64,000 nucleotides of DNA from contig CALWMN010000001.1 of assembly GCA_944381935.1 (NCBI GenBank), positions 124,001 through 188,000 of the forward strand. Direction: 5' to 3'. The position numbers were made by a program, and so were the translations under genes. Position 1 is the stretch's first letter, and each line of letters starts with the position of its first letter. The notes beneath the pieces were generated by a model. That model saw only the letters and a list, made by a program, of their open reading frames with translations. It ran no database searches and had not been told where the DNA came from. The DNA comes from an uncultured Mediterraneibacter sp. GTDB taxonomy: Bacteria > Bacillota > Clostridia > Lachnospirales > Lachnospiraceae. Below, one piece after another: positions 1-64,000 of this stretch.

Positions 1-109
1 TTGTTTTCTATTTGGCTTTATTATAGTGGGAACTCATTCAGAGCAAGTTTCACCTGTGTAACATAGTCGCAGCGTGGCTTTTTGGCCACGGGAAAGGAAA
101 GACATACCT

Positions 110-549
110 ATGGCAAGACCGGAGAAAGAACCTGCGCTCCGGCACACCCACCCGGTCATGCTCCGCTTTACCGATACAGAGTATGAACGGCTCTCATCTC
201 ATGCAGAAGCATCCAGGATTCCCCTGGCTGAATACATCCGCAGACAGGTCACAGGGAAACCGGTCACAATGAAGTATGAGCTTGTAGCAGATCTTCCGGA
301 ATTAAAAAATCTGATTGCAGAGTTTGGAAAGATTGGAAGCAATCTGAATCAGATCGCCCGACATTTAACAGCGGTGGGATCCGTTCACAGGAAATACGGC
401 GGGCAATCCGCCAGAGTATCGCAGATATTTATGAGATGAAATACGAAGTTCTGAAAATGGCAGGAGACTTTCGTTCCCTCTCTCCAGGAGATACTGCCGT
501 TCAGAAAGGAGACTCTTTACATGGCAATCCTCAAGCATATCGCCAGTAA
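110..549 (+). pseudogene. MobC-like mobilization accessory protein, frameshifted
   Basis: The first 87 or so residues look like a relaxosome accessory protein of the bacterial MobC family: a ribbon-helix-helix-like N-terminus with MLRFTDTEYERL and the family signature GSNLNQIAR. The start at 110 follows a purine-rich GGAAAGG site. The frame then breaks near 362-370, just after IARH. The expected continuation (GGIRSQEIRRAIRQ, then EIYEMKYEVLKMAGD-like) is in another frame and runs to a stop at 547-549, overlapping the relaxase start at 521. One missing base, probably in the TTT run, explains this. MobC would normally help the relaxase open oriT DNA. The 110 bases upstream, including a CGTGGC/GCCACG hairpin at about 71-90, could be part of an oriT, but I cannot show it. 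Confidence 0.72.
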
Positions 550-681
550 AAATGCAGATTATGGAGAAGCTCAGCGCTATCTTATGTTCCAGTATGACGA
601 AGATACTATGAAACCTGTCCTTGATGAAAACGGCAGGCTGATTCCCCGTGAGGAATATCATCTGGACGGCATCAACTGTGA
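521..681 (+). pseudogene. Relaxase (MobA-type) N-terminal fragment
   Basis: The ATG at 521 follows AAAGGAG. The first 54 residues (MAILKHIASKNADYGEA..., GINCD) match the opening of MobA/relaxase-mobilization nuclease proteins of Clostridia elements. Similarity stops at GINCD. From about 680 the reading frame runs antisense through the 3' end of the neighbouring membrane-protein gene, so only about a tenth of a normal relaxase remains. The catalytic histidine triad is absent. This is a deletion junction: mobilization genes on the left were joined to the rep/par region on the right. The element cannot mobilize itself from this locus. Confidence 0.75.
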
Positions 682-957
682 TTATATTGCCATGACTAAC
701 CGCCAGGCCAGGATCACGCCGCCGATCACTCCGCCCACAAGTAGATTCATCACCATGACACCAACTGTTCCGCCAATATCAAAGCCTTTCGGAACGATCC
801 ACAAAAACATCCGGTGTACCCCAAAGGGGATTCCCATAAACATCCAGAGCTTCAGATAGTCGCACTGTCCATTTTCCAGACACAGTGGGTAAAACAGCAC
901 TGACAGAAATACTGACGCTGCCACCGGAAAAATTACCTTTTTCATAAATTCACTCAT
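682..957 (-). CDS. Small membrane protein (DUF6050-like)
   Basis: A 91-residue hydrophobic protein with about three membrane segments (residues 5-25, 37-55 and 65-88). The charged loop reads FGVHRMFLWIVPKGFDIGGT, a pattern I associate with DUF6050-type proteins of Clostridia conjugative and mobilizable elements; the family name is from memory. The start at 957 has GGAGG eight bases upstream, inside the end of the repA remnant, suggesting translational coupling. The 3' end coincides with the relaxase deletion junction, so the last residues may differ from the ancestral protein. Function unknown; it probably travels with the rep/par genes. Confidence 0.55.
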   Translation of the reverse strand: MSEFMKKVIFPVAASVFLSVLFYPLCLENGQCDYLKLWMFMGIPFGVHRMFLWIVPKGFDIGGTVGVMVMNLLVGGVIGGVILAWRLVMAI

Positions 958-958
958 T

Positions 959-1760
959 TTAGCCTCCTCCATACAGATCATGGTTTACTTCTGCCTGATA
1001 ATAATGGTTCATAGTCATTGTCGAATTATAAAGCGAGGTCAAAAGATACGCCTTAATATTCGCCACCTTTGTCGTGTTCCTGTGCAGGCAGAGCAGAACA
1101 TACTCAATATGGGAATAGGGCAGGTTTAAAAACCGACTCTTAACTACCGATACCGGCTTGTCCACGCCTCCGATCCGTACCGCCCTGTTATCCGGCATCA
1201 TCAGGATCTCCAGCATCAGTTCCACAAGCTCATCCACATCCTCTCTTTCCCGTCTGTCTAAAAAGCACTCATAATCAATATTGCTATGTATCAATTTCCG
1301 ATAGGTTTCCATCTTCTCCCTCACATCTTCTCCAACAGAACGCACTTTACCCTCAGATGAGGACGGATAAGATTGGATAGGATCAGTCTCAATAAAATCA
1401 GTTTTGTTAATATCAGTATTATTACCGTTTGATTTTGGAACTTCTTGAATTTTCATTTTCACACTTCTGCATATTTCCGGTATTTACTGGCTGTATTTCT
1501 CCTCTTCCTGATTCCGGGCACTCTTTTATCATAAAATTTTTCACATAGATCACATTCGGTTTTCCAAGATCGAGACGCTTTTTCTCTATCATACCAATCC
1601 CCTTTTCCAAGTCCAGTTCGGCTATATTCTTAATAGCTTTTTGTCTCCCACATCCCAGCAATTCCATAATTTCTTCTATAAAAAAAATATACCCGGTCTT
1701 CCCCGTCAAACCATCGGTTCTTAATGCTAAGGCTCATACGGTCTAACATCAGACCGTATA
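959..1760 (-). pseudogene. RepA_N-type replication initiator, broken in three pieces
   Basis: Three consecutive fragments on the minus strand together resemble a plasmid replication initiator of the RepA_N/DUF6017 kind. Fragment 1 (about 1690-1760) has LYGLMLDRMSLSIKN and WFDGEDRVY. Fragment 2 (1422-1690) has IEEIMELLGCGRQKAIKN. Fragment 3 (959-1462) is the DUF6017-like C-terminal part with SRFLNLPYSHIEYVLLCL and YLLTSLYNSTMTMNHYYQ. The frame shifts within an eight-T run near 1680-1690 and again near 1455. About 40 N-terminal residues are missing because parB joins directly at about 1749-1760. The element therefore probably cannot replicate on its own, although its partition genes look intact. 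Confidence 0.75.
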
Positions 1761-2480
1761 AACGTTTCCCTCTGTCAGTTCCCCATTCTGGCTTAATTCT
1801 TTTAACTGCTCTGCCTGGATTGTAGACGGATAGATGTCGGCATTTTGTACTGCCTCTACTACCCATGTCTGTTCCTGCTCTGTCAGATAAGACAACCGCT
1901 CACCGGCCGACATTGCAATTTTCCCCTCATCCACCATATCTAAAAGTCCATCTGTCAGGCTGGCAAGCCTGATGTATCTTTGCACTGTCCGTCCACTGTC
2001 TCCGGCTTTTTCTCCCACAGCTTCCGCTGTGTGTTTATCCCCTTTACTGCCCTGATGCTTCATCGCCTCATATTTCATCTGATAGGCTCTTGCTTTTTCA
2101 CTGGGCAGAATGTTTTCCCTTTGGATGTTTGTATCCACCATCAGCACCGTGGCGGCATCATCATCCAGTTCCCGGATAATCACTGGCATTTCTGTAAGTC
2201 CTGCCAGTTCACATGCCCTCCATCTGCGATGTCCTGCCACAACCTCATATCCACTTTCACAAGGGCGCACAATCCCAGGCTGGATTATACCATACTGTTC
2301 AACACTTTCCACTGTTTCCTGCATTTTTTCATCATCCATTACACGGAACGGATGATTTTTAAAGGAATGAAGCTGACTAAGGGGAATCGTGGTGTACTGA
2401 TCCTGGACGTTTCCATTATCTTCACCAAATAAATCATCATAGGAAGTCAGCCTGGCCTTTCCTGCGCTTTTACTTTTCAC
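1749..2480 (-). CDS. parB: ParB/Spo0J-family partition protein
   Basis: A 243-residue ParB-like DNA-binding protein. The ParB/sulfiredoxin-like domain is visible at about residues 27-120 (IPLSQLHSFKNHPF, YEVVAGHRRWRACELAG, MLVDTNIQRENILPSEKARA-like). A helix-turn-helix follows (SGRTVQRYIRLASLTDGLLDMVD). It would bind centromere-like sites and stimulate ParA. It overlaps the 3' end of parA by about 11 bp, so the two are co-transcribed and probably coupled. It appears full length, but its stop lies at the junction with the truncated repA gene. It could alternatively act as an accessory regulator of the element rather than in segregation. Confidence 0.88.
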   Translation of the reverse strand: MKSKSAGKARLTSYDDLFGEDNGNVQDQYTTIPLSQLHSFKNHPFRVMDDEKMQETVESVEQYGIIQPGIVRPCESGYEVVAGHRRWRACELAGLTEMPVIIRELDDDAATVLMVDTNIQRENILPSEKARAYQMKYEAMKHQGSKGDKHTAEAVGEKAGDSGRTVQRYIRLASLTDGLLDMVDEGKIAMSAGERLSYLTEQEQTWVVEAVQNADIYPSTIQAEQLKELSQNGELTEGNVYTV

Positions 2481-3255
2481 CAGAAAGCACCTTCTCTGTC
2501 AGATACCGATACCCGTCAGCAACAATCCCCTTTGGATCATGAAGATAGATGCTTTTTCCTTCTGCTGTTGTCTCCGCCGCCCGTACAGACATAGGAATAC
2601 AATTCTCGAATATATGGACTCTGTTTCCGTAAACCTCCCGGATCTGTTCTGAAATATCCCTGGCGAAATTCGTTCTCCTGTCAACCTTTGTCAACAGGAT
2701 ACCCTTAATGGAAAGTCCGGGGTTCAGCCGTCTATGCACCTTTCCTATTGTCTTTATAAGCTGCTGCAGGCCCTTTACGGGCAGATATGCAGCCTCCACC
2801 GGGATCAATACACTGTCAGCGGCTACAAGGGCATTCATCGTAATCATTCCAAGAGACGGCATACAGTCAATCAGGATATAATCGTAATCTGATTTTATCT
2901 CATCCAGATAAAGACGAAGCACCTGTTCCCGGCTCATTACATTCACAAGAGAAATTTCCAATCCGGCAAGCTCAATATTGGCGGGGATAAAATCAATCCC
3001 TTCCTCATGATGGATAACCCCCTCCCCTGTTTCCACATCCTCATCATTAATGATCTTTTCAAGAATGTTTACCAGCGTAATATCCAACTCATCAGGTTCC
3101 TGGATTCCCAGGCTCACTGCCATACTGCCCTGGGCATCTGCTTCCACCAGAAGCACCTTTTTCCCTTCTCTTGCCAGTCCAATTCCTAAGTTCACACATG
3201 TTGTAGTCTTTCCTACACCGCCCTTTTGATTTGCGATTGCGATAATCCTGCACAT
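2470..3255 (-). CDS. parA: ParA-family partition ATPase
   Basis: A 261-residue P-loop ATPase of the ParA/Soj type. The deviant Walker A motif KGGVGKTT lies at residues 11-18, and the Walker A' and B regions are visible as DYILIDCMPSLG and VLLTKVDRR. It partners with ParB downstream to move or position the element's DNA. The start has AGGTAGG eight bases upstream. The gene shows no lesion although the flanking rep and mob genes are broken, so it may be retained for stability of the integrated remnant or simply be recent. Identity as an element-borne rather than chromosomal Soj follows from its neighbours. Confidence 0.92.
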   Translation of the reverse strand: MCRIIAIANQKGGVGKTTTCVNLGIGLAREGKKVLLVEADAQGSMAVSLGIQEPDELDITLVNILEKIINDEDVETGEGVIHHEEGIDFIPANIELAGLEISLVNVMSREQVLRLYLDEIKSDYDYILIDCMPSLGMITMNALVAADSVLIPVEAAYLPVKGLQQLIKTIGKVHRRLNPGLSIKGILLTKVDRRTNFARDISEQIREVYGNRVHIFENCIPMSVRAAETTAEGKSIYLHDPKGIVADGYRYLTEKVLSGEK

Positions 3256-3264
3256 AAATCTTAC

Positions 3265-3441
3265 CTACCTTTCATCCTTTTCTGTTCTGTCAATCTCCGC
3301 ATATGAGCGAAAATATCTATTTGTCCCTTTATTTGAAAATATCTCCGACATCTGGAGTACCCGGATTTCCGGGTGTTTCTCCAGAAGCCGTTTAAACCAG
3401 CGAATATCCCTCACTGTGCCTTGCAGTCTAATTTTCAGCAT
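3265..3441 (-). CDS. Small conserved element protein (DUF3970-like)
   Basis: A 58-residue protein starting MLKIRLQGTVRDIRWFKRLL and ending in an acidic/basic tail. The N-terminal half suggests a compact alpha/beta fold (KIRLQGT strand, then RWFKRLLEKHPEIRVL). It resembles DUF3970-type proteins found beside parA in Clostridia elements; I recall this and did not check it. The start chosen at 3441 overlaps the upstream gene's stop (3428) by 14 bp, as expected for coupled genes. A longer reading to 3519 is possible but would lie entirely within the neighbour. Function unknown. Confidence 0.55.
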   Translation of the reverse strand: MLKIRLQGTVRDIRWFKRLLEKHPEIRVLQMSEIFSNKGTNRYFRSYAEIDRTEKDER

Positions 3442-3901
3442 AAAACATGGCCTCCCAATCCACATAGTAGCAATAATCCGGATACCGGATTTTGATTGCT
3501 TCCCAAAAATATCTGGCATCCCCTGTGCAGAATATATCGCTTACAGAGTAAAGCCTGGTTTCAGCAATCTGTTTTTCTGTATCGTTGTATTCGTCTGTCA
3601 TGGGTGTCCCGTCTGTATACAGGTTAAATGCTATACGGACAATCTTTTCGCTTCCGCTTGTCTGCCAGCCTTCCTGCAGACACTCCGGCTTTATATATCC
3701 TGTCTCAAAGTCATAGATCTGGTTTACATTCCGTCTGGTATCTTCCGACAGTCCCAGACAGTAAACCAATGCCTTATGATACGAATCCTGATACCGGCAT
3801 TTTGAAAGATAGGTATGATAAAATTTCTCATGTTCCTTGTTCTTAAAAGTGATTTTTCTTTCCTGATTTTCTTTTGCTCTTGTCGCTGTGTTCTTCGCCA
3901 T
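3428..3901 (-). CDS. Hypothetical element protein (DUF6075-like)
   Basis: A 157-residue soluble protein with the recognisable blocks FYHTYLSKCRYQDSYHKALVY, RNVNQIYDFETGYIKPECL, GWQTSGSEKIVRIAFNLYTD and FWEAIKIRYPDYC. These match a family I know as DUF6075 from Clostridia mobile elements. No catalytic motif is evident. The start at 3901 is set by AGGAGG eight bases upstream; earlier ATG codons lack such a site. It is first in a row with the DUF3970-like gene, parA and parB, all on the minus strand, so it probably belongs to the same transcript. Confidence 0.65.
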   Translation of the reverse strand: MAKNTATRAKENQERKITFKNKEHEKFYHTYLSKCRYQDSYHKALVYCLGLSEDTRRNVNQIYDFETGYIKPECLQEGWQTSGSEKIVRIAFNLYTDGTPMTDEYNDTEKQIAETRLYSVSDIFCTGDARYFWEAIKIRYPDYCYYVDWEAMFYAEN

Positions 3902-3949
3902 TTGTTTTTCCTCCTGAATTTTAAAATTTTGTATAAAAAATAGGGACAC

Positions 3950-4150
3950 TCTGCTTCAAGCATCCCTATCTTCTATCAATCTATTGATAGCTCTATATTC
4001 ACTTTCATAATTCAGGATTTTTTGTGTTCCCCGTACCGAGGTCTAAGGCAACCACAACGGTCACTTTGTTTACAAGCACCTTTTCCTTGTGATTTTCCTC
4101 TAATCTGTTGAAACTGAAAAAGTCAACAAAGTGCGTAAATTCAAGGATTT
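3950..4150. other. Boundary between element remnant and core chromosome; no gene seen
   Basis: About 200 bases between the element's last gene and rlmD. No convincing coding sequence, terminator or attachment repeat is visible. The sequence changes here from the AT-richer element to the GC-richer rlmD region, so the right end of the remnant probably lies in this stretch. No second copy of a flanking repeat was found inside the window, as expected if the left end lies outside it. Confidence 0.3.
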
Positions 4151-5566
4151 CTAGGTATGTTTCCTTTGTAGTCTTACCACAGTCTCAACATGCACCGTCT
4201 CAGGGAACATATCCACCGTTCTTACCTTCTCCAGTTCATACCCATTCCCGCACAGCATTTTCAGATCCCTCGCCAGCGTGGCGGAATCGCAGCTCACGTA
4301 TACGACCCGCTCCGGCGCCATCTTCACGATCATCTCAAGCAGCGCCGGATCGCATCCCTTCCGGGGCGGATCCACCACGATTACATCTGCCCGGTCATCG
4401 CGGTCTCCGCTGCCGGTCTTGTCGGCTTCTCTGGCCGCCGAATGGCTCTGATACCATTCCGGCAGGACTTCTTCCGCTTTTCCGGTGATGAACTCTACAT
4501 TTTCTATATGGTTGATACGGGCATTTTCCTTCGCATCCTCGATTGCCTGCGGCACGACCTCAACACCGTAGACTTTTCTTGCACTCTGCGCAAGAAAGAG
4601 GGAAATCGTCCCGATCCCGCAGTACAGATCCCAGACAGTTTCCGCCCCTTTCAGGTCTGCGTACTCAAGAGCAAGCCCATATAATCTTTCTGTCTGCACG
4701 GGGTTGACCTGATAAAACGACAGCGGGGATATCCGATACCTGACGCCGCCGATATCATCCGTAATGTATCCGTCACCCCAGAGTATTTGGAAGGAATCGC
4801 CCAAGATAACATTGGTTTTCTTTCTATTGGGACTTAAGGTAATGCTCTTCATCCCTTCTATCCTGCAAAGCCGTTCAACCAGAATCTCTGCATGGGGGAA
4901 ACTGTCGCCGTTGACTACCAGGCAGACCATGATCTCTTTGGTCGCGAATCCATATCTGATCAGGACATGCCTCAGGATTCCCCCGCCTGTCTGCTCATTG
5001 TAAGCAGGGATATTCTTCTCCTTCATAAGGCCAAGGATGGTCTCCAGTATCTCCCGGTTGACAGGAACGCCAAGGGCGCACTCTGTATTGGGGATAATGA
5101 CATGGGTTCTCCCGGCATAGAAACCGGTGACAGGATTCCCCAGGCGGTCGGCCCCAAAAGGGAACTGTGCCTTGTTCCGGTAGCCATACGGATTTTCCAT
5201 CCCGATGATCGGTTCCATGATACGGTCAAGCAGCTCTCTGTCAAAACCGCCGATCCTCTCAAGATTGCCGCGGACTTTCTTTTCTTTGAATATAAGCTGC
5301 CTCTCATAGGACATTTCCTGGATCTGGCAGCCTCCGCATTTTCTTGCAAAGGGACATTTCGGCTCTGTCCGGTATTCTGATGGGGTAATGATTTTCATGA
5401 GCCTGGCATAGCCGTAATTCTTTTTCGCCTTCATCACCTTTGCTTCTACCACATCTCCGATTACGGCGTCTTTGATAAAAAGGGGATATCCGTCAATTTT
5501 CCCGATCCCTTCTCCGTTTACTCCAATATCCTCAATCTCTGTCAGGACAATATCGTTTTTCTTCAT
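4151..5566 (-). CDS. rlmD: 23S rRNA (uracil-5-)-methyltransferase, RlmD/TrmA family
   Basis: A 471-residue SAM-dependent RNA m5U methyltransferase. Domains in order are a TRAM RNA-binding domain (about residues 1-60), an iron-sulfur cluster motif (C71, C77, C80 and a later Cys near 160), and a Rossmann methyltransferase domain with WDLYCGIGTISLFLA, DPPRKGCDP and the catalytic-cysteine block YVSCDSATLARDL. The start at 5566 begins MKKNDIVLTEIE. The frame is open for 60 more codons upstream, but that stretch is GC-rich, unlike the family and probably untranslated. The paralogs RlmCD and TrmA cannot be separated by eye. It stands alone behind the yhaM terminator. Confidence 0.9.
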   Translation of the reverse strand: MKKNDIVLTEIEDIGVNGEGIGKIDGYPLFIKDAVIGDVVEAKVMKAKKNYGYARLMKIITPSEYRTEPKCPFARKCGGCQIQEMSYERQLIFKEKKVRGNLERIGGFDRELLDRIMEPIIGMENPYGYRNKAQFPFGADRLGNPVTGFYAGRTHVIIPNTECALGVPVNREILETILGLMKEKNIPAYNEQTGGGILRHVLIRYGFATKEIMVCLVVNGDSFPHAEILVERLCRIEGMKSITLSPNRKKTNVILGDSFQILWGDGYITDDIGGVRYRISPLSFYQVNPVQTERLYGLALEYADLKGAETVWDLYCGIGTISLFLAQSARKVYGVEVVPQAIEDAKENARINHIENVEFITGKAEEVLPEWYQSHSAAREADKTGSGDRDDRADVIVVDPPRKGCDPALLEMIVKMAPERVVYVSCDSATLARDLKMLCGNGYELEKVRTVDMFPETVHVETVVRLQRKHT

Positions 5567-5752
5567 ATACGCTTTCCTTTTATGCCTTCCTTTCCCATCC
5601 TTTTCCGCCCTGTTTCTTTTATGACTGACACACGAGAATCTCCTTTGTCCCGGAAGGCTTTCCATTTCGCAGGACGGATCTACAGGACATCCGGCAGATG
5701 CCCGTTCGTGCAAGCACGGCGGTCGCCCTCCGGGCGTACCGCACAAAAAGCA

Positions 5753-5790
5753 GGGACGTAACCTGCCATCCTGTTACGTCCCGGAAGTCC
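5753..5790 (-). terminator. Intrinsic terminator of the htrA-like/yhaM unit
   Basis: A perfect 10-bp inverted repeat, GGGACGTAAC (5753-5762) and GTTACGTCCC (5773-5782), with a 10-base loop. On the minus strand it overlaps the yhaM stop codon and is followed by a short T-rich tail (TGCTTTTTG). Confidence 0.7.
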
Positions 5791-6718
5791 TTCTTAAGTT
5801 TGACTCGAAAAGCCGGTTATATCCCAGCCACTCTGTGCCGCTCTTCCCTTTGAAAATCTCTGCCAGAGTCTGCATCTTTGCGTCAGCATTGTCTGCCAGG
5901 TTCAATGCAAGCGCTTCAGCCAGCGCCGGCTTTTTCGGTGATCCATACTCCAGCTCCCCGTGATGCGCGATCACACAATGCTTGAGTTCATTTGCCAGCT
6001 TGGGCGGGAAATCCGCTATTGCCCTTATGGCGTCATCGAGCATTTCCACTCCGATCACGATATGCCCGATCAACTGGCCTTCGTCCGTGTAGTCATTATC
6101 CGGGAAATCCGAGAGTTCTCTTACCTTCCCTATATCGTGACAGATAGCCGCGGTGTAGAGCAGATCCCTGTTTAAGATCGGATATGCCCCGGCAAAATAT
6201 TCGCACATATGCAGGACACTCAGCGTATGCTCAAGAAGTCCCCCTGAAAACCCGTGATGCACAGTCTTTGCCGCAGAATGTCCTTTGAATTTCCGGATAA
6301 AAGTTTCATCTTTTACAAAATAGAACTCCAGAAGCTGTCTTAAGTACGTATTTGAAATCTGACCGATATACGTCAGAAGTTCCGCATACATCTTTTCTAC
6401 ATTTTTCTCAGTGGCAGGCATATAATCCGAAGGCTTATACTCTCCTTCTTCCGCCCGCCGTATCTGCCTGATATTCAGTTGGAGATTGCCGTTATAGCTG
6501 ATCACATCCCCATATACTTCGATAAAATCTTTCTCGTCATAGTCAGAAATCCCCTGGGAATTGGGATCCCACACCTTCCCGTCAAGAGTTCCGGTCCGGT
6601 CCTGCAGGATCAGATTGTCGTACGGCTTCCCGTTCCGCGTCTCTGCTGATCTTTTCCCTTTGCACAGGTAAATGTTCCGAATCGTCTCTCCTTCATGCAG
6701 TCCGTTGATATATCTCAT
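5774..6718 (-). CDS. yhaM: 3'-5' exoribonuclease YhaM
   Basis: A 314-residue Firmicutes exoribonuclease. The N-terminal OB-fold nucleic-acid-binding domain covers about residues 10-95 (IRNIYLCKGK, LILQDRTGTLDGKVW). The HD hydrolase domain starts near 150, with metal ligands visible as H164 (LLEHTLSV) and HDIGK at 194-198. Length and order match Bacillus YhaM. It lies 16 bases downstream of the HtrA-like gene on the same strand, so the two form one unit ending in the hairpin at 5753-5790. Role: 3' end turnover of RNA and possibly DNA, in the cytoplasm. Confidence 0.93.
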   Translation of the reverse strand: MRYINGLHEGETIRNIYLCKGKRSAETRNGKPYDNLILQDRTGTLDGKVWDPNSQGISDYDEKDFIEVYGDVISYNGNLQLNIRQIRRAEEGEYKPSDYMPATEKNVEKMYAELLTYIGQISNTYLRQLLEFYFVKDETFIRKFKGHSAAKTVHHGFSGGLLEHTLSVLHMCEYFAGAYPILNRDLLYTAAICHDIGKVRELSDFPDNDYTDEGQLIGHIVIGVEMLDDAIRAIADFPPKLANELKHCVIAHHGELEYGSPKKPALAEALALNLADNADAKMQTLAEIFKGKSGTEWLGYNRLFESNLRRTSGT

Positions 6719-6734
6719 TCTAATCCTCTTTCTG

Positions 6735-8093
6735 TCATTCTTTGCTTCCGACGGTTATCGTGAAGTCCACATCCACATATTCTTCTGCACCCCGGCGCTT
6801 GCCCTTCAGGTTAATCTGATCCCCAGTCTGCGTGCCAAGCAGCGCTTTCTGGTATGTGTCAGTGCTGGTCACAGTCTCGCCTGCGACTTTCCAGATAACG
6901 TCTCCGCTCTGTATCCCTGCTGCCATTGCGGGGGAATCCGGGTCCACATCAATCACATATACTCCTGCGGGGATGCCCTGCTCCTCCTGTATCGCAGCAG
7001 TAACAGTAGTGCCGTAGACACCGGCGTACGGCACGCTTTCCCCGTTGGCAAGCAGCTCAATGATTGTCTTTATATCTGAAATGGCATATGCATTAGCCGT
7101 GCTGCTCTCCTTGTCCTCCCATATGGATGAAGAAATCATGCCGATCACTTCCCCTTCCAGGTTAAACAGCACTCCGCTTGTATGCGGGGAGGCTGCAATA
7201 TCCGTCGACAGCACGTCACATCCCCCGTCGTAGAATGTTTCTTTATAATCACAGGAACTTATAATACCATATCCCGCGCCTCCTGCATAGCCAAACATAT
7301 TTCCAAACGCAATTACACTGTCGCCTTTCCTGGCAAGATTAGAATTGCCCAGAGACGACACCTTCACTGAGTTCCACGTAGAATCCGAAATCTCGTTTCG
7401 CGCGACGCTGTACATGGCAAGACCGCTGTTCGCATCCTGCCTTTTCAGCGAAGCAGTCCTCGTGGTCCCGTCAGAAAATGTAACGGTCCATCCGCCCGCT
7501 TTGCTGCAGAGCGCATTATCCGCAAGTATCAGAAGCTCCTGCCCGTTATCCGCAGTTATAACTCCTGTCACAGACTTCGTGATTCCCGTCGCTTCCGAAT
7601 CCCAGTCCTCCCCGCCTGACGCCGCATTGACCGTCACAACGCCTTTCTGTGCTTCTTTCGCCGTACTGTACATGCTGTCCATCATCTCATCAAAGCTTTG
7701 CGCATCAAAGACCGGCTCCTGAACTGTCTCTGTCTCCTCATCCTGCATATCACCCTCCTCCGGTCCTTCGTCATCTTCCGGGATCGTCACAGCCTTCGGA
7801 TTGCCCTGGAACCAGTTCTGTGCCCACGGTTTAAGCGCAAAAAAACCTATACAGGCAAAACCTCCCAGGACCACGCCGTATACAGCGATCCTTATAAGCT
7901 GCTTTAAGAGTTTTTCCCTGCTTATCGGTTTCGGTTTTATCGTTTCCTGAAGAAAAGAATACTTCTCTTCGGTTTTGTCTTTCTTCGGACCCGTCTCTTC
8001 CGGACCGGGTTTTGTTCCTTCGGTATTGCCCTTACTCTCTTTCTCCTCTGAGCCGTCCTGCGGACTCAGGTTCTGGTCTTTCTCGTACGGCAT
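6735..8093 (-). CDS. Membrane-anchored HtrA-like PDZ protein, protease triad lost
   Basis: About 452 residues: a charged cytoplasmic N-terminus of roughly 68 residues, one membrane helix (about 69-90), an acidic linker, a trypsin-like S1C fold and a C-terminal PDZ domain (about 350-445; GVYVIDVDPDSPAMAAGIQSGDVIW). The architecture is that of Firmicutes HtrA, but the catalytic positions differ. The usual TNNHV block reads LADNALC, the DLAVLKV block reads SGLAMYSV, and the GNSGGPL nucleophile block reads PHTSGVLF. It is therefore probably a pseudoprotease with a binding or scaffold role. The start at 8093 has AAGGAG ten bases upstream; an ATG at 8099 is also possible. It is co-directional with yhaM. 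Confidence 0.8.
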   Translation of the reverse strand: MPYEKDQNLSPQDGSEEKESKGNTEGTKPGPEETGPKKDKTEEKYSFLQETIKPKPISREKLLKQLIRIAVYGVVLGGFACIGFFALKPWAQNWFQGNPKAVTIPEDDEGPEEGDMQDEETETVQEPVFDAQSFDEMMDSMYSTAKEAQKGVVTVNAASGGEDWDSEATGITKSVTGVITADNGQELLILADNALCSKAGGWTVTFSDGTTRTASLKRQDANSGLAMYSVARNEISDSTWNSVKVSSLGNSNLARKGDSVIAFGNMFGYAGGAGYGIISSCDYKETFYDGGCDVLSTDIAASPHTSGVLFNLEGEVIGMISSSIWEDKESSTANAYAISDIKTIIELLANGESVPYAGVYGTTVTAAIQEEQGIPAGVYVIDVDPDSPAMAAGIQSGDVIWKVAGETVTSTDTYQKALLGTQTGDQINLKGKRRGAEEYVDVDFTITVGSKE

Positions 8094-8236
8094 AGGCATA
8101 AATCTCCTTCGTGTTCTAGTATAACCGATTCATTTCGATTGTTCAATAATCTTTCCACTGTAAAAAGCCTTTTCATTATGATGAGAATGGAGTAAAATGT
8201 AACGAGAATCCAAAACAAAACAGACAGGGTGAAACA

Positions 8237-10612
8237 ATGAATCAGAAAACTTTGGCCAAATTGGAATTTGATAAGATAACAGCGCTTCTGGAGGACGAGG
8301 CTTCCTCCTTTCGGGGGCGCCAGCTCTGCAAAAGGCTGAAACCCATGACAGACATAGAAAAGATTAACACATGCCAGGAACAGACTGCGGCAGCCTTTAC
8401 CCGCATTGTGCAAAAGGGTCGTATCTCCTTCGGCGACGCCGCGCCTGTGGAAGAGTCCATGAAACGCCTTGAGGTCGGCGGCGCGCTGAATATTCCTGAG
8501 CTTTTAAGGATCAAGAAGCTGCTTGCCAACGCTGCCCGCGCGAAATCCTACGGGCGTCATGACACCCAGGAGGAATCAGCCGACTGCCTTGATGCATATT
8601 TTGACCAGCTGGAGCCGCTCACACCTCTGGCAGGGGAGATCGACCGCTGCATCATCTCCGAGGATGAGATCAGCGATGACGCCAGCGCAGCATTGAAGCG
8701 CATCCGCCGCAGCATCAGCTCGATCAACGATAAAGTGCACTCCACTCTCACAGGACTGGTCAACGGTTCACTGAGAACTTATCTGCAGGATCCGATCATC
8801 ACGATGCGCGGGGACCGCTACTGCCTTCCTGTAAAAGCGGAATACCGGGGACAGGTCCAGGGACTGATCCACGACCAGTCCTCTTCCGGCTCCACACTTT
8901 TCATTGAGCCTATGGCAGTTGTCAAACTGAACAATGACCTGAAGGAGTTGTATGCGCAGGAGCAGGAGGAGATCCAGGTCATTCTGGCAGATCTGAGCAA
9001 TGAAGCCGCACTGTATATCCAGGAAATCCGGACCGATTACCATACTATGACGGACCTGGACTTTATCTTCGCAAGAGGTGCGCTTGCCCTGTCGATGGGC
9101 GGAAGCCGCCCTCTGTTCAATGAGGAGGGGCGGATCCGTATCAGAGAAGGGCGCCATCCTCTCCTTGACCCCGGAAAGGTGGTTCCGATCACAGTGTCAC
9201 TGGGAGAAGACTTTACTCTTCTGATTATCACCGGCCCCAATACCGGAGGAAAGACCGTCTCCCTGAAAACAGTCGGGCTCTTCACGCTCATGGGGCAGGC
9301 CGGGCTTCACATCCCTGCTGGAGACCGCTCCGAATTGTCTGTTTTCCATCAGGTCTGGGCCGATATCGGGGATGAGCAGAGTATTGAACAGAGTCTCAGT
9401 ACATTTTCTTCCCATATGACCAACATCGTGTCATTTCTGAAAAAAGTAGATGAACATTCTCTTGTTTTATTTGACGAGCTGGGGGCAGGCACCGATCCGA
9501 CAGAGGGAGCGGCGCTTGCCATTGCAATCCTATCTCATCTCCATAGCCGGGGAATCCGCACAATGGCGACGACACACTACAGCGAACTGAAGATTTATGC
9601 CCTGACCACTCCCGGTGTGGAAAACGCCTGCTGTGAATTTGATGTGGAAAGCCTTCGTCCTACGTACCGCCTCCTCATCGGTATTCCCGGAAAGAGCAAT
9701 GCCTTTGCTATTTCCGCCAAGCTGGGGCTCCCTGCCTACATCATAGAGGATGCGAAAAAGCGGATCAGCGAACAGGATCTTTCCTTTGAAGATCTCTTAA
9801 GCGACCTGGAGACGAGCAAACGCACGATTGAGAAAGAGCGTTCCCAGATCGAAGCCTACCGCCGGGAAACCGAGGCGCTTAAGGAACAGGCCCAGCAGCG
9901 CCAGGCAAAGCTGGAGGAACAAAGGGACCGTATTATCCGGGAGGCAAATGAAAAAGCGAACCAGATCCTCAGAGACGCAAAGGAAGTAGCGGATGAGACA
10001 ATTAAAAATTTCCGCAAATTCGGAAAAGAGAATATTTCCTCTGCCGAGATGGAAAAGGAAAGGGAGCGTCTGCGCAAAAAGATCAAAGACACTTCCTCCG
10101 CAGCCTCCTTAAAGCCTCAGAAGCAGAAGAAATCTTACAAACCAGGGGACTTTAAGCTCGGGGAATCGGTAAAGGTCCTGAGCATGAACCTGACGGGAAC
10201 GGTCAGTTCCCTTCCCGATTCAAAGGGAAACCTGACGGTACAGATGGGAATCCTGCGCTCCCAGGTCAACATTTCAGATCTGGAAATCATCGAGGAACCC
10301 TCCCCGTATTCTTCCCGCCGGATGAACCGCACTTCTAAAGGGAAGATCAAGATGAGCAAATCCCTTTCCGTCAGCCCCGAGATCAATCTCCTGGGTCGTA
10401 CTGTGGACGAGGCTGTCGCCGAGCTGGACAAATATCTGGATGATGCGCTGCTCTCCCACCTGAGCACTGTGCGGATCGTCCACGGAAAGGGCACTGGGGC
10501 GCTCAGAAAGGGCATCCATGAATATTTGAGGCGGCAGAAGCATGTCAAATCTTACCGGCTTGCCGAGTTCGGCGAGGGAGACGCCGGTGTGACAATCGCA
10601 GAGCTGGGATAA
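8237..10612 (+). CDS. mutS2: MutS2 / RqcU ATPase-endonuclease
   Basis: A 791-residue MutS2 family protein. Visible parts are the clamp/lever region, a Walker A motif GPNTGGKT near residue 332, a Walker B region LVLFDELGAGTDPTEG, the switch TTHYSELK, a long charged coiled coil (about 515-625), a KOW-like segment and a C-terminal Smr domain (about 715-791; LLGRTVDEAVAELD, RIVHGKGTGALRKG). In Firmicutes this protein acts on stalled or collided ribosomes and has been linked to recombination control. No mutS neighbour is present, as usual for mutS2. It is divergent from the htrA-like gene; the 137-bp gap between them must hold both promoters. Confidence 0.95.
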   Translation: MNQKTLAKLEFDKITALLEDEASSFRGRQLCKRLKPMTDIEKINTCQEQTAAAFTRIVQKGRISFGDAAPVEESMKRLEVGGALNIPELLRIKKLLANAARAKSYGRHDTQEESADCLDAYFDQLEPLTPLAGEIDRCIISEDEISDDASAALKRIRRSISSINDKVHSTLTGLVNGSLRTYLQDPIITMRGDRYCLPVKAEYRGQVQGLIHDQSSSGSTLFIEPMAVVKLNNDLKELYAQEQEEIQVILADLSNEAALYIQEIRTDYHTMTDLDFIFARGALALSMGGSRPLFNEEGRIRIREGRHPLLDPGKVVPITVSLGEDFTLLIITGPNTGGKTVSLKTVGLFTLMGQAGLHIPAGDRSELSVFHQVWADIGDEQSIEQSLSTFSSHMTNIVSFLKKVDEHSLVLFDELGAGTDPTEGAALAIAILSHLHSRGIRTMATTHYSELKIYALTTPGVENACCEFDVESLRPTYRLLIGIPGKSNAFAISAKLGLPAYIIEDAKKRISEQDLSFEDLLSDLETSKRTIEKERSQIEAYRRETEALKEQAQQRQAKLEEQRDRIIREANEKANQILRDAKEVADETIKNFRKFGKENISSAEMEKERERLRKKIKDTSSAASLKPQKQKKSYKPGDFKLGESVKVLSMNLTGTVSSLPDSKGNLTVQMGILRSQVNISDLEIIEEPSPYSSRRMNRTSKGKIKMSKSLSVSPEINLLGRTVDEAVAELDKYLDDALLSHLSTVRIVHGKGTGALRKGIHEYLRRQKHVKSYRLAEFGEGDAGVTIAELG

Positions 10613-10651
10613 CATCACACTATTTATCACGACTTCAAGGAGGTACAGACA

Positions 10652-11353
10652 ATGATAGGGAAACAGAAAATTTTGATCGTGGATGATGATGAGAATATTG
10701 CCGAGCTCATCTCTCTTTATCTTACGAAAGAATGTTTCGACACAAAGATCGTATATAACGGGGAGGATGCACTCCTGGCATTTGATTCATACCACCCGAG
10801 CCTGATCCTTCTGGATCTTATGCTTCCGGGCATTGACGGCTATCAAGTCTGCCGGGAGATCCGCGCAAAGGCGTCTACCCCGATCATCATGCTCTCCGCA
10901 AAAGGGGAAGTATTTGATAAAGTCCTGGGGCTGGAGTTGGGCGCGGACGACTATATCATGAAGCCTTTCGATTCAAAAGAGATGGTTGCAAGGGTCCGTG
11001 CTGTCCTGAGGCGTTATCAGCCTGCCAAGGCTCCTGCGCCGGAGGAAGAGAAAACAAAGTGCGTGGAATATGACGGGCTTGTCATTAATCTTACGAATTA
11101 TTCTGTCATGTGTGACGGGCGTCATGTTGAGATGCCCCCTAAAGAGCTTGAGCTGCTGTACTGTCTTGCCTCCTCCCCCAACCAGGTCTTTACGCGCGAA
11201 CAGCTCCTCGACCGCATATGGGGATATGAGTATATAGGCGATACGCGTACTGTCGATGTACACATCAAACGGCTGCGGGAGAAGATCAAGGACCATCCTC
11301 ACTGGAGTCTGAGTACAGTCTGGGGGATCGGCTATAAGTTTGAGACAAAGTAA
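10652..11353 (+). CDS. OmpR/PhoB-family response regulator
   Basis: A 233-residue two-domain regulator. The receiver domain has the acidic pocket VDDDENI (D11-D13), the phospho-acceptor D55 (LILLDLMLPG) and a conserved lysine in IMKPFD. The C-terminal winged helix is of the OmpR type (LEMPPKELELLYCLASSPNQV-like, TRTVDVHIKRLREKI). AAGGAGG precedes the start. The histidine kinase gene begins 48 bases downstream, so the pair is one operon. The regulon cannot be read from sequence. Confidence 0.95.
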   Translation: MIGKQKILIVDDDENIAELISLYLTKECFDTKIVYNGEDALLAFDSYHPSLILLDLMLPGIDGYQVCREIRAKASTPIIMLSAKGEVFDKVLGLELGADDYIMKPFDSKEMVARVRAVLRRYQPAKAPAPEEEKTKCVEYDGLVINLTNYSVMCDGRHVEMPPKELELLYCLASSPNQVFTREQLLDRIWGYEYIGDTRTVDVHIKRLREKIKDHPHWSLSTVWGIGYKFETK

Positions 11354-11400
11354 CTGTATAGCTGTGCAAAACGAATATCTTACAACCGGAGTGACCATTT

Positions 11401-12807
11401 ATGAAAAGCATCCTTCATCTTAAATTTATCATACTCTATCTCATATTTGGCTTTCTGTGCATTTTCACCACTGCGACCCTCACCCGGCAGCTTGTGACAG
11501 ACCGTCTTGAAGAGGACACGTCACAGATGCTCTACAGAGAAGCTACGCTTATCGCCAGTGATTATCTGCCGTCCTACTTTTCAGATGAATCCTCGACCTG
11601 GGCTGTCCAGTCCCAGCTTGCCGCCATGCGGCTGTACCTGGAATCCTCCCTCTGGTTTGTCGATACAAACGGCACTATGATTACAGCCTCCAATATCGAG
11701 AACACTTCTTCCCCCGAAGTGATCGAAAACTTCGATCCCGCAGAGATCGGGGGGAATCAGTATATAGCCGGAACCTATCACGGCTATTTTGAGCAGGAAG
11801 TCATCACCGTCATGGCTCCCGTCACCCAGGGGTTCAGCACCAGGGGATACCTTTTGATCCACAGTCCGGTTTCTGCCATCGATGAGAAATGTCATGCCCT
11901 GATGATTCCCATATACATTTCCCTAGGGGTCATCTATCTGCTTTCCTTTATATTCCTGCTGGGGTTTCATTACTTTGTATTCCGCCCGCTCAGGCAGATC
12001 TCAGAAGCTGCCCGGCAGTATGCCACGGGAAACCTGGATTATGAGATCCCCGTGCATACTCACGATGAAATGGGATATCTGTCTGCCTCCCTTAATTATA
12101 TGTCGGTCCAGCTTAAGGATATGGACGACTACCAGAAGAAGATCGTCGCCAACGTATCCCACGACTTCCGCTCTCCGCTCACCTCCATAAAGGGGTATGT
12201 GGAGGCAATGGCCGACGGGACCATCCCGCCCGAGCTTCACGAAAAATATCTGAATATCATTCTGTTTGAGACGGAACGCCTGACCGATCTGACCTCCGAC
12301 CTGCTCACCTTAAACGAGTTCGATACAAAAGAGCTCATGCTCAATAAAACAGAATTTGACATCCAGGATGTCATCAAAAATACTGCCGCATCTTTCGAGG
12401 GAGTGTGTACGCCGAAGCATATATCGATCGAGCTTCTCCTGCTTCCTGGAACCGTGCTCGTCTACGCGGATAAGCGCAAGATCCAGCAGGCACTCTACAA
12501 TCTGATTGACAACGCCATCAAGTTCAGTGAAAATGGCTCTTCCATTACCATTGAGGTGACGGAAAAGAACGAGAAAGTATTCATATCTGTGAAAGACCAG
12601 GGAATCGGGATTCCGCGCAAAGAACTGAACAAAATATGGGAACGGTTTTATAAATCCGATCTTTCCCGGGGGAAGGACAAGAAAGGGACCGGCCTGGGTC
12701 TCTCCATTGTCCGAGAGGTCATTCAGGCGCACGATGAGCATATCAACGTCATAAGCACGGAAGGCGTCGGCACGGAGTTTATCTTCTCCCTGAGCCGTGC
12801 AGAATAA
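11401..12807 (+). CDS. Sensor histidine kinase
   Basis: A 468-residue membrane kinase: TM1 at about residues 7-28, an extracytoplasmic sensor of about 135 residues, TM2 at about 168-192 and a HAMP linker. The HisKA motif is NVSHDFRSPLTSIKGY with H254 as the phospho-acceptor. The ATP-binding domain shows the N-box (LIDNAIKFS), the G1 box (VKDQGIGIPRKEL) and the G2 box (GTGLGLSI). It partners with the upstream response regulator. The tail of the gene runs straight into a strong bidirectional terminator. The stimulus is unknown; the arrangement resembles cell-envelope sensing kinases of Clostridia. Confidence 0.94.
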   Translation: MKSILHLKFIILYLIFGFLCIFTTATLTRQLVTDRLEEDTSQMLYREATLIASDYLPSYFSDESSTWAVQSQLAAMRLYLESSLWFVDTNGTMITASNIENTSSPEVIENFDPAEIGGNQYIAGTYHGYFEQEVITVMAPVTQGFSTRGYLLIHSPVSAIDEKCHALMIPIYISLGVIYLLSFIFLLGFHYFVFRPLRQISEAARQYATGNLDYEIPVHTHDEMGYLSASLNYMSVQLKDMDDYQKKIVANVSHDFRSPLTSIKGYVEAMADGTIPPELHEKYLNIILFETERLTDLTSDLLTLNEFDTKELMLNKTEFDIQDVIKNTAASFEGVCTPKHISIELLLLPGTVLVYADKRKIQQALYNLIDNAIKFSENGSSITIEVTEKNEKVFISVKDQGIGIPRKELNKIWERFYKSDLSRGKDKKGTGLGLSIVREVIQAHDEHINVISTEGVGTEFIFSLSRAE

Positions 12808-12808
12808 A

Positions 12809-12860
12809 AGAAAAGACGGAAGAGACTTGGTATCTGCCTTCTCTTCCGCCTTTTCTTTGT
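12809..12860. terminator. Bidirectional terminator between the kinase and a convergent lipoprotein gene
   Basis: A 17-bp near-perfect inverted repeat with one mismatch (12809-12825 and 12840-12856), GC-rich in the centre (CGGAAGAGA/TCTCTTCCG) and flanked by A-runs on one side and T-runs on the other. It can therefore end transcripts from both directions. Confidence 0.8.
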
Positions 12861-12875
12861 TTATAACCCATTCAA

Positions 12876-14129
12876 TTATTCATACAGCATGCTCCGGATG
12901 GATTCATCTCCCATATTGTCCTGGTCTACCCAGATGTATCCGGTGTCAACCTGCGCTTCATTTCCAATCTCAAGCACAGTGCGTGCGGACGCCACCACCG
13001 CAGCGTAGCCGATTCCGAACGGATTTTGCACAATAAGGCCCTCGATCTCCCCGTTCTCAAGCGAAGCGATCTGATCTTTTCCCGCGTCAAATCCCATCAG
13101 AGTAACTGTATCTGTCTTCCCTGCCGCTTTCAATGCCGACACAGCAAGCTGCGTGGATATCGCATTTGTCGCAAAGCACCCTTTCACATCGGGATGTTTC
13201 TCCAGATAATATGCCAGTGCGTCCTCATCCGTCATTGTTTCCGCAAGGGCTGCAACCTCCTGCATACCTTCCTCCTCTGGGTTCTCTCCCTCTGCCGCCG
13301 CGTCCGCGGTATCGTTGTCTGCCGTTTGCGGCTCCCCCGCCTCTTCTTCGGCAGGTAGTGTCACGCCAAGTTGTTCTGCCGCCGCTTCACGCTTCAACCC
13401 ATCAAGCTGATCCATATAAAGGCTCTCTCCTGCCGTCACACCCGGATATTGTTCCTGTACCTTTTCCCGGAAACCTGCCTCCCGTTCTTTCCCGTTTTCC
13501 GAGACGGAATCATGGACCAGAAGCATGATCTCTCCCGATCCGCCGAGCGCTTCACACAGCCTTTCGGCTGCCTCAGCGGATGCGCTCACATTATCCGTTC
13601 TGCATGTACACTGTATCCCCTGATAGGAATTTCCCGAATCAAACGCAACGATCGGGATACCGTTTTCCGTTGCCAGGTCAAACTGAACTGCCGAAGCTCC
13701 TTCGTCAATGCTCGCAATTGCAATCACATCGGGATATCGTGCAAGCTCCTCGTCCAGGATATTGACCTGTTCGTCGATATCCTCTCCCCCTGCCGGAGCA
13801 TTGAACAGCACTTTTACCCTGTCTCCCCCGGTATAGCCGAGCGCCTCGTTAAGATCTGCCGCCGCCTGTTCCACACCGGCTTTCACCTGCTGCCAATACG
13901 CGGTGCTGTCTTCCTTGCCAATCACGGAAATATACGTGCCAGGCTCCAGGTCGAGCCCATCTGTCTCACCGTACGCCGAAGGCGAAATACTGTTCAGATT
14001 CGCCTGATAAGGAAGATCTTCCGTTGTATCCCCTGTAAATACATTCGTATCTTCCCGTGAACCGCATGCCCCAACGGCTACCGCCGCACAGACGGCAACA
14101 GACAGAACCGGAATAAACTTTTTCTTCAT
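12876..14129 (-). CDS. Sugar-type ABC substrate-binding lipoprotein (orphan)
   Basis: A 417-residue binding protein of the ribose/galactose type (Peripla_BP_4). The signal peptide ends in a lipobox with Cys near residue 22 (VAVGAC). Fold motifs include YWQQVKAGVEQAAADLNEA, IAIASIDEG, IPIVAFDSGN and VTLMGFDAGKDQI. There is a notable acidic insertion of about 35 residues (Glu/Ala/Asp-rich, around 245-280) between the two lobes. The start at 14129 has GGAGG about 11 bases upstream; an ATG six codons earlier lacks a good site. No permease or ATPase gene is adjacent, so it may serve a distant transporter or act as a sensor partner of the convergent two-component system. Confidence 0.85.
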   Translation of the reverse strand: MKKKFIPVLSVAVCAAVAVGACGSREDTNVFTGDTTEDLPYQANLNSISPSAYGETDGLDLEPGTYISVIGKEDSTAYWQQVKAGVEQAAADLNEALGYTGGDRVKVLFNAPAGGEDIDEQVNILDEELARYPDVIAIASIDEGASAVQFDLATENGIPIVAFDSGNSYQGIQCTCRTDNVSASAEAAERLCEALGGSGEIMLLVHDSVSENGKEREAGFREKVQEQYPGVTAGESLYMDQLDGLKREAAAEQLGVTLPAEEEAGEPQTADNDTADAAAEGENPEEEGMQEVAALAETMTDEDALAYYLEKHPDVKGCFATNAISTQLAVSALKAAGKTDTVTLMGFDAGKDQIASLENGEIEGLIVQNPFGIGYAAVVASARTVLEIGNEAQVDTGYIWVDQDNMGDESIRSMLYE

Positions 14130-14380
14130 GAAATGCACAGCCTCCATCCTAGAACTTTTTCATCATAAGTTAACGTCAATTTAATATAATACACCAACTT
14201 TGAGAAAAATAAAGTAGTTTCCTTTAAAATTCACAAATTATTTCCGTCTGCCGCGGCTGTTCTGATTGTATTCGACTTAGTACATGAAAATCCCTTGTAT
14301 ATTTATCGCGATTGTATTAAAATATGTGTAACGACAAGCGAATCTCCGCTTTCGTAATCAGAAGAAGGAGGGTACATACT

Positions 14381-14551
14381 ATGGCACACGTAATTAGTGA
14401 TGAATGTGTAAGCTGTGGTTCTTGCGAGGGCGAATGTCCGGTAGGCGCTATCTCCGAAGGCGATGGCAAATATGAGATTGACGCTGAAGCTTGCGTAGAC
14501 TGTGGTGCATGTGAAGCTGCCTGTCCTACAGGCGCTATTTCAGCAGAGTAA
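14381..14551 (+). CDS. 2[4Fe-4S] ferredoxin
   Basis: A 56-residue clostridial-type ferredoxin with two CxxCxxCxxxCP clusters (CVSCGSCEGECPVGAI and CVDCGACEAACPTGAI). It is a small soluble electron carrier for low-potential reactions. The start at 14381 follows AGGAGGG and is preferred over an in-frame start 57 bases upstream. It is monocistronic and ends at a clear terminator. Confidence 0.96.
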   Translation: MAHVISDECVSCGSCEGECPVGAISEGDGKYEIDAEACVDCGACEAACPTGAISAE

Positions 14552-14582
14552 TAGAGATATAACGCAAAGTGATCACAAGCCG

Positions 14583-14613
14583 AAATACCGTCCGATACCG
14601 GGCGGTATTTTTC
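14583..14613 (+). terminator. Ferredoxin terminator
   Basis: Inverted repeat AAATACCGTCCG (14583-14594) and CGGGCGGTATTT (14599-14610) with one mismatch, followed by T residues, 32 bases after the ferredoxin stop codon. Confidence 0.85.
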
Positions 14614-14723
14614 GCATCCAAAGCCCTAAAATCGTGGCACAATTTGACGAACGATTATGTACGTGCCGCCGAAATCCCTGTGCTATAATAGGAACAGGTT
14701 GAGACAAGGAGGTATAAATATTA

Positions 14724-15326
14724 ATGGGTGAAGTCAGATTCATGATTTCCGAAGCTGCGAAAAAAGTGCAGGTTGAATCCCATGTTTTAAGATATTGGGA
14801 GGAAGAGCTCTCACTTGAAATCGGACGCACGGAAATGGGACATCGATATTATACCAATGATGACATACAGCTCTTTCGCTGTATCAAGAAACTCAAGGAT
14901 GAGGGGATGCTTCTCAAGGACTTAAAGCCTCTCATACCGGAACTGAAAGCCACGCGGCAGAAGCTGAAAAATTCTTCCGCACCCCAGCCTCCGGCAGGAC
15001 CGGACAGGCCTGTCCCCGCAATATCCGAGACAGCAGCCGAACCGGCAGAGGTCATTCCCTTCACACAGCTTGAACAGGTTCGTTCCCTGATCGGTGATGT
15101 GCTCACCGAGGTCGTAACCGACAACAACGAAGTACTAAAAAAAGACATCAGCAAGGCTGTGACCACTGATGTCATGCGTGAGATGGATTTTCTCTTCCAG
15201 GCGAAGGAGCGCCAGGAGGAAGAGCATTTCCGCAAACTGGACAGCCTCATCCGGCAGCAGCAGGCAAGCCGCCGCGATACCGTAAAAGGCAGTCCGATCG
15301 TCAGACTGAAAAAACTGTTCACATAA
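14724..15326 (+). CDS. MerR-family DNA-binding protein
   Basis: A 200-residue protein with an N-terminal MerR winged helix (residues 7-75; MISEAAKKVQVESHVLRYWE, HRYYTNDDIQLFRCIKKLKDEG). A Pro/Ala-rich linker (about 90-120) and a C-terminal helical segment with a possible coiled coil follow (QEEEHFRKLDSLIRQQQ). There is no Cys-based metal site, so it is not a metal sensor of the classic kind. The start follows AAGGAGG. It is convergent with dnaB, with only 8 bases between the stop codons. It could be a chromosome-associated or RacA-like protein; function is not assignable by eye. Confidence 0.8.
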   Translation: MGEVRFMISEAAKKVQVESHVLRYWEEELSLEIGRTEMGHRYYTNDDIQLFRCIKKLKDEGMLLKDLKPLIPELKATRQKLKNSSAPQPPAGPDRPVPAISETAAEPAEVIPFTQLEQVRSLIGDVLTEVVTDNNEVLKKDISKAVTTDVMREMDFLFQAKERQEEEHFRKLDSLIRQQQASRRDTVKGSPIVRLKKLFT

Positions 15327-15334
15327 ACAACTGC

Positions 15335-16684
15335 TCACAAATCCTGCTGCCGCAGTTCGTTGCCGAAACGCGTATACTGCGGCATCCAGGCCAGCCGCAC
15401 GGTCCCGATCGGACCATTTCTCTGCTTCGCAATGATGATCTCCGCAATATTCTTATCCTCCGTATCCGGATTATAATAGTCATCCCTGTAGATAAACATA
15501 CACACGTCGGCGTCCTGTTCAATTGCCCCCGATTCTCGCAGGTCCGACAGCATCGGGCGCTTATCCGTTCTCTGCTCTACGGCACGGCTCAGCTGAGAGA
15601 GTGCGATAACAGGGACATTCAGCTCTCTTGCAAGACCTTTCAGTGAGCGGGATATGTCCGATATCTCCTGTTGGCGGCTCTCATTTTTTCTCCCGCCACT
15701 GCCCGACATAAGCTGCAGATAATCAATGATGATCAGGTCCAGCCCCTGCTCCAGTTTATACTTGCGGCATTTGGACCGCATTTCTGCGATCGAGATACCG
15801 GAAGTATCGTCTATGATCAGTTTGGACTGCCCGATGGTCCCTGCCCCTTCTATCAGCTTTTCCCAGTCTGTGTCTGTAAGGTTTCCCGTCCTGAGGATCT
15901 GGGCGTCTACATGCGACTCCAGAGAAAACAGACGGTTCACCAGCTGTTCCTTGGACATCTCAAGGCTGAATACTGCTACGGCAAGATTCTGCCGGAATGC
16001 GACATGCTGCGCAATGTTCAGGACAAATGCGGTCTTCCCCATCGAGGGACGTGCAGCGATCAGGACAAGATCCGACTTCTGAAGACCCGAGAGCTTATAG
16101 TCCAGGTCAATGAATCCCGTTGGGATTCCCGTGACCGTTCCCTTTGTCTTTGATGCACGCTCAATCACATCCAGCGCGTTTAAGACCACCTGCTTAATCG
16201 GGGTATACTCCTGCGAGTTGCCGCGCTCCACCAGTTCAAACACACGCTTCTCCGTCTGTTCCAGTATCTCCTCTAACGGCTGGTTCTCAAGATAGCACGT
16301 ATTGGCAATCTCTTCGTTAATTTTGATCAGCCGGCGCAGGACCGCCTTCTCCTGGACGATCTGCGCATAGTACTTTATATTTGCCGACGTCTGGGTCCCG
16401 ACAAGTAACTCCCTCGCATACTCCATGCCGCTGATCTCCGGCGGGACATCCTTCTCCTTTAAATGCTCCTGCAGGGTAATCAGGTCCACCGGCTTACCCG
16501 CATGAAAGAGTTCCACGACGGCATCAAACAGGATGCCGTAAGCATTCTGGTAGAAATCTTCCCCTGACAGCATCTCCGATGCAACCATGATAGCGTCCTT
16601 GTTCATCAGCATTGCGCCCAGCACGGCGCGCTCTGCCTCCTCACTGTGGGGAGGGACTCTTTTGATTGCTGCTTCCATGTCCAT
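15335..16684 (-). CDS. dnaB: Replicative DNA helicase DnaB
   Basis: A 449-residue hexameric helicase. The N-terminal domain (about 10-110; PPHSEEAERAVLGAML) binds primase. The RecA-like domain has Walker A ARPSMGKT at about 211-218 and Walker B LIIIDYLQLM, followed by the DnaB-type arginine-finger segment and KQRNGPIGTV near the end. It is last in the gdpP-rplI-dnaB unit, 15 bases after rplI, the usual Firmicutes order. Confidence 0.97.
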   Translation of the reverse strand: MDMEAAIKRVPPHSEEAERAVLGAMLMNKDAIMVASEMLSGEDFYQNAYGILFDAVVELFHAGKPVDLITLQEHLKEKDVPPEISGMEYARELLVGTQTSANIKYYAQIVQEKAVLRRLIKINEEIANTCYLENQPLEEILEQTEKRVFELVERGNSQEYTPIKQVVLNALDVIERASKTKGTVTGIPTGFIDLDYKLSGLQKSDLVLIAARPSMGKTAFVLNIAQHVAFRQNLAVAVFSLEMSKEQLVNRLFSLESHVDAQILRTGNLTDTDWEKLIEGAGTIGQSKLIIDDTSGISIAEMRSKCRKYKLEQGLDLIIIDYLQLMSGSGGRKNESRQQEISDISRSLKGLARELNVPVIALSQLSRAVEQRTDKRPMLSDLRESGAIEQDADVCMFIYRDDYYNPDTEDKNIAEIIIAKQRNGPIGTVRLAWMPQYTRFGNELRQQDL

Positions 16685-16699
16685 AAAGACTCATTCTCC

Positions 16700-17149
16700 T
16701 CAGGATTCTTCCTTCACAGCGACTTTCAGCGAAGCTGTGACTTCCGGGTGCAGTTTTACAGAAACATTGTGCACTCCGAGTGATTTGATCGGCTCTTTTA
16801 ACTGGATCTTCTTCTTGTCCACATCGAGCCCCATCTGTTCCTTTACAGCTGCCGCGATCTCCTTGCTTGAGACAGAGCCGAAAGCCCGTCCGCCTTCTCC
16901 CACCTTGATCGCAAGCTCGACCTGGCCCTTCGCAAGCTCTTCTGCAAGCTCTTTTGCATTGTCAAGGTGCTCCTGTGCGATCTTCTTTTCATTATTTTTC
17001 TGGAGCTTCAGATCGTTTAAGTTCTTCCCTGTCGCTTCTGCCCCCAGCTTCTTCGGGAGGATAAAGTTTCTTGCATATCCGTCGTTAACATTAACAATAT
17101 CCCCCTTTTTTCCGAGGGACTTCACATCCTGTAATAAAATCACTTTCAT
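16700..17149 (-). CDS. rplI: 50S ribosomal protein L9
   Basis: 149 residues, the normal L9 length. The N-terminal domain begins [19 protein letters not shown] and has [18 protein letters not shown] long connecting helix follows, then a C-terminal domain with [21 protein letters not shown]. It binds 23S rRNA near the L1 stalk. It starts one base after the gdpP stop codon and precedes dnaB. Confidence 0.98.
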
Positions 17150-17150
17150 G

Positions 17151-19196
17151 TCAAATATCTCCTTCTTCGATCATTTTGTCTATCGTCTCTTTGAGAGCCT
17201 TGATCGCCTCTTCGATATTGGTATGGTTAAACTGGGCGCCGGCAGAATTGATATGCCCGCCTCCGCCGAGCCTTTCTGTGATGATCTGGACATTCACCTC
17301 GTCGATTGACCTGGCGCTTAAAAAGATCTTGCCCTCATACACTGTCAGCACGAAGGACGCCTTGATCCCACTGATATCCAGAAGCTCATTGGCAGCCTGT
17401 GCAGCGAGTACGGTGGGGCTTTCAATATTGCTCGGGCACTCCGCTATCGCAAATTCTTTCCGGTATACTTCTGCCTTTCGCACTGCTTCTGCCTTCGCCC
17501 TGTAAGAAGCCATATCATCGCGGAACATCTTGCGCACCCGTGTAATATCAGCCCCGCATCTTCTCAGGAATGCGGCCGCCTCAAAGGTGCGCACGCCAGT
17601 TCGGTTCATAAAGTTTCTCGTATCAATCATGATACCCGCGTACAGGCAGTCCGCCTCGACAGACGGGAACTTGATGTCATCCACAATATACTGGAGGACT
17701 TCAGCTACCATCTCACAGGTAGATGAAGAATACGGCTCCACATAGGAGAGAACTGCGTTCTCAATAATGTTGCTTCCCTGACGGTGATGATCCAGCACAG
17801 CGATCATTTTAGAACGCATCAACAGCTCAGGGCACTCTGTCATCTGGGGTTTGTTCGTATCAACCACAATCACCATCGTATTATCCGTTATATAGTCCAG
17901 CGCCTGCTCTGAGGTCAGGAAAATGTCCTCCTCATAAGTCGGGCTCTCCGCGATCTCGTCATAGAGCGGACGCACGGAACCCGTAACTTCGTTGATCACA
18001 ATATGCGCCTTCTTCTCCAGGCTCACGGCAGCCCTGTAGATTCCCATACAGGCGCCGAAGGAATCCGGGTCTGCGATCTTGTGGCCCATGACGATCACCT
18101 GGTCCTTTGTGACGATAAACTCCCTGAGCGCCTCCGCCTTTACGCGGGCTTTTACGCGGGTATTCTTCGCAGTCTGCTCCTTCTTTCCGCCAAAATACGT
18201 AATGCCATTGCAGTCTTTGATAACAGCCTGGTCGCCGCCCCTTGCAAGGGCAAGGTCTATCGCAACGCGGGCATACTGATAGCTCAGCGCATAAGTCGCC
18301 GTGTTAAGCCCCAGCCCGATACTAAGCGAAGCCGACCGGGCATTCCCGATGTTGACCTGTTTGACTTCCTCGAGGAGGGAGAATTTATCCTCCTTGATTT
18401 TCCTGTAGCTCTCCTTTCGGAGCACGACAAAGTATTTGTCCTTCTCCATCTTCTTGACAATGCCGTCCACATCCCCGATATATTTGTTGATCTTCCTGTC
18501 GATCAGCGCCACCAGGAGGGACTGCCTGACTTCCTCGACGCTCTCCATGACCTCATCGTAATTATCAATATAAATCAGGCCGGCGATCATCCTCTGGTCT
18601 TCATTCTCACGGATATATGCATTCAGCTCCGTGACGTCCTTCAGGGAAATGGCGACAAAGAACTCTTTCTCCTCCGGGATCTGAAGCAGTTCTTCCTTCT
18701 CGCTGAAGCCTTCAAGGGATACCCTTCTTAGCTCCGCCTGATAGCTCCTGTCCCGGTAAACCACCTCCAGCTCCACGTGCTCCATGTCATCTTTCGGAAA
18801 TACGCCGGGATGAAGCTCCGGTATCATACGGTTCAGGTATTTCTCCTTTTTCTGCCCCTCCATCAGGGCGTCAAAAGAGTCGTTTGCCCAGAGAATCCTT
18901 CCGTCCTCCAGCGCGATTGCATACGGAACCGCCAGCTCCTTGAGCAGTGTATTCTCAATTCCTTTATACTGGGCAGAAAATTGGATCAGGTCAGCCAGGA
19001 TGAGGGAACGGTTATAAAAATACAATCCGCCCGCGATCGCCAGATAGATGATGATAAAAAGGGACATCACAAATCCCGCTTTCCTGTCGATCATATACAT
19101 CCAGATATTCATAGCGATCAGAAGCACTGTCATAATAAGCGGCCAGTGCATATACATCCTGAGCTGTCCTTTCAAACGCATTTTTCTTCTCTTCAT
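17151..19196 (-). CDS. gdpP: Cyclic-di-AMP phosphodiesterase GdpP (YybT family)
   Basis: 681 residues: two N-terminal membrane helices (about 17-60), a PAS-like domain (about 80-165), a degenerate GGDEF domain (about 175-310) and a DHH/DHHA1 phosphodiesterase module. Metal-binding blocks visible are [30 protein letters not shown] and the C-terminal [11 protein letters not shown]. It hydrolyses c-di-AMP at the membrane and so affects cell wall and potassium homeostasis. It is first in an operon with rplI and dnaB. Confidence 0.96.
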
Positions 19197-19482
19197 ATTG
19201 TTATCCTCGCTTTATGAACATACATAAAACTCCGTGTTCAGAAAGGGCATCCGCACTGCCCTCACATAGAGTGACAATATTATACCACTTTTTCGGGGTT
19301 TATTCCACTCCTGTTTTAAAGTGGCAATTATGCCCTGAGAAATATGGAAAATTTCCGAGACACATTCACAGCTCTTGTTTTTCCCTTTACTTTAGTATAT
19401 TATATATTGTAAGCAAAAATGGAGTGGAATGAGTGTTATAGAAGGATGAACATTTTAGCAGACGATTTGGGAGGTGGTCACG

Positions 19483-20016
19483 GTGAAAATAAATACCTCT
19501 GGCAGCTTGCTTCGCAATTATCATGCTTTCGGCTTTGGCGGGAATAAAGCGGAATCTTCATCGCCTTTTGCGGGGCGTTCCGGGAGCGATCAGCTGACTC
19601 TTTCAAAGCAGGTGCTTTCAATAATTGAACTCCAAAACAAGATAAGGGAAATCAGGCAGGCAAGGGAAGAGGCCGCAAATTCTCCTGAAGCACAAATGCT
19701 GGATACCATGCAAAGGGCTCTTAAGACACTGAAGAGCTGCAGCACAATCGCCGCAAGAATAAAGGCTGGAGATAAGGTGCCCCTAAAAGACTTGCGGTAT
19801 CTGATGCAGAATGACCCGCAGGCATATCATATGGCTATGGCTGCGCGAACGCCCAAAGAGAATCCGAAGAAATGGGAGAGCGCCATTCCAAAGGATGAAC
19901 AGGAGGAAAACCGCTCCGTTGCAGATGTCAGCGGACAGGCCGGCGGGACCCAGGCTTCATCCGGGGTGTCATCCGCCGACAGTTCCTCTGACGGAACCGG
20001 GCCATGCATAGCCTGA
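19483..20016 (+). CDS. Hypothetical protein
   Basis: About 178 residues, no family recognised. It has a Gly/Ser-rich N-terminus, a helical centre (about 40-95; LSIIELQNKIREIRQAREEA) and a disordered Ser/Gly-rich tail. There is no signal peptide or membrane segment. The chosen start is GTG at 19483 with GGGAGG eight bases upstream; a GTG at 19474 overlaps that site and is unlikely. It is monocistronic and convergent with a surface-protein pseudogene. The central helices followed by a small domain (KDLRYLMQNDPQAYHMAM) suggest a structural or adaptor role, but this is guesswork. Confidence 0.55.
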   Translation: MKINTSGSLLRNYHAFGFGGNKAESSSPFAGRSGSDQLTLSKQVLSIIELQNKIREIRQAREEAANSPEAQMLDTMQRALKTLKSCSTIAARIKAGDKVPLKDLRYLMQNDPQAYHMAMAARTPKENPKKWESAIPKDEQEENRSVADVSGQAGGTQASSGVSSADSSSDGTGPCIA

Positions 20017-20017
20017 A

Positions 20018-21526
20018 TCACCGCTTTGAGTTATACATGCGGTAATATCGTAAAACGGTACCGGACAGGGTCGCACCGGCAGTTAGCATAACTGCAATGC
20101 AAAGGGCAATATTGCGGCCATCACCGGTCCGGGGAGAACCGGTATCCGCTTTGTAATTAGGATCAACCGCGCCGCAGACAGCGCATTTCCCATCTTTGTA
20201 GTTGTGAGCGATCTTCGGAATTACCTTCCCCTTTTCAAGCACAGCTCCACAATCCTTGCATACTTTATCGCCGGTATAGCCTTCCTCGGTGCAGGTGGCT
20301 TCCTTGGCATTTTTCAGTTCTGTTGCTCCGTGGCCTTTTGCGGCGATCACAGTATCGGCCAGGGCGATTCCGGTCTTATCCCGGCATCGCTGAACAACTC
20401 GCCGCAGTTCTCACAAGCCCAGTATTCCGTGTTGCCGTTTTCTGTACAAGTGGAGCCCTTTTTATCAGTCTTAGTAAGTTTATGCGGGAGAAGATCACCG
20501 AGCAACTCGATCTGACCGTAATTGATAAAGGTTACTCCAGACGGGACAGAGATGGATGAACCGTCCGGAATAGACAGCTGCCTTTAATTGTGGCGCCGCC
20601 GACTGCCCCTCGGATAGCATCCCATTCATCATTAGCGGTAACATAACCGATCGAATCTTGAATCGTAATGGCTCCGCCAGTAGACCAGATCCCAATGCTG
20701 CCGCTACTGCCGACTGTTACACAGGAATGATTGATGATATCAATATTGCCGTCCGCGCAAATGGCAGGATTTGCGTTCTTTGATGTGGTGGTTGCCGCTA
20801 GCTCAGAATTGTTTACAGAAATATTTCCAACATTGTAAATTGCATTCGCAAAGTCTCCGTTTGAAATAGCAGTTACCGTACTGTTCGTAATGGACATATC
20901 GTCTGCACTGTGAATTGCGCTTGTCTGATAGTTCGCATGCGAAGTGGCATTTACAGTACTGTCTGTAATGAAAAGCCCATCGTTACCTATAAGAGTATTT
21001 TCCAGGCTATCAACGGTAATATTCGCACCGTTTTGTATGGACAAGATGCCGAAGCACATCATTCCGCCCCAGTCTTTCGAGGTGATATCAATCTTACATC
21101 CATCAACCGTTAAATCACCATTGTCTACCTGAAGTCCATCAGAATTTGTTCTTACTATCAGAGGGTCATTCTCCGTGCCTTGGATTGTAAGGTCGACAGA
21201 AGAAGCATAAAAAGCTTTCATATCCGTGGATGTGATCGTGTTTTGCCGACCAGGATGACCTTCAATTCTCCATTATCCACTCTGACGGGATAATAGGTTG
21301 ATGTTGTTTGGCTTATAGTCGCATTATTAAGTGTCAGAGTGCCGTTTCCTTCGTCCAAAACAGCGGTTCCTTCACCGCATTTCACCGCTACACCATTTTG
21401 CAATACCTGTCCGTTAATTTGTACGGTTGCGGTACCTGCCGCCATTACAGTAGCCGGCAACAGGCCTATGACGAGTATGAAAGTCAGAAAAGCCGTTATT
21501 GCCTGGCTGCGTAATTTGTGTTTCAT
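20018..21526 (-). pseudogene. Secreted, sortase-anchored beta-helix surface protein, at least three frameshifts
   Basis: Pieces in order: signal peptide (MKHKLRSQAITAFLTFILV...ATVMAA), beta-helix repeats (ITNSTVTAISNGD, ISVNNSELAATT), a PDGSSISVPSGVTFINYG turn, a CxxC segment (WACENCGELF), another (KVCKDCGAVL), a sorting-like SPRTGD, a membrane helix and a basic tail. The frame breaks at the T4 run at 21241-21244 (one base lost), near 20555-20570, and near 20376-20384. Restoring these joins the pieces into one protein of about 500 residues. A class B sortase gene at 23.6 kb may have served such proteins. Either a true pseudogene or, less likely, sequencing errors. Confidence 0.78.
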
Positions 21527-22048
21527 AATGTTTTCTCCTTAAAATTACTTTCTGTTACAAACAGCTTCAGCGAAATTTTTCAAGCATCTTTTTAAAAAGC
21601 AATTATATATATTTATAATCTTGCCACAAAATCATCTCATTTTCAATCCCTTCTTGAGGAGACGAAGGGTACAGCCTCAATACTTCAAAACATTTGGGTA
21701 AACAGGCTGTCTAAAAGGTGTAATCTGATTATACTCTCCACTTTTCAAATTACCTATTGGTTTTCTCGCCTCTATAATTATCAGAAAATATTCCTCATCT
21801 TTCTTATATTTCAGATTGTAATTTTAAAAGGGCAAGATACACACGGTAATACAAAAACAGAATTTCTGTTTTTTGTATGATCCACGGTCGGTATCTTGTT
21901 GGGAATTATGATTTTCCCAAACCCTCGTTGTTTAACAGGCGCTATATCTCCAGTCCTACAATAGATAAACTGTGAAAGAATAAAACATTTTCTTAAGAAG
22001 TACCAAGAACTGTTAAAAACATACAACACTTCCCGGATACAGAAAAAA
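21527..22048. other. Intergenic region, AT-rich hairpin only
   Basis: More than 500 bases with no gene I can support. An AT-rich inverted repeat at about 21849-21878 (ATACAAAAACAGAA and TTCTGTTTTTTGTAT) could form a hairpin. A short minus-strand reading frame (21811-22029) has no ribosome site or recognisable motif and is left out. The promoter of the surface-protein pseudogene should lie just upstream of 21526. Confidence 0.35.
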
Positions 22049-22082
22049 GCCTTTAAACACCGGATTTCCGGTATTTAAAGGC
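22049..22082. terminator. Terminator of the rpsF-ssb-rpsR operon
   Basis: Near-perfect palindrome GCCTTTAAACACCGG / CCGGTATTTAAAGGC with a short loop. It is flanked by A-runs and T-runs on opposite sides, so it can work in both directions. It lies 35 bases after the rpsR stop codon. Confidence 0.85.
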
Positions 22083-22116
22083 TTTTTATCCATTCACCCA
22101 TATGTGACCAAATCAA

Positions 22117-22383
22117 TTAGTCCTGAACGTACGGCATCAGAGAAATATGTCTTGCCCTTTTGATCGCTACAGTAAGCGCTCTCTGGTGTTTCGCACAGTT
22201 TCCTGTAATCCTTCTCGGAAGGATCTTTCCTCTCTCGGAAACATATTTCTTTAACTTCGCTACATCCTTATAATCGATTTCGTTATTTTCTTTCCCGCAG
22301 AACACGCATACTTTCTTTCTTCTGCGCGCCGGCCCTCTTCTCTTGAAACCGCCTTCCGGTCTGCTTCCCTTTTCGTAAGCCAT
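22117..22383 (-). CDS. rpsR: 30S ribosomal protein S18
   Basis: 88 residues with the S18 core ([44 protein letters not shown]). The N-terminal extension is Gly/Arg-rich. A CxxC pair near the start suggests a zinc-binding (C+) form. It is last in the rpsF-ssb-rpsR operon and binds S6 on the ribosomal platform. Confidence 0.97.
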
Positions 22384-22516
22384 GATGGTCCTCTCCTTTC
22401 TCCAAAACTCCTGAAATTCTTTTTCCTAGGCTCGAAAAGACCTCGCCAAAGAAAAAGAACGATCTCGCACTAAATTCTCCCTGCGCCAAAGGCTTGGGCT
22501 CATTAAGTGCTTTCGA

Positions 22517-22966
22517 TCAATTGAACGGTAACTCTTCGTCGATGCCGTCCGGGATATTCATAAATCCGTCGCCTGCATCTGTGCCCGGAGCCGGTACGGG
22601 AGCTGCCTGCTGATGATTAAAGGAAGCTCTGTTCGCCTCACTCTCAGCCCTGCTCTCTGCAAACTCCTGTTCCTCCACAATGACTTCTGTGGTGTAGACT
22701 CTCATGCCATCCTTATTCGTGTAGCTTCCGGTCTGGATGCGGCCGGAAACGGAAACTCTCATTCCCTGTCGGAAATATTTCTCCGCAAACTCTGCAGAAC
22801 GTCCGAATACCACACACGGAATGAAGTCTGCCGTAGGCTCTCCTTCTCTCTTGAATCTGCGGTCAACTGCAATGGTATACCTTGCAACTGCCGTAGCGTT
22901 CTCACCCTGTGAATATCTGACTTCCGGGTCTCTTGTCAACCGTCCTACTAAAATCGCTTTATTCAT
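22517..22966 (-). CDS. ssb: Single-stranded DNA-binding protein
   Basis: 149 residues: an OB-fold (1-110) starting MNKAILVGRLTRDPEVRYSQ, a flexible linker and the acidic C-terminal tip DGIDEELPFN that recruits partner proteins. It lies between rpsF and rpsR. The start at 22966 is the conserved SSB N-terminus; a longer frame upstream would run into rpsF. Confidence 0.97.
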   Translation of the reverse strand: MNKAILVGRLTRDPEVRYSQGENATAVARYTIAVDRRFKREGEPTADFIPCVVFGRSAEFAEKYFRQGMRVSVSGRIQTGSYTNKDGMRVYTTEVIVEEQEFAESRAESEANRASFNHQQAAPVPAPGTDAGDGFMNIPDGIDEELPFN

Positions 22967-22982
22967 ATATACCTCTCTTCGC

Positions 22983-23270
22983 TTATGCTTCCTGTTTGAC
23001 GCATAAATATCTGAGTACATTATCCATGATGCGGATACGCTGTTCCACTTCACCCGGAACTGTACTGTCAGCCTCGAAGTGAACGAAGTAGTAATATCCT
23101 TCTCTCATTTTCTGGATCTCGTAAGCGAATCTTCTCTTGCCCCACTCATCCACGTCTGTAACGTTGCCGCCAAAACGTGCCACAAGTGCTTTTACTTTCT
23201 CGATCACATCCGCTCTCGCTTCGTCCTCGAGCTTTGCGCTTACAACAACAGCTAATTCATACTTGTTCAT
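22983..23270 (-). CDS. rpsF: 30S ribosomal protein S6
   Basis: 95 residues (MNKYELAVVVSAKLEDEARA, WGKRRFAYEIQKMREGYY). The ATG at 23270 has AAGGAGG eight bases upstream; a GTG three codons earlier overlaps that site and is not used. It is first in the operon with ssb and rpsR. Confidence 0.97.
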   Translation of the reverse strand: MNKYELAVVVSAKLEDEARADVIEKVKALVARFGGNVTDVDEWGKRRFAYEIQKMREGYYYFVHFEADSTVPGEVEQRIRIMDNVLRYLCVKQEA

Positions 23271-23296
23271 GCCCTGCACCTCCTTATGGTCTCTGG

Positions 23297-23317
23297 CCCC
23301 CGGCTTTCTCCCGGGAG
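23297..23317 (-). promoter_or_regulatory. Leader hairpin upstream of rpsF (possible S6:S18 autoregulatory site)
   Basis: On the minus strand CTCCCGG and CCGGGGG form a 7-bp stem around a GAGAAAG loop, immediately before the rpsF ribosome site. Many bacteria carry an S6:S18-binding leader here that includes a CCG element. Position and GC-rich stem fit, but I did not match the full consensus. Confidence 0.35.
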
Positions 23318-23397
23318 CAAGGAATTTTGATCATTTGCCGGAATAAAATCCAACAGTATGTCACGATTATTCATGATACCACAAGACTGATTTTGTT

Positions 23398-23586
23398 TCA
23401 AGCTTTTTTGGTGATTTGTCTTGTATTTTTTTCCACCAGTTTTCTCGGCACCATGATCTGATGGCTGCACCCCATACATTTGAGCCTGAAGTCCGCACCA
23501 ACACGTAAAATCTCCCATTCCCGGCTTCCACAGGGATGGGGTTTCTTCATTTTAATAACGTCTCCTACTTCAAATCTGTCCGCCAT
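23398..23586 (-). CDS. DUF951 family protein
   Basis: A 62-residue protein with the DUF951 pattern: GDVIKMKKPHPCGSREWEILRVG, then RLKCMGCSHQIMVPR. The two Cys positions (PHPCG and CMGC) suggest a zinc site. The start at 23586 has AAGGAG eight bases upstream. Function unknown; such genes often lie near chromosome-segregation or translation genes in Firmicutes. Confidence 0.85.
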   Translation of the reverse strand: MADRFEVGDVIKMKKPHPCGSREWEILRVGADFRLKCMGCSHQIMVPRKLVEKNTRQITKKA

Positions 23587-23646
23587 TTCCTCTGCTCCTT
23601 TCTCCGCCGGGTTTTCCGCATGCAGTCCCATCGCTGAGGTGCTCTT

Positions 23647-24552
23647 TCAATCCTCCGCCGTGAGCACTCCCTGGACAAGAAATCTTTCATCATCCTGGAC
23701 ATTCGTACAGGTAGACAGGCTTACTATCTTGGACTGTGCATTTAATTCCACATCCACCTGATAGGCTGAGGCTTCCCTGCAGACTTCCAGATATGCCTCA
23801 AAATCTGCATCCGTTTCATAGGAAATCTCATAATTCTCGGCTGTATCCTGCACGATGCCCGCTGAAAATATCGTGTATGTCCTGACCTTTCCGTCCGGCG
23901 TATAGATATAGAAATAGGGATGCTCTCTGCAAAACTCTTCACTCTCATACTCGGTAAGCTGCGAAAACATTTCTCCTCCCAGCTTCAGATTATGACCGTA
24001 AATAAAGGTATTCATATCGAGAAAATCCGTATTGTTCCTCATATCCATAAAGATTGCGCCAAGCTTGTTGTCCTTTTCGGAAAACGTTTTTGTCAGATAT
24101 TCTTCGTTATCTTCGCTTTTTACAACCGGATAGCTGATCACGGACGGCTCGTCAAACCTGATCCACGCAACTGTATCCGGGTTTTCGCCCAACAGTGCGT
24201 CAAAGTCCACCCGGAATCCTCCCCCATTTTCATCTGCCGTAATCGCCAGGTCCCTGATTTCATCATACTCCTTCCCCCCTGAGTAATAGGGCACAAGCTG
24301 CATCACCAGCTGGTAAAGGGCAAAGACAAATACACAGGCTGCCACGATCAGGACAATTGTGGAACCAGTGTTAAAAGCCATTCTTTTCCGCTGTTTTGTC
24401 TCTTTTCCCCCTGTCTCCTCTTTTGTCTCTTTGGCCTCTCTCGCCTTTGCCTCTCTGGCTTTCGCCGCTTTTTTCAGCCTCTGCTGCCTTCTTCTGTGGG
24501 AGGCATGCTTCCTGCCTTCCTCCGCAGTCTTCTTTTCGTCCTTATCCACCAT
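23647..24552 (-). CDS. srtB: Class B sortase
   Basis: 301 residues: a very basic, Lys/Glu/Ala-rich cytoplasmic N-terminus (1-58), one membrane helix (about 63-90) and an extracellular sortase domain. Catalytic residues are H187 (FIYGHNLK), C282 (LSTCTN) and R290. It covalently attaches surface proteins with a C-terminal sorting motif to the wall. It is downstream of the LUD-domain gene with 28 bases between, so probably co-transcribed. The surface-protein pseudogene at 20.0-21.5 kb carries a sorting-like SPRTGD, a plausible former substrate. Confidence 0.93.
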   Translation of the reverse strand: MVDKDEKKTAEEGRKHASHRRRQQRLKKAAKAREAKAREAKETKEETGGKETKQRKRMAFNTGSTIVLIVAACVFVFALYQLVMQLVPYYSGGKEYDEIRDLAITADENGGGFRVDFDALLGENPDTVAWIRFDEPSVISYPVVKSEDNEEYLTKTFSEKDNKLGAIFMDMRNNTDFLDMNTFIYGHNLKLGGEMFSQLTEYESEEFCREHPYFYIYTPDGKVRTYTIFSAGIVQDTAENYEISYETDADFEAYLEVCREASAYQVDVELNAQSKIVSLSTCTNVQDDERFLVQGVLTAED

Positions 24553-24580
24553 TTTCTTTCCTTTCCCAATCCCTTATTTC

Positions 24581-25216
24581 TCAGAAGCCAAGACTATCGT
24601 CCACCAGAATGATTTTAAACCTTCTGGGTATCCTGCTGAATCTTGTCACCATGATCTGGCAGCAGATACAGTCCGGACTCTTACAGTTAAAACAGCTTCC
24701 GTTTTTCACGCACGGCGTGTCTATTCCGAACCGCTGTGCATTGATCGGAGACGCCTCATTCCGTGCTCTGTTCACTGCATCCTCCTGTGTCTTGACCACT
24801 TTGTTCATCCCCACAATGAGCAAAACATTCTTCGGTCCGAAAGCATACGCGGCGACGCGGTTTGCATTTCCGTCCACATTGACAAAAACACCGTCCTCGC
24901 TCATGGCATTGACGCTTCCCAAAAACCAGTCGCACGTAAATGCCTTATATGCGATTTCCGTCTTTTCCTCCGGAGTTGATGCCTGATCCCGGTCATAAAA
25001 CGTATAGTCTCCCGAGCAGAGTGCATCTTTTAAACCGATCTCCTTCACCGACGCGGAACCTCCCATACTGACCATGCTGCCCTGTGGGATAAGCTCCAGC
25101 GCTTTCCTAAGAGCCTCTTCTTTGGTTCCTGCGTAATACGCCTCCATATTCCTGGATTCCAGCGCCTGGACTACCCGTTTTCCCAACGCCTCGTTTCTCA
25201 GCTTCCTAACATCCAT
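24581..25216 (-). CDS. LUD-domain (LutC/DUF162-like) protein
   Basis: 211 residues of the lactate-utilization LUD fold: AYYAGTKEEALRKALELI, SMGGSASVKEIGL, FLGSVNAMSEDGVFVNVDGN, VLLIVGMNKVV. The C-terminus carries a Cys-rich stretch (CFNCKSPDCICC) seen in stand-alone clostridial versions, possibly an iron-sulfur site. There are no lutA or lutB neighbours, so lactate oxidation is not implied. The start at 25216 is the first ATG that fits the family N-terminus; the site upstream is weak. Confidence 0.82.
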   Translation of the reverse strand: MDVRKLRNEALGKRVVQALESRNMEAYYAGTKEEALRKALELIPQGSMVSMGGSASVKEIGLKDALCSGDYTFYDRDQASTPEEKTEIAYKAFTCDWFLGSVNAMSEDGVFVNVDGNANRVAAYAFGPKNVLLIVGMNKVVKTQEDAVNRARNEASPINAQRFGIDTPCVKNGSCFNCKSPDCICCQIMVTRFSRIPRRFKIILVDDSLGF

Positions 25217-25343
25217 TTCTATGCCTCGCTTTCTAAATCTCCTGTTCATACTGTCCTGCTGCTTTCCAGAAAGAATGCCTGTTCCTCTCCGCCGGCAGTT
25301 TATAAATAGCATACCACACTTTCCTCCAAAAGCAAAGCTTCCT

Positions 25344-26855
25344 CTATTTCAAGCCGCTGTTCAGCAAAGATTCCACCTCGTCCATCTGGTGTATGATCTC
25401 CTGCTGCCGGTCGTCAAACAGAAGTCCCTTGTTATATCTGAAATAGAGGTCACAGCCGTTTTCTCTGATAAACCACGTGCTGTAGAAGTTTGTATTCAGC
25501 TCCGTGACAAATGCCACCATCTCCTGGCTTTCCCCAAATGCCTCCTCCATGAACCGAAAGGCCGCATCAAGGGCTTTTGAGACGGAGGAAGCCATGTCGT
25601 CCTGTGCCTCCCTCTGGCATGCGAACATTTTCTTCACTTCGTCAAACACGGCGTCCCCGATGAACAGCTCGCCTTTTAGCTCCTGCGCAAACCGGTCCAG
25701 TGTGTCGATGACGCGCAGCATCGTCTCCTTTTCCTCTTTTGTCATGCTCTCCGCCCTTGTCTGCTCTTCCAGGTCGCGCTCCGCCGCAGCTTTTACATCT
25801 GTAAGCATCATGGCGCTCTGATTGTCCCGGTAGTATATCAGATACTCATACAGTTTCGACACATACCGGTCCATCCGCCAGCATCCGGCAAACATATCGC
25901 AGAGCTTCCCGTTGAGCAGGCTGACCACGCTTAGGTGCTCGTCGAACGGCGCCGCTTTTATCTTCTGCAGCATCCGGGCATCCCACGTTCCATCCAATAT
26001 TCCTTCTATACCATAGTCTTTTCTATATTTATACCAGAGTTCCAGATAGTTTGCGAAATCTTTTGCCGCCTGGCGGTGCTGGACATACTGATACACAACT
26101 TCCCGGTCCGCCTTCTTCCCCAGATCCTCGTAAACCTGGATAAGCCTTGAGAGATCCTCCCATCCCCTGGCTGTCACAAAGCGTTTGCCATCGACTGTAT
26201 TCTCAATCCGGCAGAAATTTTCCCTGCGCAGCTCCAGATAGGAGATAACGGCAGGATGGATCCCCTGCCGGTAAGCATACTCTTTCCACACAGGGAAGTC
26301 AGCCGACACGTCGATTCTTTTCAATCTGTCCAGAGTCACCACGTCAAATTCCCTGACAGACTTATTATATTCCGGCGGATTCCCCGCTGCCACTATGATC
26401 CATCCCTCCGGCATCTTCTGGTTCCCGAACGTTTTCCCCTGCAAAAACTGCAGCATTGCCGGGGCAAGCGTTTCAGACACACAGTTGATCTCGTCGAGGA
26501 AAAGGATTCCTTCTTTTTTCCCTGTCTGTTCCATCTTGCCGTACACAGAGGCGATGATCTCACTCATCGTATATTCTGTCACAGAATATGTCTTTCCTCC
26601 ATAGATCTTTTCCCGGATAAACGGCAGGCCAACCGCACTCTGCCTTGTGTGGTGCGTGATCGTATATGCCACAAGGCCCACTTTCATCTCCTTTGCAACC
26701 TGCTCCATAATCTGCGTCTTGCCGATTCCTGGCGGTCCCATGAGCAGGATCGGTCTCTGGCGGATAACCGGAATTTTATACGCCCCGTACTCATCCCTTG
26801 CAAGATACGCTTCTATGGTGTCCTTGATCTCCTGTTTAGCACGCTTTATGTCCAA
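25344..26855 (-). CDS. MoxR-type AAA+ ATPase
   Basis: About 503 residues. The AAA+ core (about 25-250) has Walker A MGPPGIGKTQ, Walker B GILFLDEINCVSE and sensor 1 IIVAAGNPPEYN. A helical C-terminal region with a Glu-rich coiled coil follows. MoxR ATPases act with VWA proteins as chaperones for protein or metal-cofactor maturation. The best start is TTG at 26855, with GGAAGGAG eight bases upstream; ATG codons at 26873 and 26891 overlap or precede that site. It overlaps the 3' end of the VWA gene by about 10 bp. Confidence 0.85.
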   Translation of the reverse strand: MDIKRAKQEIKDTIEAYLARDEYGAYKIPVIRQRPILLMGPPGIGKTQIMEQVAKEMKVGLVAYTITHHTRQSAVGLPFIREKIYGGKTYSVTEYTMSEIIASVYGKMEQTGKKEGILFLDEINCVSETLAPAMLQFLQGKTFGNQKMPEGWIIVAAGNPPEYNKSVREFDVVTLDRLKRIDVSADFPVWKEYAYRQGIHPAVISYLELRRENFCRIENTVDGKRFVTARGWEDLSRLIQVYEDLGKKADREVVYQYVQHRQAAKDFANYLELWYKYRKDYGIEGILDGTWDARMLQKIKAAPFDEHLSVVSLLNGKLCDMFAGCWRMDRYVSKLYEYLIYYRDNQSAMMLTDVKAAAERDLEEQTRAESMTKEEKETMLRVIDTLDRFAQELKGELFIGDAVFDEVKKMFACQREAQDDMASSVSKALDAAFRFMEEAFGESQEMVAFVTELNTNFYSTWFIRENGCDLYFRYNKGLLFDDRQQEIIHQMDEVESLLNSGLK

Positions 26856-28195
26856 CTGTCCTTCTCCTTCCATACAAGTTTGGCCGCCCATGCCGGAACA
26901 TCCACATCGCTGTATTCCTCTCCGGGAAACACAAATACCGTGCGGAAGGGCGGCATTTTCTCAGGGTATATCCCATAGCCGTCTGTAAAATAAACCAATC
27001 CTTTGAGGCTGTCAAACTCTCCCCTGCCAAGCAGTTCCTCCACATGCACGAACGCCGGGCGGAAGTCTGTCCCGCCTTCCCCGTAAAGTTCAAAATGTTC
27101 CATATATGCCTCAAGCTCTTCCCGGGACGTGATCTTCACATCAGCATGTACCTTCTCATCGCACTGAAGAATATGGATATTTACCTTTTGGAAAAAACTG
27201 CCGCTGTCACTCAATACACTGTAGGTCTCCTCCAGAAATTTCCGGGTAATCTCCCCCGAACAAGACAAAGAAGTGTCGATCACAACCACAAAATCCGTGA
27301 TTTTTTTGACCTCCCGCGTCTCTAACGGCTCAATGAGCGGCATATTTCCATACAGAGACATGCCATAGCTGTAATAGCCGTAATCAAACGTATCCAAATC
27401 CGCCGTCATTTCCTCACGGTACACGGCAAATCTTCGCAAAAGCTCCCGGTAATCCTGCTTCTGCGTATTTTCCACCTTGAGAATGCCCAGAAAGCTGCCG
27501 CTCTGCCTGGCGGCGTCTCTGGAAAAAGTTTCCAGGTCCGTCTCCATCCTCTCATCGATCCGGCTCCATCTCCTGTTCAGCTCCTCGTCCCTTTTTCTGT
27601 CCGGCTCCGTTCTCTCCCAAAACCGGTGGTCATCAACACAAAATTCCTCTTCCAGGCGGACCAGCTCCTTTTCCGCAAGCTCCCATCCCAAAAGACACCG
27701 GCAGATCCGCTCCGCGTGGAGTACCTTCTTCGTACCCTCCAGCTTCCGGTATATCTCCCTGCGCAGCAGGCTTCTGGAAAAGCGGACCGGCCTGAGGTCC
27801 AGGCCGTCAATGATATGCTCTGCGGCAATATCACAGCTTAAGTTCCAGTATCTTGCATCCGTGTGCCGCTTCAGCATATGCCTAAATACGCAGTGGAGCA
27901 CCATATGCAGATAACCCCGGTTCACCAGAATCCGGTTCTCCCGGTAAAGCCCTCCGAGCTGCTGCGGATGGAAGTATATGCAAGAGCCGTCCGTCCCAAA
28001 CAGGCTTACCCGGCTGTCCATCTGATAGGCAAAGCTGCTCAGCGCCACATCCATAAATCTCATAGAGAAATAAAGCTCATCCCGGGCGGCGCAGAGGATG
28101 CTTTTCCCGATAAGGTCCAGTTTTTCCGCTGCCTCTTTCCCTGCATACTCCACATTTTCCTGTATTTCTTCTACCTTGCTTTTATATGCATCCAT
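26846..28195 (-). CDS. VWA-like metallopeptidase-domain protein (DUF2201)
   Basis: 449 residues. The N-terminal half resembles the metallopeptidase-like region of DUF2201, with LHMVLHCVFRHMLKRHTDARYW. The C-terminal half is a VWA-like domain with a MIDAS start FVVVIDTSLSCSG, later LQCDEKVH and GGGGTDFRPAF-like (YGEGGTDFRPAFVHVEE). It is the expected partner of the MoxR ATPase encoded next to it. AGGAGA precedes the start, and the upstream repeat-protein gene ends nine bases earlier. Confidence 0.85.
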   Translation of the reverse strand: MDAYKSKVEEIQENVEYAGKEAAEKLDLIGKSILCAARDELYFSMRFMDVALSSFAYQMDSRVSLFGTDGSCIYFHPQQLGGLYRENRILVNRGYLHMVLHCVFRHMLKRHTDARYWNLSCDIAAEHIIDGLDLRPVRFSRSLLRREIYRKLEGTKKVLHAERICRCLLGWELAEKELVRLEEEFCVDDHRFWERTEPDRKRDEELNRRWSRIDERMETDLETFSRDAARQSGSFLGILKVENTQKQDYRELLRRFAVYREEMTADLDTFDYGYYSYGMSLYGNMPLIEPLETREVKKITDFVVVIDTSLSCSGEITRKFLEETYSVLSDSGSFFQKVNIHILQCDEKVHADVKITSREELEAYMEHFELYGEGGTDFRPAFVHVEELLGRGEFDSLKGLVYFTDGYGIYPEKMPPFRTVFVFPGEEYSDVDVPAWAAKLVWKEKDSWT

Positions 28196-28204
28196 CTCCG
28201 TCTC

Positions 28205-29158
28205 CTACAGGGTATATTTTGTCTTTTTCACCGGAAATCTTTCGTGCTTCTCGTTCATCAGGAAACCCAGGATCTCTGTCTTCCCCTCCGAAGCCGCATA
28301 TTCCAGGGCAGCCTCCAGGGCACTCTCCTGCCACAGGTTCCGCCTGGAAATCTCACGCAGGGCGTCCATGTTCTCTGTCTGGACAAGATGTTCCAGCACC
28401 TCCGGCTGATGCTGCCTGATATAATCCTCGTACTCCTGCCCGGCGGCGCCGGTAAGTCCTGCCGGGTACATCAGCCTTGCAAACACCAGGTCTGTCAGCA
28501 CTTCCGTCTTATCATGCACCTTTGCCACGGAAAAGAGGGCGTCATATTTCCGGTAATCAACCTCCCTGTTATAGAAGCACTGCCTGTAGTTGTTCCCGGA
28601 ACCGTGATGCTGGGTAAACAGGATGCGGGCAGGCGTATTCTCCACCGCCTCCTCATAATGCTGCGGAAACACCAGCCTCGCCTCCTCATCTCCCCACAGG
28701 AAAGACACGTCGATCCTCTGCCAGAGGTCTCCGAGAATCTCCGGGACACAGGAGCGGCTCCCTTCCCTCATACGGACTTCAAGCTTTTCAAGAGAGCTGC
28801 ACCCGGTAAATGCCCCGCTGCCTATGTCCCGGAGCCTGTCAGAAAACGCCAGATCTTTTAAGTTCCTGCACCCGTAAAACACATATCGCCCGATCTGCTC
28901 CATCGTATCGGGAAATGACACGCTTACGACATCTTCTCCTGCAAGCAGCCTCTCCTCTTCCCTGACTGTCTGCAGCCCTCCCGACTCAAATATAAGCACG
29001 CCTTCCTCCTCCTTTTCCTTCCTGGAAGAAAAGGCATACGCAGCAGTGCGTGTCACATCCCTCCCCTCTATCTTTTCCGGTATCACAATATGGGGATCTC
29101 TCCCAAAGCACCTTACGATCTCAACGCTCCCATTTTCTATCCTGTAATGAAATCTCAT
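28205..29158 (-). CDS. BspA-type leucine-rich repeat protein with ankyrin-like tail
   Basis: 317 residues. The N-terminal half carries LRR_5 repeats (VSFPDTMEQIGRYVFYGC, LKDLAFSDRLRDIGSGAFTGC). The C-terminal part has helical ankyrin-like repeats (DALREISRRNLWQESALEAALEYA, GKTEILGFLMNEKH). No signal peptide, so cytoplasmic, unlike most BspA proteins. It sits directly before the VWA/MoxR pair on the same strand, so it may recognise the client protein of that chaperone system. This link is inferred from context only. Confidence 0.7.
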   Translation of the reverse strand: MRFHYRIENGSVEIVRCFGRDPHIVIPEKIEGRDVTRTAAYAFSSRKEKEEEGVLIFESGGLQTVREEERLLAGEDVVSVSFPDTMEQIGRYVFYGCRNLKDLAFSDRLRDIGSGAFTGCSSLEKLEVRMREGSRSCVPEILGDLWQRIDVSFLWGDEEARLVFPQHYEEAVENTPARILFTQHHGSGNNYRQCFYNREVDYRKYDALFSVAKVHDKTEVLTDLVFARLMYPAGLTGAAGQEYEDYIRQHQPEVLEHLVQTENMDALREISRRNLWQESALEAALEYAASEGKTEILGFLMNEKHERFPVKKTKYTL

Positions 29159-29161
29159 CCG

Positions 29162-29878
29162 CTATCCCTTTTCCTGCCTGTTTCTCCAAATCCTGCCACT
29201 AAGCCCCCCGGAATCTGCCGCGTAAAATTCTCCTCCTGTCTCCAGGCACAGACATGCAAGCCTTCCTCCATGCCCCGGAAATGCCGCCCCGCAGTCCACA
29301 TCGATAATCCTCCCGTTCGGGCTGTGCCAGATGCGGGCAGGATCTCCCGGATATCCTCGTATAATGAATGTTGGAACATGCCCCACCACAGAGATATACC
29401 CAGGCACCCCCGTCTGCCGGGAGATGAGGGACGTATCCCACAAAAAGCTTTCCTTCCGCTTCCAGAGCCGGAGTATCCCCTCCGTGGAAGCATGCGCCAG
29501 GAGATAGCAGCACCCCTGTCCCCTGACCTTGCGGTACAGCGGCAGGCGCTTCATAAAGTCCACATACTCCGGCAGGCGTTCCCGCGTTGTTTCGCCGCCC
29601 ATTAAAATGTCATACGTATTATAGAGATACCCATTCGCTATTTTATCTGCCTCATTCTCATACCACTCGACAAAACAATCCTCATGATTCCCCTTCAGGG
29701 CAATAATATTGCCATGTTCTGCCACAATATCCATCACCCGCGCCGGATCCGGTCCCCGGTCAATCATATCCCCCAGAATATAGAGGGTATCTTCCCCTGA
29801 GAATCTGATCTTTTCCAGCATCTGCTCCAGCAAATGCGCCATCCCGTGTATGTCTGACATAACATAGGTATATCCCAT
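29162..29878 (-). CDS. Serine/threonine-phosphatase-type metallophosphoesterase
   Basis: 238 residues with the PPP-family signatures SDIHG, GDMIDRGPDP and LKGNHEDC, and histidines in LLAHAST and VVGHVPT. Likely hydrolyses phosphoprotein or dinucleoside polyphosphate (ApaH-like); the substrate is not clear. It lies between the HAD phosphatase gene and the LRR protein gene, three bases from the latter, within one minus-strand gene row. Confidence 0.88.
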   Translation of the reverse strand: MGYTYVMSDIHGMAHLLEQMLEKIRFSGEDTLYILGDMIDRGPDPARVMDIVAEHGNIIALKGNHEDCFVEWYENEADKIANGYLYNTYDILMGGETTRERLPEYVDFMKRLPLYRKVRGQGCCYLLAHASTEGILRLWKRKESFLWDTSLISRQTGVPGYISVVGHVPTFIIRGYPGDPARIWHSPNGRIIDVDCGAAFPGHGGRLACLCLETGGEFYAADSGGLSGRIWRNRQEKG

Positions 29879-29884
29879 ACCCCT

Positions 29885-30757
29885 TCACCGCCCCTGTCTT
29901 TTCAGGACCTCCCTGATCGCGTAAGCCACTCCAAATTCCTCATTTGACTTCGTAATAAATTTCGCCGCCCGCTTCACCTCAGGTACTGCGTTTCCCATCG
30001 CCACTGTGGCCCCAAAATCCATTGATATCATAGAATAGTCGTTGAGGCTGTCTCCCAGAACCATGACCTCGTCCATCGTATATCCCAGAGACTCGATGTA
30101 TGCCTTAAGGACCGGGCCTTTCTGCGCCTTGATATCCGTGATCTCCAGATTTGTTTCAAAAGAAGACGCCACAGCAATCTTTTCGTTCTTCTCCAGCTCC
30201 CTCTTTATCCTGTCGAGCATTTCAAGATCCCCCGTGAACAGGAAAACCTTGTACACCGGGACTTTTGCCTCTTCCAGCCCCTCTATCCCGCTGATCACCT
30301 TTGTGTTCTCCTTCATCTGGCGATACAGCTGCGTCTGCCTGATTTCATCCGCACACAGGTTCGTGTGAAACAGACCTAACTGGCGCAGAACGCTCTCCTC
30401 CGCTTCCTCCTCTGTCCCGATCCTGTAGTCATATCCGTCTGTAGAGAAAATTACAGAAATGGGAAACAGGCTCACTGTCTCATATATCTCCCTGCACAGG
30501 AAGGGCTGGATCGCCGTAGTCTGCACAATCTCTTTTTTCGGGTTTCTCACCTCTGCGCCGCTCCCGACAATGTAATCACATACCAGGCCCAGCCCTTCAA
30601 GCTGCGCCATTGCCCCCGGGAAATTTCTGCCAGTGGCTATCATAAAGCGAATCCCGGCACTGCATGCCTCCCGTATTGCCTGAAGCGTCTCCGGCGCCAC
30701 CTTGTGGTCATCCCCCAGAAGGGTACCGTCCATGTCGCTTGCTATCACTTTGATCAT
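29885..30757 (-). CDS. Cof-type HAD-IIB phosphatase
   Basis: 290 residues: motif I ASDMDGTLLGDD, motif II MIATGRN, motif III lysine in KAYIESLG and motif IV VMVLGDSLNDYSMI. A C2-type cap lies in the centre. Likely a sugar-phosphate or cofactor phosphatase. AAGGAG precedes the start. It is first in the row HAD, metallophosphoesterase, LRR protein, VWA, MoxR. Confidence 0.93.
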   Translation of the reverse strand: MIKVIASDMDGTLLGDDHKVAPETLQAIREACSAGIRFMIATGRNFPGAMAQLEGLGLVCDYIVGSGAEVRNPKKEIVQTTAIQPFLCREIYETVSLFPISVIFSTDGYDYRIGTEEEAEESVLRQLGLFHTNLCADEIRQTQLYRQMKENTKVISGIEGLEEAKVPVYKVFLFTGDLEMLDRIKRELEKNEKIAVASSFETNLEITDIKAQKGPVLKAYIESLGYTMDEVMVLGDSLNDYSMISMDFGATVAMGNAVPEVKRAAKFITKSNEEFGVAYAIREVLKRQGR

Positions 30758-30885
30758 ATTGTATCTCCTTTAGCTGTCCGGGCATCTCCACCCAAAATGC
30801 CTCTGTTCTTTTCCTGCTTCATTATAAATAGTTTCCTCAAATTGTGCAACCGGATTCCCTGCCAGCCGCCGATATGAAATTTGGT

Positions 30886-31014
30886 TTGACATTTTCAGAA
30901 TTTTTGTGCTAAACTGTTTTAGCTGAAAAAGAATATGCTGTACATATTTATTATGTGCATAAAACGACGAGCAGTGTCAGAAACGTAAGTCCAGTTGTCT
31001 GACACTGCCTTTTT
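30886..31014 (+). promoter_or_regulatory. Promoter and terminator-containing leader of the DUF2798 gene (possible attenuator)
   Basis: TTGACA at 30886-30891 and TAAACT at 30910-30915, 18 bases apart, form a good promoter. About 50 bases downstream, GCAGTGTCAG (30971-30980) and CTGACACTGC (30999-31008) make a perfect 10-bp stem followed by CTTTTT, a typical intrinsic terminator. The gene starts 79 bases later. A small second hairpin (CCGGAA/TTCCGG) lies near 31028-31042. Either a short independent RNA or a transcription-attenuation leader. Confidence 0.55.
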
Positions 31015-31092
31015 ATGCTCTGATATGCCGGAAATCCTTCCGGCTGCGTATTCTTGCAGTAATAAAAATCATTTGGTTAAGGAGGGATTACC

Positions 31093-31566
31093 ATGCCCAG
31101 AACAAAATTTCAGGATCTGACCTTTACAGTCATCATGGTACTTATATTTGTCTATGTTATGACCTTTTACAATGCCGGCCTTGAGAGCGGGGTGACCTGG
31201 GCCACCTTCGGATATGCCATCCGGCATATGTGGGTCGAAGTGATCGGGGCCTTTATCGCGCAGCGCTATATTGCAGCTCCAATTGTAAACCGCCTGGTCA
31301 GAAGAGTCTTCACACCCGGGGAGGACAAACCGATCTTCATCATCCTTGCCACCGCAGGATTCACGGTATCCATGATGGCTCCCATGATGACTCTGTATGT
31401 CTCAGTCTATCATCTCGGGCCCTGCCCCGGACTTTTGGGGCACTGGCTGGCAAAACTCGTCCAGAACTTCCCCTTCGCCCTGTGCGCCCAGGTGTTTTAC
31501 GTAGGTCCGCTCGTACGTCTGATCTTCCGCACCCTGTTCAGGAAGCAGCTTGCTGCCCCTTCCTGA
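31093..31566 (+). CDS. DUF2798 family membrane protein
   Basis: 157 residues with four probable membrane helices, in two similar halves (DLTFTVIMVLIFVYVMTFYN and IFIILATAGFTVSMMAPMMT), typical of DUF2798. The start follows AAGGAGGG. Function unknown. Its 3' end overlaps the convergent binding-protein gene by 29 bp. The terminator in its leader suggests conditional expression. Confidence 0.82.
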   Translation: MPRTKFQDLTFTVIMVLIFVYVMTFYNAGLESGVTWATFGYAIRHMWVEVIGAFIAQRYIAAPIVNRLVRRVFTPGEDKPIFIILATAGFTVSMMAPMMTLYVSVYHLGPCPGLLGHWLAKLVQNFPFALCAQVFYVGPLVRLIFRTLFRKQLAAPS

Positions 31567-32587
31567 TAAACTCGCCCGCATTTTCCGCCGTAACCTTGGC
31601 GTAGGGGAGATAAATACAGCGGTCTTTCTCAAACTTGACCGCATCCATCCCCTCGCCTGTCACAACTGCAACGGAGAGTTTTGCCATCGCTTCCGCCTGC
31701 CCCTCCTTGTCATTGTAGACCGTCCCTGCCAACGTGGAATCCACAATCGCTTCAAGCCCCACATCTGTTCCGTCTATGCCGAAGAATACCGGCAGGGCGG
31801 ACTCCGTATAATTCAGCTTCTTATACGCATCAATGGCGCCCAGCGCCATATCGTCATTGTTCGCCAGCACAAGCTCAATCCTGCTGTGATACTGCCCGAT
31901 AAGCTGCTCCATTCTGTTCTGTGCCTGCGCCCGGTTCCAGTTTGCAATCTGGTAGCTGAGCTTTTCCAGCTCGATGCCATTACTTCTCAAGGTATCCACC
32001 GCATTTTCCGTTCTGATAATCGCATCCTGATGTCCCGCCTCGCCTTCTAAGACAACATACTGGATCTTGCCGTCCTTATTCCGGTCTATCCGTGAATTTT
32101 CCAGGATTGCATCGGTGGCCAGCTCGCCCTGCATTATGCCGGACTGTTCCGCGTCAGCCCCGACGTAGTACAGCCTGTCCCACTGCATCAGATCCTCTGC
32201 CACAGGTTCCCTGTTAAAAAAGATAATCGGCACGTCATTGTCCCTGGCAAGGTCAATAATCTCCGAAGGATCCGCCCTGTCCACCAGATTCACACAGAGC
32301 ACATTGCAGCCTGCATCAATCAGTTCTCTGACCTGGTCATTCTGCGTCTTCTGCGACCCGGCAGCATCCCGCACCGTCACTGTAATCTCAAGAGAATCAT
32401 TTCCAAGCCCATTGATCTGATCCCGGAAGCTTGTCAGAAGACCGCTTAAAAAAGTGTCGCTCTGATTATAACACGCCACCCCTACCTGAACCCGCTCCAA
32501 ACGGTCCGCCCTTTCGTCCCCGCATGCACACACCACTGCACAGAGAAACAGGAGACATCCTGCGGCAAAAAACTTTCTAACTCTCAT
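31538..32587 (-). CDS. Galactose-type substrate-binding lipoprotein (sensor-associated)
   Basis: 349 residues: signal peptide with lipobox Cys (AVVCAC), then an MglB-like fold: NQSDTFLSGLLTSF, IPIIFFNREP, YVGADAEQSGIMQGE and a calcium-loop-like DRNKDGKIQY. The start at 32587 follows AGAGG; an ATG eight codons earlier is less likely. It is last in the row response regulator, kinase, binding protein, binding protein. The context suggests it presents a sugar to the kinase rather than, or as well as, feeding the transporter upstream. Confidence 0.85.
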   Translation of the reverse strand: MRVRKFFAAGCLLFLCAVVCACGDERADRLERVQVGVACYNQSDTFLSGLLTSFRDQINGLGNDSLEITVTVRDAAGSQKTQNDQVRELIDAGCNVLCVNLVDRADPSEIIDLARDNDVPIIFFNREPVAEDLMQWDRLYYVGADAEQSGIMQGELATDAILENSRIDRNKDGKIQYVVLEGEAGHQDAIIRTENAVDTLRSNGIELEKLSYQIANWNRAQAQNRMEQLIGQYHSRIELVLANNDDMALGAIDAYKKLNYTESALPVFFGIDGTDVGLEAIVDSTLAGTVYNDKEGQAEAMAKLSVAVVTGEGMDAVKFEKDRCIYLPYAKVTAENAGEFIRKGQQAAS

Positions 32588-32617
32588 TGTATACCTCTGC
32601 TTTTCTATCATTCCCTT

Positions 32618-33589
32618 TTACTGGCTCATTGTAAAAAGGATCTCCTGGTTTTCCTTTGTGAACAATTCATCCCGGCGAATCACCGTATATGATACCGTTT
32701 TGCCTTCCATCTTGTGGAAAAGGTGCCGGAGGCTTTTCGCCACCTCTGTCAGGCTTTGATATCCCACGTTAAAGTCATCCGGTACTACCAGGCATTCTGC
32801 AATCCCCGTATCCAGATAATAGATGGCTTCTGTGGAATTTCCGATCCCGTACAGCACTGCCCCGTGGAGATTGTTCGCAGCAGAGCAGGCTCCCGCCGCA
32901 ACCAGGCTGCTGTCATCAAGCGCAATCACGAAGTCTGTCTTCGGCTGGTTTTCAAGGACAGCGCTCCCCTCTTCAAAGGTATCCGCTACCTTCCAGCTTA
33001 TCTGCGCTCCCGTGCCCTCCAGCCTGTCCCGGAATCCGCTTTCCCGGAGGATTGCCGATGCAGAGCTTTCCGTTTCCGATACGATCCCGATGCTCTTTCC
33101 TTCCAGTTTTCCACTGTAGTCATCCAGCAGCTCTTCCGCCAGCGTACGCCCCATAGCATAATGATCCGGCTCAGTCGTAGGAATGGTTGATTTCTCTGCG
33201 TCACAGGACGCCGTACATCCCACCAGCATGACCGGAATGTTATTCTGTATCCTCACAAGCATCGCTTCTGCATCACTGTCCACCGACGGCTGTACGATAA
33301 CCGCATCTGCGCCGTTATTGATCTCGCTCTCAATCAACCCTTCTTCCTCCGCCGCTGTAAGAATCCCGCCTGTGCTGATAACTGCCACCTCCAGATTCTG
33401 GTCCGCCGCTGCCATCCTAAGACCATACTTGAAAGCTGCCCACTGCCCGTCATCCGAGTCCTGGACAATCACGGACACCTTCTCAAGCGCCTGTCCGTTT
33501 TTCTCAAGCAACATGAGCAGGGCAAACAGAAGAACCATTACGGCGAGAACTGTCTCTATCAGGATAAATGTCTTTTTACTGTTTTTCAT
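32618..33589 (-). CDS. Membrane-anchored periplasmic-binding-protein-like sensor
   Basis: 323 residues. An uncleaved N-terminal helix (about 8-28, no lipobox Cys) anchors a Peripla_BP_4 domain (VIVQDSDDGQWAAFKYGLRMAA, DAVIVQPSVDSD, KTDFVIALDDSSLVAAGA). The start at 33589 overlaps the kinase 3' end by 14 bp and follows GGAGGA, so the two are coupled. An anchored binding protein made with a kinase suggests direct sensing. Ligand unknown, probably a sugar. Confidence 0.8.
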   Translation of the reverse strand: MKNSKKTFILIETVLAVMVLLFALLMLLEKNGQALEKVSVIVQDSDDGQWAAFKYGLRMAAADQNLEVAVISTGGILTAAEEEGLIESEINNGADAVIVQPSVDSDAEAMLVRIQNNIPVMLVGCTASCDAEKSTIPTTEPDHYAMGRTLAEELLDDYSGKLEGKSIGIVSETESSASAILRESGFRDRLEGTGAQISWKVADTFEEGSAVLENQPKTDFVIALDDSSLVAAGACSAANNLHGAVLYGIGNSTEAIYYLDTGIAECLVVPDDFNVGYQSLTEVAKSLRHLFHKMEGKTVSYTVIRRDELFTKENQEILFTMSQ

Positions 33590-35450
33590 CTTCCTCCACA
33601 TCTCCCACGGCAATCATTTCTTCCATCTCTTCTCTGCTGAACCTGTATCCCTGCTCGAGAATTTTCCGGTTTTTCTCCGTAAACGGAATTGCCGGAATAC
33701 AGATGGAAACAGTTGTCCCTTCATCCGGTTCACTTTCTACGAACAGTCCGTACTCCTTTCCAAAAAGGAGCTGGATCCGGTTATTTACATTCACAAGACC
33801 TACACCCGACCCCTGTTTATGGATTCGGTTGCTGTCCGTCAGGACCAGCCGGACCTCCTCTTCCGACATACCGATCCCGTTATCTGACACCGAAAGGATG
33901 AGATTTCCATCCCTCAAAAAACCTGCCACCTTGATTTCCCCGCAGTCATCCATGCTGCCCACACCGTAATTGATCGCATTTTCAAGGATCGGCTGCAGGA
34001 CCAGCTTCACGATACAGTATTGTTCCAGAGACTCATCCACATCAAACTCAACAGAAAAGGAATTTTTGTACCGGACCTTCTGCATATTCATATAGCTCTG
34101 GGCATGCTGGAGCTCGTCTCTTACGCTGATCACTGTGCGCCCCTTGGACAGGCTGATCCGAAACAGCTTCGCCAGCTGGGAGATCATAAATGTGGCGTCG
34201 TCATTGCGTCCCCCTTCTATCATCCAGGTAATCGACTCCAGGGCATTATAGAGGAAATGCGGGTTGATCTGGCTCTGAAGCGCATCCAGCTCGCTTCTCC
34301 TTCGTTCATTCTGCTCCAGGACAATCTTCTTCATCAGAACCTCTATCTTCTCATACGATCTCTGGATCGAATATCCCAGGTGCCTGATCTCCTGTGGACC
34401 GCCTATATAAATCTCCGGCTTCTCTCCCGCCTCATAGTCCATAACCGAATTATTCAATTTCAGGATCGGGGTGGAGATCCTGACAGAAACAATACGGTTG
34501 ATGACCACAAGCATCATTGCGGTCAGAAGCATGACTATGATGATGAAATAGCGGATATTAATCATTCCGTGCGTGAAAGACGAGTAAGGGATCACACCGA
34601 CTAACTTCCATCCGGTATAGCTGATCGTATTGACCACGACCTTACGGCGTTCCCCCTCGAACCTCTCATCATAAACCCCTTCCTTGTACTGTGCGGCCAC
34701 CTTGCTGTTCTCCCCACTTATTCCATCGCTGATCTGTATCTGGCGGGGATGGTAGATGATCTCTCCGGTACTGTCGCACAGATAATAGTATTGTCCGTTC
34801 TGGGATGTGTTGATCTGATTCATCATGCGCGAGATACTGGAGTAATCCATGTCCACGAGCAGAACCCCCAGACGGGAATCGCCCCCCTCTGTGATATCAA
34901 TGACACGGCTTAATGAAATCACCCAGTAATACCGGAACGTGCCGTCATCAAACAGGTTCTGGATATGCGGTGTGGAGAAGTGCATATTTTCCATTTCGTC
35001 CATTGCCCGCACGAACCAATCCTGGCGCGTGACATCCGGGTCCTCTTTCTGGGAAGCGATCGGCTCTGCCGCCATCAGGCTTCCATAATTGTTATATATG
35101 GCAATGCTGCGCAGATTATCCTTGTTCGCCTCATACAGAAGATTCATCCTCTTCTGAATGTCCTGTTCCTGATTGGAGAAGTCACTCTCTTTTATGACGT
35201 TGTAATAGGCAGCATCCGATATCTGCCTCATGCTGACCAGATAATCTTCCATATTTTCTCCTGCCTGTTCCATCAGCTTCCGGGTGCTCTGGATTGTTTC
35301 ATCTCTGGAGAAATTAAAAAATCTGATATAAAGCACAATCCCGACAATCAGCATAATGGAAATTGATATAACAGTAAATGCAGCCATGATCGTGGACTGG
35401 ATCTGTTTGGGTTCCAGTTTTTTCAGGCGCTCAAAGTATTTCTTTCCCAC
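33576..35450 (-). CDS. YesM-type sensor histidine kinase
   Basis: 624 residues: TM1 (about 20-44), a double Cache-like extracytoplasmic domain, TM2 (about 297-322), HAMP, then a His_kinase (LytS/YesM type) domain with the phospho-acceptor in QINPHFLYNALESI. The HATPase has LQPILENAINYG, SVSDNGIGMSEEEV and GSGVGLVNVNNRI. The start is GTG at 35450, overlapping the regulator's end by 20 bp. It works with the AraC-type regulator upstream and probably with the two binding proteins downstream. Confidence 0.93.
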   Translation of the reverse strand: MGKKYFERLKKLEPKQIQSTIMAAFTVISISIMLIVGIVLYIRFFNFSRDETIQSTRKLMEQAGENMEDYLVSMRQISDAAYYNVIKESDFSNQEQDIQKRMNLLYEANKDNLRSIAIYNNYGSLMAAEPIASQKEDPDVTRQDWFVRAMDEMENMHFSTPHIQNLFDDGTFRYYWVISLSRVIDITEGGDSRLGVLLVDMDYSSISRMMNQINTSQNGQYYYLCDSTGEIIYHPRQIQISDGISGENSKVAAQYKEGVYDERFEGERRKVVVNTISYTGWKLVGVIPYSSFTHGMINIRYFIIIVMLLTAMMLVVINRIVSVRISTPILKLNNSVMDYEAGEKPEIYIGGPQEIRHLGYSIQRSYEKIEVLMKKIVLEQNERRRSELDALQSQINPHFLYNALESITWMIEGGRNDDATFMISQLAKLFRISLSKGRTVISVRDELQHAQSYMNMQKVRYKNSFSVEFDVDESLEQYCIVKLVLQPILENAINYGVGSMDDCGEIKVAGFLRDGNLILSVSDNGIGMSEEEVRLVLTDSNRIHKQGSGVGLVNVNNRIQLLFGKEYGLFVESEPDEGTTVSICIPAIPFTEKNRKILEQGYRFSREEMEEMIAVGDVEEDEKQ

Positions 35451-37050
35451 TTTCTACATGCTCCGCTCTATATTTAGAAGGTGAAACCTTAAATTTTCTC
35501 TTAAACACATAGCTGAAATAATTCGGATCTGTATATCCCACCTTCTTCGCTATGATATAATTCTTTTCATTTGTCTCGATCAGAAGACGGGCAGCCTGTT
35601 CCATACGGTAATCTGTCAGATACCCGATAAAGGAGCTTCCCGTCTCCTTTTTGAAAATCGTGGAGAAATAGGAGTTCGACACGCCAAGGACATCACAGAT
35701 ATGATCCAGCGAGAGTTCCTCCTGCGCATAGTTGCTGCGCACATATTCCTTCGCTTTGAGTACAAAGGATCTGGTCGAACTGCTCCGCGCATTGATCAGC
35801 TCCTCCCTGAACGAAAGGCAGATATCCGCCAGCTTCTTTCGCAGCGACTCCGGCTCCTGGTCGAGCAGGCTGCTGTACAGGTCTCTCATATCGCCCGGAA
35901 ACTCCTCAATATCAATGTTATTATTTGTCGCAAATCTATACAGCGCACTGACAAGTTCCATAATGACAATATGGTGATACTGCAGTGATTTCTCCGGATG
36001 GGAGATATGCCTCAGGTATGTATCCACAGCATCCGTTATATCCTCCTGGGACCCCAGGCGGATCGACTTAAACAGCTTTGCCAGCTCTGCATCGTTCGAG
36101 GACTCGGACCTGCTCATCTCCCGGGGGGCGATTTCCTTAATATTGATCGCCCTTGCCGCGCCGTGAATCGCCCGGTAGGAAACCGCTTCCCTCGCACTGC
36201 TGTAGGAACAGGGCAGCTCCAGGATATCGCGGCAGACCTGTCCGACCCCCACTGTTACCACTGCCCCGATAATCCGCAGGACATACCGGCAGAAACGGTC
36301 ACACTCATCTGTCAGCTCCGAAACATCATTTTCATTTTTCAACTGTGCGATCAGAACGATGTTCCCAAGATACGTGAAACATTTCGCCTGCCATTTCTCC
36401 ACCAGCCTTTCTTCCGCCTGTTTTTGAACGGATGTTGCCAGAAGGATCGGATTCATATGTTCCGGTATCCTGCCGGAGGATGTGTGGATGACCAGACAGC
36501 AGTAAAAGGGCCCCGTAAACTTTACCTGATAATTCGACAGATATACCGGAAGCTCCTCCCTGTGTATCCTTCCCTCGATCAGTGTCGTGTAAAAATTCGC
36601 CTGCAGGAGCGGCAGTGATTCCAGATAATATTTCTGCAGGACCTCCGTATTCTGCTTCTCGCTTATCTCCTGGTCCAGCTTCCTCTTGAGCTTGGTAAAC
36701 ACATCCGACAATTCCAGGGAATTGACCGGCTTGAGAATATATTCCTCTACTTCCAGGTGAACCGCCTCTTTCGCATATTCAAATTCGTCAAATCCTGTAA
36801 AGAGAAGAATTTTGGTCGCCGGAAATTCTGTTTTAATGCGGCTTGACAGCTCCATGCCATCCATGTAAGGCATTTTGATATCTGTCATAACCACATCCGG
36901 CTGGAACTCCTCCACCATCTCTAATGCCTTTACTCCGTTGTTGGCATAGCCGATCACAGAAAATCCCAGTTCTTCCCAGTTGATCTTCTTCATGATAACC
37001 CGGATCACTTCTTCTTCGTCATCTACCAAAAGCACTGTATATAAGTCCAT
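35431..37050 (-). CDS. YesN-type response regulator with AraC DNA-binding domain
   Basis: 539 residues: a receiver (1-125) with VDDEEEV and phospho-acceptor D57 (VVMTDIKMPYMDG), a long central region and a C-terminal AraC helix-turn-helix pair (LSLDHICDVLGVSNSYFSTIFKKE, NYIIAKKVGYTDPNYFSYVFKRKF). It likely activates the adjacent mglBAC-like transporter operon, whose last gene ends about 120 bp upstream. Confidence 0.93.
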   Translation of the reverse strand: MDLYTVLLVDDEEEVIRVIMKKINWEELGFSVIGYANNGVKALEMVEEFQPDVVMTDIKMPYMDGMELSSRIKTEFPATKILLFTGFDEFEYAKEAVHLEVEEYILKPVNSLELSDVFTKLKRKLDQEISEKQNTEVLQKYYLESLPLLQANFYTTLIEGRIHREELPVYLSNYQVKFTGPFYCCLVIHTSSGRIPEHMNPILLATSVQKQAEERLVEKWQAKCFTYLGNIVLIAQLKNENDVSELTDECDRFCRYVLRIIGAVVTVGVGQVCRDILELPCSYSSAREAVSYRAIHGAARAINIKEIAPREMSRSESSNDAELAKLFKSIRLGSQEDITDAVDTYLRHISHPEKSLQYHHIVIMELVSALYRFATNNNIDIEEFPGDMRDLYSSLLDQEPESLRKKLADICLSFREELINARSSSTRSFVLKAKEYVRSNYAQEELSLDHICDVLGVSNSYFSTIFKKETGSSFIGYLTDYRMEQAARLLIETNEKNYIIAKKVGYTDPNYFSYVFKRKFKVSPSKYRAEHVESGKEIL

Positions 37051-37122
37051 ACTTTCTCCCCACTATACTGATTATCATACCAAAAGCGCCCGCGGCTGTA
37101 AATGCCGCATTTTTAACTACGG

Positions 37123-37150
37123 AAAGAGCCAGATGCACATCTGGCTCTTT
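37123..37150 (-). terminator. Hairpin after the transporter operon
   Basis: A perfect 13-bp inverted repeat (AAAGAGCCAGATG 37123-37135 and its complement 37138-37150) between the permease stop and the regulator start. The following T tract is short on the minus strand, so termination may be partial. Confidence 0.6.
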
Positions 37151-37167
37151 CTTCTGAAAAAACTCTT

Positions 37168-38829
37168 CTATTTCTTCTGAACGTATTTCAGACAGTCAAG
37201 TGTCACGGCTACGAGAATAATGATTCCCGAGAACACGAACTGAAGGTTGGTATCAATACCAAGAATCGTGAGGGAGTATGTAAGTGCTGTAAAGATAAAC
37301 ACACCAACTACGACTCCTGAAATCTTACCGATACCACCGGTAAACGATACACCGCCCACAACGCAGGCTGCAATCGCATCCATCTCCCAGCCCTGACCAT
37401 AAGCCGCGGAACCTGAACCGACCATTCTCAGGCACTCGAGCCATGAGCCGAATCCGTACAGGATACCTGCCAGAACAAAGGCCCCTACCGTCACTGCAAA
37501 CACTGAGATACCTGAAACCGACGCTGCTTCCGGGTTTCCGCCCACCGCGTACAGGTTTTTGCCGAATGTCGTTTTATTCCATATAAACCATACGATAGCA
37601 ATTGCTGCGATTGCCCAGAGGATGATCGTCGGGAAGCCGTTGATCTTCGGGATGATCATATTGGGGATCGTAGGTTCGATCGCGCCGAAGGATACACCCT
37701 TTGTCGCATATGTGACAAGCCCGAAGATGACCAGCATGTTCGCCATCGTTGAAATAAACGGGTGCATTTTAAATTTCGCAGTGAAAAATCCCGCGATTGT
37801 CGTAAAAAATGTACAGAAAAGCACACACATCACAAGCGCCAGGATTACTTTGGCCGCAGCCGGAACGCTGGTGAAATCAAAAATATGTCCGAAAACGCCG
37901 CCTGTATTGATTCCCTGATGCATAATGATCGTCGCAGTGGTCATACCCATACCTACCATACGGCCGATCGAAAGATCGGTTCCGGCAAGAAGGATCAGCG
38001 CGGCAACTCCAAGCGCCAGGAACATTCTAGGCGATGCCTGCTGGAGAATGTTCAGGACATTATTGTATGTAAGCAGCGGTGAACCCTTTATGATCGGTGT
38101 AATGATACACAGGACAATAAAGATCAGGACAATCGCAATATACAGTCCATTCCGCAAGAGGAAATCTCTGCGGTTAAATGTGTATTTGTAGTTCTCCCAC
38201 TTCTGCGCCCTTGTCTCCATAAAAGTGAATTTCGACATGCGCAGAAGGTCAATCAGATGGTATTTCCAGGTGTAAGCCGCATGCTTTCTGTCTTTTATCT
38301 GCTGAAGGTCCTTCTGGAGTTCCATCTTTGCGTCAAACAGCCTGTTCCTGTAAACATACTTCTCATCCTTCACTTCCTGATGGTCAGAAAGCTTCGACAT
38401 ATTCTGCTGATGCTCTTTGTCCAGTTCCTGTACTTTTCTCTGATACTTTTCTTTTGCAGCAGCCTTTTCCTGCGCACAGCTTTCCACGACAGGCTGATAA
38501 TATTCTTTATCAAAATGTGCTTTCAGGTAATTCTCCGCATCAGATATCAGTTTTGATATCTCTCCTTTGTTCTTTGCCTCAACAGCTTTTGCTTTTTCCA
38601 ATTCACCGCGCAGAGCTGCAATCCTGTTATCTTTCTCCCCCTTTGTAAGGGTACGGTCTCTCTTTGTATCATCCATCATACCCTGAAGGGCAACGATCTT
38701 GTCCGTGCCGTCTGCCCTCAGGCTGTCAATTTTATCCTGTATCCCGCCGACATAATCGTCGATCGGCTTACGGAGCTGCATTTCCTGTTCAGCTGTAAGG
38801 ATCTTACTGTTTCCATTCGCCATATCCAT
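37168..38829 (-). CDS. mglC: MglC-like sugar ABC permease with long N-terminal coiled coil
   Basis: 553 residues. The C-terminal 330 or so residues are a typical galactose/ribose permease (BPD_transp_2) with about 8-10 membrane helices (ALGVAALILLAGTDLSIGR, GMGMTTATIIMH, AVGGNPEAASVSGI). Residues 1-215 are an unusual hydrophilic, Lys/Glu/Gln-rich predicted coiled coil (IAALRGELEKAKAVEAKNKGE, KYQRKVQELDKEHQQNMSKL) that ordinary MglC proteins (about 330 residues) lack. The extension should be cytoplasmic. The gene follows mglA by 12 bases. Confidence 0.88.
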   Translation of the reverse strand: MDMANGNSKILTAEQEMQLRKPIDDYVGGIQDKIDSLRADGTDKIVALQGMMDDTKRDRTLTKGEKDNRIAALRGELEKAKAVEAKNKGEISKLISDAENYLKAHFDKEYYQPVVESCAQEKAAAKEKYQRKVQELDKEHQQNMSKLSDHQEVKDEKYVYRNRLFDAKMELQKDLQQIKDRKHAAYTWKYHLIDLLRMSKFTFMETRAQKWENYKYTFNRRDFLLRNGLYIAIVLIFIVLCIITPIIKGSPLLTYNNVLNILQQASPRMFLALGVAALILLAGTDLSIGRMVGMGMTTATIIMHQGINTGGVFGHIFDFTSVPAAAKVILALVMCVLFCTFFTTIAGFFTAKFKMHPFISTMANMLVIFGLVTYATKGVSFGAIEPTIPNMIIPKINGFPTIILWAIAAIAIVWFIWNKTTFGKNLYAVGGNPEAASVSGISVFAVTVGAFVLAGILYGFGSWLECLRMVGSGSAAYGQGWEMDAIAACVVGGVSFTGGIGKISGVVVGVFIFTALTYSLTILGIDTNLQFVFSGIIILVAVTLDCLKYVQKK

Positions 38830-38841
38830 CCATCTCCCTCA

Positions 38842-40350
38842 TTATAGGTATTTCGCACTGAGCCTCAAGAGCTCTTCCTGGTTTGTTTCTTTCGTATTCA
38901 CAATTCCAGAAAGGTGTCCGTTTGACATGACACCGATGCGGTTTGTAATTCCCAGAATCTCCGGCATCTCAGAAGAAACCACGATAATCGTCTTTCCCTC
39001 TTTTGCCATTTTGATAATCAACTCATATATCTCATATTTAGCGCCGACGTCTATCCCCCTTGTAGGCTCATCCATCATAAACACCTGGGGATCACGTTCC
39101 AGCCATTTTCCGAAGATAACTTTCTGCTGATTTCCTCCTGAAAGGCTTGAGATCATATCATCCGGCCCCATACATTTGGTGTGCATGGTCTTGATCTCGT
39201 TTGCGGTCGCCTTCACCATTTTAGAATCGGAGAGGGCAATTCCCGACTTGTACTGTTCCAGGTTTGCAATCGTTGTGTTGAACGTCAGATCCGCCTTCAG
39301 GAAAAGACCGTTTGCCTTTCGTTCCTCGGTAATCATGGCGAAGCCATGCTCCATTGCCTCTTTTGCGCTGTTGAAATTCATGAGCTTTCCGTTAAAATAC
39401 ACACGGCCTGCCGCCCTGGTGCGCACTCCAAAAATCGTCTCGAGAAGTTCCGTACGCCCTGCGCCCACCAGCCCGTACAGACCGAAGATCTCTCCTTCCC
39501 TGACATCGAATGTAATATCCTGCAAATGAGGCTCAAATTTTGTGGACAGGTGCTGGATGGATAAAATCACATCCTTCGGTGTATTGTCTACCGGCGGGAA
39601 CCTGTTCTCAAGCGAGCGGCCTACCATCGCTGCAATCAATTCATTCATATTCGTATCTGACGTCTGCTTTGTCATGACAAGATTTCCGTCACGGAGGACG
39701 GATACTTCATCGCAGATCGTAAAAATCTCATCCATTTTATGCGAGATGTAGATAAGGGCGATTCCCTGTTCTTTGAGCATCCTCATCATTTCAAAAAGTT
39801 TTTCAACCTCTTGTACAGTCAGAGAGGAGGTAGGCTCGTCAAGAACGATCACCTTTGAGTTGTAGGAGATCGCTTTGGCGATCTCACACATCTGCCTTTG
39901 TGAGACAGACATATTCCTCATAGGCTGGGTCAGATTGACCGTCATGCCCAGTTTTCTGAAAAGCTCTGCAGCTTCCTTTTTCATTCTTCCTTCATCAACC
40001 ACGCCCACGGAATTGACCGGATAGCGTCCAAGGAACAGATTATCCATCACATTCCGTTCCAGGCACTGGTTCAGTTCCTGGTGAACCATCGCGATTCCGT
40101 TCTCAAGAGCATCTTTTGGCCCGGAGAAGCTTACTTCCTTTCCGTCGAGGAAGATATTGCCTTCATCCTTTTGATAAGTGCCGAACAGACACTTCATCAT
40201 CGTTGATTTCCCGGCGCCGTTTTCCCCCATCAGTCCCATGACAGTCCCGCGCTTCACATCCATGTTGATATGATCCAGAACCCTGTTTCTGCCAAAGGAT
40301 TTGCTCATACCGCGTATTGACAGGACGATATCATCTTTTTTATCTGTCAT
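38842..40350 (-). CDS. mglA: MglA-like sugar ABC transporter ATPase (two ABC domains)
   Basis: 502 residues with two tandem ABC domains. Domain 1 has Walker A MGENGAGKST, signature VSQRQMCEIAKA-like and Walker B VIVLDEPTSSLT. Domain 2 has a degenerate P-loop GLVGAGRTE, signature LSGGNQQKV and Walker B VFMMDEPTRGID. This is the usual MglA/RbsA pattern. The start at 40350 follows GGAG by eight bases. It energises the MglC-like permease and is supplied by the MglB-like lipoprotein upstream. Confidence 0.94.
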   Translation of the reverse strand: MTDKKDDIVLSIRGMSKSFGRNRVLDHINMDVKRGTVMGLMGENGAGKSTMMKCLFGTYQKDEGNIFLDGKEVSFSGPKDALENGIAMVHQELNQCLERNVMDNLFLGRYPVNSVGVVDEGRMKKEAAELFRKLGMTVNLTQPMRNMSVSQRQMCEIAKAISYNSKVIVLDEPTSSLTVQEVEKLFEMMRMLKEQGIALIYISHKMDEIFTICDEVSVLRDGNLVMTKQTSDTNMNELIAAMVGRSLENRFPPVDNTPKDVILSIQHLSTKFEPHLQDITFDVREGEIFGLYGLVGAGRTELLETIFGVRTRAAGRVYFNGKLMNFNSAKEAMEHGFAMITEERKANGLFLKADLTFNTTIANLEQYKSGIALSDSKMVKATANEIKTMHTKCMGPDDMISSLSGGNQQKVIFGKWLERDPQVFMMDEPTRGIDVGAKYEIYELIIKMAKEGKTIIVVSSEMPEILGITNRIGVMSNGHLSGIVNTKETNQEELLRLSAKYL

Positions 40351-40428
40351 TCTCTTTACTCCTGTATACGTATATTGATATTTCCATATTTCATTTCCGG
40401 CTTCCAGCAATACATTTCGCCTTTAAAT

Positions 40429-40460
40429 ATTATCAGGGAGAATTTCTTCTCCCTGATAAT
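40429..40460 (-). terminator. Intercistronic hairpin between mglB and mglA
   Basis: A perfect 14-bp stem (ATTATCAGGGAGAA, 40429-40442, with its complement at 40447-40460) and a 4-base loop. It is 26 bases after the mglB stop. Such hairpins usually stabilise the abundant binding-protein mRNA and lower expression of the downstream ATPase gene. Confidence 0.65.
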
Positions 40461-40485
40461 CCACCAATCCTTATTTCATCGGATA

Positions 40486-41772
40486 TTACTGGCTAAGTAT
40501 AGATGTGTAGGAAGCCGCATTATCTGTCTTAACCATATTGATGGCAAACGCATCGTACTGGCTCGGGTTTCCAAGACGGTTCGTGATATTGGACTCTGTC
40601 TGTCCGTCACCACCGATGTATTCTACATTCAGGTTAAGAAGATCATCATAGTTCTGAAGCAGCGGCTGATAGGTCGAGCTCAGGAAATTGTCAGATGCAT
40701 TGTAAATATCCAGCCATACTGATTTTGTCGGATGCTCGCTCTCATCAAGCTGAGCTGATACAGGCTCATAAACCTTTGTGGAATCTGTAAAGTCTGTATA
40801 GTTCTCAGCAGTAACCGCAACGTTTAATGCATAGTAGGAACGCTCTTCTTCATTGTATACATACACATCATCGCTCAGGACATTTCCTACTTCGTCTGCT
40901 GTTCCAATACCAGTGTCAATGTCAACGCCATCAAGGGCATTGCGGATCACGCGGAGTGTCAGGTACGCCTGTACGTCAGCATGCTGGCTGATCGTTCCGC
41001 CGTATCCCTCTGCAATAGCTGCAACTGCGTCGTTATTTGCGTCATATCCGAAAGTTGGAACTTCATTGTCTTTTGACCATGCATTGAACATTGACATTCC
41101 CATACCATCGTTATTGGAAACAACAACATCAATCTGATCGCCAAAGGAAGATGACCATGTTCCAATCGCATTTCCTGCCGTAGCCGCATCCCATGTAGCT
41201 CCTGCAGAGTTCTTCATCTCCTGGGAAGCAAGCTCGCGTACTACATAAGTTTTGCCGCCCACCTCTATGGAGCCGTCCTGTACAGCCGTTGCCGATCCAT
41301 CTGTATTCGTTCCGATCGGGTCACTGTTGATGTCGCCGTCTTTATCCACACCTGTGCCAAGCGCCTTGCGGACACCTCTTGTACGCGCGATGGAATCGTT
41401 ATGTCCGATATCGCCAATCGCCAGGACATAGCCGATCACGCCGTCGCCGTTGCGGTCAATAGAATCGATGTTTGCTTCAATGTAATCTTTTACCATCGTC
41501 CCCTGAAGTTCTGCACCCTGATTCGCATCAAATCCTACATAATATGTATTCTCGTTGAAATTCAGGGCTGTCATGTCGAGCTCTCCTGTAGAACTGTTGG
41601 ATGGCTGACGGTTAAACCACACCAGCGGCTTGTCCTTGTTTGCCACGTCTCCTGAACTGGAGCTTCCTGATGACGAGGATCCGCTTCCGCCCGAGTCGCC
41701 GCCTGAGCTGCAGGCAACTGTCGAAAGAGCGAGCACCGCTGCCATAGCTACTAACGCAAATTTTTTCTTCAT
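40486..41772 (-). CDS. mglB: MglB-like galactose/glucose-binding lipoprotein
   Basis: 428 residues: signal peptide with lipobox Cys (ALSTVACSSG), a Ser/Gly-rich spacer and a Peripla_BP_4 fold with a calcium-loop-like DRNGDGVIGYVLAIGD, VVSNNDGMGMSMFNAW and VPTFGYDANNDAV. It is longer than E. coli MglB (about 330) because of extra loops, including a stretch near 330-370. AAGGAGGA precedes the start. It is first in the operon with mglA and mglC. The substrate is probably galactose or a related sugar; motif-level evidence cannot separate these. Confidence 0.88.
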   Translation of the reverse strand: MKKKFALVAMAAVLALSTVACSSGGDSGGSGSSSSGSSSSGDVANKDKPLVWFNRQPSNSSTGELDMTALNFNENTYYVGFDANQGAELQGTMVKDYIEANIDSIDRNGDGVIGYVLAIGDIGHNDSIARTRGVRKALGTGVDKDGDINSDPIGTNTDGSATAVQDGSIEVGGKTYVVRELASQEMKNSAGATWDAATAGNAIGTWSSSFGDQIDVVVSNNDGMGMSMFNAWSKDNEVPTFGYDANNDAVAAIAEGYGGTISQHADVQAYLTLRVIRNALDGVDIDTGIGTADEVGNVLSDDVYVYNEEERSYYALNVAVTAENYTDFTDSTKVYEPVSAQLDESEHPTKSVWLDIYNASDNFLSSTYQPLLQNYDDLLNLNVEYIGGDGQTESNITNRLGNPSQYDAFAINMVKTDNAASYTSILSQ

Positions 41773-41910
41773 AATCTTTCATCCTCCTTTTTACACATTA
41801 TGGTGTTTTTGTTCATGATGACAGTATAAAAGAATACTCTCCTTAAAAACATAGAATATTTTTCCATCTTCATTGAAAATTTTAAGGTTGATATTGTATA
41901 TATTACACAA

Positions 41911-41945
41911 AAAGGGATCGGCATTTTCATGCCGATCCCTTTTCT
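41911..41945 (-). terminator. Terminator of hsp20 copy 1
   Basis: A perfect 13-bp stem, AAAGGGATCGGCA (41911-41923) and TGCCGATCCCTTT (41930-41942). Its arms end in A-runs and T-runs, so it can serve both strands. It lies 23 bases after the hsp20 stop. Confidence 0.8.
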
Positions 41946-41967
41946 CTGCGCTTACCGTCCGGGTGTC

Positions 41968-42429
41968 TTATCCTTCTATTGCAATATGTTTCTTTGTATC
42001 AACTGCCTGTTTATCCTTCTTTGGAATACTCAGCCTCAGGATACCATCCTCAAATTTTGCTTTAATGTCTTCATGTGTAATATCATCACCTACATAGAAG
42101 CTTCTCTGCATCGCCCCTGCATAACGTTCTCTGCGGATATACTTGCCTTCCTTATCTTTCTTGTCTTTGTCAAGTCCCTTTGCAGCGGAAATCGTCAGAT
42201 AACCGTTCTCAAGTTCAACATTTATCTCATCTTTCTTAAATCCCGGAAGGTCGATATCAAGCTCATATCCCGCATCGTGCTCACGAATATCTGTCTTCAT
42301 CATGTTTTTTGCATTTTTTCCATACAACGGATTCTTCTTGCCCCAAAAATCACGGTCAAATCTGTCAAACGGGAAATCCATCCAGTCATCATCAAATAAA
42401 TTTTCTCCAAAAATACTAGGCATTAACAT
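41968..42429 (-). CDS. hsp20: Small heat-shock protein Hsp20 (alpha-crystallin), copy 1
   Basis: 153 residues with an alpha-crystallin domain (about 45-140): KTDIREHDAGYELDIDLPGF, VELENGYLTISAAK, FYVGDDITHEDIKAKF and the C-terminal GILRLSIPKK. It is an ATP-independent holdase chaperone. It is about 88% identical by eye to copy 2 at 60.5-61.0 kb. AAGGAG precedes the start. Its promoter at 42626-42655 overlaps a CIRCE element, so HrcA should repress it. The integrative element begins inside that operator. Confidence 0.95.
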   Translation of the reverse strand: MLMPSIFGENLFDDDWMDFPFDRFDRDFWGKKNPLYGKNAKNMMKTDIREHDAGYELDIDLPGFKKDEINVELENGYLTISAAKGLDKDKKDKEGKYIRRERYAGAMQRSFYVGDDITHEDIKAKFEDGILRLSIPKKDKQAVDTKKHIAIEG

Positions 42430-42625
42430 AAGTCATTTCTCCTTCCATAAACGATATTCTCTGAATTGATCTATAGGTTGCTCGCACAGCCTTATCAGCA
42501 TCCTCGACTCTGTCTTGAATGTTGGTTTCAGGGAACCCCGGAATCCGGGAATTTCATCCGAACATCTCTGACATTATCATCTGTCAGCTCTGCTCTTTTT
42601 ATCCCTCTTCCTTTGTTCTAATTGT

Positions 42626-42669
42626 ACTATAGCACCCGATTATTAGCACTGTCAAGAGGTGAGTGCTAA
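42626..42669 (-). promoter_or_regulatory. CIRCE operator and sigma-A promoter of hsp20 copy 1
   Basis: TTAGCACTG (42643-42651), nine bases, then GAGTGCTAA (42661-42669): the CIRCE inverted repeat with one mismatch to TTAGCACTC-N9-GAGTGCTAA. On the minus strand TTGACA (42650-42655) and TATAGT (42626-42631) are 18 bases apart, so the HrcA site covers the -35 box. The right half of CIRCE belongs to the integration core repeat. Confidence 0.9.
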
Positions 42670-42676
42670 TTTTTTT
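42653..42676. repeat. Attachment-site core, left (attL)
   Basis: A 24-bp sequence (CAAGAGGTGAGTGCTAA followed by seven T) repeated exactly and in the same orientation at 53120-53143. Together the copies bracket the integrase element. The core contains the right arm of the hsp20 CIRCE operator. Confidence 0.8.
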
Positions 42677-42764
42677 AAGATTTTTTAGAAAGCCTGAAAA
42701 AAGCTTGATTTTACGGGCTTTCTGAGCATTTACAACTTTTTAATTTGCTTCAAAAATGACTTAC

Positions 42765-42785
42765 TACACCATTTTTACACCATTT
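42765..42785 (+). repeat. Arm-type repeats near attL
   Basis: TACACCATTT occurs twice in tandem (42765-42774 and 42776-42785), about 90-110 bp inside attL. The same pair occurs near attR in the same orientation. They are likely integrase arm-binding sites. Confidence 0.5.
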
Positions 42786-42814
42786 CCGCGAAAACTACGA
42801 GCCATGCAGGGACG

Positions 42815-42864
42815 AAATTGAGTTGATTTTCGGGAGCTTGCTCACGGAAAATCATGCTCAATTT
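42815..42864. other. Long hairpin downstream of the integrase gene
   Basis: AAATTGAGTTGATTTTC (42815-42831) pairs with GAAAATCATGCTCAATTT (42847-42864) apart from a small bulge. More inverted segments (GGACCT/AGGTCC, GCGAGC/GCTCGC) lie at 42866-42930. It may end integrase transcription or be part of attP architecture. Confidence 0.45.
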
Positions 42865-42925
42865 TGGACCTATACGGCGACAGCCATACTAAGCGAGCCT
42901 GCTCGCGAGGTCCATGGCGGGCTCT

Positions 42926-44137
42926 TTACATAACCTGAACCTCATCCAGTTTGGCAATCTCCTGGACTATCCTTTCCTGATCCGTAACATGATTGTAAAC
43001 ATCCATAGTCACACTGATATTGGCATGTCCCATCACATACTGGACCACCTTGATATCCAGATCTGTCTCTGCCATACGGGTACATGCGGTATGCCTCAAG
43101 ATGTGAGCAGAAATATGAGGCATCTCCTCCGGCTCCCGTCTTTCCCGCATCGCCCGCTCCCTTTCTTCCTCATTATAGGTCTTTACAATATCCCGCAGGA
43201 TAAAATTGACAGAGCTTGGCATCATGGGGCGTCCGCTTCTGCTCATAAAGATGAAATCCGAAAGGCCGTCAATCTCAACATCCCGGGGAATCCCAAGCTG
43301 GAAATTCAGCCGCCGCTGGGTCTCAAAGGCTTTCCCCACCATCTTGCTCATGGGGATTACCCGAACACCTGCTTGGGTCTTCGGCAAAGTCTTATGGAAA
43401 TTACAACCATCCCCGTAGTTTTTATAGGTCAGCTGGTGATCCACGGAAACGGTTCGTTTTTTCATGTCCACATCTTTCCATGTCAATCCGATCAGTCCCC
43501 TACATCGGAGCCCGGTGCCGATCATAATCTGCAGCATAGGCAGATAAACCGCAAAGTTCTCATGATCTCTGACAAAGGCAAGAAGCTTTCTCTGCTGATC
43601 CAGTGTCAGCGCCGTCCGTTTCTTCTTCGGTTCCCCATAATCTCCCAATGCCTTTTTCGCCGGATTCTTGCGGATAATGTCATCCTCCACGGCAATCTCA
43701 AAGCTGGGATGAATCATGTTGTGAATGTATTTGATTGTATTATGAGCATACTTCTGTTTACTCAGCTTGGAATAAAACAGGCGGACGTGGGATGGTCTCA
43801 TCTGAACCACTTTCATCTGTCCCAAATCGTTTTTCACCAGACTGTCCCACATCCGGCAGTAATTCTTCTTTGTACTCTCCGCCAGCTTAGTGGTATCCAG
43901 ATGGATCTGAAACAGATCATTGAGGGTCATACTCCTGAACTCAGTATCTGTCAGGAGCCCCTCGTCCATATCTTTGTTGATCTCCTTTTCCTTTCTCCGA
44001 AGCTCCGCCAGATCCGGGGAATAGACAGCCAGACGCCTTCCGGTCCGTTCATCCTTGTACCGGTACATATAGAGTCCGTCTTTCCGCTGGGACTCGCCGG
44101 TCCTCAGATTCCTTCCTCTATTATCTTTTCTAACCAC
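42926..44137 (-). CDS. Tyrosine integrase of the hsp20-targeting element
   Basis: 403 residues: an N-terminal AP2-like/arm-binding part (about 1-65), a SAM-like core-binding domain (about 70-165) and a catalytic domain. Catalytic residues visible are R211 (TGLRCRGL), H345 and R348 (HILRHT), H371 (GHANI) and the nucleophile Y381 (DVYNHV). All are present, so it should be active. It lies about 250 bp from attL and reads toward it, normal for a Tn916/lambda-type module. The excisionase gene is upstream on the same strand. Two dead relatives lie at 53.2 and 61.3 kb. Confidence 0.93.
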   Translation of the reverse strand: MVRKDNRGRNLRTGESQRKDGLYMYRYKDERTGRRLAVYSPDLAELRRKEKEINKDMDEGLLTDTEFRSMTLNDLFQIHLDTTKLAESTKKNYCRMWDSLVKNDLGQMKVVQMRPSHVRLFYSKLSKQKYAHNTIKYIHNMIHPSFEIAVEDDIIRKNPAKKALGDYGEPKKKRTALTLDQQRKLLAFVRDHENFAVYLPMLQIMIGTGLRCRGLIGLTWKDVDMKKRTVSVDHQLTYKNYGDGCNFHKTLPKTQAGVRVIPMSKMVGKAFETQRRLNFQLGIPRDVEIDGLSDFIFMSRSGRPMMPSSVNFILRDIVKTYNEEERERAMRERREPEEMPHISAHILRHTACTRMAETDLDIKVVQYVMGHANISVTMDVYNHVTDQERIVQEIAKLDEVQVM

Positions 44138-44274
44138 AAAACCATTCCTTTCCGGTAACAGTTCAGCGATCTGGTTTCAGGAGACGGATTTATGCCTGCT
44201 TAAAAATCCGGCGACCGATATCCAGATCTGCGGAGCGCCCGTAAATGAGCAAAACAATGGCGAAAGCCATAATT

Positions 44275-44308
44275 AGCACGCGGTGCGGTTTTGCGAATGG
44301 CGCGTGCT
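44275..44308. other. Inverted repeat between excisionase and integrase genes
   Basis: AGCACGCG (44275-44282) and CGCGTGCT (44301-44308) form a perfect 8-bp stem with an 18-base loop. It sits in the roughly 275-bp gap before the integrase. It could be a partial terminator or a protein site; there is no T tract. I see no gene in this gap. Confidence 0.35.
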
Positions 44309-44413
44309 GAACTGTTCCTTCTGTAATATTTCCACCTCCGTCTGTTCTGAGAATGGTCTTGTCCTGTCTACTCAAAGTATATCACAAAACCACTCTCACG
44401 CACACATTCCCGC

Positions 44414-44608
44414 TTATTCCGCAATGGCTTCCAGATACTTTTCCACCTTCTGTACCGAATACAGCACCCAGTGTCCGATGGTGATCCTGGCGCCCGCGTC
44501 CACGGCTATTTTCCTTGCTGTCGCCTGACCGCAGGACAGCAAGGCGGCCAGTCCATCGATATCCACCGCCAGCCGAAGATCACTCTCTCTTTCTTTTGTC
44601 TGCCTCAA
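44414..44608 (-). CDS. Excisionase-like small helix-turn-helix protein
   Basis: 64 residues with a winged-helix pattern of Tn916-type excisionases: LAALLSCGQATARKIAVDAG, ARITIGHWVLYSVQKVEKYL. The typical role is to direct the integrase to excise. It begins one base after the DnaC-like gene's stop codon and lies upstream of the integrase on the same strand, as expected. Confidence 0.75.
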   Translation of the reverse strand: MRQTKERESDLRLAVDIDGLAALLSCGQATARKIAVDAGARITIGHWVLYSVQKVEKYLEAIAE

Positions 44609-44609
44609 T

Positions 44610-45359
44610 TCACATCACCTCCCCTTTCATCTGTTCTCTCAGCCGGTCCAGTTTTTCCTGTGCAGTCACGCGCCGGCGGCTCTCCCCGGAAAATTTTACC
44701 GGGACACACAGTTCCTTCAGCCGGTCATAAATTCGCGCATGAGCCGTATCCTGAGGATTGTTCAGCTCGTTCAGTGTCAGATTGGTAGTCACGATCAGCG
44801 GTTTGCCGCTCCGATATCTTCCGTCGATCACTGCATAGATTTGTTCCGGTCTATATTCTGTGCCGCGTTCCATTCCGAAATCATTGAAAATCAGCAAGGG
44901 GAACCGGTACAGGGATTTTATGTATTCATTCTTTTCTGAAAAATTAGAGAACAGGTCATTTAAGACTTCCGCAAAATTCGTCATGCGGACTGGGATTTCC
45001 TGTTCCAGCAGCGCATTGGCAATGCATTCAGCCAGAAAGCTTTTCCCTGTCCCTACTGCTCCTCAGAAGAGGAGACCAATATTATCACGTTTCATTTCCT
45101 CCCAATGCTTTACATAGAACCGGGCAGTTTCCGTATTCTTTGATTCCACGCGATTCTTATTAAAATTCCACTCCCGCATGGCTTTCTCGGAAAAACATCG
45201 TTCTTTTAAGCTTCTTACAGCTTCTTCATGCCGTGACTGCTCCCAGAGCACTTCCGCCTGTTCCCGGGCTTTCCTCCTCACTGCATGTATAATCCGGAAT
45301 CCCTTCTGCAGGAGCGGAACGCTCCGCCCATCTTCGCAAGGTAGCGGCATGGTCGGCAT
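44610..45359 (-). pseudogene. DnaC/IstB-like helicase loader, nonsense mutation
   Basis: One frame of about 249 codons interrupted by a single TGA at 45063-45065. The expected sequence there is NIGLLF-W-GAVGTGKSFLAE, so a Trp codon (TGG) directly before the Walker A motif became TGA. Downstream parts are intact: MTNFAEVLNDLF, LLIFNDFGMERGTEY (Walker B), SGKPLIVTTNLTLNEL (sensor 1) and ARIYDRLKELC. It would load helicase at the element's origin. A restart at 44984 would lack the P-loop. Readthrough or a sequencing error could alter this verdict. Confidence 0.82.
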
Positions 45360-45558
45360 AGTATTTGCCCGTAGATTTCATATAGCCGGATAATTCCTTG
45401 ATCAGCCGATCCACTCCTGGAATCTCCTGCTGGAGCTCCCTGTATTCGGATTCCGATAAATATACGTTTTGATATTTTCCATAAGCAGAGCGGGATCCCC
45501 TCTCTCCACTTATTGGACTCTGTATCTTTTGACTATTATTCATTTGATTAGAGGACAC
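45226..45558 (-). CDS. Replication-initiation helper protein (C-terminal-domain type)
   Basis: 110 residues. The centre carries the pattern YGKYQNVYLSESEYRELQQE ... LIKELSGYMKSTGKYYADHAATLRRWA, typical of the C-terminal domain of phage/ICE replication proteins encoded just before DnaC-like loaders. The large N-terminal winged-helix domain of full-length versions is absent, so this may be a naturally short or truncated form. It overlaps the loader gene by about 134 bp in another frame, suggesting a changed 3' end. Confidence 0.6.
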   Translation of the reverse strand: MSSNQMNNSQKIQSPISGERGSRSAYGKYQNVYLSESEYRELQQEIPGVDRLIKELSGYMKSTGKYYADHAATLRRWAERSAPAEGIPDYTCSEEESPGTGGSALGAVTA

Positions 45559-45636
45559 ATTTCTTACCCTCTGACGGTCACTTTTGGTAGAAAGGCCGGA
45601 ATCCGGGTCTGATCCGTCATGTACTCTGTCATCGGC

Positions 45637-45846
45637 CTATTCATCTTGTTCATTCTTCTGCTGCTGTCTGATCTTCCGCCGATGGCTCCGCTTGGATTCA
45701 TAACATGGACAGCAGATGATAACTGTCCGGAAACTCTGCTTACAGTCCCCGATGCATTTCCGGCAGGTCTCATTGTGTGTGACCCTTCCTCTTTCATAGA
45801 GAAAAAAGACCAATTCCTGTTTTCTTTTCTTACTCATTCTCGGCAC
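45637..45846 (-). CDS. Small Cys-containing element protein
   Basis: About 69 residues with a Cys pattern (CRKCIGDCKQSF, then CCPCYESKR) that could bind zinc, and a basic Arg/Lys-rich C-terminus. The best start is GTG at 45846 with AAAGGAGG seven bases upstream; ATG codons nearby are too close or too far. Similar small proteins occur at this position in Clostridia elements, but I cannot name the family. An overlapping frame (45564-45797) has no such features and was not called. Confidence 0.5.
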   Translation of the reverse strand: MPRMSKKRKQELVFFLYERGRVTHNETCRKCIGDCKQSFRTVIICCPCYESKRSHRRKIRQQQKNEQDE

Positions 45847-45934
45847 AGACATTCCTCCTTTCTGCCGTCCCACCGGTGCCGGATGCAGGACAGCAAAATA
45901 TGGTCGCGTTTCGGTATCATTTTTCGCATTTTTT

Positions 45935-45956
45935 GCTCATCTAAATGAGCTTTTTT
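45935..45956 (+). terminator. Terminator-like hairpin on the plus strand
   Basis: GCTCAT, four bases, ATGAGC, then six T (45935-45956). It fits a plus-strand terminator although no plus-strand gene precedes it. It may belong to an unrecognised short RNA or act as leader structure for the minus-strand genes. Confidence 0.35.
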
Positions 45957-46254
45957 GACCTTAAATATTCTTGGACAGGGATTCTACTGCCTGTGGGCAA
46001 AAACACTGTTTGGTCTTGTTTTGGTGTCATTTTGAAACAATTTGTCTGGACTACTTCCCAAATCCGGCAGAATGAGAATCGTCCTGAGACCGTTCCAGTC
46101 TTTTCTTCTCATGAATCCTCCTTTCATTCTTCCTGTTACGCAGTAACATCACAAATGGGAGAGTCGGCAGTCCTGCCGGAATCTTCCTTTTATGCTGCGT
46201 CTCACTTTCCAGTGGACGCTAATATCTGCTAAAGAAGCAGATTATCGAGGGTAT

Positions 46255-46341
46255 GGGGAATCGAAATCCCAAGCAAGAGCCCTGCATAGGAATACACGAT
46301 TGTGTATTACGGGGTGGATCTTGCTCTTATGAGAATTCCCC
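46255..46341. other. Nested three-tier palindrome (origin or oriT candidate)
   Basis: Three concentric inverted repeats share one centre. The outer is GGGGAAT/ATTCCCC (46255-46261, 46335-46341), the middle GCAAGA/TCTTGC with further partial pairing (46273-46278, 46319-46324) and the inner AATACAC/GTGTATT (around 46291-46309). The 87-bp unit lies upstream of the replication genes in a stretch of about 700 bases without a supported gene. Such cruciforms are typical of plasmid origins, oriT sites or structured RNAs. Confidence 0.5.
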
Positions 46342-46582
46342 TCTAACTAACCAAATTGGAAAGAAGTATTTTACAGCTTTAAAAAAAAGAAAATAATAAT
46401 TTTTCAAAATTTCCCTCTGCTCTTCTTTTTCAGTTTTTTAATAAGTCCTCACACTAATAGAATCAAAAAGTAGGGAAAATACAGGATAAGAAAAGAAATA
46501 ACTGAAATGCGACATTAAAAAAGCACCCAGTTAAAAACTGAATGCATCTAGTAAATATTCCAAAATATATTTGGGAGTAGTG

Positions 46583-46864
46583 TTATTTATATTGCGTCTT
46601 TCCCATACTTCTCATGGATTCTACGACACAAATCTTCCCAGCCAATCGTAATTCTTCAGGGGATGATTCAGGAATGTCTATACCTCCAAATTTCCCCTTC
46701 ATTTCATCTTCTATCGTCTTTCCGTAAACTGACAAGTATTCAGGATATTCATCTAAAAGTCTATAAAACAAATCATCAGCTATCGATCCCAGTTCCATGC
46801 AGCGATCTAAAATCGAATTATATATCTCCTGTGTCATAGGAATCTGATAATCCAGTGCTTCCAA
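46583..46864 (-). CDS. Hypothetical protein, 5' end uncertain
   Basis: About 93 residues, acidic and helical (MTQEIYNSILDRCMELGSIADDLFYRLLDEYPEYLSVYG). It can start only at a TTG at 46864; upstream the frame continues (FEFTDEQ) to a stop without ATG. It may therefore be a gene with a lost start or a TTG-initiated one. No family recognised. The flanking sequence is AT-rich element DNA. Confidence 0.4.
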   Translation of the reverse strand: MEALDYQIPMTQEIYNSILDRCMELGSIADDLFYRLLDEYPEYLSVYGKTIEDEMKGKFGGIDIPESSPEELRLAGKICVVESMRSMGKTQYK

Positions 46865-47047
46865 CTGCTCATCTGTGAATTCAAATATTTAAACAAGGAA
46901 ATTGCAAAACGCTCTATTTATTCCTATTTGTTTATGCATAATAAGAGCCTTCCGCCCACATATCTATTCTACAGCATTGTGGGTATCTCCACAATATTGT
47001 TTTTCGACGGCAACTCCTATAATTAAGTTATCTTTTAACGGAAAGGG

Positions 47048-47254
47048 GTGTTCAATATTATAGATTTCAGTCCACTGTGGGAAACCATGGAGCAGAAAGG
47101 CATCTCTCAATACCAGCTTCTAAAGCGCGGCATTGATAATAAAACACTGGATTCCCTGAAAAAGAATAAGAACATCACATTGAACACCCTTGAAAAACTT
47201 TCAAAGATTCTGAAATGTGATGATTTAAATAAGATAGTAAGATTTCATGAGTAA
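47048..47254 (+). CDS. Cro/C1-type (XRE) regulator
   Basis: 68 residues: a short helix-turn-helix protein of the HTH_26 type (LLKRGIDNKTLDSLKKNKNITLNTLEKLSKILKC). The start is GTG at 47048; the upstream GGAAAGG site is close, so ATT at 47057 is conceivable. It is probably a repressor of the element's own genes. It lies about 590 bp before the R-M controller gene. Confidence 0.65.
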   Translation: MFNIIDFSPLWETMEQKGISQYQLLKRGIDNKTLDSLKKNKNITLNTLEKLSKILKCDDLNKIVRFHE

Positions 47255-47843
47255 GGCAACTGGGATAAACAAGAGGATCCAATAGCCTTTATTATTTTTA
47301 TAGAGACTATAACCATTATATTAAGCCATGCCATCCTAGAACCATCAAATTCCTTTCCTTATGAAATAGAGAGCAGCCTTTTATTTTTGATTTTATGTTT
47401 GCCCTATAAGCTTTTGCATGTTTATCGTCCATCAACCATCCATACTTTAACAAAAACTCTAGCTCTCTTTTATCTATGTCGTACTATTCTTTTGTACATT
47501 TATCAGGAATACGCTCTTTTCCTTTAGTATAAAAAACATAATGATTCACCTTTCCTATGCAATAGAGCTCACCGCTTTTTTGTATTTTTCGCACTATGCG
47601 TTCTTATATCCGTAATGCCCGATTCGTCAGCCTATAGGTTCCGCACTACCGAATCACATTCAGCCAATATTAAAATTTTACCTACTTACATTTGACGCTT
47701 ACACATCAATCTATTTGGAACTATTTTAGTTGCAATTAACATATGGCAACATAAAATTGACTCACAATCACTATTCTGTTACTTATAAACCGTTGTCTTA
47801 TACTCCTCTTAATTTTATTCTTTTATTTAAGGGAGGTAATTTT
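47255..47843. other. AT-rich intergenic region upstream of the R-M controller
   Basis: About 590 bases without a supported gene. It includes an inverted pair GTTGC (47729-47733) and GCAAC (47746-47750), 12 bases apart and about 95 bp before the controller start, a possible operator. No classical C-box was recognised. Confidence 0.4.
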
Positions 47844-48050
47844 ATGATTCAAGTAGAATTAGGTCAACGAATTCAAGAAATTAGAATTTCACAAGGAATT
47901 AGTCAAGAAAAATTTGCATTGTCCATAAATATGGATCGAACATATTATGCTTCTGTTGAAGCTGGTAAAAGAAATATTTCAATAATAAATATTAAAAAGA
48001 TTGCTGACGGTTTCGGTATTTCTCTATCAGATTTATTTAAAAATTTGTGA
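47844..48050 (+). CDS. XRE-family controller (C-protein-like) of the R-M system
   Basis: 68 residues: a compact Cro/C1 helix-turn-helix (GQRIQEIRISQGISQEKFAL, MDRTYYASVEAGKRNISIINIKKIADGF), the size and fold of restriction controller proteins. GGGAGG precedes the start at 47844. It ends 14 bases before the endonuclease start and is co-directional, as in C-R operons. It should delay and tune endonuclease production relative to methylation. Confidence 0.8.
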   Translation: MIQVELGQRIQEIRISQGISQEKFALSINMDRTYYASVEAGKRNISIINIKKIADGFGISLSDLFKNL

Positions 48051-48064
48051 AAGGGGAGGTAATT

Positions 48065-49342
48065 ATGTCAAATTTTACATTTATAAAACCTATTGATCAA
48101 CCTTCAGGATCATTTAGGTTATTAGACTGGTTAGACACAAACTTCAGAGATAAAAATTTTACAAATTTTCGATGTACAGTGGCTTTTGCCAAAATTAAAC
48201 CTTTCTACAAACTACATAATTCTATACAAGTATGGAATTCTAATGGTAATTACTCTGAAGCCATTATTGGTGTGGATCATAAAAGTACCAGCTTACAAGC
48301 TCTTCAATATGCTATGTCAAATTTTAATAGTGTTTATATTTTACATGTAAATTATTCTACATTTCACCCAAAACTCTATATATTCTATGGACCTAGAAAG
48401 GCTGTAGCTTACTATGGTTCTAGTAATCTCACTTCGGGTGGGCTTGAAACAAATTTTGAAGGTGGCGTTCTCTTTGATTTTGACCTTACTAAAGACAATA
48501 CAGAATTTAATAATCTATTATTAAATTACACAACGTTATTAAATCCTTCTGTTCCTTGTACAGTTTTATTGACACCAACTTTTTTATCACAACTGGAATC
48601 CGCTAATCTTTTGTTAGATGAATCTATAACTCCTACTAAGTCGCCTTTAATACCGTCAGCTACAAAGTTCTCAACTACAACTAAACCTTTATTTGGCTCT
48701 TATTCTGTTAAGCCAGCTAAATCTATACCTAAATCCGTTATTACTGCTGCCTCTAGCTCAGGTATTATACCTTCATCTGCTCCAAAAGCTAAAGGGAGAT
48801 CAACTTCCCCTAGTACTAAAGCTTTGCCATCTGCTCCTATAATTATCCCGTTATTGGTTGATGGATTTATTTCCCAAATTGCTCCTCACAATAACGGAGA
48901 AATTTTACTGAGTAAATTAGCAGTCAATCAAAATCCCGCTTTTTTTGGTTTCCCTTTTACCGGGTCTACTATTCCAAAAAAGGCTACAAATGTTGCATAT
49001 CCGCAAAGAACACCTGATCCTACCATAAACATTGAAGTATACGATTCGAGGGGAGCACTTGTTAACTTTGTTCCAAATTATAAGTTAAATATGGTATATT
49101 ACACTAGGAAATCTGAGATAAGAATAACGATTACTCCTTCCATTTTAGCAGGTCTAGGCTGGACACTCGGTAATCCAAACTATCCAATTATGGTGATGGA
49201 ATTATCTAAGGCTACAGGAATTGATTATGAATTGAAATTTTACGCTCTCGGAAGTATAGATTATACAAATTATTTAACAATATGTAATCAAACACTACCA
49301 TCAGGAGGGAATTCCGTTCCTCGCAAAATGGGGTGGTATTAA
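48065..49342 (+). CDS. Phospholipase-D-type restriction endonuclease (BfiI/BmrI-like)
   Basis: 425 residues. The N-terminal nuclease domain (about 1-170) carries one HKD-type motif: FHPKLYIF, then AYYGSSNLTSGGLETNFEGG, as in BfiI-type enzymes that need no metal ion. A long Ser/Thr/Pro/Lys linker (about 190-265) leads to a C-terminal B3-like DNA-binding domain (about 270-425; FFGFPFTGSTIPKKA, YPQRTPD, NYPIMVMELS). GGGGAGG precedes the start at 48065; an ATG at 48047 is upstream of that site. It is convergent with the double methyltransferase. Recognition site unknown; the BfiI kinship is from motifs only. Confidence 0.75.
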   Translation: MSNFTFIKPIDQPSGSFRLLDWLDTNFRDKNFTNFRCTVAFAKIKPFYKLHNSIQVWNSNGNYSEAIIGVDHKSTSLQALQYAMSNFNSVYILHVNYSTFHPKLYIFYGPRKAVAYYGSSNLTSGGLETNFEGGVLFDFDLTKDNTEFNNLLLNYTTLLNPSVPCTVLLTPTFLSQLESANLLLDESITPTKSPLIPSATKFSTTTKPLFGSYSVKPAKSIPKSVITAASSSGIIPSSAPKAKGRSTSPSTKALPSAPIIIPLLVDGFISQIAPHNNGEILLSKLAVNQNPAFFGFPFTGSTIPKKATNVAYPQRTPDPTINIEVYDSRGALVNFVPNYKLNMVYYTRKSEIRITITPSILAGLGWTLGNPNYPIMVMELSKATGIDYELKFYALGSIDYTNYLTICNQTLPSGGNSVPRKMGWY

Positions 49343-49365
49343 AATAGAACATTAGCCCTTTTATA

Positions 49366-49516
49366 AGTATACGGTAAACCGCTAGTACTGTGTTAGTTTT
49401 TCAATCCATGAGATAATAACTTCAAAAAGCTACCGCTTTTTAAGGTAGTCGCTATTACAATCACACATCAATTGCGTTCAAAGCCCTAGGGCAGTACATA
49501 CGGTTTACCGTATACT
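49366..49516. repeat. MITE-like element or cruciform between R and M genes
   Basis: A 16-bp perfect inverted repeat, AGTATACGGTAAACCG (49366-49381) and its complement (49501-49516), extends to 25 bp with three mismatches (49366-49390, 49492-49516). It encloses about 100 bases with no gene. The whole 151-bp unit sits exactly between the convergent R and M genes. Confidence 0.55.
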
Positions 49517-49539
49517 ATTATTGAATCACAGCTCTTTCT

Positions 49540-52347
49540 TTATTTTTTAAAAACAAGAATATTGTTCTCAGTAATTGAATTTTTCATATGTTTATACTTT
49601 TCAATTGTGACACTAATTGGTATATCATATTCAAGTGTCCATCCCATATTACGTCCAGTTTCTCTTAACATCTCTGTTGTTTTTATCACAACCTTTTCTT
49701 CTCCTGTCGTCGTTTTAGTATCTCCAATCACAATACAAATATAACCATTTTCTTTTATAATCTCGTCAATTGTATTCATCACTTTAGTCATATCATGAAA
49801 ATACATATAAACCAATGCTGACATATTTTTTCGTCGGAACCCAACATCTGCATTTTTGTTTTGTGTATATATCTTATAAATTATTTCTTTTGCACAGTTT
49901 GATGTTATTTCTCCATAATTTCCTTCTTCAATTTTTCTTTCATATATACTTCTTATTCCTTTCTTTATTTCTCTTGTTCCAGTCATTTCCGCTTCTATGG
50001 GTACTCGTTTTGTTGCATTGATTCCATCCAGAACAAGCATATTCAATCGATTTGTATCAATATATGGCAAAGCAGTGGCATATGGTGGGCTTGTTATAAC
50101 TATATCAATTTCCCGATTTCCAATATTTTGCTTTACTAATTGAGTATCTGTCGAATTTCCTCTCCAAACTTTTGCACTTTCCAACTTCGTTGGTGCATTT
50201 TGACATACAGAGAAATAGACCATGATATTATTGTATTGCTTATCCAAGTTACTCATATAAATTCCTAAAACATCTGCATCATCAATTTGCTCTTTTCTAC
50301 GCCTAATTCTTAAATCTGAAGGATCTTGTTGGGAAATTTCTCTTATAATTGAGCTTAAAATAATTCGTAAAAAATCTTGAATTTGTTTATTAGGAACTGT
50401 TTCTATCTTTTTTAAAATAAAGGCCATTTTATTGATAACCTTTATTGGAAACCAACTTTCTATTTCTCCGATAGATTCCTTATCAAAAACTTCATGGTAA
50501 TCAAAATTAGCATAATTTGCTAATTCTTGTTTAAACAGATTAATATGCTTTTCAAAATCATATGGGGATACTCTAAATATATTATTTTTTACTTTTGCTA
50601 TTTCCACTGCAGTAGGATTAATATCACATCCATATCCCTTATATCCGTTTAAAGTAGCCTCTAACAAAACTGTTCCACTACCACAGAAAGGATCAAATAC
50701 TCTTGCCCCTTTTTCTATATGTAATATATTCAACAAAGGGCGTACTAATTGCGGATAAAATTTCCCCTTATATGGATGAACTCCATGTGTTAAATACTTT
50801 GATTCTTTCCTATCACTTTCATTATCCTGACTGTGTTCTAAAATTCGTTGCCAAGTGTCAGCATATGTTCCATTAATAGAATAGCCTTTATAAAATGTTA
50901 ATTTTTTTAAATTTTTTAACACATCAATATCTAATGTATTAAACATATCCCTTTTTTCCCCAAGTAACGCCTCTTTTTCAAGATCACTGATTGTTTTTTC
51001 ATAAGGCTGTAATTTGTATTCTACTTTGTGTAATTGTATAGCAGATAAACTAACTGGTTTCCTCAGTATCAAAATTTGCTCTGTTGTTGCTCTTCTCGCC
51101 CAACTTTTTACAGTTCTTTTGTTTTCAGGCAAGTTTCTATCCACAATCCCAATAAGATTAAAACCAATTTTTTCTGCTACTTCACCTATCTCTTTAGCTG
51201 TTTTATATTCTTTTCCGTCAAAAACGGCATCCCCCAAAATAAAAACAGCATACCTTCCTGATTTTAAAGCCTTAAAACAATTTCTTAATACTGGTGCCAT
51301 TTCTATCTTATATTGTTCAAAATTAAACTTTCTTTTTTGATATTTTAGATGCGAACCTATTTCTTCCTGTCCCATTTTTCTAGGATCACCATTAAGCCAA
51401 AATATTCTAAATCTATGATATAAGTGATAATCAAATGCATTGGGGTACGGCGGCGAAGTTATTATTAAATCAACTGAATCATTTTTTATTTTATTTTTTT
51501 CACCAACTATCTCCTCCATAACATTCGTTGTTATAAATTCACAAGATCTATATCCAATCACAGAGCTTAAGTCTTTTATCTTCAGATAATTAATCTTTAA
51601 ATCTTTTAGGAAGATAGCAACTGTTTCACCTACATAAGTTTCTCTTTTCTTTGCTCTGTACGTTGTTTCGCTTTCCTGGTTTGATACTTTTGTTACTATT
51701 TTCGATAAAGATGCTTTTGCAATATTTTTATTTGTTTCAGACATTAATTCACTTTTTATTAGAACTTTTAAAAATGCTAACTCACAAATAACAGGTTCCT
51801 CAAACCATTTTTCTATATTAGGTATATTTGGAATTTCACAATTAATATCATCCAAATGCCTTTTTATATAAACTCCAAGTTCATCTTTATTTAGATCATA
51901 GTATTCAAGTCTAGTTATAAAACGATCTAGTTCCATTTCGTCCTCTGATGTTAAACCTGTTGTCTTTGCTTTACCTATAATTTCTCCAATCGGATTTAAA
52001 TCTGTACTTACACATGTTCTATTTCTCAATATTGCCTCTAAAACAGTTGTTCCACTTCCTCCAAAAGGATCCCATACCCGCTCTCCCAAATCACTTAAAA
52101 TACTTATTACCTGAGCTGGTATTTGTGGTGGAAATTTTGCTGGATACGGATGTATATCATGAGAAAAATATGCTGTGTCTTCTGCTGTAAACGACCAATC
52201 TATCGCTTGAAATATTCTTAAAACCTGTTGTTCATCATTTAAATTGATTTTTATATCATTAGTATCTATGCAATCTAAATCCAAATCTTGAATTCTAGTA
52301 AAATAGGTTAAATATCTTTCTATTATTTTCTCATTTTGATTATTCAT
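49540..52347 (-). CDS. Fused double N4-cytosine-type DNA methyltransferase
   Basis: 935 residues made of two methyltransferase halves. Half 1 has HDIHPYPAKFPPQ, SAM motif VWDPFGGSGTT (about 93-100) and catalytic DLIITSPPYPNAFDY (about 299). Half 2 has HGVHPYKGKFYPQ, VFDPFCGSGTV (about 550) and DIVITSPPYATALPY (about 750). SPPY favours N4-cytosine modification. Enzymes with an asymmetric site need one activity per strand; in BfiI/BmrI systems these are separate proteins, here they are one chain. It partners with the convergent PLD-type endonuclease. A purine-rich site precedes the start. Confidence 0.85.
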   Translation of the reverse strand: MNNQNEKIIERYLTYFTRIQDLDLDCIDTNDIKINLNDEQQVLRIFQAIDWSFTAEDTAYFSHDIHPYPAKFPPQIPAQVISILSDLGERVWDPFGGSGTTVLEAILRNRTCVSTDLNPIGEIIGKAKTTGLTSEDEMELDRFITRLEYYDLNKDELGVYIKRHLDDINCEIPNIPNIEKWFEEPVICELAFLKVLIKSELMSETNKNIAKASLSKIVTKVSNQESETTYRAKKRETYVGETVAIFLKDLKINYLKIKDLSSVIGYRSCEFITTNVMEEIVGEKNKIKNDSVDLIITSPPYPNAFDYHLYHRFRIFWLNGDPRKMGQEEIGSHLKYQKRKFNFEQYKIEMAPVLRNCFKALKSGRYAVFILGDAVFDGKEYKTAKEIGEVAEKIGFNLIGIVDRNLPENKRTVKSWARRATTEQILILRKPVSLSAIQLHKVEYKLQPYEKTISDLEKEALLGEKRDMFNTLDIDVLKNLKKLTFYKGYSINGTYADTWQRILEHSQDNESDRKESKYLTHGVHPYKGKFYPQLVRPLLNILHIEKGARVFDPFCGSGTVLLEATLNGYKGYGCDINPTAVEIAKVKNNIFRVSPYDFEKHINLFKQELANYANFDYHEVFDKESIGEIESWFPIKVINKMAFILKKIETVPNKQIQDFLRIILSSIIREISQQDPSDLRIRRRKEQIDDADVLGIYMSNLDKQYNNIMVYFSVCQNAPTKLESAKVWRGNSTDTQLVKQNIGNREIDIVITSPPYATALPYIDTNRLNMLVLDGINATKRVPIEAEMTGTREIKKGIRSIYERKIEEGNYGEITSNCAKEIIYKIYTQNKNADVGFRRKNMSALVYMYFHDMTKVMNTIDEIIKENGYICIVIGDTKTTTGEEKVVIKTTEMLRETGRNMGWTLEYDIPISVTIEKYKHMKNSITENNILVFKK

Positions 52348-52535
52348 TTTTTCACTCCCTTCTGGGTAATTGTATCATTTCCCAGATTTATTTACAATAA
52401 AAAAATACATTTTTATATCTAAGCCTCAAATGAAATTTTACATTCCACTCCTTTAATGAAGTGTAGAGACTCTTTCATATATCCATGGTATGGTTATCTC
52501 TCCTTCTGACAGCAGTAGAAGGAGGAATAACACAA

Positions 52536-52667
52536 ATGAGTAAATTTATTCCAGGTAATCAGAAACATCTTACCCTTGAAGACCGTATTTACATCGAAAA
52601 TGAATGGAATAAGGGAACATCCTTTAAGGACATTTCCAGATCCCAACTACCATCCCAAAAGAGGTAA
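52536..52667 (+). pseudogene. IS30-family transposase N-terminal fragment
   Basis: About 33 residues (MSKFIPGNQKHLTLEDRIYI, NEWNKGTSFKDISR) match the helix-turn-helix start of IS30-type transposases. A small deletion then shifts the frame: PTTIPKEVR, the expected next block, follows in another frame. No DDE domain is nearby. The surrounding 52,350-53,035 stretch holds no other gene I can support. Confidence 0.7.
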
Positions 52668-53039
52668 GACCAATTGGCGAAACAGTGTTTATCCAATTCA
52701 AGAATCTTACTGCATCGAGCAACAAACACAAGTTTTTTTGAGTTGATCACATTTAAAACTTATGCATATCACCAATGTAGATAAACGACATTTTTACAAG
52801 ATGGGACCGATCAAAAATGATTGGATCCACATTGAACATAGATTCCTCTATGAATCATTGTTTATCTTATCTTTTTGCCTTCTTATAATTTACATCTGTA
52901 TGTTGGAAATTAAAAATGTGGAATATTGATTGCAATTAAATGCAACTATATTGCAACTTAGTTGCAATTTATTCTATTCAGCAAACCTTCTTGCACCTGC
53001 TCTTTTTCCCTCTATGATAAATTTTATCTTGTATTTTAC

Positions 53040-53061
53040 TACACCATTTACTACACCATTT
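53040..53061 (+). repeat. Arm-type repeats near attR
   Basis: TACACCATTT at 53040-53049 and 53052-53061, matching the pair near attL in sequence and orientation, about 60-80 bp inside attR. Confidence 0.5.
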
Positions 53062-53119
53062 TCTTTCAAAATGATGATTTTTGACACTTCCAGACAAAAA
53101 GACAGAGCCCGCCACACGG

Positions 53120-53143
53120 CAAGAGGTGAGTGCTAATTTTTTT
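53120..53143. repeat. Attachment-site core, right (attR)
   Basis: An exact second copy of the 24-bp core at 42653-42676. It carries only the right arm of CIRCE (GAGTGCTAA, 53128-53136). The sequence left of it is element DNA and lacks the TTAGCACT arm. Confidence 0.8.
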
Positions 53144-53154
53144 CTTTTCTGTTG

Positions 53155-53515
53155 TCAGAAGTTTACTTCCATATTATCCAGCTTTGCTATCCCATTTTCA
53201 ATCCTTGCCCTATCGCCCAAGTAGTTATATACTTCCATAATTACATCAAAATGAGCGTGTCCCATGATGTACTGTAATACCTTAATATCCATATGGCACT
53301 CTGCCATTCTGGTGCAGGCCGTAAGATTCATAACATGGGCAGAAATCTTTGGAAGCAGTTCTGCTTTCCTCTATTCTTTGTTTACCTTTCTTTCCCTTTG
53401 GGACTTCCTGTGTCATGGGGATCACATGAATACCAGAATCCGGCTTTAGAGTAGAAATATGAAAGCGACAGACATCCCTATAGTTCTTGTAAATGAGCCG
53501 GCAGTCTACATTCAA
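53155..53515 (-). pseudogene. Second tyrosine integrase, dead C-terminal remnant
   Basis: The last 60 or so codons read ISAHVMNLTACTRMAE, DIKVLQYIMGHAHFDVIMEV, YNYLGDRARIENGIAKLD and stop at 53155-53157. They align with the intact integrase's C-terminus. Upstream, CRLIYKNYRDVCRFH aligns with its QLTYKNYGDGCNFH after an internal deletion and frame change. The conserved LRHT is MNLT, so the second catalytic Arg is gone. It starts 12 bases after attR, as expected for an older element in the same site. Confidence 0.82.
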
Positions 53516-53761
53516 GCATCTGTCCTTATATATGACAGCATAGTTAAAACAACATGTGGCTTGGCAACAAGTTCTATTTTCTTATTTTCACATAAGTAAA
53601 TGTGATACAGATAACCTGAATGAACGCCATATGTATCGACCTGCATCTGTAGTGTAAGCGAATAGTGCTTAGCATCAACAAAAAGAGTGTTTTCCCGCTG
53701 CTGATACTAATTTATATAGACTATGCACACAGGATAAGCATAACTAAAATATCTATAATTG

Positions 53762-54733
53762 TTACAAATTATTTTGCATATACTCTTCACGTAAACTCAT
53801 CAAAGTTTTTCCTGTCTTTTGATCTACACAAAAAGCATACGTCTGGACAGATGACCACCCAAAAACTGCTTTCAGCCATTGTTGGATAGACATTAGACTT
53901 CCATCCGTAGTTTTCACCTGTCCATTTTTCTGTAAAATTGCTTCCTCTGTTGTTCCCTTTGCCACCAAAACATCTCCTGGATTTACAATTTCCCACTCCA
54001 GCAATGCATCAATTTTAGGAAGAGATCGTCTTGTAATATCTTTACCACGTTCTTTTGTTAAGTTACCTGTTTTTGAGACGTTTACATAGAAATCTTCATA
54101 TTCTACCACCGGTAATATCTTTTTCATGTCAATCAGTATATTATCTTTAAATTTATGAGGTAAAATTTGATAACAGCTTATATCAACATTATTACTATTT
54201 AACCATGCCACTGCTGATAATGTTTGTTCGTCAAATTCTGATGCCACAAGAATAATTCGCTGATGTTTATTAAATGTAGTAATATCATTTTTCTCAACAA
54301 AATCCGAGAGTTGTCTTTGTGCAATTTCCGCAGAGGTCAGTTCTAAATACCCTATAAATTCCTTCTTATGTTTTTCCACGTATGGTGCAAATACGTTTTG
54401 AATCAGCATATCTGTTGACTTTATGGTAGCACAACTTGCCGCATATCGAATTGCCTGGAATTCAAATGCTTCTTTTCTGTTTTCAATATCTTTTTTATCC
54501 CTTTTAATTTCAATAAGTACTAAATCACCGTTATTGTCGATGGCAGTTAAATCACTTCTTCCGTTCATCTCATTTTTCACCTGCTGTCCAACAATAATCA
54601 TAGATTCTTCATCACCACATAACATATCAATATTGGTTCTAAGAATCTCTTCTATATCACTTTCTCGCATTCCAAGTTCAGAAAAGGTTGTTTCTTCTAA
54701 TTTTGAAGGCTGATTATGATCTAGAAAATACAT
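53762..54733 (-). CDS. NucS/DUF91-like nuclease with RAMA domain
   Basis: 323 residues. The N-terminal PD-(D/E)xK nuclease core is visible as D61 (GRSDLTAID) and E75-x-K77 (LVLIEIKRDK), like EndoNucS/DUF91. A middle domain of about 150 residues follows. The C-terminus (about 245-315; GDVLVAKGTTEEAILQKNG, GSLMSIQQWLKAVFG) resembles RAMA, a domain predicted to bind modified DNA and often found in restriction proteins. The start at 54733 has AAGGAGG six bases upstream. It is likely a modification-related defence nuclease, but no partner is fixed. Confidence 0.7.
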   Translation of the reverse strand: MYFLDHNQPSKLEETTFSELGMRESDIEEILRTNIDMLCGDEESMIIVGQQVKNEMNGRSDLTAIDNNGDLVLIEIKRDKKDIENRKEAFEFQAIRYAASCATIKSTDMLIQNVFAPYVEKHKKEFIGYLELTSAEIAQRQLSDFVEKNDITTFNKHQRIILVASEFDEQTLSAVAWLNSNNVDISCYQILPHKFKDNILIDMKKILPVVEYEDFYVNVSKTGNLTKERGKDITRRSLPKIDALLEWEIVNPGDVLVAKGTTEEAILQKNGQVKTTDGSLMSIQQWLKAVFGWSSVQTYAFCVDQKTGKTLMSLREEYMQNNL

Positions 54734-54779
54734 ATATTTCCTCCTTTGCATCTATCAATTATATCATCAGCTATATCAC

Positions 54780-55656
54780 ATGAGCTGCACTATATCCAAT
54801 CCACAGGTATCCGCCATTAATATACAGTAATTCAATACATCCAATTGCCAGATCCTTTGGATTATGAAACTGTCTCCAATTCCGTCCATCTCTGAATTTT
54901 AATACTTTATCTAAAATAGCCTGTTTGATAATTTCCGCCTCTTTCCCTTACTCAACATCATAGCCGATTTCCTCGCCCATAATTATAAATCCATAATTCA
55001 AATCATATCCCTGCAGCCATTCGTACCAACTGAACTTCTCTTTCTTTCTGATACATTAGCTCATTAAATTTTTTAAAATCTGTAACTCTCTTCAAACCCT
55101 AATTTTGAAAGCTCTTTTTTCTTTCACGATCCCATATGTTTGACTGCTCTGTATGCATTTTCTGCGAAATCTTCTCACACCAATCCCTGACGGACTTACC
55201 ACCTGAATTTCATCATAAAATAATATCGGACATTTACACTGGTGCAGAATCCGGTCCAATTCATCACTATCTGTAGTTAAAACCTATACGTTCACAGGAA
55301 GCCTTAAACGAACCCCCCTATATGAAATATCCTTATATTGATGAATCCTGTGTGCTCCATCCACAAGCAGAATATCATAATTTTGTTTTGCCACATCTGA
55401 CGGAGATAAAATATCTGATGCCTTAATGCCATAAACACTTTTAGAAATACCTTATCCATAGTACCGGGAATTTTTTATCATATTCTTTTTTTCCATAATA
55501 TTCTCCATCAGCCATACCCGCATTTTTGTTACGAACCTCATATAACTCATCTGCCGCAATATACTGAATAAGTTTCGATTCGTAATCAAAAGTAACTGAC
55601 TGATTAAATTTTGAAGAATATATAAAGCATTGGTCAATTTGACAGATAACTTTCAT
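54780..55656 (-). pseudogene. Decayed MazG-like and DUF2075-like genes
   Basis: Short minus-strand stretches in changing frames. FRDGRNWRQFHNPKDLAI (about 54845-54935) resembles the start of MazG-type pyrophosphohydrolases. IKASDILSPSDVAKQNYDILLVDGAHRIHQYK and LDRILHQCKCPILFYDE (split here for reading; about 55190-55440) resemble DUF2075 helicase-like proteins. An open stretch at 55441-55656 leads into the latter and is not itself recognised. Several stops and shifts separate the pieces, so none should be functional. The pair is common in defence islands. Confidence 0.5.
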
Positions 55657-55718
55657 TCCCCCGGCATATTAAGTCCTTTTTGATTATTATTCTATCTCAA
55701 TCCCGCGACCGGCAAATT

Positions 55719-57734
55719 TCAATCCCACTTACATTCCATATGAATCACTGCCCCAGGCATACCGATAAACTGCACATCAAATTTAAGGCTTGGTTCTACT
55801 TTGCCGCTCGCATTATGAATCCTAAAACTCAGCCGCCATCCGTTATCAAGCTCCATTTCAACGGTATTGCTGCTCTTGGGTTTAAATTTTAAGGCGATAA
55901 TCCTGGTTGGCATCTCTACGTCGGGCACCGGAATATCAGGCGCCTTTTTCTTACCAGGTTTATTCAATGTTCCGTTCATATTAAACGCAGAAACCATTGT
56001 GAGACGTCTGTTATCCCTGCTCACAATTTTATAATAATCCTTGATTCCGATTAAGTATCTCATCATCTTCTTCAGGATCTGAGGATTCTCTTGGTAACTC
56101 CTTTGGACCTCATCTATAAATGCCTGTAATAAAGGAATATATATCTGTTGGTCTTTATCCCCAATATTCGACCATCTGGTCCCGTTTTCTTTTTCTTTCT
56201 TTAATCTTTCAAAAACGGGGGTCACAGCATTCCAGTACTTACTGCTGCAGGAAATGTCATACCACTCTTCTCCAAAATCCAATTTATGGCTCAGCCTGCT
56301 GTGTTTTACAGCATCATGATTATGTTTTATGCTCAATCCGATTTCCCAGTTAATACTGTCTCTTTTAAGCACAATATCCCTGACATCCCCTTTTTTCCCC
56401 TGGGCGTCATTCTGAAACCCCAGAACCAGTTCGTCATCCCCTTCAGACAAGTTCGGTTCCAGCTCAAGAATGGTACTGACCGCAGCATTGGCGGACGCCA
56501 TAAAGGTTTCTTTCATGTCATCCTGAATCGACAGCCATGCTTTTTTATTAGCCTCAAGGCTTGTATTCTCTGTCACTTTTATTTTTCTGATTTTATGTAA
56601 TTCTTCAGTCAAACTGCACATCCATGCGTACTCATAAGCCCGCCCCTGTGTATTACTGTTTTTCCTCACTTTTCTTCTATTGTCTTCTTTCGCATCTATT
56701 ACTTCTGTATCAACAATTACATCCAAAGCATTGCCTTCAAGATATTGTTTAATTGCCACTGCTATTTCATATGCGAGATTAACCGGAACTGCATTCCCAA
56801 TCATCTTATACGCAGTATTTGTATCATTATAAATGAACCGGAAACTGTCGGGAAATCCTTGTATCCTTGCCACCTCTCTGATAGTCATCCTTCTATACAG
56901 ATTTTCTTTGCCTTCTACAAATCTGCAGTCATTTTTTCCAGCCTTTACCATTTTAGGCGCCTGCGGGTGCAGCTGGCACTGCCTTCCGGATGCCTGTACC
57001 GTAAACGCCTGCTCATCCCAGGATTTCACCCTGTTTCTGCTCATGAAAATAGGGGAAAATGCTCCCGTATAATATTCGTTATTATTAACCGCTTTTGGAT
57101 TATGATGGTTTTTCGGTCCGGCAGGTACCGCAGTTTCCTGTAAATCCCAAATAACATCTCTAAGCGTTAATTTTTTTTCATCCTCTTTTGTAGAGCCTTT
57201 CGGAAAACCAAAATCGATATTCAGGTCTTTTCTAAACCCAATATAAAATACTCTTTTTCTTTCTTCCGCAACCCCATAATCTTTTGCATTAACCATAGAA
57301 AACGAGACGTCATATCCAGCCTCATCAAACATTTCCAAAATATTTTTAACCGCTTCTGAATGCCGGTTTGCCAACATTCCGCTCACATTTTCCGCCAGGA
57401 AAAACTTTGGCTTAAATTCTTTTAACAGCCTGATATAATCAAAAAACAGTTGTCCTCTTTCGTCTTTAATCCCTTTTAATGCTCCTGCCTCTGACCATGA
57501 TTGGCACGGCGGTCCCCCGATAATGCCATCAACATCTCCATCTATATATTTCAATATATCTTCTTTCGCTATCTTTCTGATGTCCTCTTCAATCAAATGG
57601 GTTTTAGGGTGATTCACTTTAAATGTTTCCCAAATAGATTTATCAAACTCATTTGCAACCGGGATATCAAATCCCGCCTGTTCAAATCCCAAATCTAATC
57701 CTCCACAGCCGCTGAAAAGACTGATTACATTCAT
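55719..57734 (-). CDS. Fused C5-cytosine methyltransferase and HaeIII-type restriction endonuclease
   Basis: 671 residues. Residues 1 to about 345 form a complete C5-methyltransferase: motif [14 protein letters not shown], catalytic C77 in [47 protein letters not shown] and [12 protein letters not shown]. The target-recognition stretch [15 protein letters not shown] and HPQAPKM resembles M.HaeIII. Residues about 375-671 resemble the HaeIII endonuclease family ([46 protein letters not shown]), with a PD-ExK-like D...E-x9-K pattern around 460-490. Normally these are two genes. The start at 57734 has AAGGAGG eight bases upstream. Divergent from vsr. Confidence 0.85.
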
Positions 57735-57837
57735 TAGATTTTCCTCCTTTTTTATCAGCTCTGCCTCCTGCTGAAAATGATTATAATCAGATTTGTATTG
57801 CATCGTCAATACTTCGGCGCGCAAACACATGTTCTCT

Positions 57838-57870
57838 TTTGAATATACCAACGTTTATGGTATACTGTTC
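57838..57870. promoter_or_regulatory. Divergent promoter with palindromic operator between MR fusion and vsr
   Basis: TATACC (57844-57849), nine bases, GGTATA (57859-57864) is a perfect inverted repeat. On the plus strand it overlaps a likely -10 TATACT, about 16 bases after TTGAAT, upstream of vsr. A regulator, possibly the methyltransferase itself, could bind here and control both genes. Confidence 0.5.
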
Positions 57871-57896
57871 ACAACAGTCCAAAGGAGATGATTTCT

Positions 57897-58349
57897 TTGC
57901 CGCGCGATCCCAAAATAATCTCAAAAAACATGAGTAAAATACGCAGTCAAAATACTTCCATAGAATTAATTTTAAGAAAAGCATTATGGAAAAAAGGTTA
58001 TAGATATCGAAAAAATTATAAGGCGCTTCCCGGTTCGCCGGATATTGTTCTCACAAAATATAAAATTGCTGTTTTTTGTGACAGTGAATTTTTTCACGGA
58101 AAAGATTGGGAAATATTAAAATTACGTCTTGAAAAAGGTAAAAATCCTGATTATTGGATCAAAAAAATTGCGAGAAACCGTTTGCGCGACTGGGAGAACG
58201 ACAAGCGTCTGCTGTTTCTGGGATATACGGTCCTTCATTTCTGGGGACAGGATATCATAAAGCATACGGACGAATGCCTCCAGGCAATAGAAGAATCTAT
58301 ATGGGCCAACAAAATCGCTGATGCTGCCGATGATGAAGAATACTTTTGA
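57897..58349 (+). CDS. vsr: Very short patch repair (Vsr-type) endonuclease
   Basis: 150 residues. Vsr signatures are NMSKIRSQNTSIE, LWKKGYRYRKNYKALPGSPDIVL, IAVFCDSEFFHGKDW and ARNRLRDWENDKRLLFLGYTVLHFW. It nicks at T:G mismatches formed when 5-methylcytosine deaminates, protecting the sites modified by the adjacent C5-methyltransferase. The likely start is TTG at 57897, nine bases after AAAGGAG; ATG at 57888 abuts that site. It is divergent from the MR fusion. The usual D-G-C-F-W-H-G block reads CDSEFFHG, so Cys and Gly positions vary. Confidence 0.88.
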   Translation: MPRDPKIISKNMSKIRSQNTSIELILRKALWKKGYRYRKNYKALPGSPDIVLTKYKIAVFCDSEFFHGKDWEILKLRLEKGKNPDYWIKKIARNRLRDWENDKRLLFLGYTVLHFWGQDIIKHTDECLQAIEESIWANKIADAADDEEYF

Positions 58350-58396
58350 CTCTCTGCGCTTCTTCGCACTCAATCCTTTAAAATATCCCCGGAATG

Positions 58397-59728
58397 TTAT
58401 TCTGCCCTTTTCCACCGCACAGTTATCATCGGGATCTGGAATGCCAGCATCGCGATCCATCCAAAAAAGTTTGCCCAGGCAAGTCGGTCGAAACCGCCGT
58501 GCATGACGTGAATCATAAACCATGCGCTTAAAAATCTTGCGGACATATTCAGGACTGTACTGACCAATGTAACCTTCAGATCTCCCAGGCCTCTGAAATA
58601 TCCCTGTATAATATTTGTTGCCGACGGCATAAAGTACATAAACGCAATCAAATGGAGATAAGATACACCCAGACTGATCACTTCTTCCGATGATTCGCTG
58701 ACAAACGTCTGCATGATCTGCCGTGCCCCAAAGAAAACAAGAAGCGCAATCACTGTCGTATACACAGCCTGAAGAAGGATAGAGGAAAGGAATCCTCTCT
58801 TCATCCTCTGAATTTTTCCTGCTCCTCTGTTCTGTGCCATGAACGTCGTAGTGGCATGGGCAATATTCTGCTGCGGAGTCATGGCGAAATCATCGACTCT
58901 GTTGATTGCAGTAAAAGCTGCTATAAATGCCACTCCCTGGACATTTACGACAGTCTGTACACATATTTTTCCGAGCTGGACGCACATCTGCTGGAGGGCG
59001 CTTGTAATGCCATAGTTAAAGGTCCGCAGCAGAATTGACCGGTCAAACACGCCCCACTCTCTTCCCAGACTAAGAAGCGGGACCTTCTTTCTGATATAAA
59101 CCAGGCAGAACAGACAGCACAACACTTCACTCAGCACCGTGGCCAGAGCACTTCCCGGAACTCCCCATTCCACCACGACTACGAAGAACAGATCGAGGAC
59201 AACATTGAGAAACGCACTGATGATCAGAAAATATAGCGGCACCTTACTGTCGCCCAGGGCACGCAATGTATTGGAAAAAAAATTATAGATAAAGGTAAAA
59301 ATCAATCCCACGAATACGATCCGCAGGTACATTACCGCTGAGTGGATAATATCTTCCGGCACCTGAAGCAGCCTCAGAAGCGGATAGGAAAAGGCAATCA
59401 GCAGGATTGCAACCACTGCCGAAAATCCCAGTCCTCCCAGCATTGACGTACTGATCTGCCGTTTGAGCAGATCATACTTTTTTGCCCCATAGTGCGTGCT
59501 CATGAGAATCCCCGCCCCCATGCACATTCCGCTGATAAAAAGGATCACCATATTCATGATCGGTCCGGCGGTCCCCACTGCCGCAAGCGCATCGTCTCCG
59601 ACAAAGCGCCCTACAATAACCGAGTCTGCCGCGTTATAGGTGAGCTGAAACAGATTCCCCAGTACAAGCGGAATCGTAAACCCTGTCAACTGAGGAATGA
59701 TACGTCCCTCCGTCATATCTGTCGTCAT
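58397..59728 (-). CDS. MATE-family multidrug efflux protein
   Basis: 443 residues with about 12 membrane helices and MATE motifs (IIPQLTGFTIPLVLGNLFQL, ADSVIVGRFVGDDALAAVGTAG, AFTAINRVDDFAMTPQQNIAHA). It is a cation-driven exporter of drugs or metabolites. The start at 59728 has AAGGAG eight bases upstream and lies one base from the stop of the YczE-like gene, so translation is coupled. GC content looks like the host's. Confidence 0.93.
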   Translation of the reverse strand: MTTDMTEGRIIPQLTGFTIPLVLGNLFQLTYNAADSVIVGRFVGDDALAAVGTAGPIMNMVILFISGMCMGAGILMSTHYGAKKYDLLKRQISTSMLGGLGFSAVVAILLIAFSYPLLRLLQVPEDIIHSAVMYLRIVFVGLIFTFIYNFFSNTLRALGDSKVPLYFLIISAFLNVVLDLFFVVVVEWGVPGSALATVLSEVLCCLFCLVYIRKKVPLLSLGREWGVFDRSILLRTFNYGITSALQQMCVQLGKICVQTVVNVQGVAFIAAFTAINRVDDFAMTPQQNIAHATTTFMAQNRGAGKIQRMKRGFLSSILLQAVYTTVIALLVFFGARQIMQTFVSESSEEVISLGVSYLHLIAFMYFMPSATNIIQGYFRGLGDLKVTLVSTVLNMSARFLSAWFMIHVMHGGFDRLAWANFFGWIAMLAFQIPMITVRWKRAE

Positions 59729-59729
59729 T

Positions 59730-60413
59730 TCACTGTTCTCCTTCCAGTTTCCAATATGACAGCAGCTTTCCCAACCGTTTTGCAATCAGTCCCACCAGAA
59801 AAGCCGCAGCCACGGTCCCTTCCCTCACTCCCTGCAATTCTCCGGCAAACACAACCGAAAGGATGCAGGCGATTGCAACAAGAGTCACGTCAAAGCCAAC
59901 TTTCATATATCCGAATTTGACCGGCAGCACTTTACATATCGCCAATACCACGCCTTCGCCTGCAAGTACGACGACTCCCGCTTTCACCTCCAGGCTTACC
60001 CCTGCAGCGACAAGAAGGATCCCCACAAGACACAGAAGCCACTGCTGCCAGTATGTGTCATATGTAATTTCCCGGACCGCCCAGACGCCAAAATCCGTCA
60101 GATATCCAAAAAAGACGGCCACGGGAAGCTGCATAAGCTGGATCGGATGATACTTTTTTCCCAAAATCAGAATCTGAATTATAATGAATACCACATGCAT
60201 GATAATTGTTGCTGTTCCAACCGTTAGAGGTGTAAACAGGCTGACCGCATAGGGTACGCTTGAGATCGGGGATGTCCCAAGGCTCGCCTTGATGGAAAGG
60301 GCCACCCCAAACGCCATAACGGACAACCCGATAAGCAGGAGCAAATACCTTTTTAAAATATAAATCGGCAGCTTGTTCAACTCTATCATCCCTTCATATA
60401 AATATAAATCCAT
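59730..60413 (-). CDS. YczE/YitT-like membrane protein
   Basis: About 227 residues with five or six membrane helices (LLLLIGLSVMAFGVALSIKA, GTSPISSVPYAVSLFT, VGILLVAAGVSLEVKAGVVV). It matches the YczE/DUF6198 group often encoded beside MATE transporters. The start is uncertain: ATG at 60413 has a weak site and ATG at 60389 is too near its purine run. It forms an operon with the MATE gene. Confidence 0.8.
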   Translation of the reverse strand: MDLYLYEGMIELNKLPIYILKRYLLLLIGLSVMAFGVALSIKASLGTSPISSVPYAVSLFTPLTVGTATIIMHVVFIIIQILILGKKYHPIQLMQLPVAVFFGYLTDFGVWAVREITYDTYWQQWLLCLVGILLVAAGVSLEVKAGVVVLAGEGVVLAICKVLPVKFGYMKVGFDVTLVAIACILSVVFAGELQGVREGTVAAAFLVGLIAKRLGKLLSYWKLEGEQ

Positions 60414-60477
60414 TCCGTATCCATCCGCCCGCAGAACCCCCAAACATATTTATTATACCACTTTCCCGAAAAAATGT

Positions 60478-60510
60478 GAAAAAAAGAACCCGGCACTTTC
60501 GCACCGGGTC
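60478..60510 (-). terminator. Terminator of hsp20 copy 2
   Basis: ACCCGG (60488-60493) and CCGGGT (60504-60509), with partial extension inward, followed on the minus strand by TCTTTTTTT. It lies 34 bases after the hsp20 stop. Confidence 0.8.
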
Positions 60511-60543
60511 CGTTTCTTATGCTTTATGCCCTTTCGGGAAAGA

Positions 60544-60996
60544 TCATCCTTCAATAGCAATGGTCTTTTTCGTCTCTACTGCTTTCGCATCCTTCTTCGG
60601 AATACTCAGCCTCAGGATGCCGTCCTCAAATTTTGCCTTGATATCATCCTGTGTCACGGCGTCGCCCACATAGAAGCTTCTCTGCATTGCTCCTGCGTAG
60701 CGCTCTCTGCGGATATATTTGCCTTTCTTATCCTTATCGTCTTTGTCAAGTCCTTTTGCAGCGGAAATCGTCAGATAACCGTTCTCAAGCTCAACCCCGA
60801 TCTCATCCTTCTTAAATCCCGGCAGGTCAACATCAAGCTCATATCCGTCTTCATGCTCCCTGATATCCGTCTTCATCATATTCTTTGCATTTTTCCCATA
60901 CAGCGGATTTCTTTTTCCCCAGAAATTTCTGTCAAAAGCAAAATCCATCCAGTCATCATCAAATAAATTCTCTCCAAAAATACTCGGCATTAACAT
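60544..60996 (-). CDS. hsp20: Small heat-shock protein Hsp20, copy 2
   Basis: 150 residues, alpha-crystallin domain as in copy 1, and near-identical over most of its length. The differences are three residues missing near 20-24 and scattered changes such as EDGYELDVDL and FYVGDAVTQDDIKAKF. The start context (AAGGAG, then MLMPSIFGENLFDD) is the same. The promoter has TTGACA (61181-61186) and TATAGT (61157-61162) overlapping a weaker CIRCE. The two copies in the same orientation bracket the accessory region. Confidence 0.95.
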   Translation of the reverse strand: MLMPSIFGENLFDDDWMDFAFDRNFWGKRNPLYGKNAKNMMKTDIREHEDGYELDVDLPGFKKDEIGVELENGYLTISAAKGLDKDDKDKKGKYIRRERYAGAMQRSFYVGDAVTQDDIKAKFEDGILRLSIPKKDAKAVETKKTIAIEG

Positions 60997-61156
60997 AAGT
61001 CATTTCTCCTTTCATCTGAACCCTTGGAACTAAGTTTTTATGAGCCGCTCCTGCGGCTGCCATCAGCACTCTTGAAGTTGTCTCAAGTGTTGCAAGCGAG
61101 AGTAACTCGGGATCCGGAACCCTTCTCTTTTATTCCTTTTCCTTTGTTCTAATTGT

Positions 61157-61207
61157 ACTATAGCACCTATTTATCAGCACTGTCAAGCCTCGAGTGCCAA
61201 TTCTTTT
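61157..61207 (-). promoter_or_regulatory. Degenerate CIRCE/promoter of hsp20 copy 2 and att-like sequence
   Basis: TCAGCACTG (61174-61182), nine bases, GAGTGCCAA (61192-61200) is a CIRCE with three mismatches in total. The 24 bases at 61184-61207 match the attachment core at 18 positions. Promoter boxes are 18 bases apart, as in copy 1. Confidence 0.75.
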
Positions 61208-61288
61208 GTGAAAAAATTGTGAAGTCCTGATTCTCCTTGTTTTTTGGTCTGTTCCATCTCCTGCTTATTGTAAGCATTCTCTGTTTTT

Positions 61289-61353
61289 GCTCATAAAGAT
61301 GAAATCCGTACGCCCTTCAATCTCCACATTCCCCGGAATCCTCCGTAAGAAAT
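61289..61353 (-). pseudogene. Third integrase scrap next to hsp20 copy 2
   Basis: About 65 bp align with the intact integrase gene at 43231-43295 (plus-strand GCTCATAAAGATGAAATCCG in both). This is the region coding for PRDVEIDGLSDFIFMS. Frames are shifted and nothing else of the gene remains. It lies about 85 bp outside the CIRCE of copy 2. The rest of 61,021-61,525 holds no gene I can support. Confidence 0.65.
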
Positions 61354-61525
61354 TCTGGCGTTTCCGGGCTGCAAATGTAATCGCGCCGTGTGCTGTCTGT
61401 CGGTTTCTCCGGTCGTCCCGCGCAAATAAAATAAACCGGACAGGAGAGGAGCAGCAACCGGAAGAAGGTAGATTTCCTGCCCGGTGGCGCCGCCGGTGGA
61501 CGGCTGGTATTCAATTTTGGGCAAT

Positions 61526-62110
61526 TTATTCCGAATAAATATTTTTCCCAAACTCATACGCCTCTTTTAGATGATTTGTTTTATCAATCTGAGGTTTTCC
61601 GTCTGTATGGCCGCAGCCTCCGGCAAGAAGCATACCCTTATCATGAAAACCGATATAATTAATGAATGTATACTGATAATAAGAAGCTGCTTGTTCAAAT
61701 GTCCAGAAATTGTTATCAGCCGCAGTCATAAGAAGCGCACAATCTTTTATCGGATATTTTTCATGTCTGCCAAACGGTGGATTTTCCTCTTTGATTGCAA
61801 TGCAATAAAAACGCTCAATAAATGCCTTTATTCTGGCAGACATTGACCAAAAATAAAGAGGGGAGGCAAAGACAAGGCAGTCTGCTTCTTTAATCTTAGG
61901 AACAAGCTCATTAAACGAATCTTTTTGAATACAGGGTTTTTCATAACGGCAGGCATTACATCCTAAACAAGGTTTTACTTCATTTTTCATAAGAGAAATC
62001 ACTTCAACCGAATGACCTTTTTCTTGTGCTCCTTTTACAAAGCTGTTCACAAGTTGTGCTGTATTCCCGTTTGTTTTTCCGCTGCTTTGAATTACCAGTA
62101 TTTTCTTCAT
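61526..62110 (-). CDS. Flavodoxin-like NADPH-dependent FMN reductase
   Basis: 194 residues: a flavin-binding start KKILVIQSSGKTNGNTAQLV, a Cys-containing loop CLGCNACRYEKPC and ADCLVFASPLYFWSMSARIKAFIERF. This is the iron-sulfur-flavoprotein/multimeric flavodoxin type. It is a cytoplasmic redox protein with unknown partner, monocistronic. Confidence 0.88.
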   Translation of the reverse strand: MKKILVIQSSGKTNGNTAQLVNSFVKGAQEKGHSVEVISLMKNEVKPCLGCNACRYEKPCIQKDSFNELVPKIKEADCLVFASPLYFWSMSARIKAFIERFYCIAIKEENPPFGRHEKYPIKDCALLMTAADNNFWTFEQAASYYQYTFINYIGFHDKGMLLAGGCGHTDGKPQIDKTNHLKEAYEFGKNIYSE

Positions 62111-62194
62111 TGATTTATCCTCTCATTTGTGATACTTATTTTATTCATTATACTATAACTGGTTTTCTCTGAGAATAGGTGAATCGCAAACGCT

Positions 62195-62893
62195 TTATCT
62201 ACAGTCTGAAAGGGTTCCACTGCTGCCAATCACAGCCCCGACAAAGCCTCCCACATATGCCCCAACAGACGGTGCTGCATTGGTTCCGATACTTCCTGAC
62301 ACATGGACGTCATTCACCTCAACAGGATAAGCGCAGTTTATATCTCCCACAAGTATTCCTATATATGTTAATTGAGGGTCAATTACTTGTATGCTGGCAT
62401 CAGAGATCGTCAGATTTTTTACTTCTGATGTGAAATTGGCAAGTGACGCTATACCTCCAAAAAGACCATTTTTACTGTCCTGTTCATAGTTGTTTTGAAT
62501 ATTCATCCCACTGATGGTACAACCGTTTCCATCAAAAACGCCTGCAAAATTTTTGATTATCGTATTATTGGCCATTGTTCCGATGGGATACCAGTTATGA
62601 CCACTCAGGTCAATGTTAGCCGTCAGTTTATAATACTTGCCCTCTGTAACATAAGACATTCCCGGACCATCATAGACATCCCTGGCCAGCTTTGCCAGCT
62701 GCTCCGCCGTGGCGATCTGATACGGATCATCCTCTGTTCCCGTTCCTCCCGCATAGCTTCCCGCCGCATAGTTTATCCACAGGTCCTCATTTCCCAACGC
62801 CGGCGGATCATTGGCATATGCCGTTGCAGGAGCCAACGTCAACACAGCGCACAGGGAAAGTATCAAGAACAGGAATTTCTTTTTTTGTTTCAT
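62195..62893 (-). pseudogene. N-terminal part of a GLUG-type surface protein, truncated
   Basis: About 232 residues: signal peptide (MKQKKKFLFLILSLCAVLTL...TAYA), then the GLUG-protein start GTGTEDDPYQIATAEQLAKLA, NIDLSGHNWYPIGTM, FAGVFDGNGCTISGMNIQ. It stops after LSDCR, where a normal protein would run on with GLUG repeats and a wall anchor. No anchor is present, so it is likely a 3'-truncated surface-protein gene. The start at 62893 begins the typical signal peptide; an ATG ten codons earlier exists. Confidence 0.7.
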
Positions 62894-63043
62894 ATGTTTT
62901 ATCCTTTTTCTCATAATTTTCACTCCTTTGCTCCTGGCGGCAAAAGGCGTATCCCGCCTTTAAGCAGGTCTCTTTTCTTCATCTGTTTGGCAAATATAAC
63001 CTTCCTGCTTTCTTCCTCCCGGGGATTTCCCAGGCTTTCTTTT

Positions 63044-64000
63044 TTAAAGAATATCGATATACTCTCCTGCAAGGGCTTTATTCATGCTCCGGACGGCACA
63101 GAACTTCCCGCACATGCTGCATGTGTCGCTGTGGTCGTCTTCCGGGCTCCTGCTGTCCCGGATCGCTTTTGCCGTCTTCGGGTCAAGGGCACATGCAAAC
63201 TGCGCGTCCCAGTCAAGGTTCTTCCTCGCCTCCGCCATCCTGTCGTCGATGTCTCTTGCCCCGGGAATCCCCTTCGCGATATCTGCCGCGTGGGCAGCGA
63301 TCTTGGAAGCTATAATTCCCTGCCTGACGTCTTCTACATTCGGAAGGGCCAGATGCTCTGCCGGTGTGACATAGCACAGGAACGCCGCGCCGCTCATCGC
63401 TGCCACGGCGCCGCCGATGGCTGCCGTGATGTGGTCATAGCCGGGCGCAATGTCTGTCACAAGAGGTCCCAGTACATAGAATGGCGCGCCCATGCAGATG
63501 CTTTTCTGAACCTCCATGTTCGCTGCCACCTGATCCAGCGGTACATGCCCCGGACCTTCCACCATGACCTGTACATTATGCTCCCACGCCCGCTTTGTCA
63601 GCTCGCCCAGGCGCACCAGTTCTTCGATCTGGCAGACATCCGTCGCATCCGCCAGGCATCCCGGTCTGCAGGCATCCCCGAGGGAGACCGTCACATCATA
63701 CTCTTCACAGATATCAAGAATGTCATCGAAATATTCATAGAATGGGTTCTCCTCCCCCGTCATGCTCATCCATGCGAACACAAGGCTGCCTCCCCGGCTT
63801 ACAATATTCATTTTCCTCTTGTGCTTCTTGATCTGCTCGATCGTCTTGCGTGTAATGCCGCAGTGAAGTGTCACGAAATCCACGCCATCCTCGGCATGCA
63901 GCCGGACCACGTCAATAAAATCCTTCGCCGTCAGCTCCGCCAGGTCTCTCTGATAGTGAATTACACTGTCATAGATCGGAACGGTTCCGATCATTGCCGG
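63044..64000 (-). CDS. thiC: Phosphomethylpyrimidine synthase ThiC (partial, runs off the window)
   Basis: The C-terminal 318 or so residues of ThiC, a radical-SAM enzyme making the thiamine pyrimidine from AIR. Visible are [81 protein letters not shown] and the cluster-binding [11 protein letters not shown] near the C-terminus. The 5' part, and any TPP riboswitch, lie beyond 64,000. Confidence 0.97.

Follow-up and report, generated by a model that had tools for sequence, protein, structure and literature searches.

A Tn916-type integrase that very probably targets the CIRCE heat-shock operator, in a tandem of integrative elements at an hsp20 gene

Upstream of an hsp20 gene in the window (the whole 64,000-nt stretch of DNA analysed), an integrase gene and a direct repeat lie at a heat-shock operator, which raises the question of whether that operator serves as the attachment site of an integrative element. 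CIRCE, the operator to which the repressor HrcA of the heat-shock response binds, has the consensus TTAGCACTC-N9-GAGTGCTAA. The 24-bp direct repeat described in an earlier note on this DNA was recovered, as 42653-42676 and 53120-53143 both read exactly CAAGAGGTGAGTGCTAATTTTTTT; at up to three mismatches this sequence matches only these two places in the window, both exact, and none in 100 shuffles. The repeat consists of one CIRCE arm plus most of the CIRCE spacer, and its left copy overlaps, as had also been claimed, a CIRCE-like 27-mer (42643-42669, one mismatch to the consensus) whose left arm faces the element and whose right arm faces the gene. CIRCE-like sites with up to three mismatches number two in the window, where shuffled sequence gives 0.01 on average, and the window genome has seven CIRCE sites in 3.04 Mb, some of the six further ones preceding groES-groEL and htpG-like genes. 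The hsp20 promoter we predict from the promoter consensus has its -35 box TTGACA (42650-42655) within CIRCE and a -10-like TATAGT (42626-42631) at a spacing of 18. No element end was seen adjoining the CIRCE of hsp20 copy 2 (61174-61200).

Table 1. Features of the hsp20 copy 1 locus and its surroundings (positions are those of the window).
Feature	Position	Strand	Basis
hsp20 copy 1, gene behind the target operator	41968..42429	-	Pfam HSP20, 79.8 bits
Predicted hsp20 promoter	42626..42655	-	read from sequence
attL, CIRCE TTAGCACTC-ACCTCTTGA-CAGTGCTAA	42643..42669	-	1 mismatch to consensus
Left copy of 24-bp direct repeat	42653..42676	.	exact-match search
Direct repeats TTACTACACCATT / TTTTTACACCATT, candidate arm-type sites	42761..42784	+	repeat search
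Tyrosine integrase, Tn916/Tn1549 type, 403 aa	42926..44137	-	Phage_integrase and Integrase_DNA domains
DUF6462-like small protein, 64 aa, probable excisionase	44414..44608	-	Pfam sub-threshold and locus comparison
Broken IstB/DnaC-like and RepA_N-type genes	44616..45704	-	comparison with Claveliimonas bilis proteins
HTH protein resembling restriction-system control proteins	47730..48050	+	profile search
PLD-like nuclease, NgoFVII-like	48047..49342	+	28.1 bits, cut-off 23.8
Double N6/N4 DNA methyltransferase, cargo	49540..52347	-	profile search
Two further TTACTACACCATT repeats by the right end	53036..53060	+	repeat search
Right copy of 24-bp direct repeat: attR for element 1, located at the element 2 integrase end	53120..53143	.	
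Decayed integrase of element 2	53164..53527	-	pieces 56% and 42% identical to C. bilis integrase
Probable cargo of element 2: RAMA-like protein (sub-threshold), HaeIII-type methylase-nuclease fusion, Vsr	53762..58349	.	
MATE gene, host side of empty site	58397..59785	-	profile search and comparison with relatives
hsp20 copy 2	60544..60996	-	profile search
CIRCE of hsp20 copy 2	61174..61200	-	3 mismatches

The bracketed segment (element 1) had been said to carry integrase and excisionase genes. The integrase is indeed intact and of Tn916 type, with Integrase_DNA (Tn916) N-terminal and Phage_integrase domains (63.5 and 107.6 bits, cut-offs 27 and 27.1), and its closest solved chain is the 6emy 'Int protein' (E 7e-42), which we take to be Tn1549 Int; R210, K252, H344, R347, H370 and Y380 are invariant across an 11-member integrase alignment and presumably fill the catalytic R, K, H-x-x-R, H and Y roles. 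The excisionase is only probable: the DUF6462-like protein encoded directly upstream scored 24.8 bits against a Pfam cut-off of 27.1, and a homologue adjoins the integrase in every compared locus with a whole integrase. The broken genes beyond it match the rep protein of C. bilis over residues 6-45 and 154-269 and its IstB-like protein over residues 62-283. The short repeats near both ends (four matches in the window at up to two mismatches versus 1.09 expected, four being reached by 1 of 100 shuffles) may, by analogy with Tn916, be arm-type sites bound by the N-terminal domain of the integrase. No relaxase was found among the ORFs scanned (10 in the window, 10 in the C. bilis element and eight in the TWA4 element).

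The proposal that this integrase family lies beside other CIRCE sites was borne out by a survey of the DNA downstream of each integrase, in which a CIRCE with no more than four mismatches was sought over the 600 nt that follow the integrase stop. Of 64 integrases placed in a tree, 44 (each sharing 44% identity or more with that of the window) are set apart from the rest by a branch with support 99/96; 35 of these 44 are followed by CIRCE, compared with none of the 19 with a readable flank among the 20 other members, and with a chance rate of ~0.0014 per integrase calculated from the seven sites in 3.04 Mb. The CIRCE-adjacent integrases are spread over many genera, mostly Lachnospiraceae, and the genes behind the 35 sites are hsp20 (16), clpB (12), htpG (3), groES (1) and a thioesterase (1), two being unread; wherever it could be read, the target gene has the same orientation as the integrase. 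Two of the CIRCE-bearing entries (L159 and L167) are broken integrases. The nine members lacking CIRCE count against absolute specificity: in five (L013, L017, L020, L023, L087) a half site faces the apparent right end of another element, in three (L015, L022, L163) it lies beside unrelated DNA, and L153 has no half site either. Judged from these flanks, the CIRCE specificity of the group is strong, not absolute. A partial integrase (L030/L052, 82%, no half site) was excluded from the tree. A class-wide search of 391 genomes at E-values up to 1e-100 returned 26 loci, of which two had CIRCE, both already in the known set; the other 24 shared no more than 41% identity with the 11 members used, and four of them had short flanks (137 to 405 nt). 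No integrase relatives were confirmed in viral contigs, and the top rows among phage and plasmid records were 41% identical, below the group's 44%.

With this family-wide adjacency, and with the empty sites in relatives given below, the earlier reading of an integrative element at a heat-shock operator is supported, and we consider it highly likely that element 1 has a CIRCE-specific Tn916-type integrase, acting chiefly at CIRCE sites whose right arm is overlapped by a -35 TTGACA. It is improbable that the integrase is instead blind to CIRCE and prefers A/T-rich DNA upstream of strong promoters, heat-shock promoters being incidental. An A-run does precede CIRCE at occupied and most empty sites, the half site of three group members lies in DNA that is not CIRCE, and passages of PMC4701971 describe Tn916 as favouring A/T-rich DNA and TnGBS as inserting 15-16 bp upstream of -35 boxes; against this stand the 35 of 44 at an operator with seven sites in the window genome, versus zero of 19 for other Tn916-type integrases with readable flanks, and the htpG loci, where insertion is at CIRCE despite a TTGACT-like box further downstream.

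Relatives also provided the empty site. The earlier note had predicted a junction of 42643-42652 to the sequence right of 53143; the actual one joins the MATE gene to the hsp20 promoter, and a MATE-CIRCE-hsp20 arrangement was found in four of the 29 relatives read; a point against is that the other 25 have no CIRCE-hsp20 directly after MATE. On the MATE side, similarity to relatives stops near 58425. In one of the four (G008) the occupancy of the two hsp20 sites is reversed relative to the window. Such swapping between empty and occupied states makes it very unlikely that a single old insertion was inherited with the hsp20 locus, so that the association would reflect shared descent and not targeting: many matches do fall within one genus and at hsp20 genes, but the identical integrases L018 and L016 occupy an hsp20 site in one species and a clpB site in another, and element cargo varies. 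Least credible of all is that the repeat is a host duplication of hsp20 with its CIRCE, the integrase being incidental. Both hsp20 copies in the window do come with a CIRCE of their own, but at 53120 the right copy of the repeat is accompanied by no hsp20 and by only half a CIRCE, and the half-site core occurs at both element ends in six other genomes (spacings of 18.6, 10.2, 23.6, 20.3, 28.1 and 23.2 kb). For the elements of C. bilis and An118, the left flank was compared with 11 genomes in each case and no empty site emerged. Two further candidate occupied/empty pairs were dropped: at a zinc-ribbon gene (L085, L099), located by the core in G063 and by an empty CIRCE in G062, local BLAST similarity stops short of the junction, and the dehydrogenase-hsp20 site of G046 yielded no clean pair.

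The DNA right of 53143 had been regarded as host flank; it consists instead of decayed integrase pieces of an older element. As this second, broken integrase (two pieces, of the same family as that of element 1) lies there, the right junction of element 1 joins element to element, and the integrative element claimed for 42643-53143 is one of two standing in tandem. A search of the window for the right end of element 2 returned nothing. An A/T run occurs at the integrase end of each element, which is probably why a T run is common to both copies of the 24-bp repeat. We propose that the tandem would have arisen by a later insertion at the rebuilt CIRCE; tandem accretion is likewise a feature of streptococcal ICEs.

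As to the crossover, the integrase end bears an A-run and TTAGCACTC, the right arm staying on the gene side. Right ends may have variant left arms (TTAGTACTT, ATAGCACTT) before ACCTCTTG, and integrase ends may have other spacers (GCCCCTTG, AAGGCTTG), here taken as host-derived, therefore placing the exchange at the spacer or within it. The flanking repeat of C. bilis, at 37 bp, exceeds the core by 20 bp and is not accounted for by simple exchange in the spacer, which counts against this picture. In the mechanism we envisage, two integrase subunits would bind the inverted CIRCE arms as core sites, with the strand-exchange overlap in the 9-bp spacer, which presumably behaves like the Tn916 coupling sequence; the element-borne arm would rebuild operator and promoter after insertion, and thus the cost to the host may be small. 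More speculatively, and on balance doubtfully, integrase and HrcA might compete for one operator, HrcA hiding attB and attL at normal temperature and heat or protein stress freeing CIRCE so that integration and excision could proceed. Through its own attachment site the element would then sense host stress, and its operator arm would keep the host gene regulated.

The CIRCE elements, a family of gut bacteria, share with Tn916/Tn1549 the Tn916-type N-terminal DNA-binding domain, with 6emy Int as the closest solved structure, and short repeats by both element ends; those elements are conjugative, whereas no conjugation gene was among the ORFs scanned here. Tn916 itself has low target specificity (favouring A/T-rich DNA according to passages of PMC4701971), unlike the group, which mostly uses one operator (35 of 44). 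Insertion just upstream of -35 boxes, described in the same passages (PMC4701971), is shared with TnGBS1 and TnGBS2, DDE transposase ICEs found upstream of sigma-A promoters; TnGBS differs in having a DDE enzyme, various promoters and no common target sequence, in contrast to a tyrosine integrase and one named operator here. Direct repeats that preserve the target sequence are shared with streptococcal tyrosine-integrase ICEs, whose targets there listed are rplL, guaA, rbgA, ftsK, ebfC and tRNA genes (PMC4701971); these are gene ends, whereas CIRCE is a non-coding repressor site common to several genes.

An operator as attB thus contrasts with the gene ends or A/T-rich DNA that these passages give as targets of related integrases (PMC4701971), and our full-text literature searches found no report of CIRCE-targeting integrative elements. 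A repressor operator in this role would couple element movement to the heat-shock circuit and would offer several equivalent sites within one genome; whether HrcA occupancy controls integration also becomes directly testable. In this genus, 17 of 27 hsp20 promoter sites bear element ends, which use of CIRCE as attB by this group would explain.

We surveyed the named species genomes, 58 genomes of the genus, 397 of the family and 391 of the class for relatives of the element 1 integrase. The named species genomes held 28 loci, 20 of them with a CIRCE within 1500 nt, and 27 of the 397 family genomes had a hit at 44% identity or above. From 113 tblastn records longer than 300 residues we obtained 69 distinct rows and, after dropping four truncated copies of counted integrases (L103, L123, L083 and L100) and an interrupted gene (L065), a tree of 64; shorter partial integrases, including L030-L036, were left out. 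A branch with support of 99/96 set apart 44 rows holding every row with a CIRCE (up to four mismatches, no more than 600 nt past the integrase stop). The earlier note had proposed looking for this family beside other CIRCE sites, and such sites followed the integrase in 35 of these 44 rows, against none of the 19 outside rows with a readable flank (20 lie outside; the flank of L063 is unreadable). Fisher's test gave p = 5e-10, computed with all 20 outside rows; because related rows are not independent, the tree weighs more. Two of the 44 rows are labelled outside Lachnospiraceae (Oscillospiraceae and Clostridiaceae), and two broken integrases (L159 and L167) are among the 35. We consider it very likely that this integrase group targets CIRCE.

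The target genes of the 35 rows were hsp20 (16), clpB (12), htpG (3), groES (1) and a thioesterase gene (1), with two unread (L135 and L164); identity was taken from protein starts, from which the gene names are presumed, with Pfam for ten of the 35 plus L016 and the window. Near group members have a CIRCE with TTGACAGTGCTAA, and three more distant members one at htpG. The window genome has seven CIRCE sites, and the TTGACA form occurs only in its two hsp20 sites, which may be why the others are free. The specificity is strong, not absolute: CIRCE is missing in nine of the 44 rows. Five of these have the half site followed by DNA reading as another element's right end, and in L015, L022 and L163 the half site lies within other DNA, that of L163 in front of a reading frame which we take to resemble a metal-transporting ATPase. 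In L153 the half site is absent as well, as it is in L030/L052, a partial integrase outside the tree. Separately, we observed a family element at a non-CIRCE site in genome G061, with left arm TTAGTACTT, right side TATGTATCTG and both ends visible, and, in genome G000, two CIRCE-like sites outside the classic regulon, one before a gene whose start presumably reads like lon and the other before a small membrane-protein-like gene.

Coordinates of features in the window and in compared loci
Feature	Sequence	Position
Segment including both repeat copies	window	42653-53143
24-bp direct repeat, left copy	window	42653-42676
24-bp direct repeat, right copy	window	53120-53143
CIRCE of hsp20 copy 1	window	42643-42669
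HTH-bearing fragment	window	52485-52667
Second integrase, two pieces	window	right of 53143
Repeat flanking the clpB element	Claveliimonas bilis, L119	616 and 19170
Family element at non-CIRCE site	G061, L131 and L132	3189 and 5953
CIRCE-like sites	G000, L143 and L144	C1:288362 and C21:34818

In the window itself, both copies of the 24-bp direct repeat are exact where the earlier note had placed them. On the minus strand the repeat reads AAAAAAATTAGCACTC-ACCTCTTG, i.e., an A-run, a single CIRCE arm and all but one of the nine bases of the spacer; the left copy continues as ACAGTGCTAA and then the hsp20 promoter, the right copy as CCGTGTGGCGGG into the element. This CIRCE has one mismatch to the consensus, and since the hsp20 -35 box, read from the sequence as TTGACA, straddles spacer and right arm, the repeat ends at the TTG of this box. 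The DNA to the right of 53143 is not host DNA; it carries two pieces of a second integrase of the same family and orientation, and we therefore recognize two elements in tandem. The pieces of this second integrase are followed by a HaeIII-type methylase-nuclease fusion and Vsr, probably cargo of element 2, and then by a MATE gene; the far end of element 2 was not found in the window. G036/G066 have a comparable arrangement: a 57-58% identical integrase, the core, then a 97% element.

This MATE gene was matched in 39 of the 58 genus genomes, and 30 loci were read, i.e., the window and 29 relatives. The earlier note had suggested seeking an empty site; four relatives (G015, G008, G021 and G001) have one, with CIRCE within 50 nt of the MATE match end, then hsp20. 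Three further relatives had a CIRCE 800 to 1390 nt from the match; no CIRCE followed MATE in the DNA read for the other 22 (195 nt only for L270), nor within 1500 nt in the window, where the elements stand instead. In G008 the MATE site is empty and the other hsp20 site has a family integrase end (the contig stops inside the integrase gene), the reverse of the occupancy in the window. Among 27 hsp20 CIRCE sites with 60 nt upstream (L174-L203), 17 were preceded by a stretch matching a known integrase end at 70% identity or more, several being the same places as the reference ends. Integrase-end-like sequence stands at the hsp20 CIRCE of L176, L180, L181, L182, L184 and L202, and the upstream DNA that was read (0.7 to 1.5 kb) showed no integrase; these are probably scars of lost or decayed elements.

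Of 14 distinct right ends, 13 had ACCTCTTG as their spacer, which the search string favours, and their left arm could vary; at integrase ends the left arm was TTAGCACTC in 34 of 35, and the spacer was ACCTCTTG in 19 and different in 16. As a sequence pattern this fits a putative exchange within the spacer, and we lean towards a mechanism in which the integrase would use the CIRCE arms as core sites and the spacer as overlap. In this the spacer would resemble the coupling sequence of Tn916. A simple spacer exchange does not produce the 37-bp repeat flanking the clpB element of Claveliimonas bilis, each side of which includes 20 bp from the end of a host gene, nor the match, at least as long, in the near-identical flank of G467 (L208). 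Some tens of bases ahead of CIRCE, L188 and L208 also have a common sequence ending ACTTTTTCAWTTAA, which looks like an insertion-sequence end; L153 may be its other side.

In sequence the operator is rebuilt at the insertion, and regulation would probably be kept; gating of the element by heat through HrcA is hypothetical and rather doubtful. We found no report of integration into CIRCE in the full-text literature searched, which lies mostly outside subscription journals and was seen in excerpt (including PMC5704250 and PMC4701971). The matches in excerpts of PMC13346255 were to an author name; excerpts of PMC10602874 treat HrcA and CIRCE in pneumococcus and name islands near dnaN and uvrA.

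From CIRCE inward, element 1 has two short direct repeats (a weak signal, with an equal number in 1 of 100 shuffles), the Tn916-type integrase, a small DUF6462-like gene that is probably the excisionase, istB-like and RepA_N-type genes, both broken, and a restriction system made up of an HTH protein resembling control proteins, a PLD-like nuclease and a double methyltransferase. No relaxase was seen among the ORFs scanned. Most compared relatives are arranged as rep, istB, xis, int, attL; only xis and int are visible in L067, L135 and L137 (integrase 57-58%), and the rep match of the TWA4 element (L120) is weak. Cargo varies between relatives, with restriction and nuclease-type genes in the Claveliimonas bilis element and esterases in that of TWA4. 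Element 1 also contains an HTH-bearing fragment with a Pfam HTH_38 match just under the cut-off, which we take to resemble the start of an IS30-type transposase.
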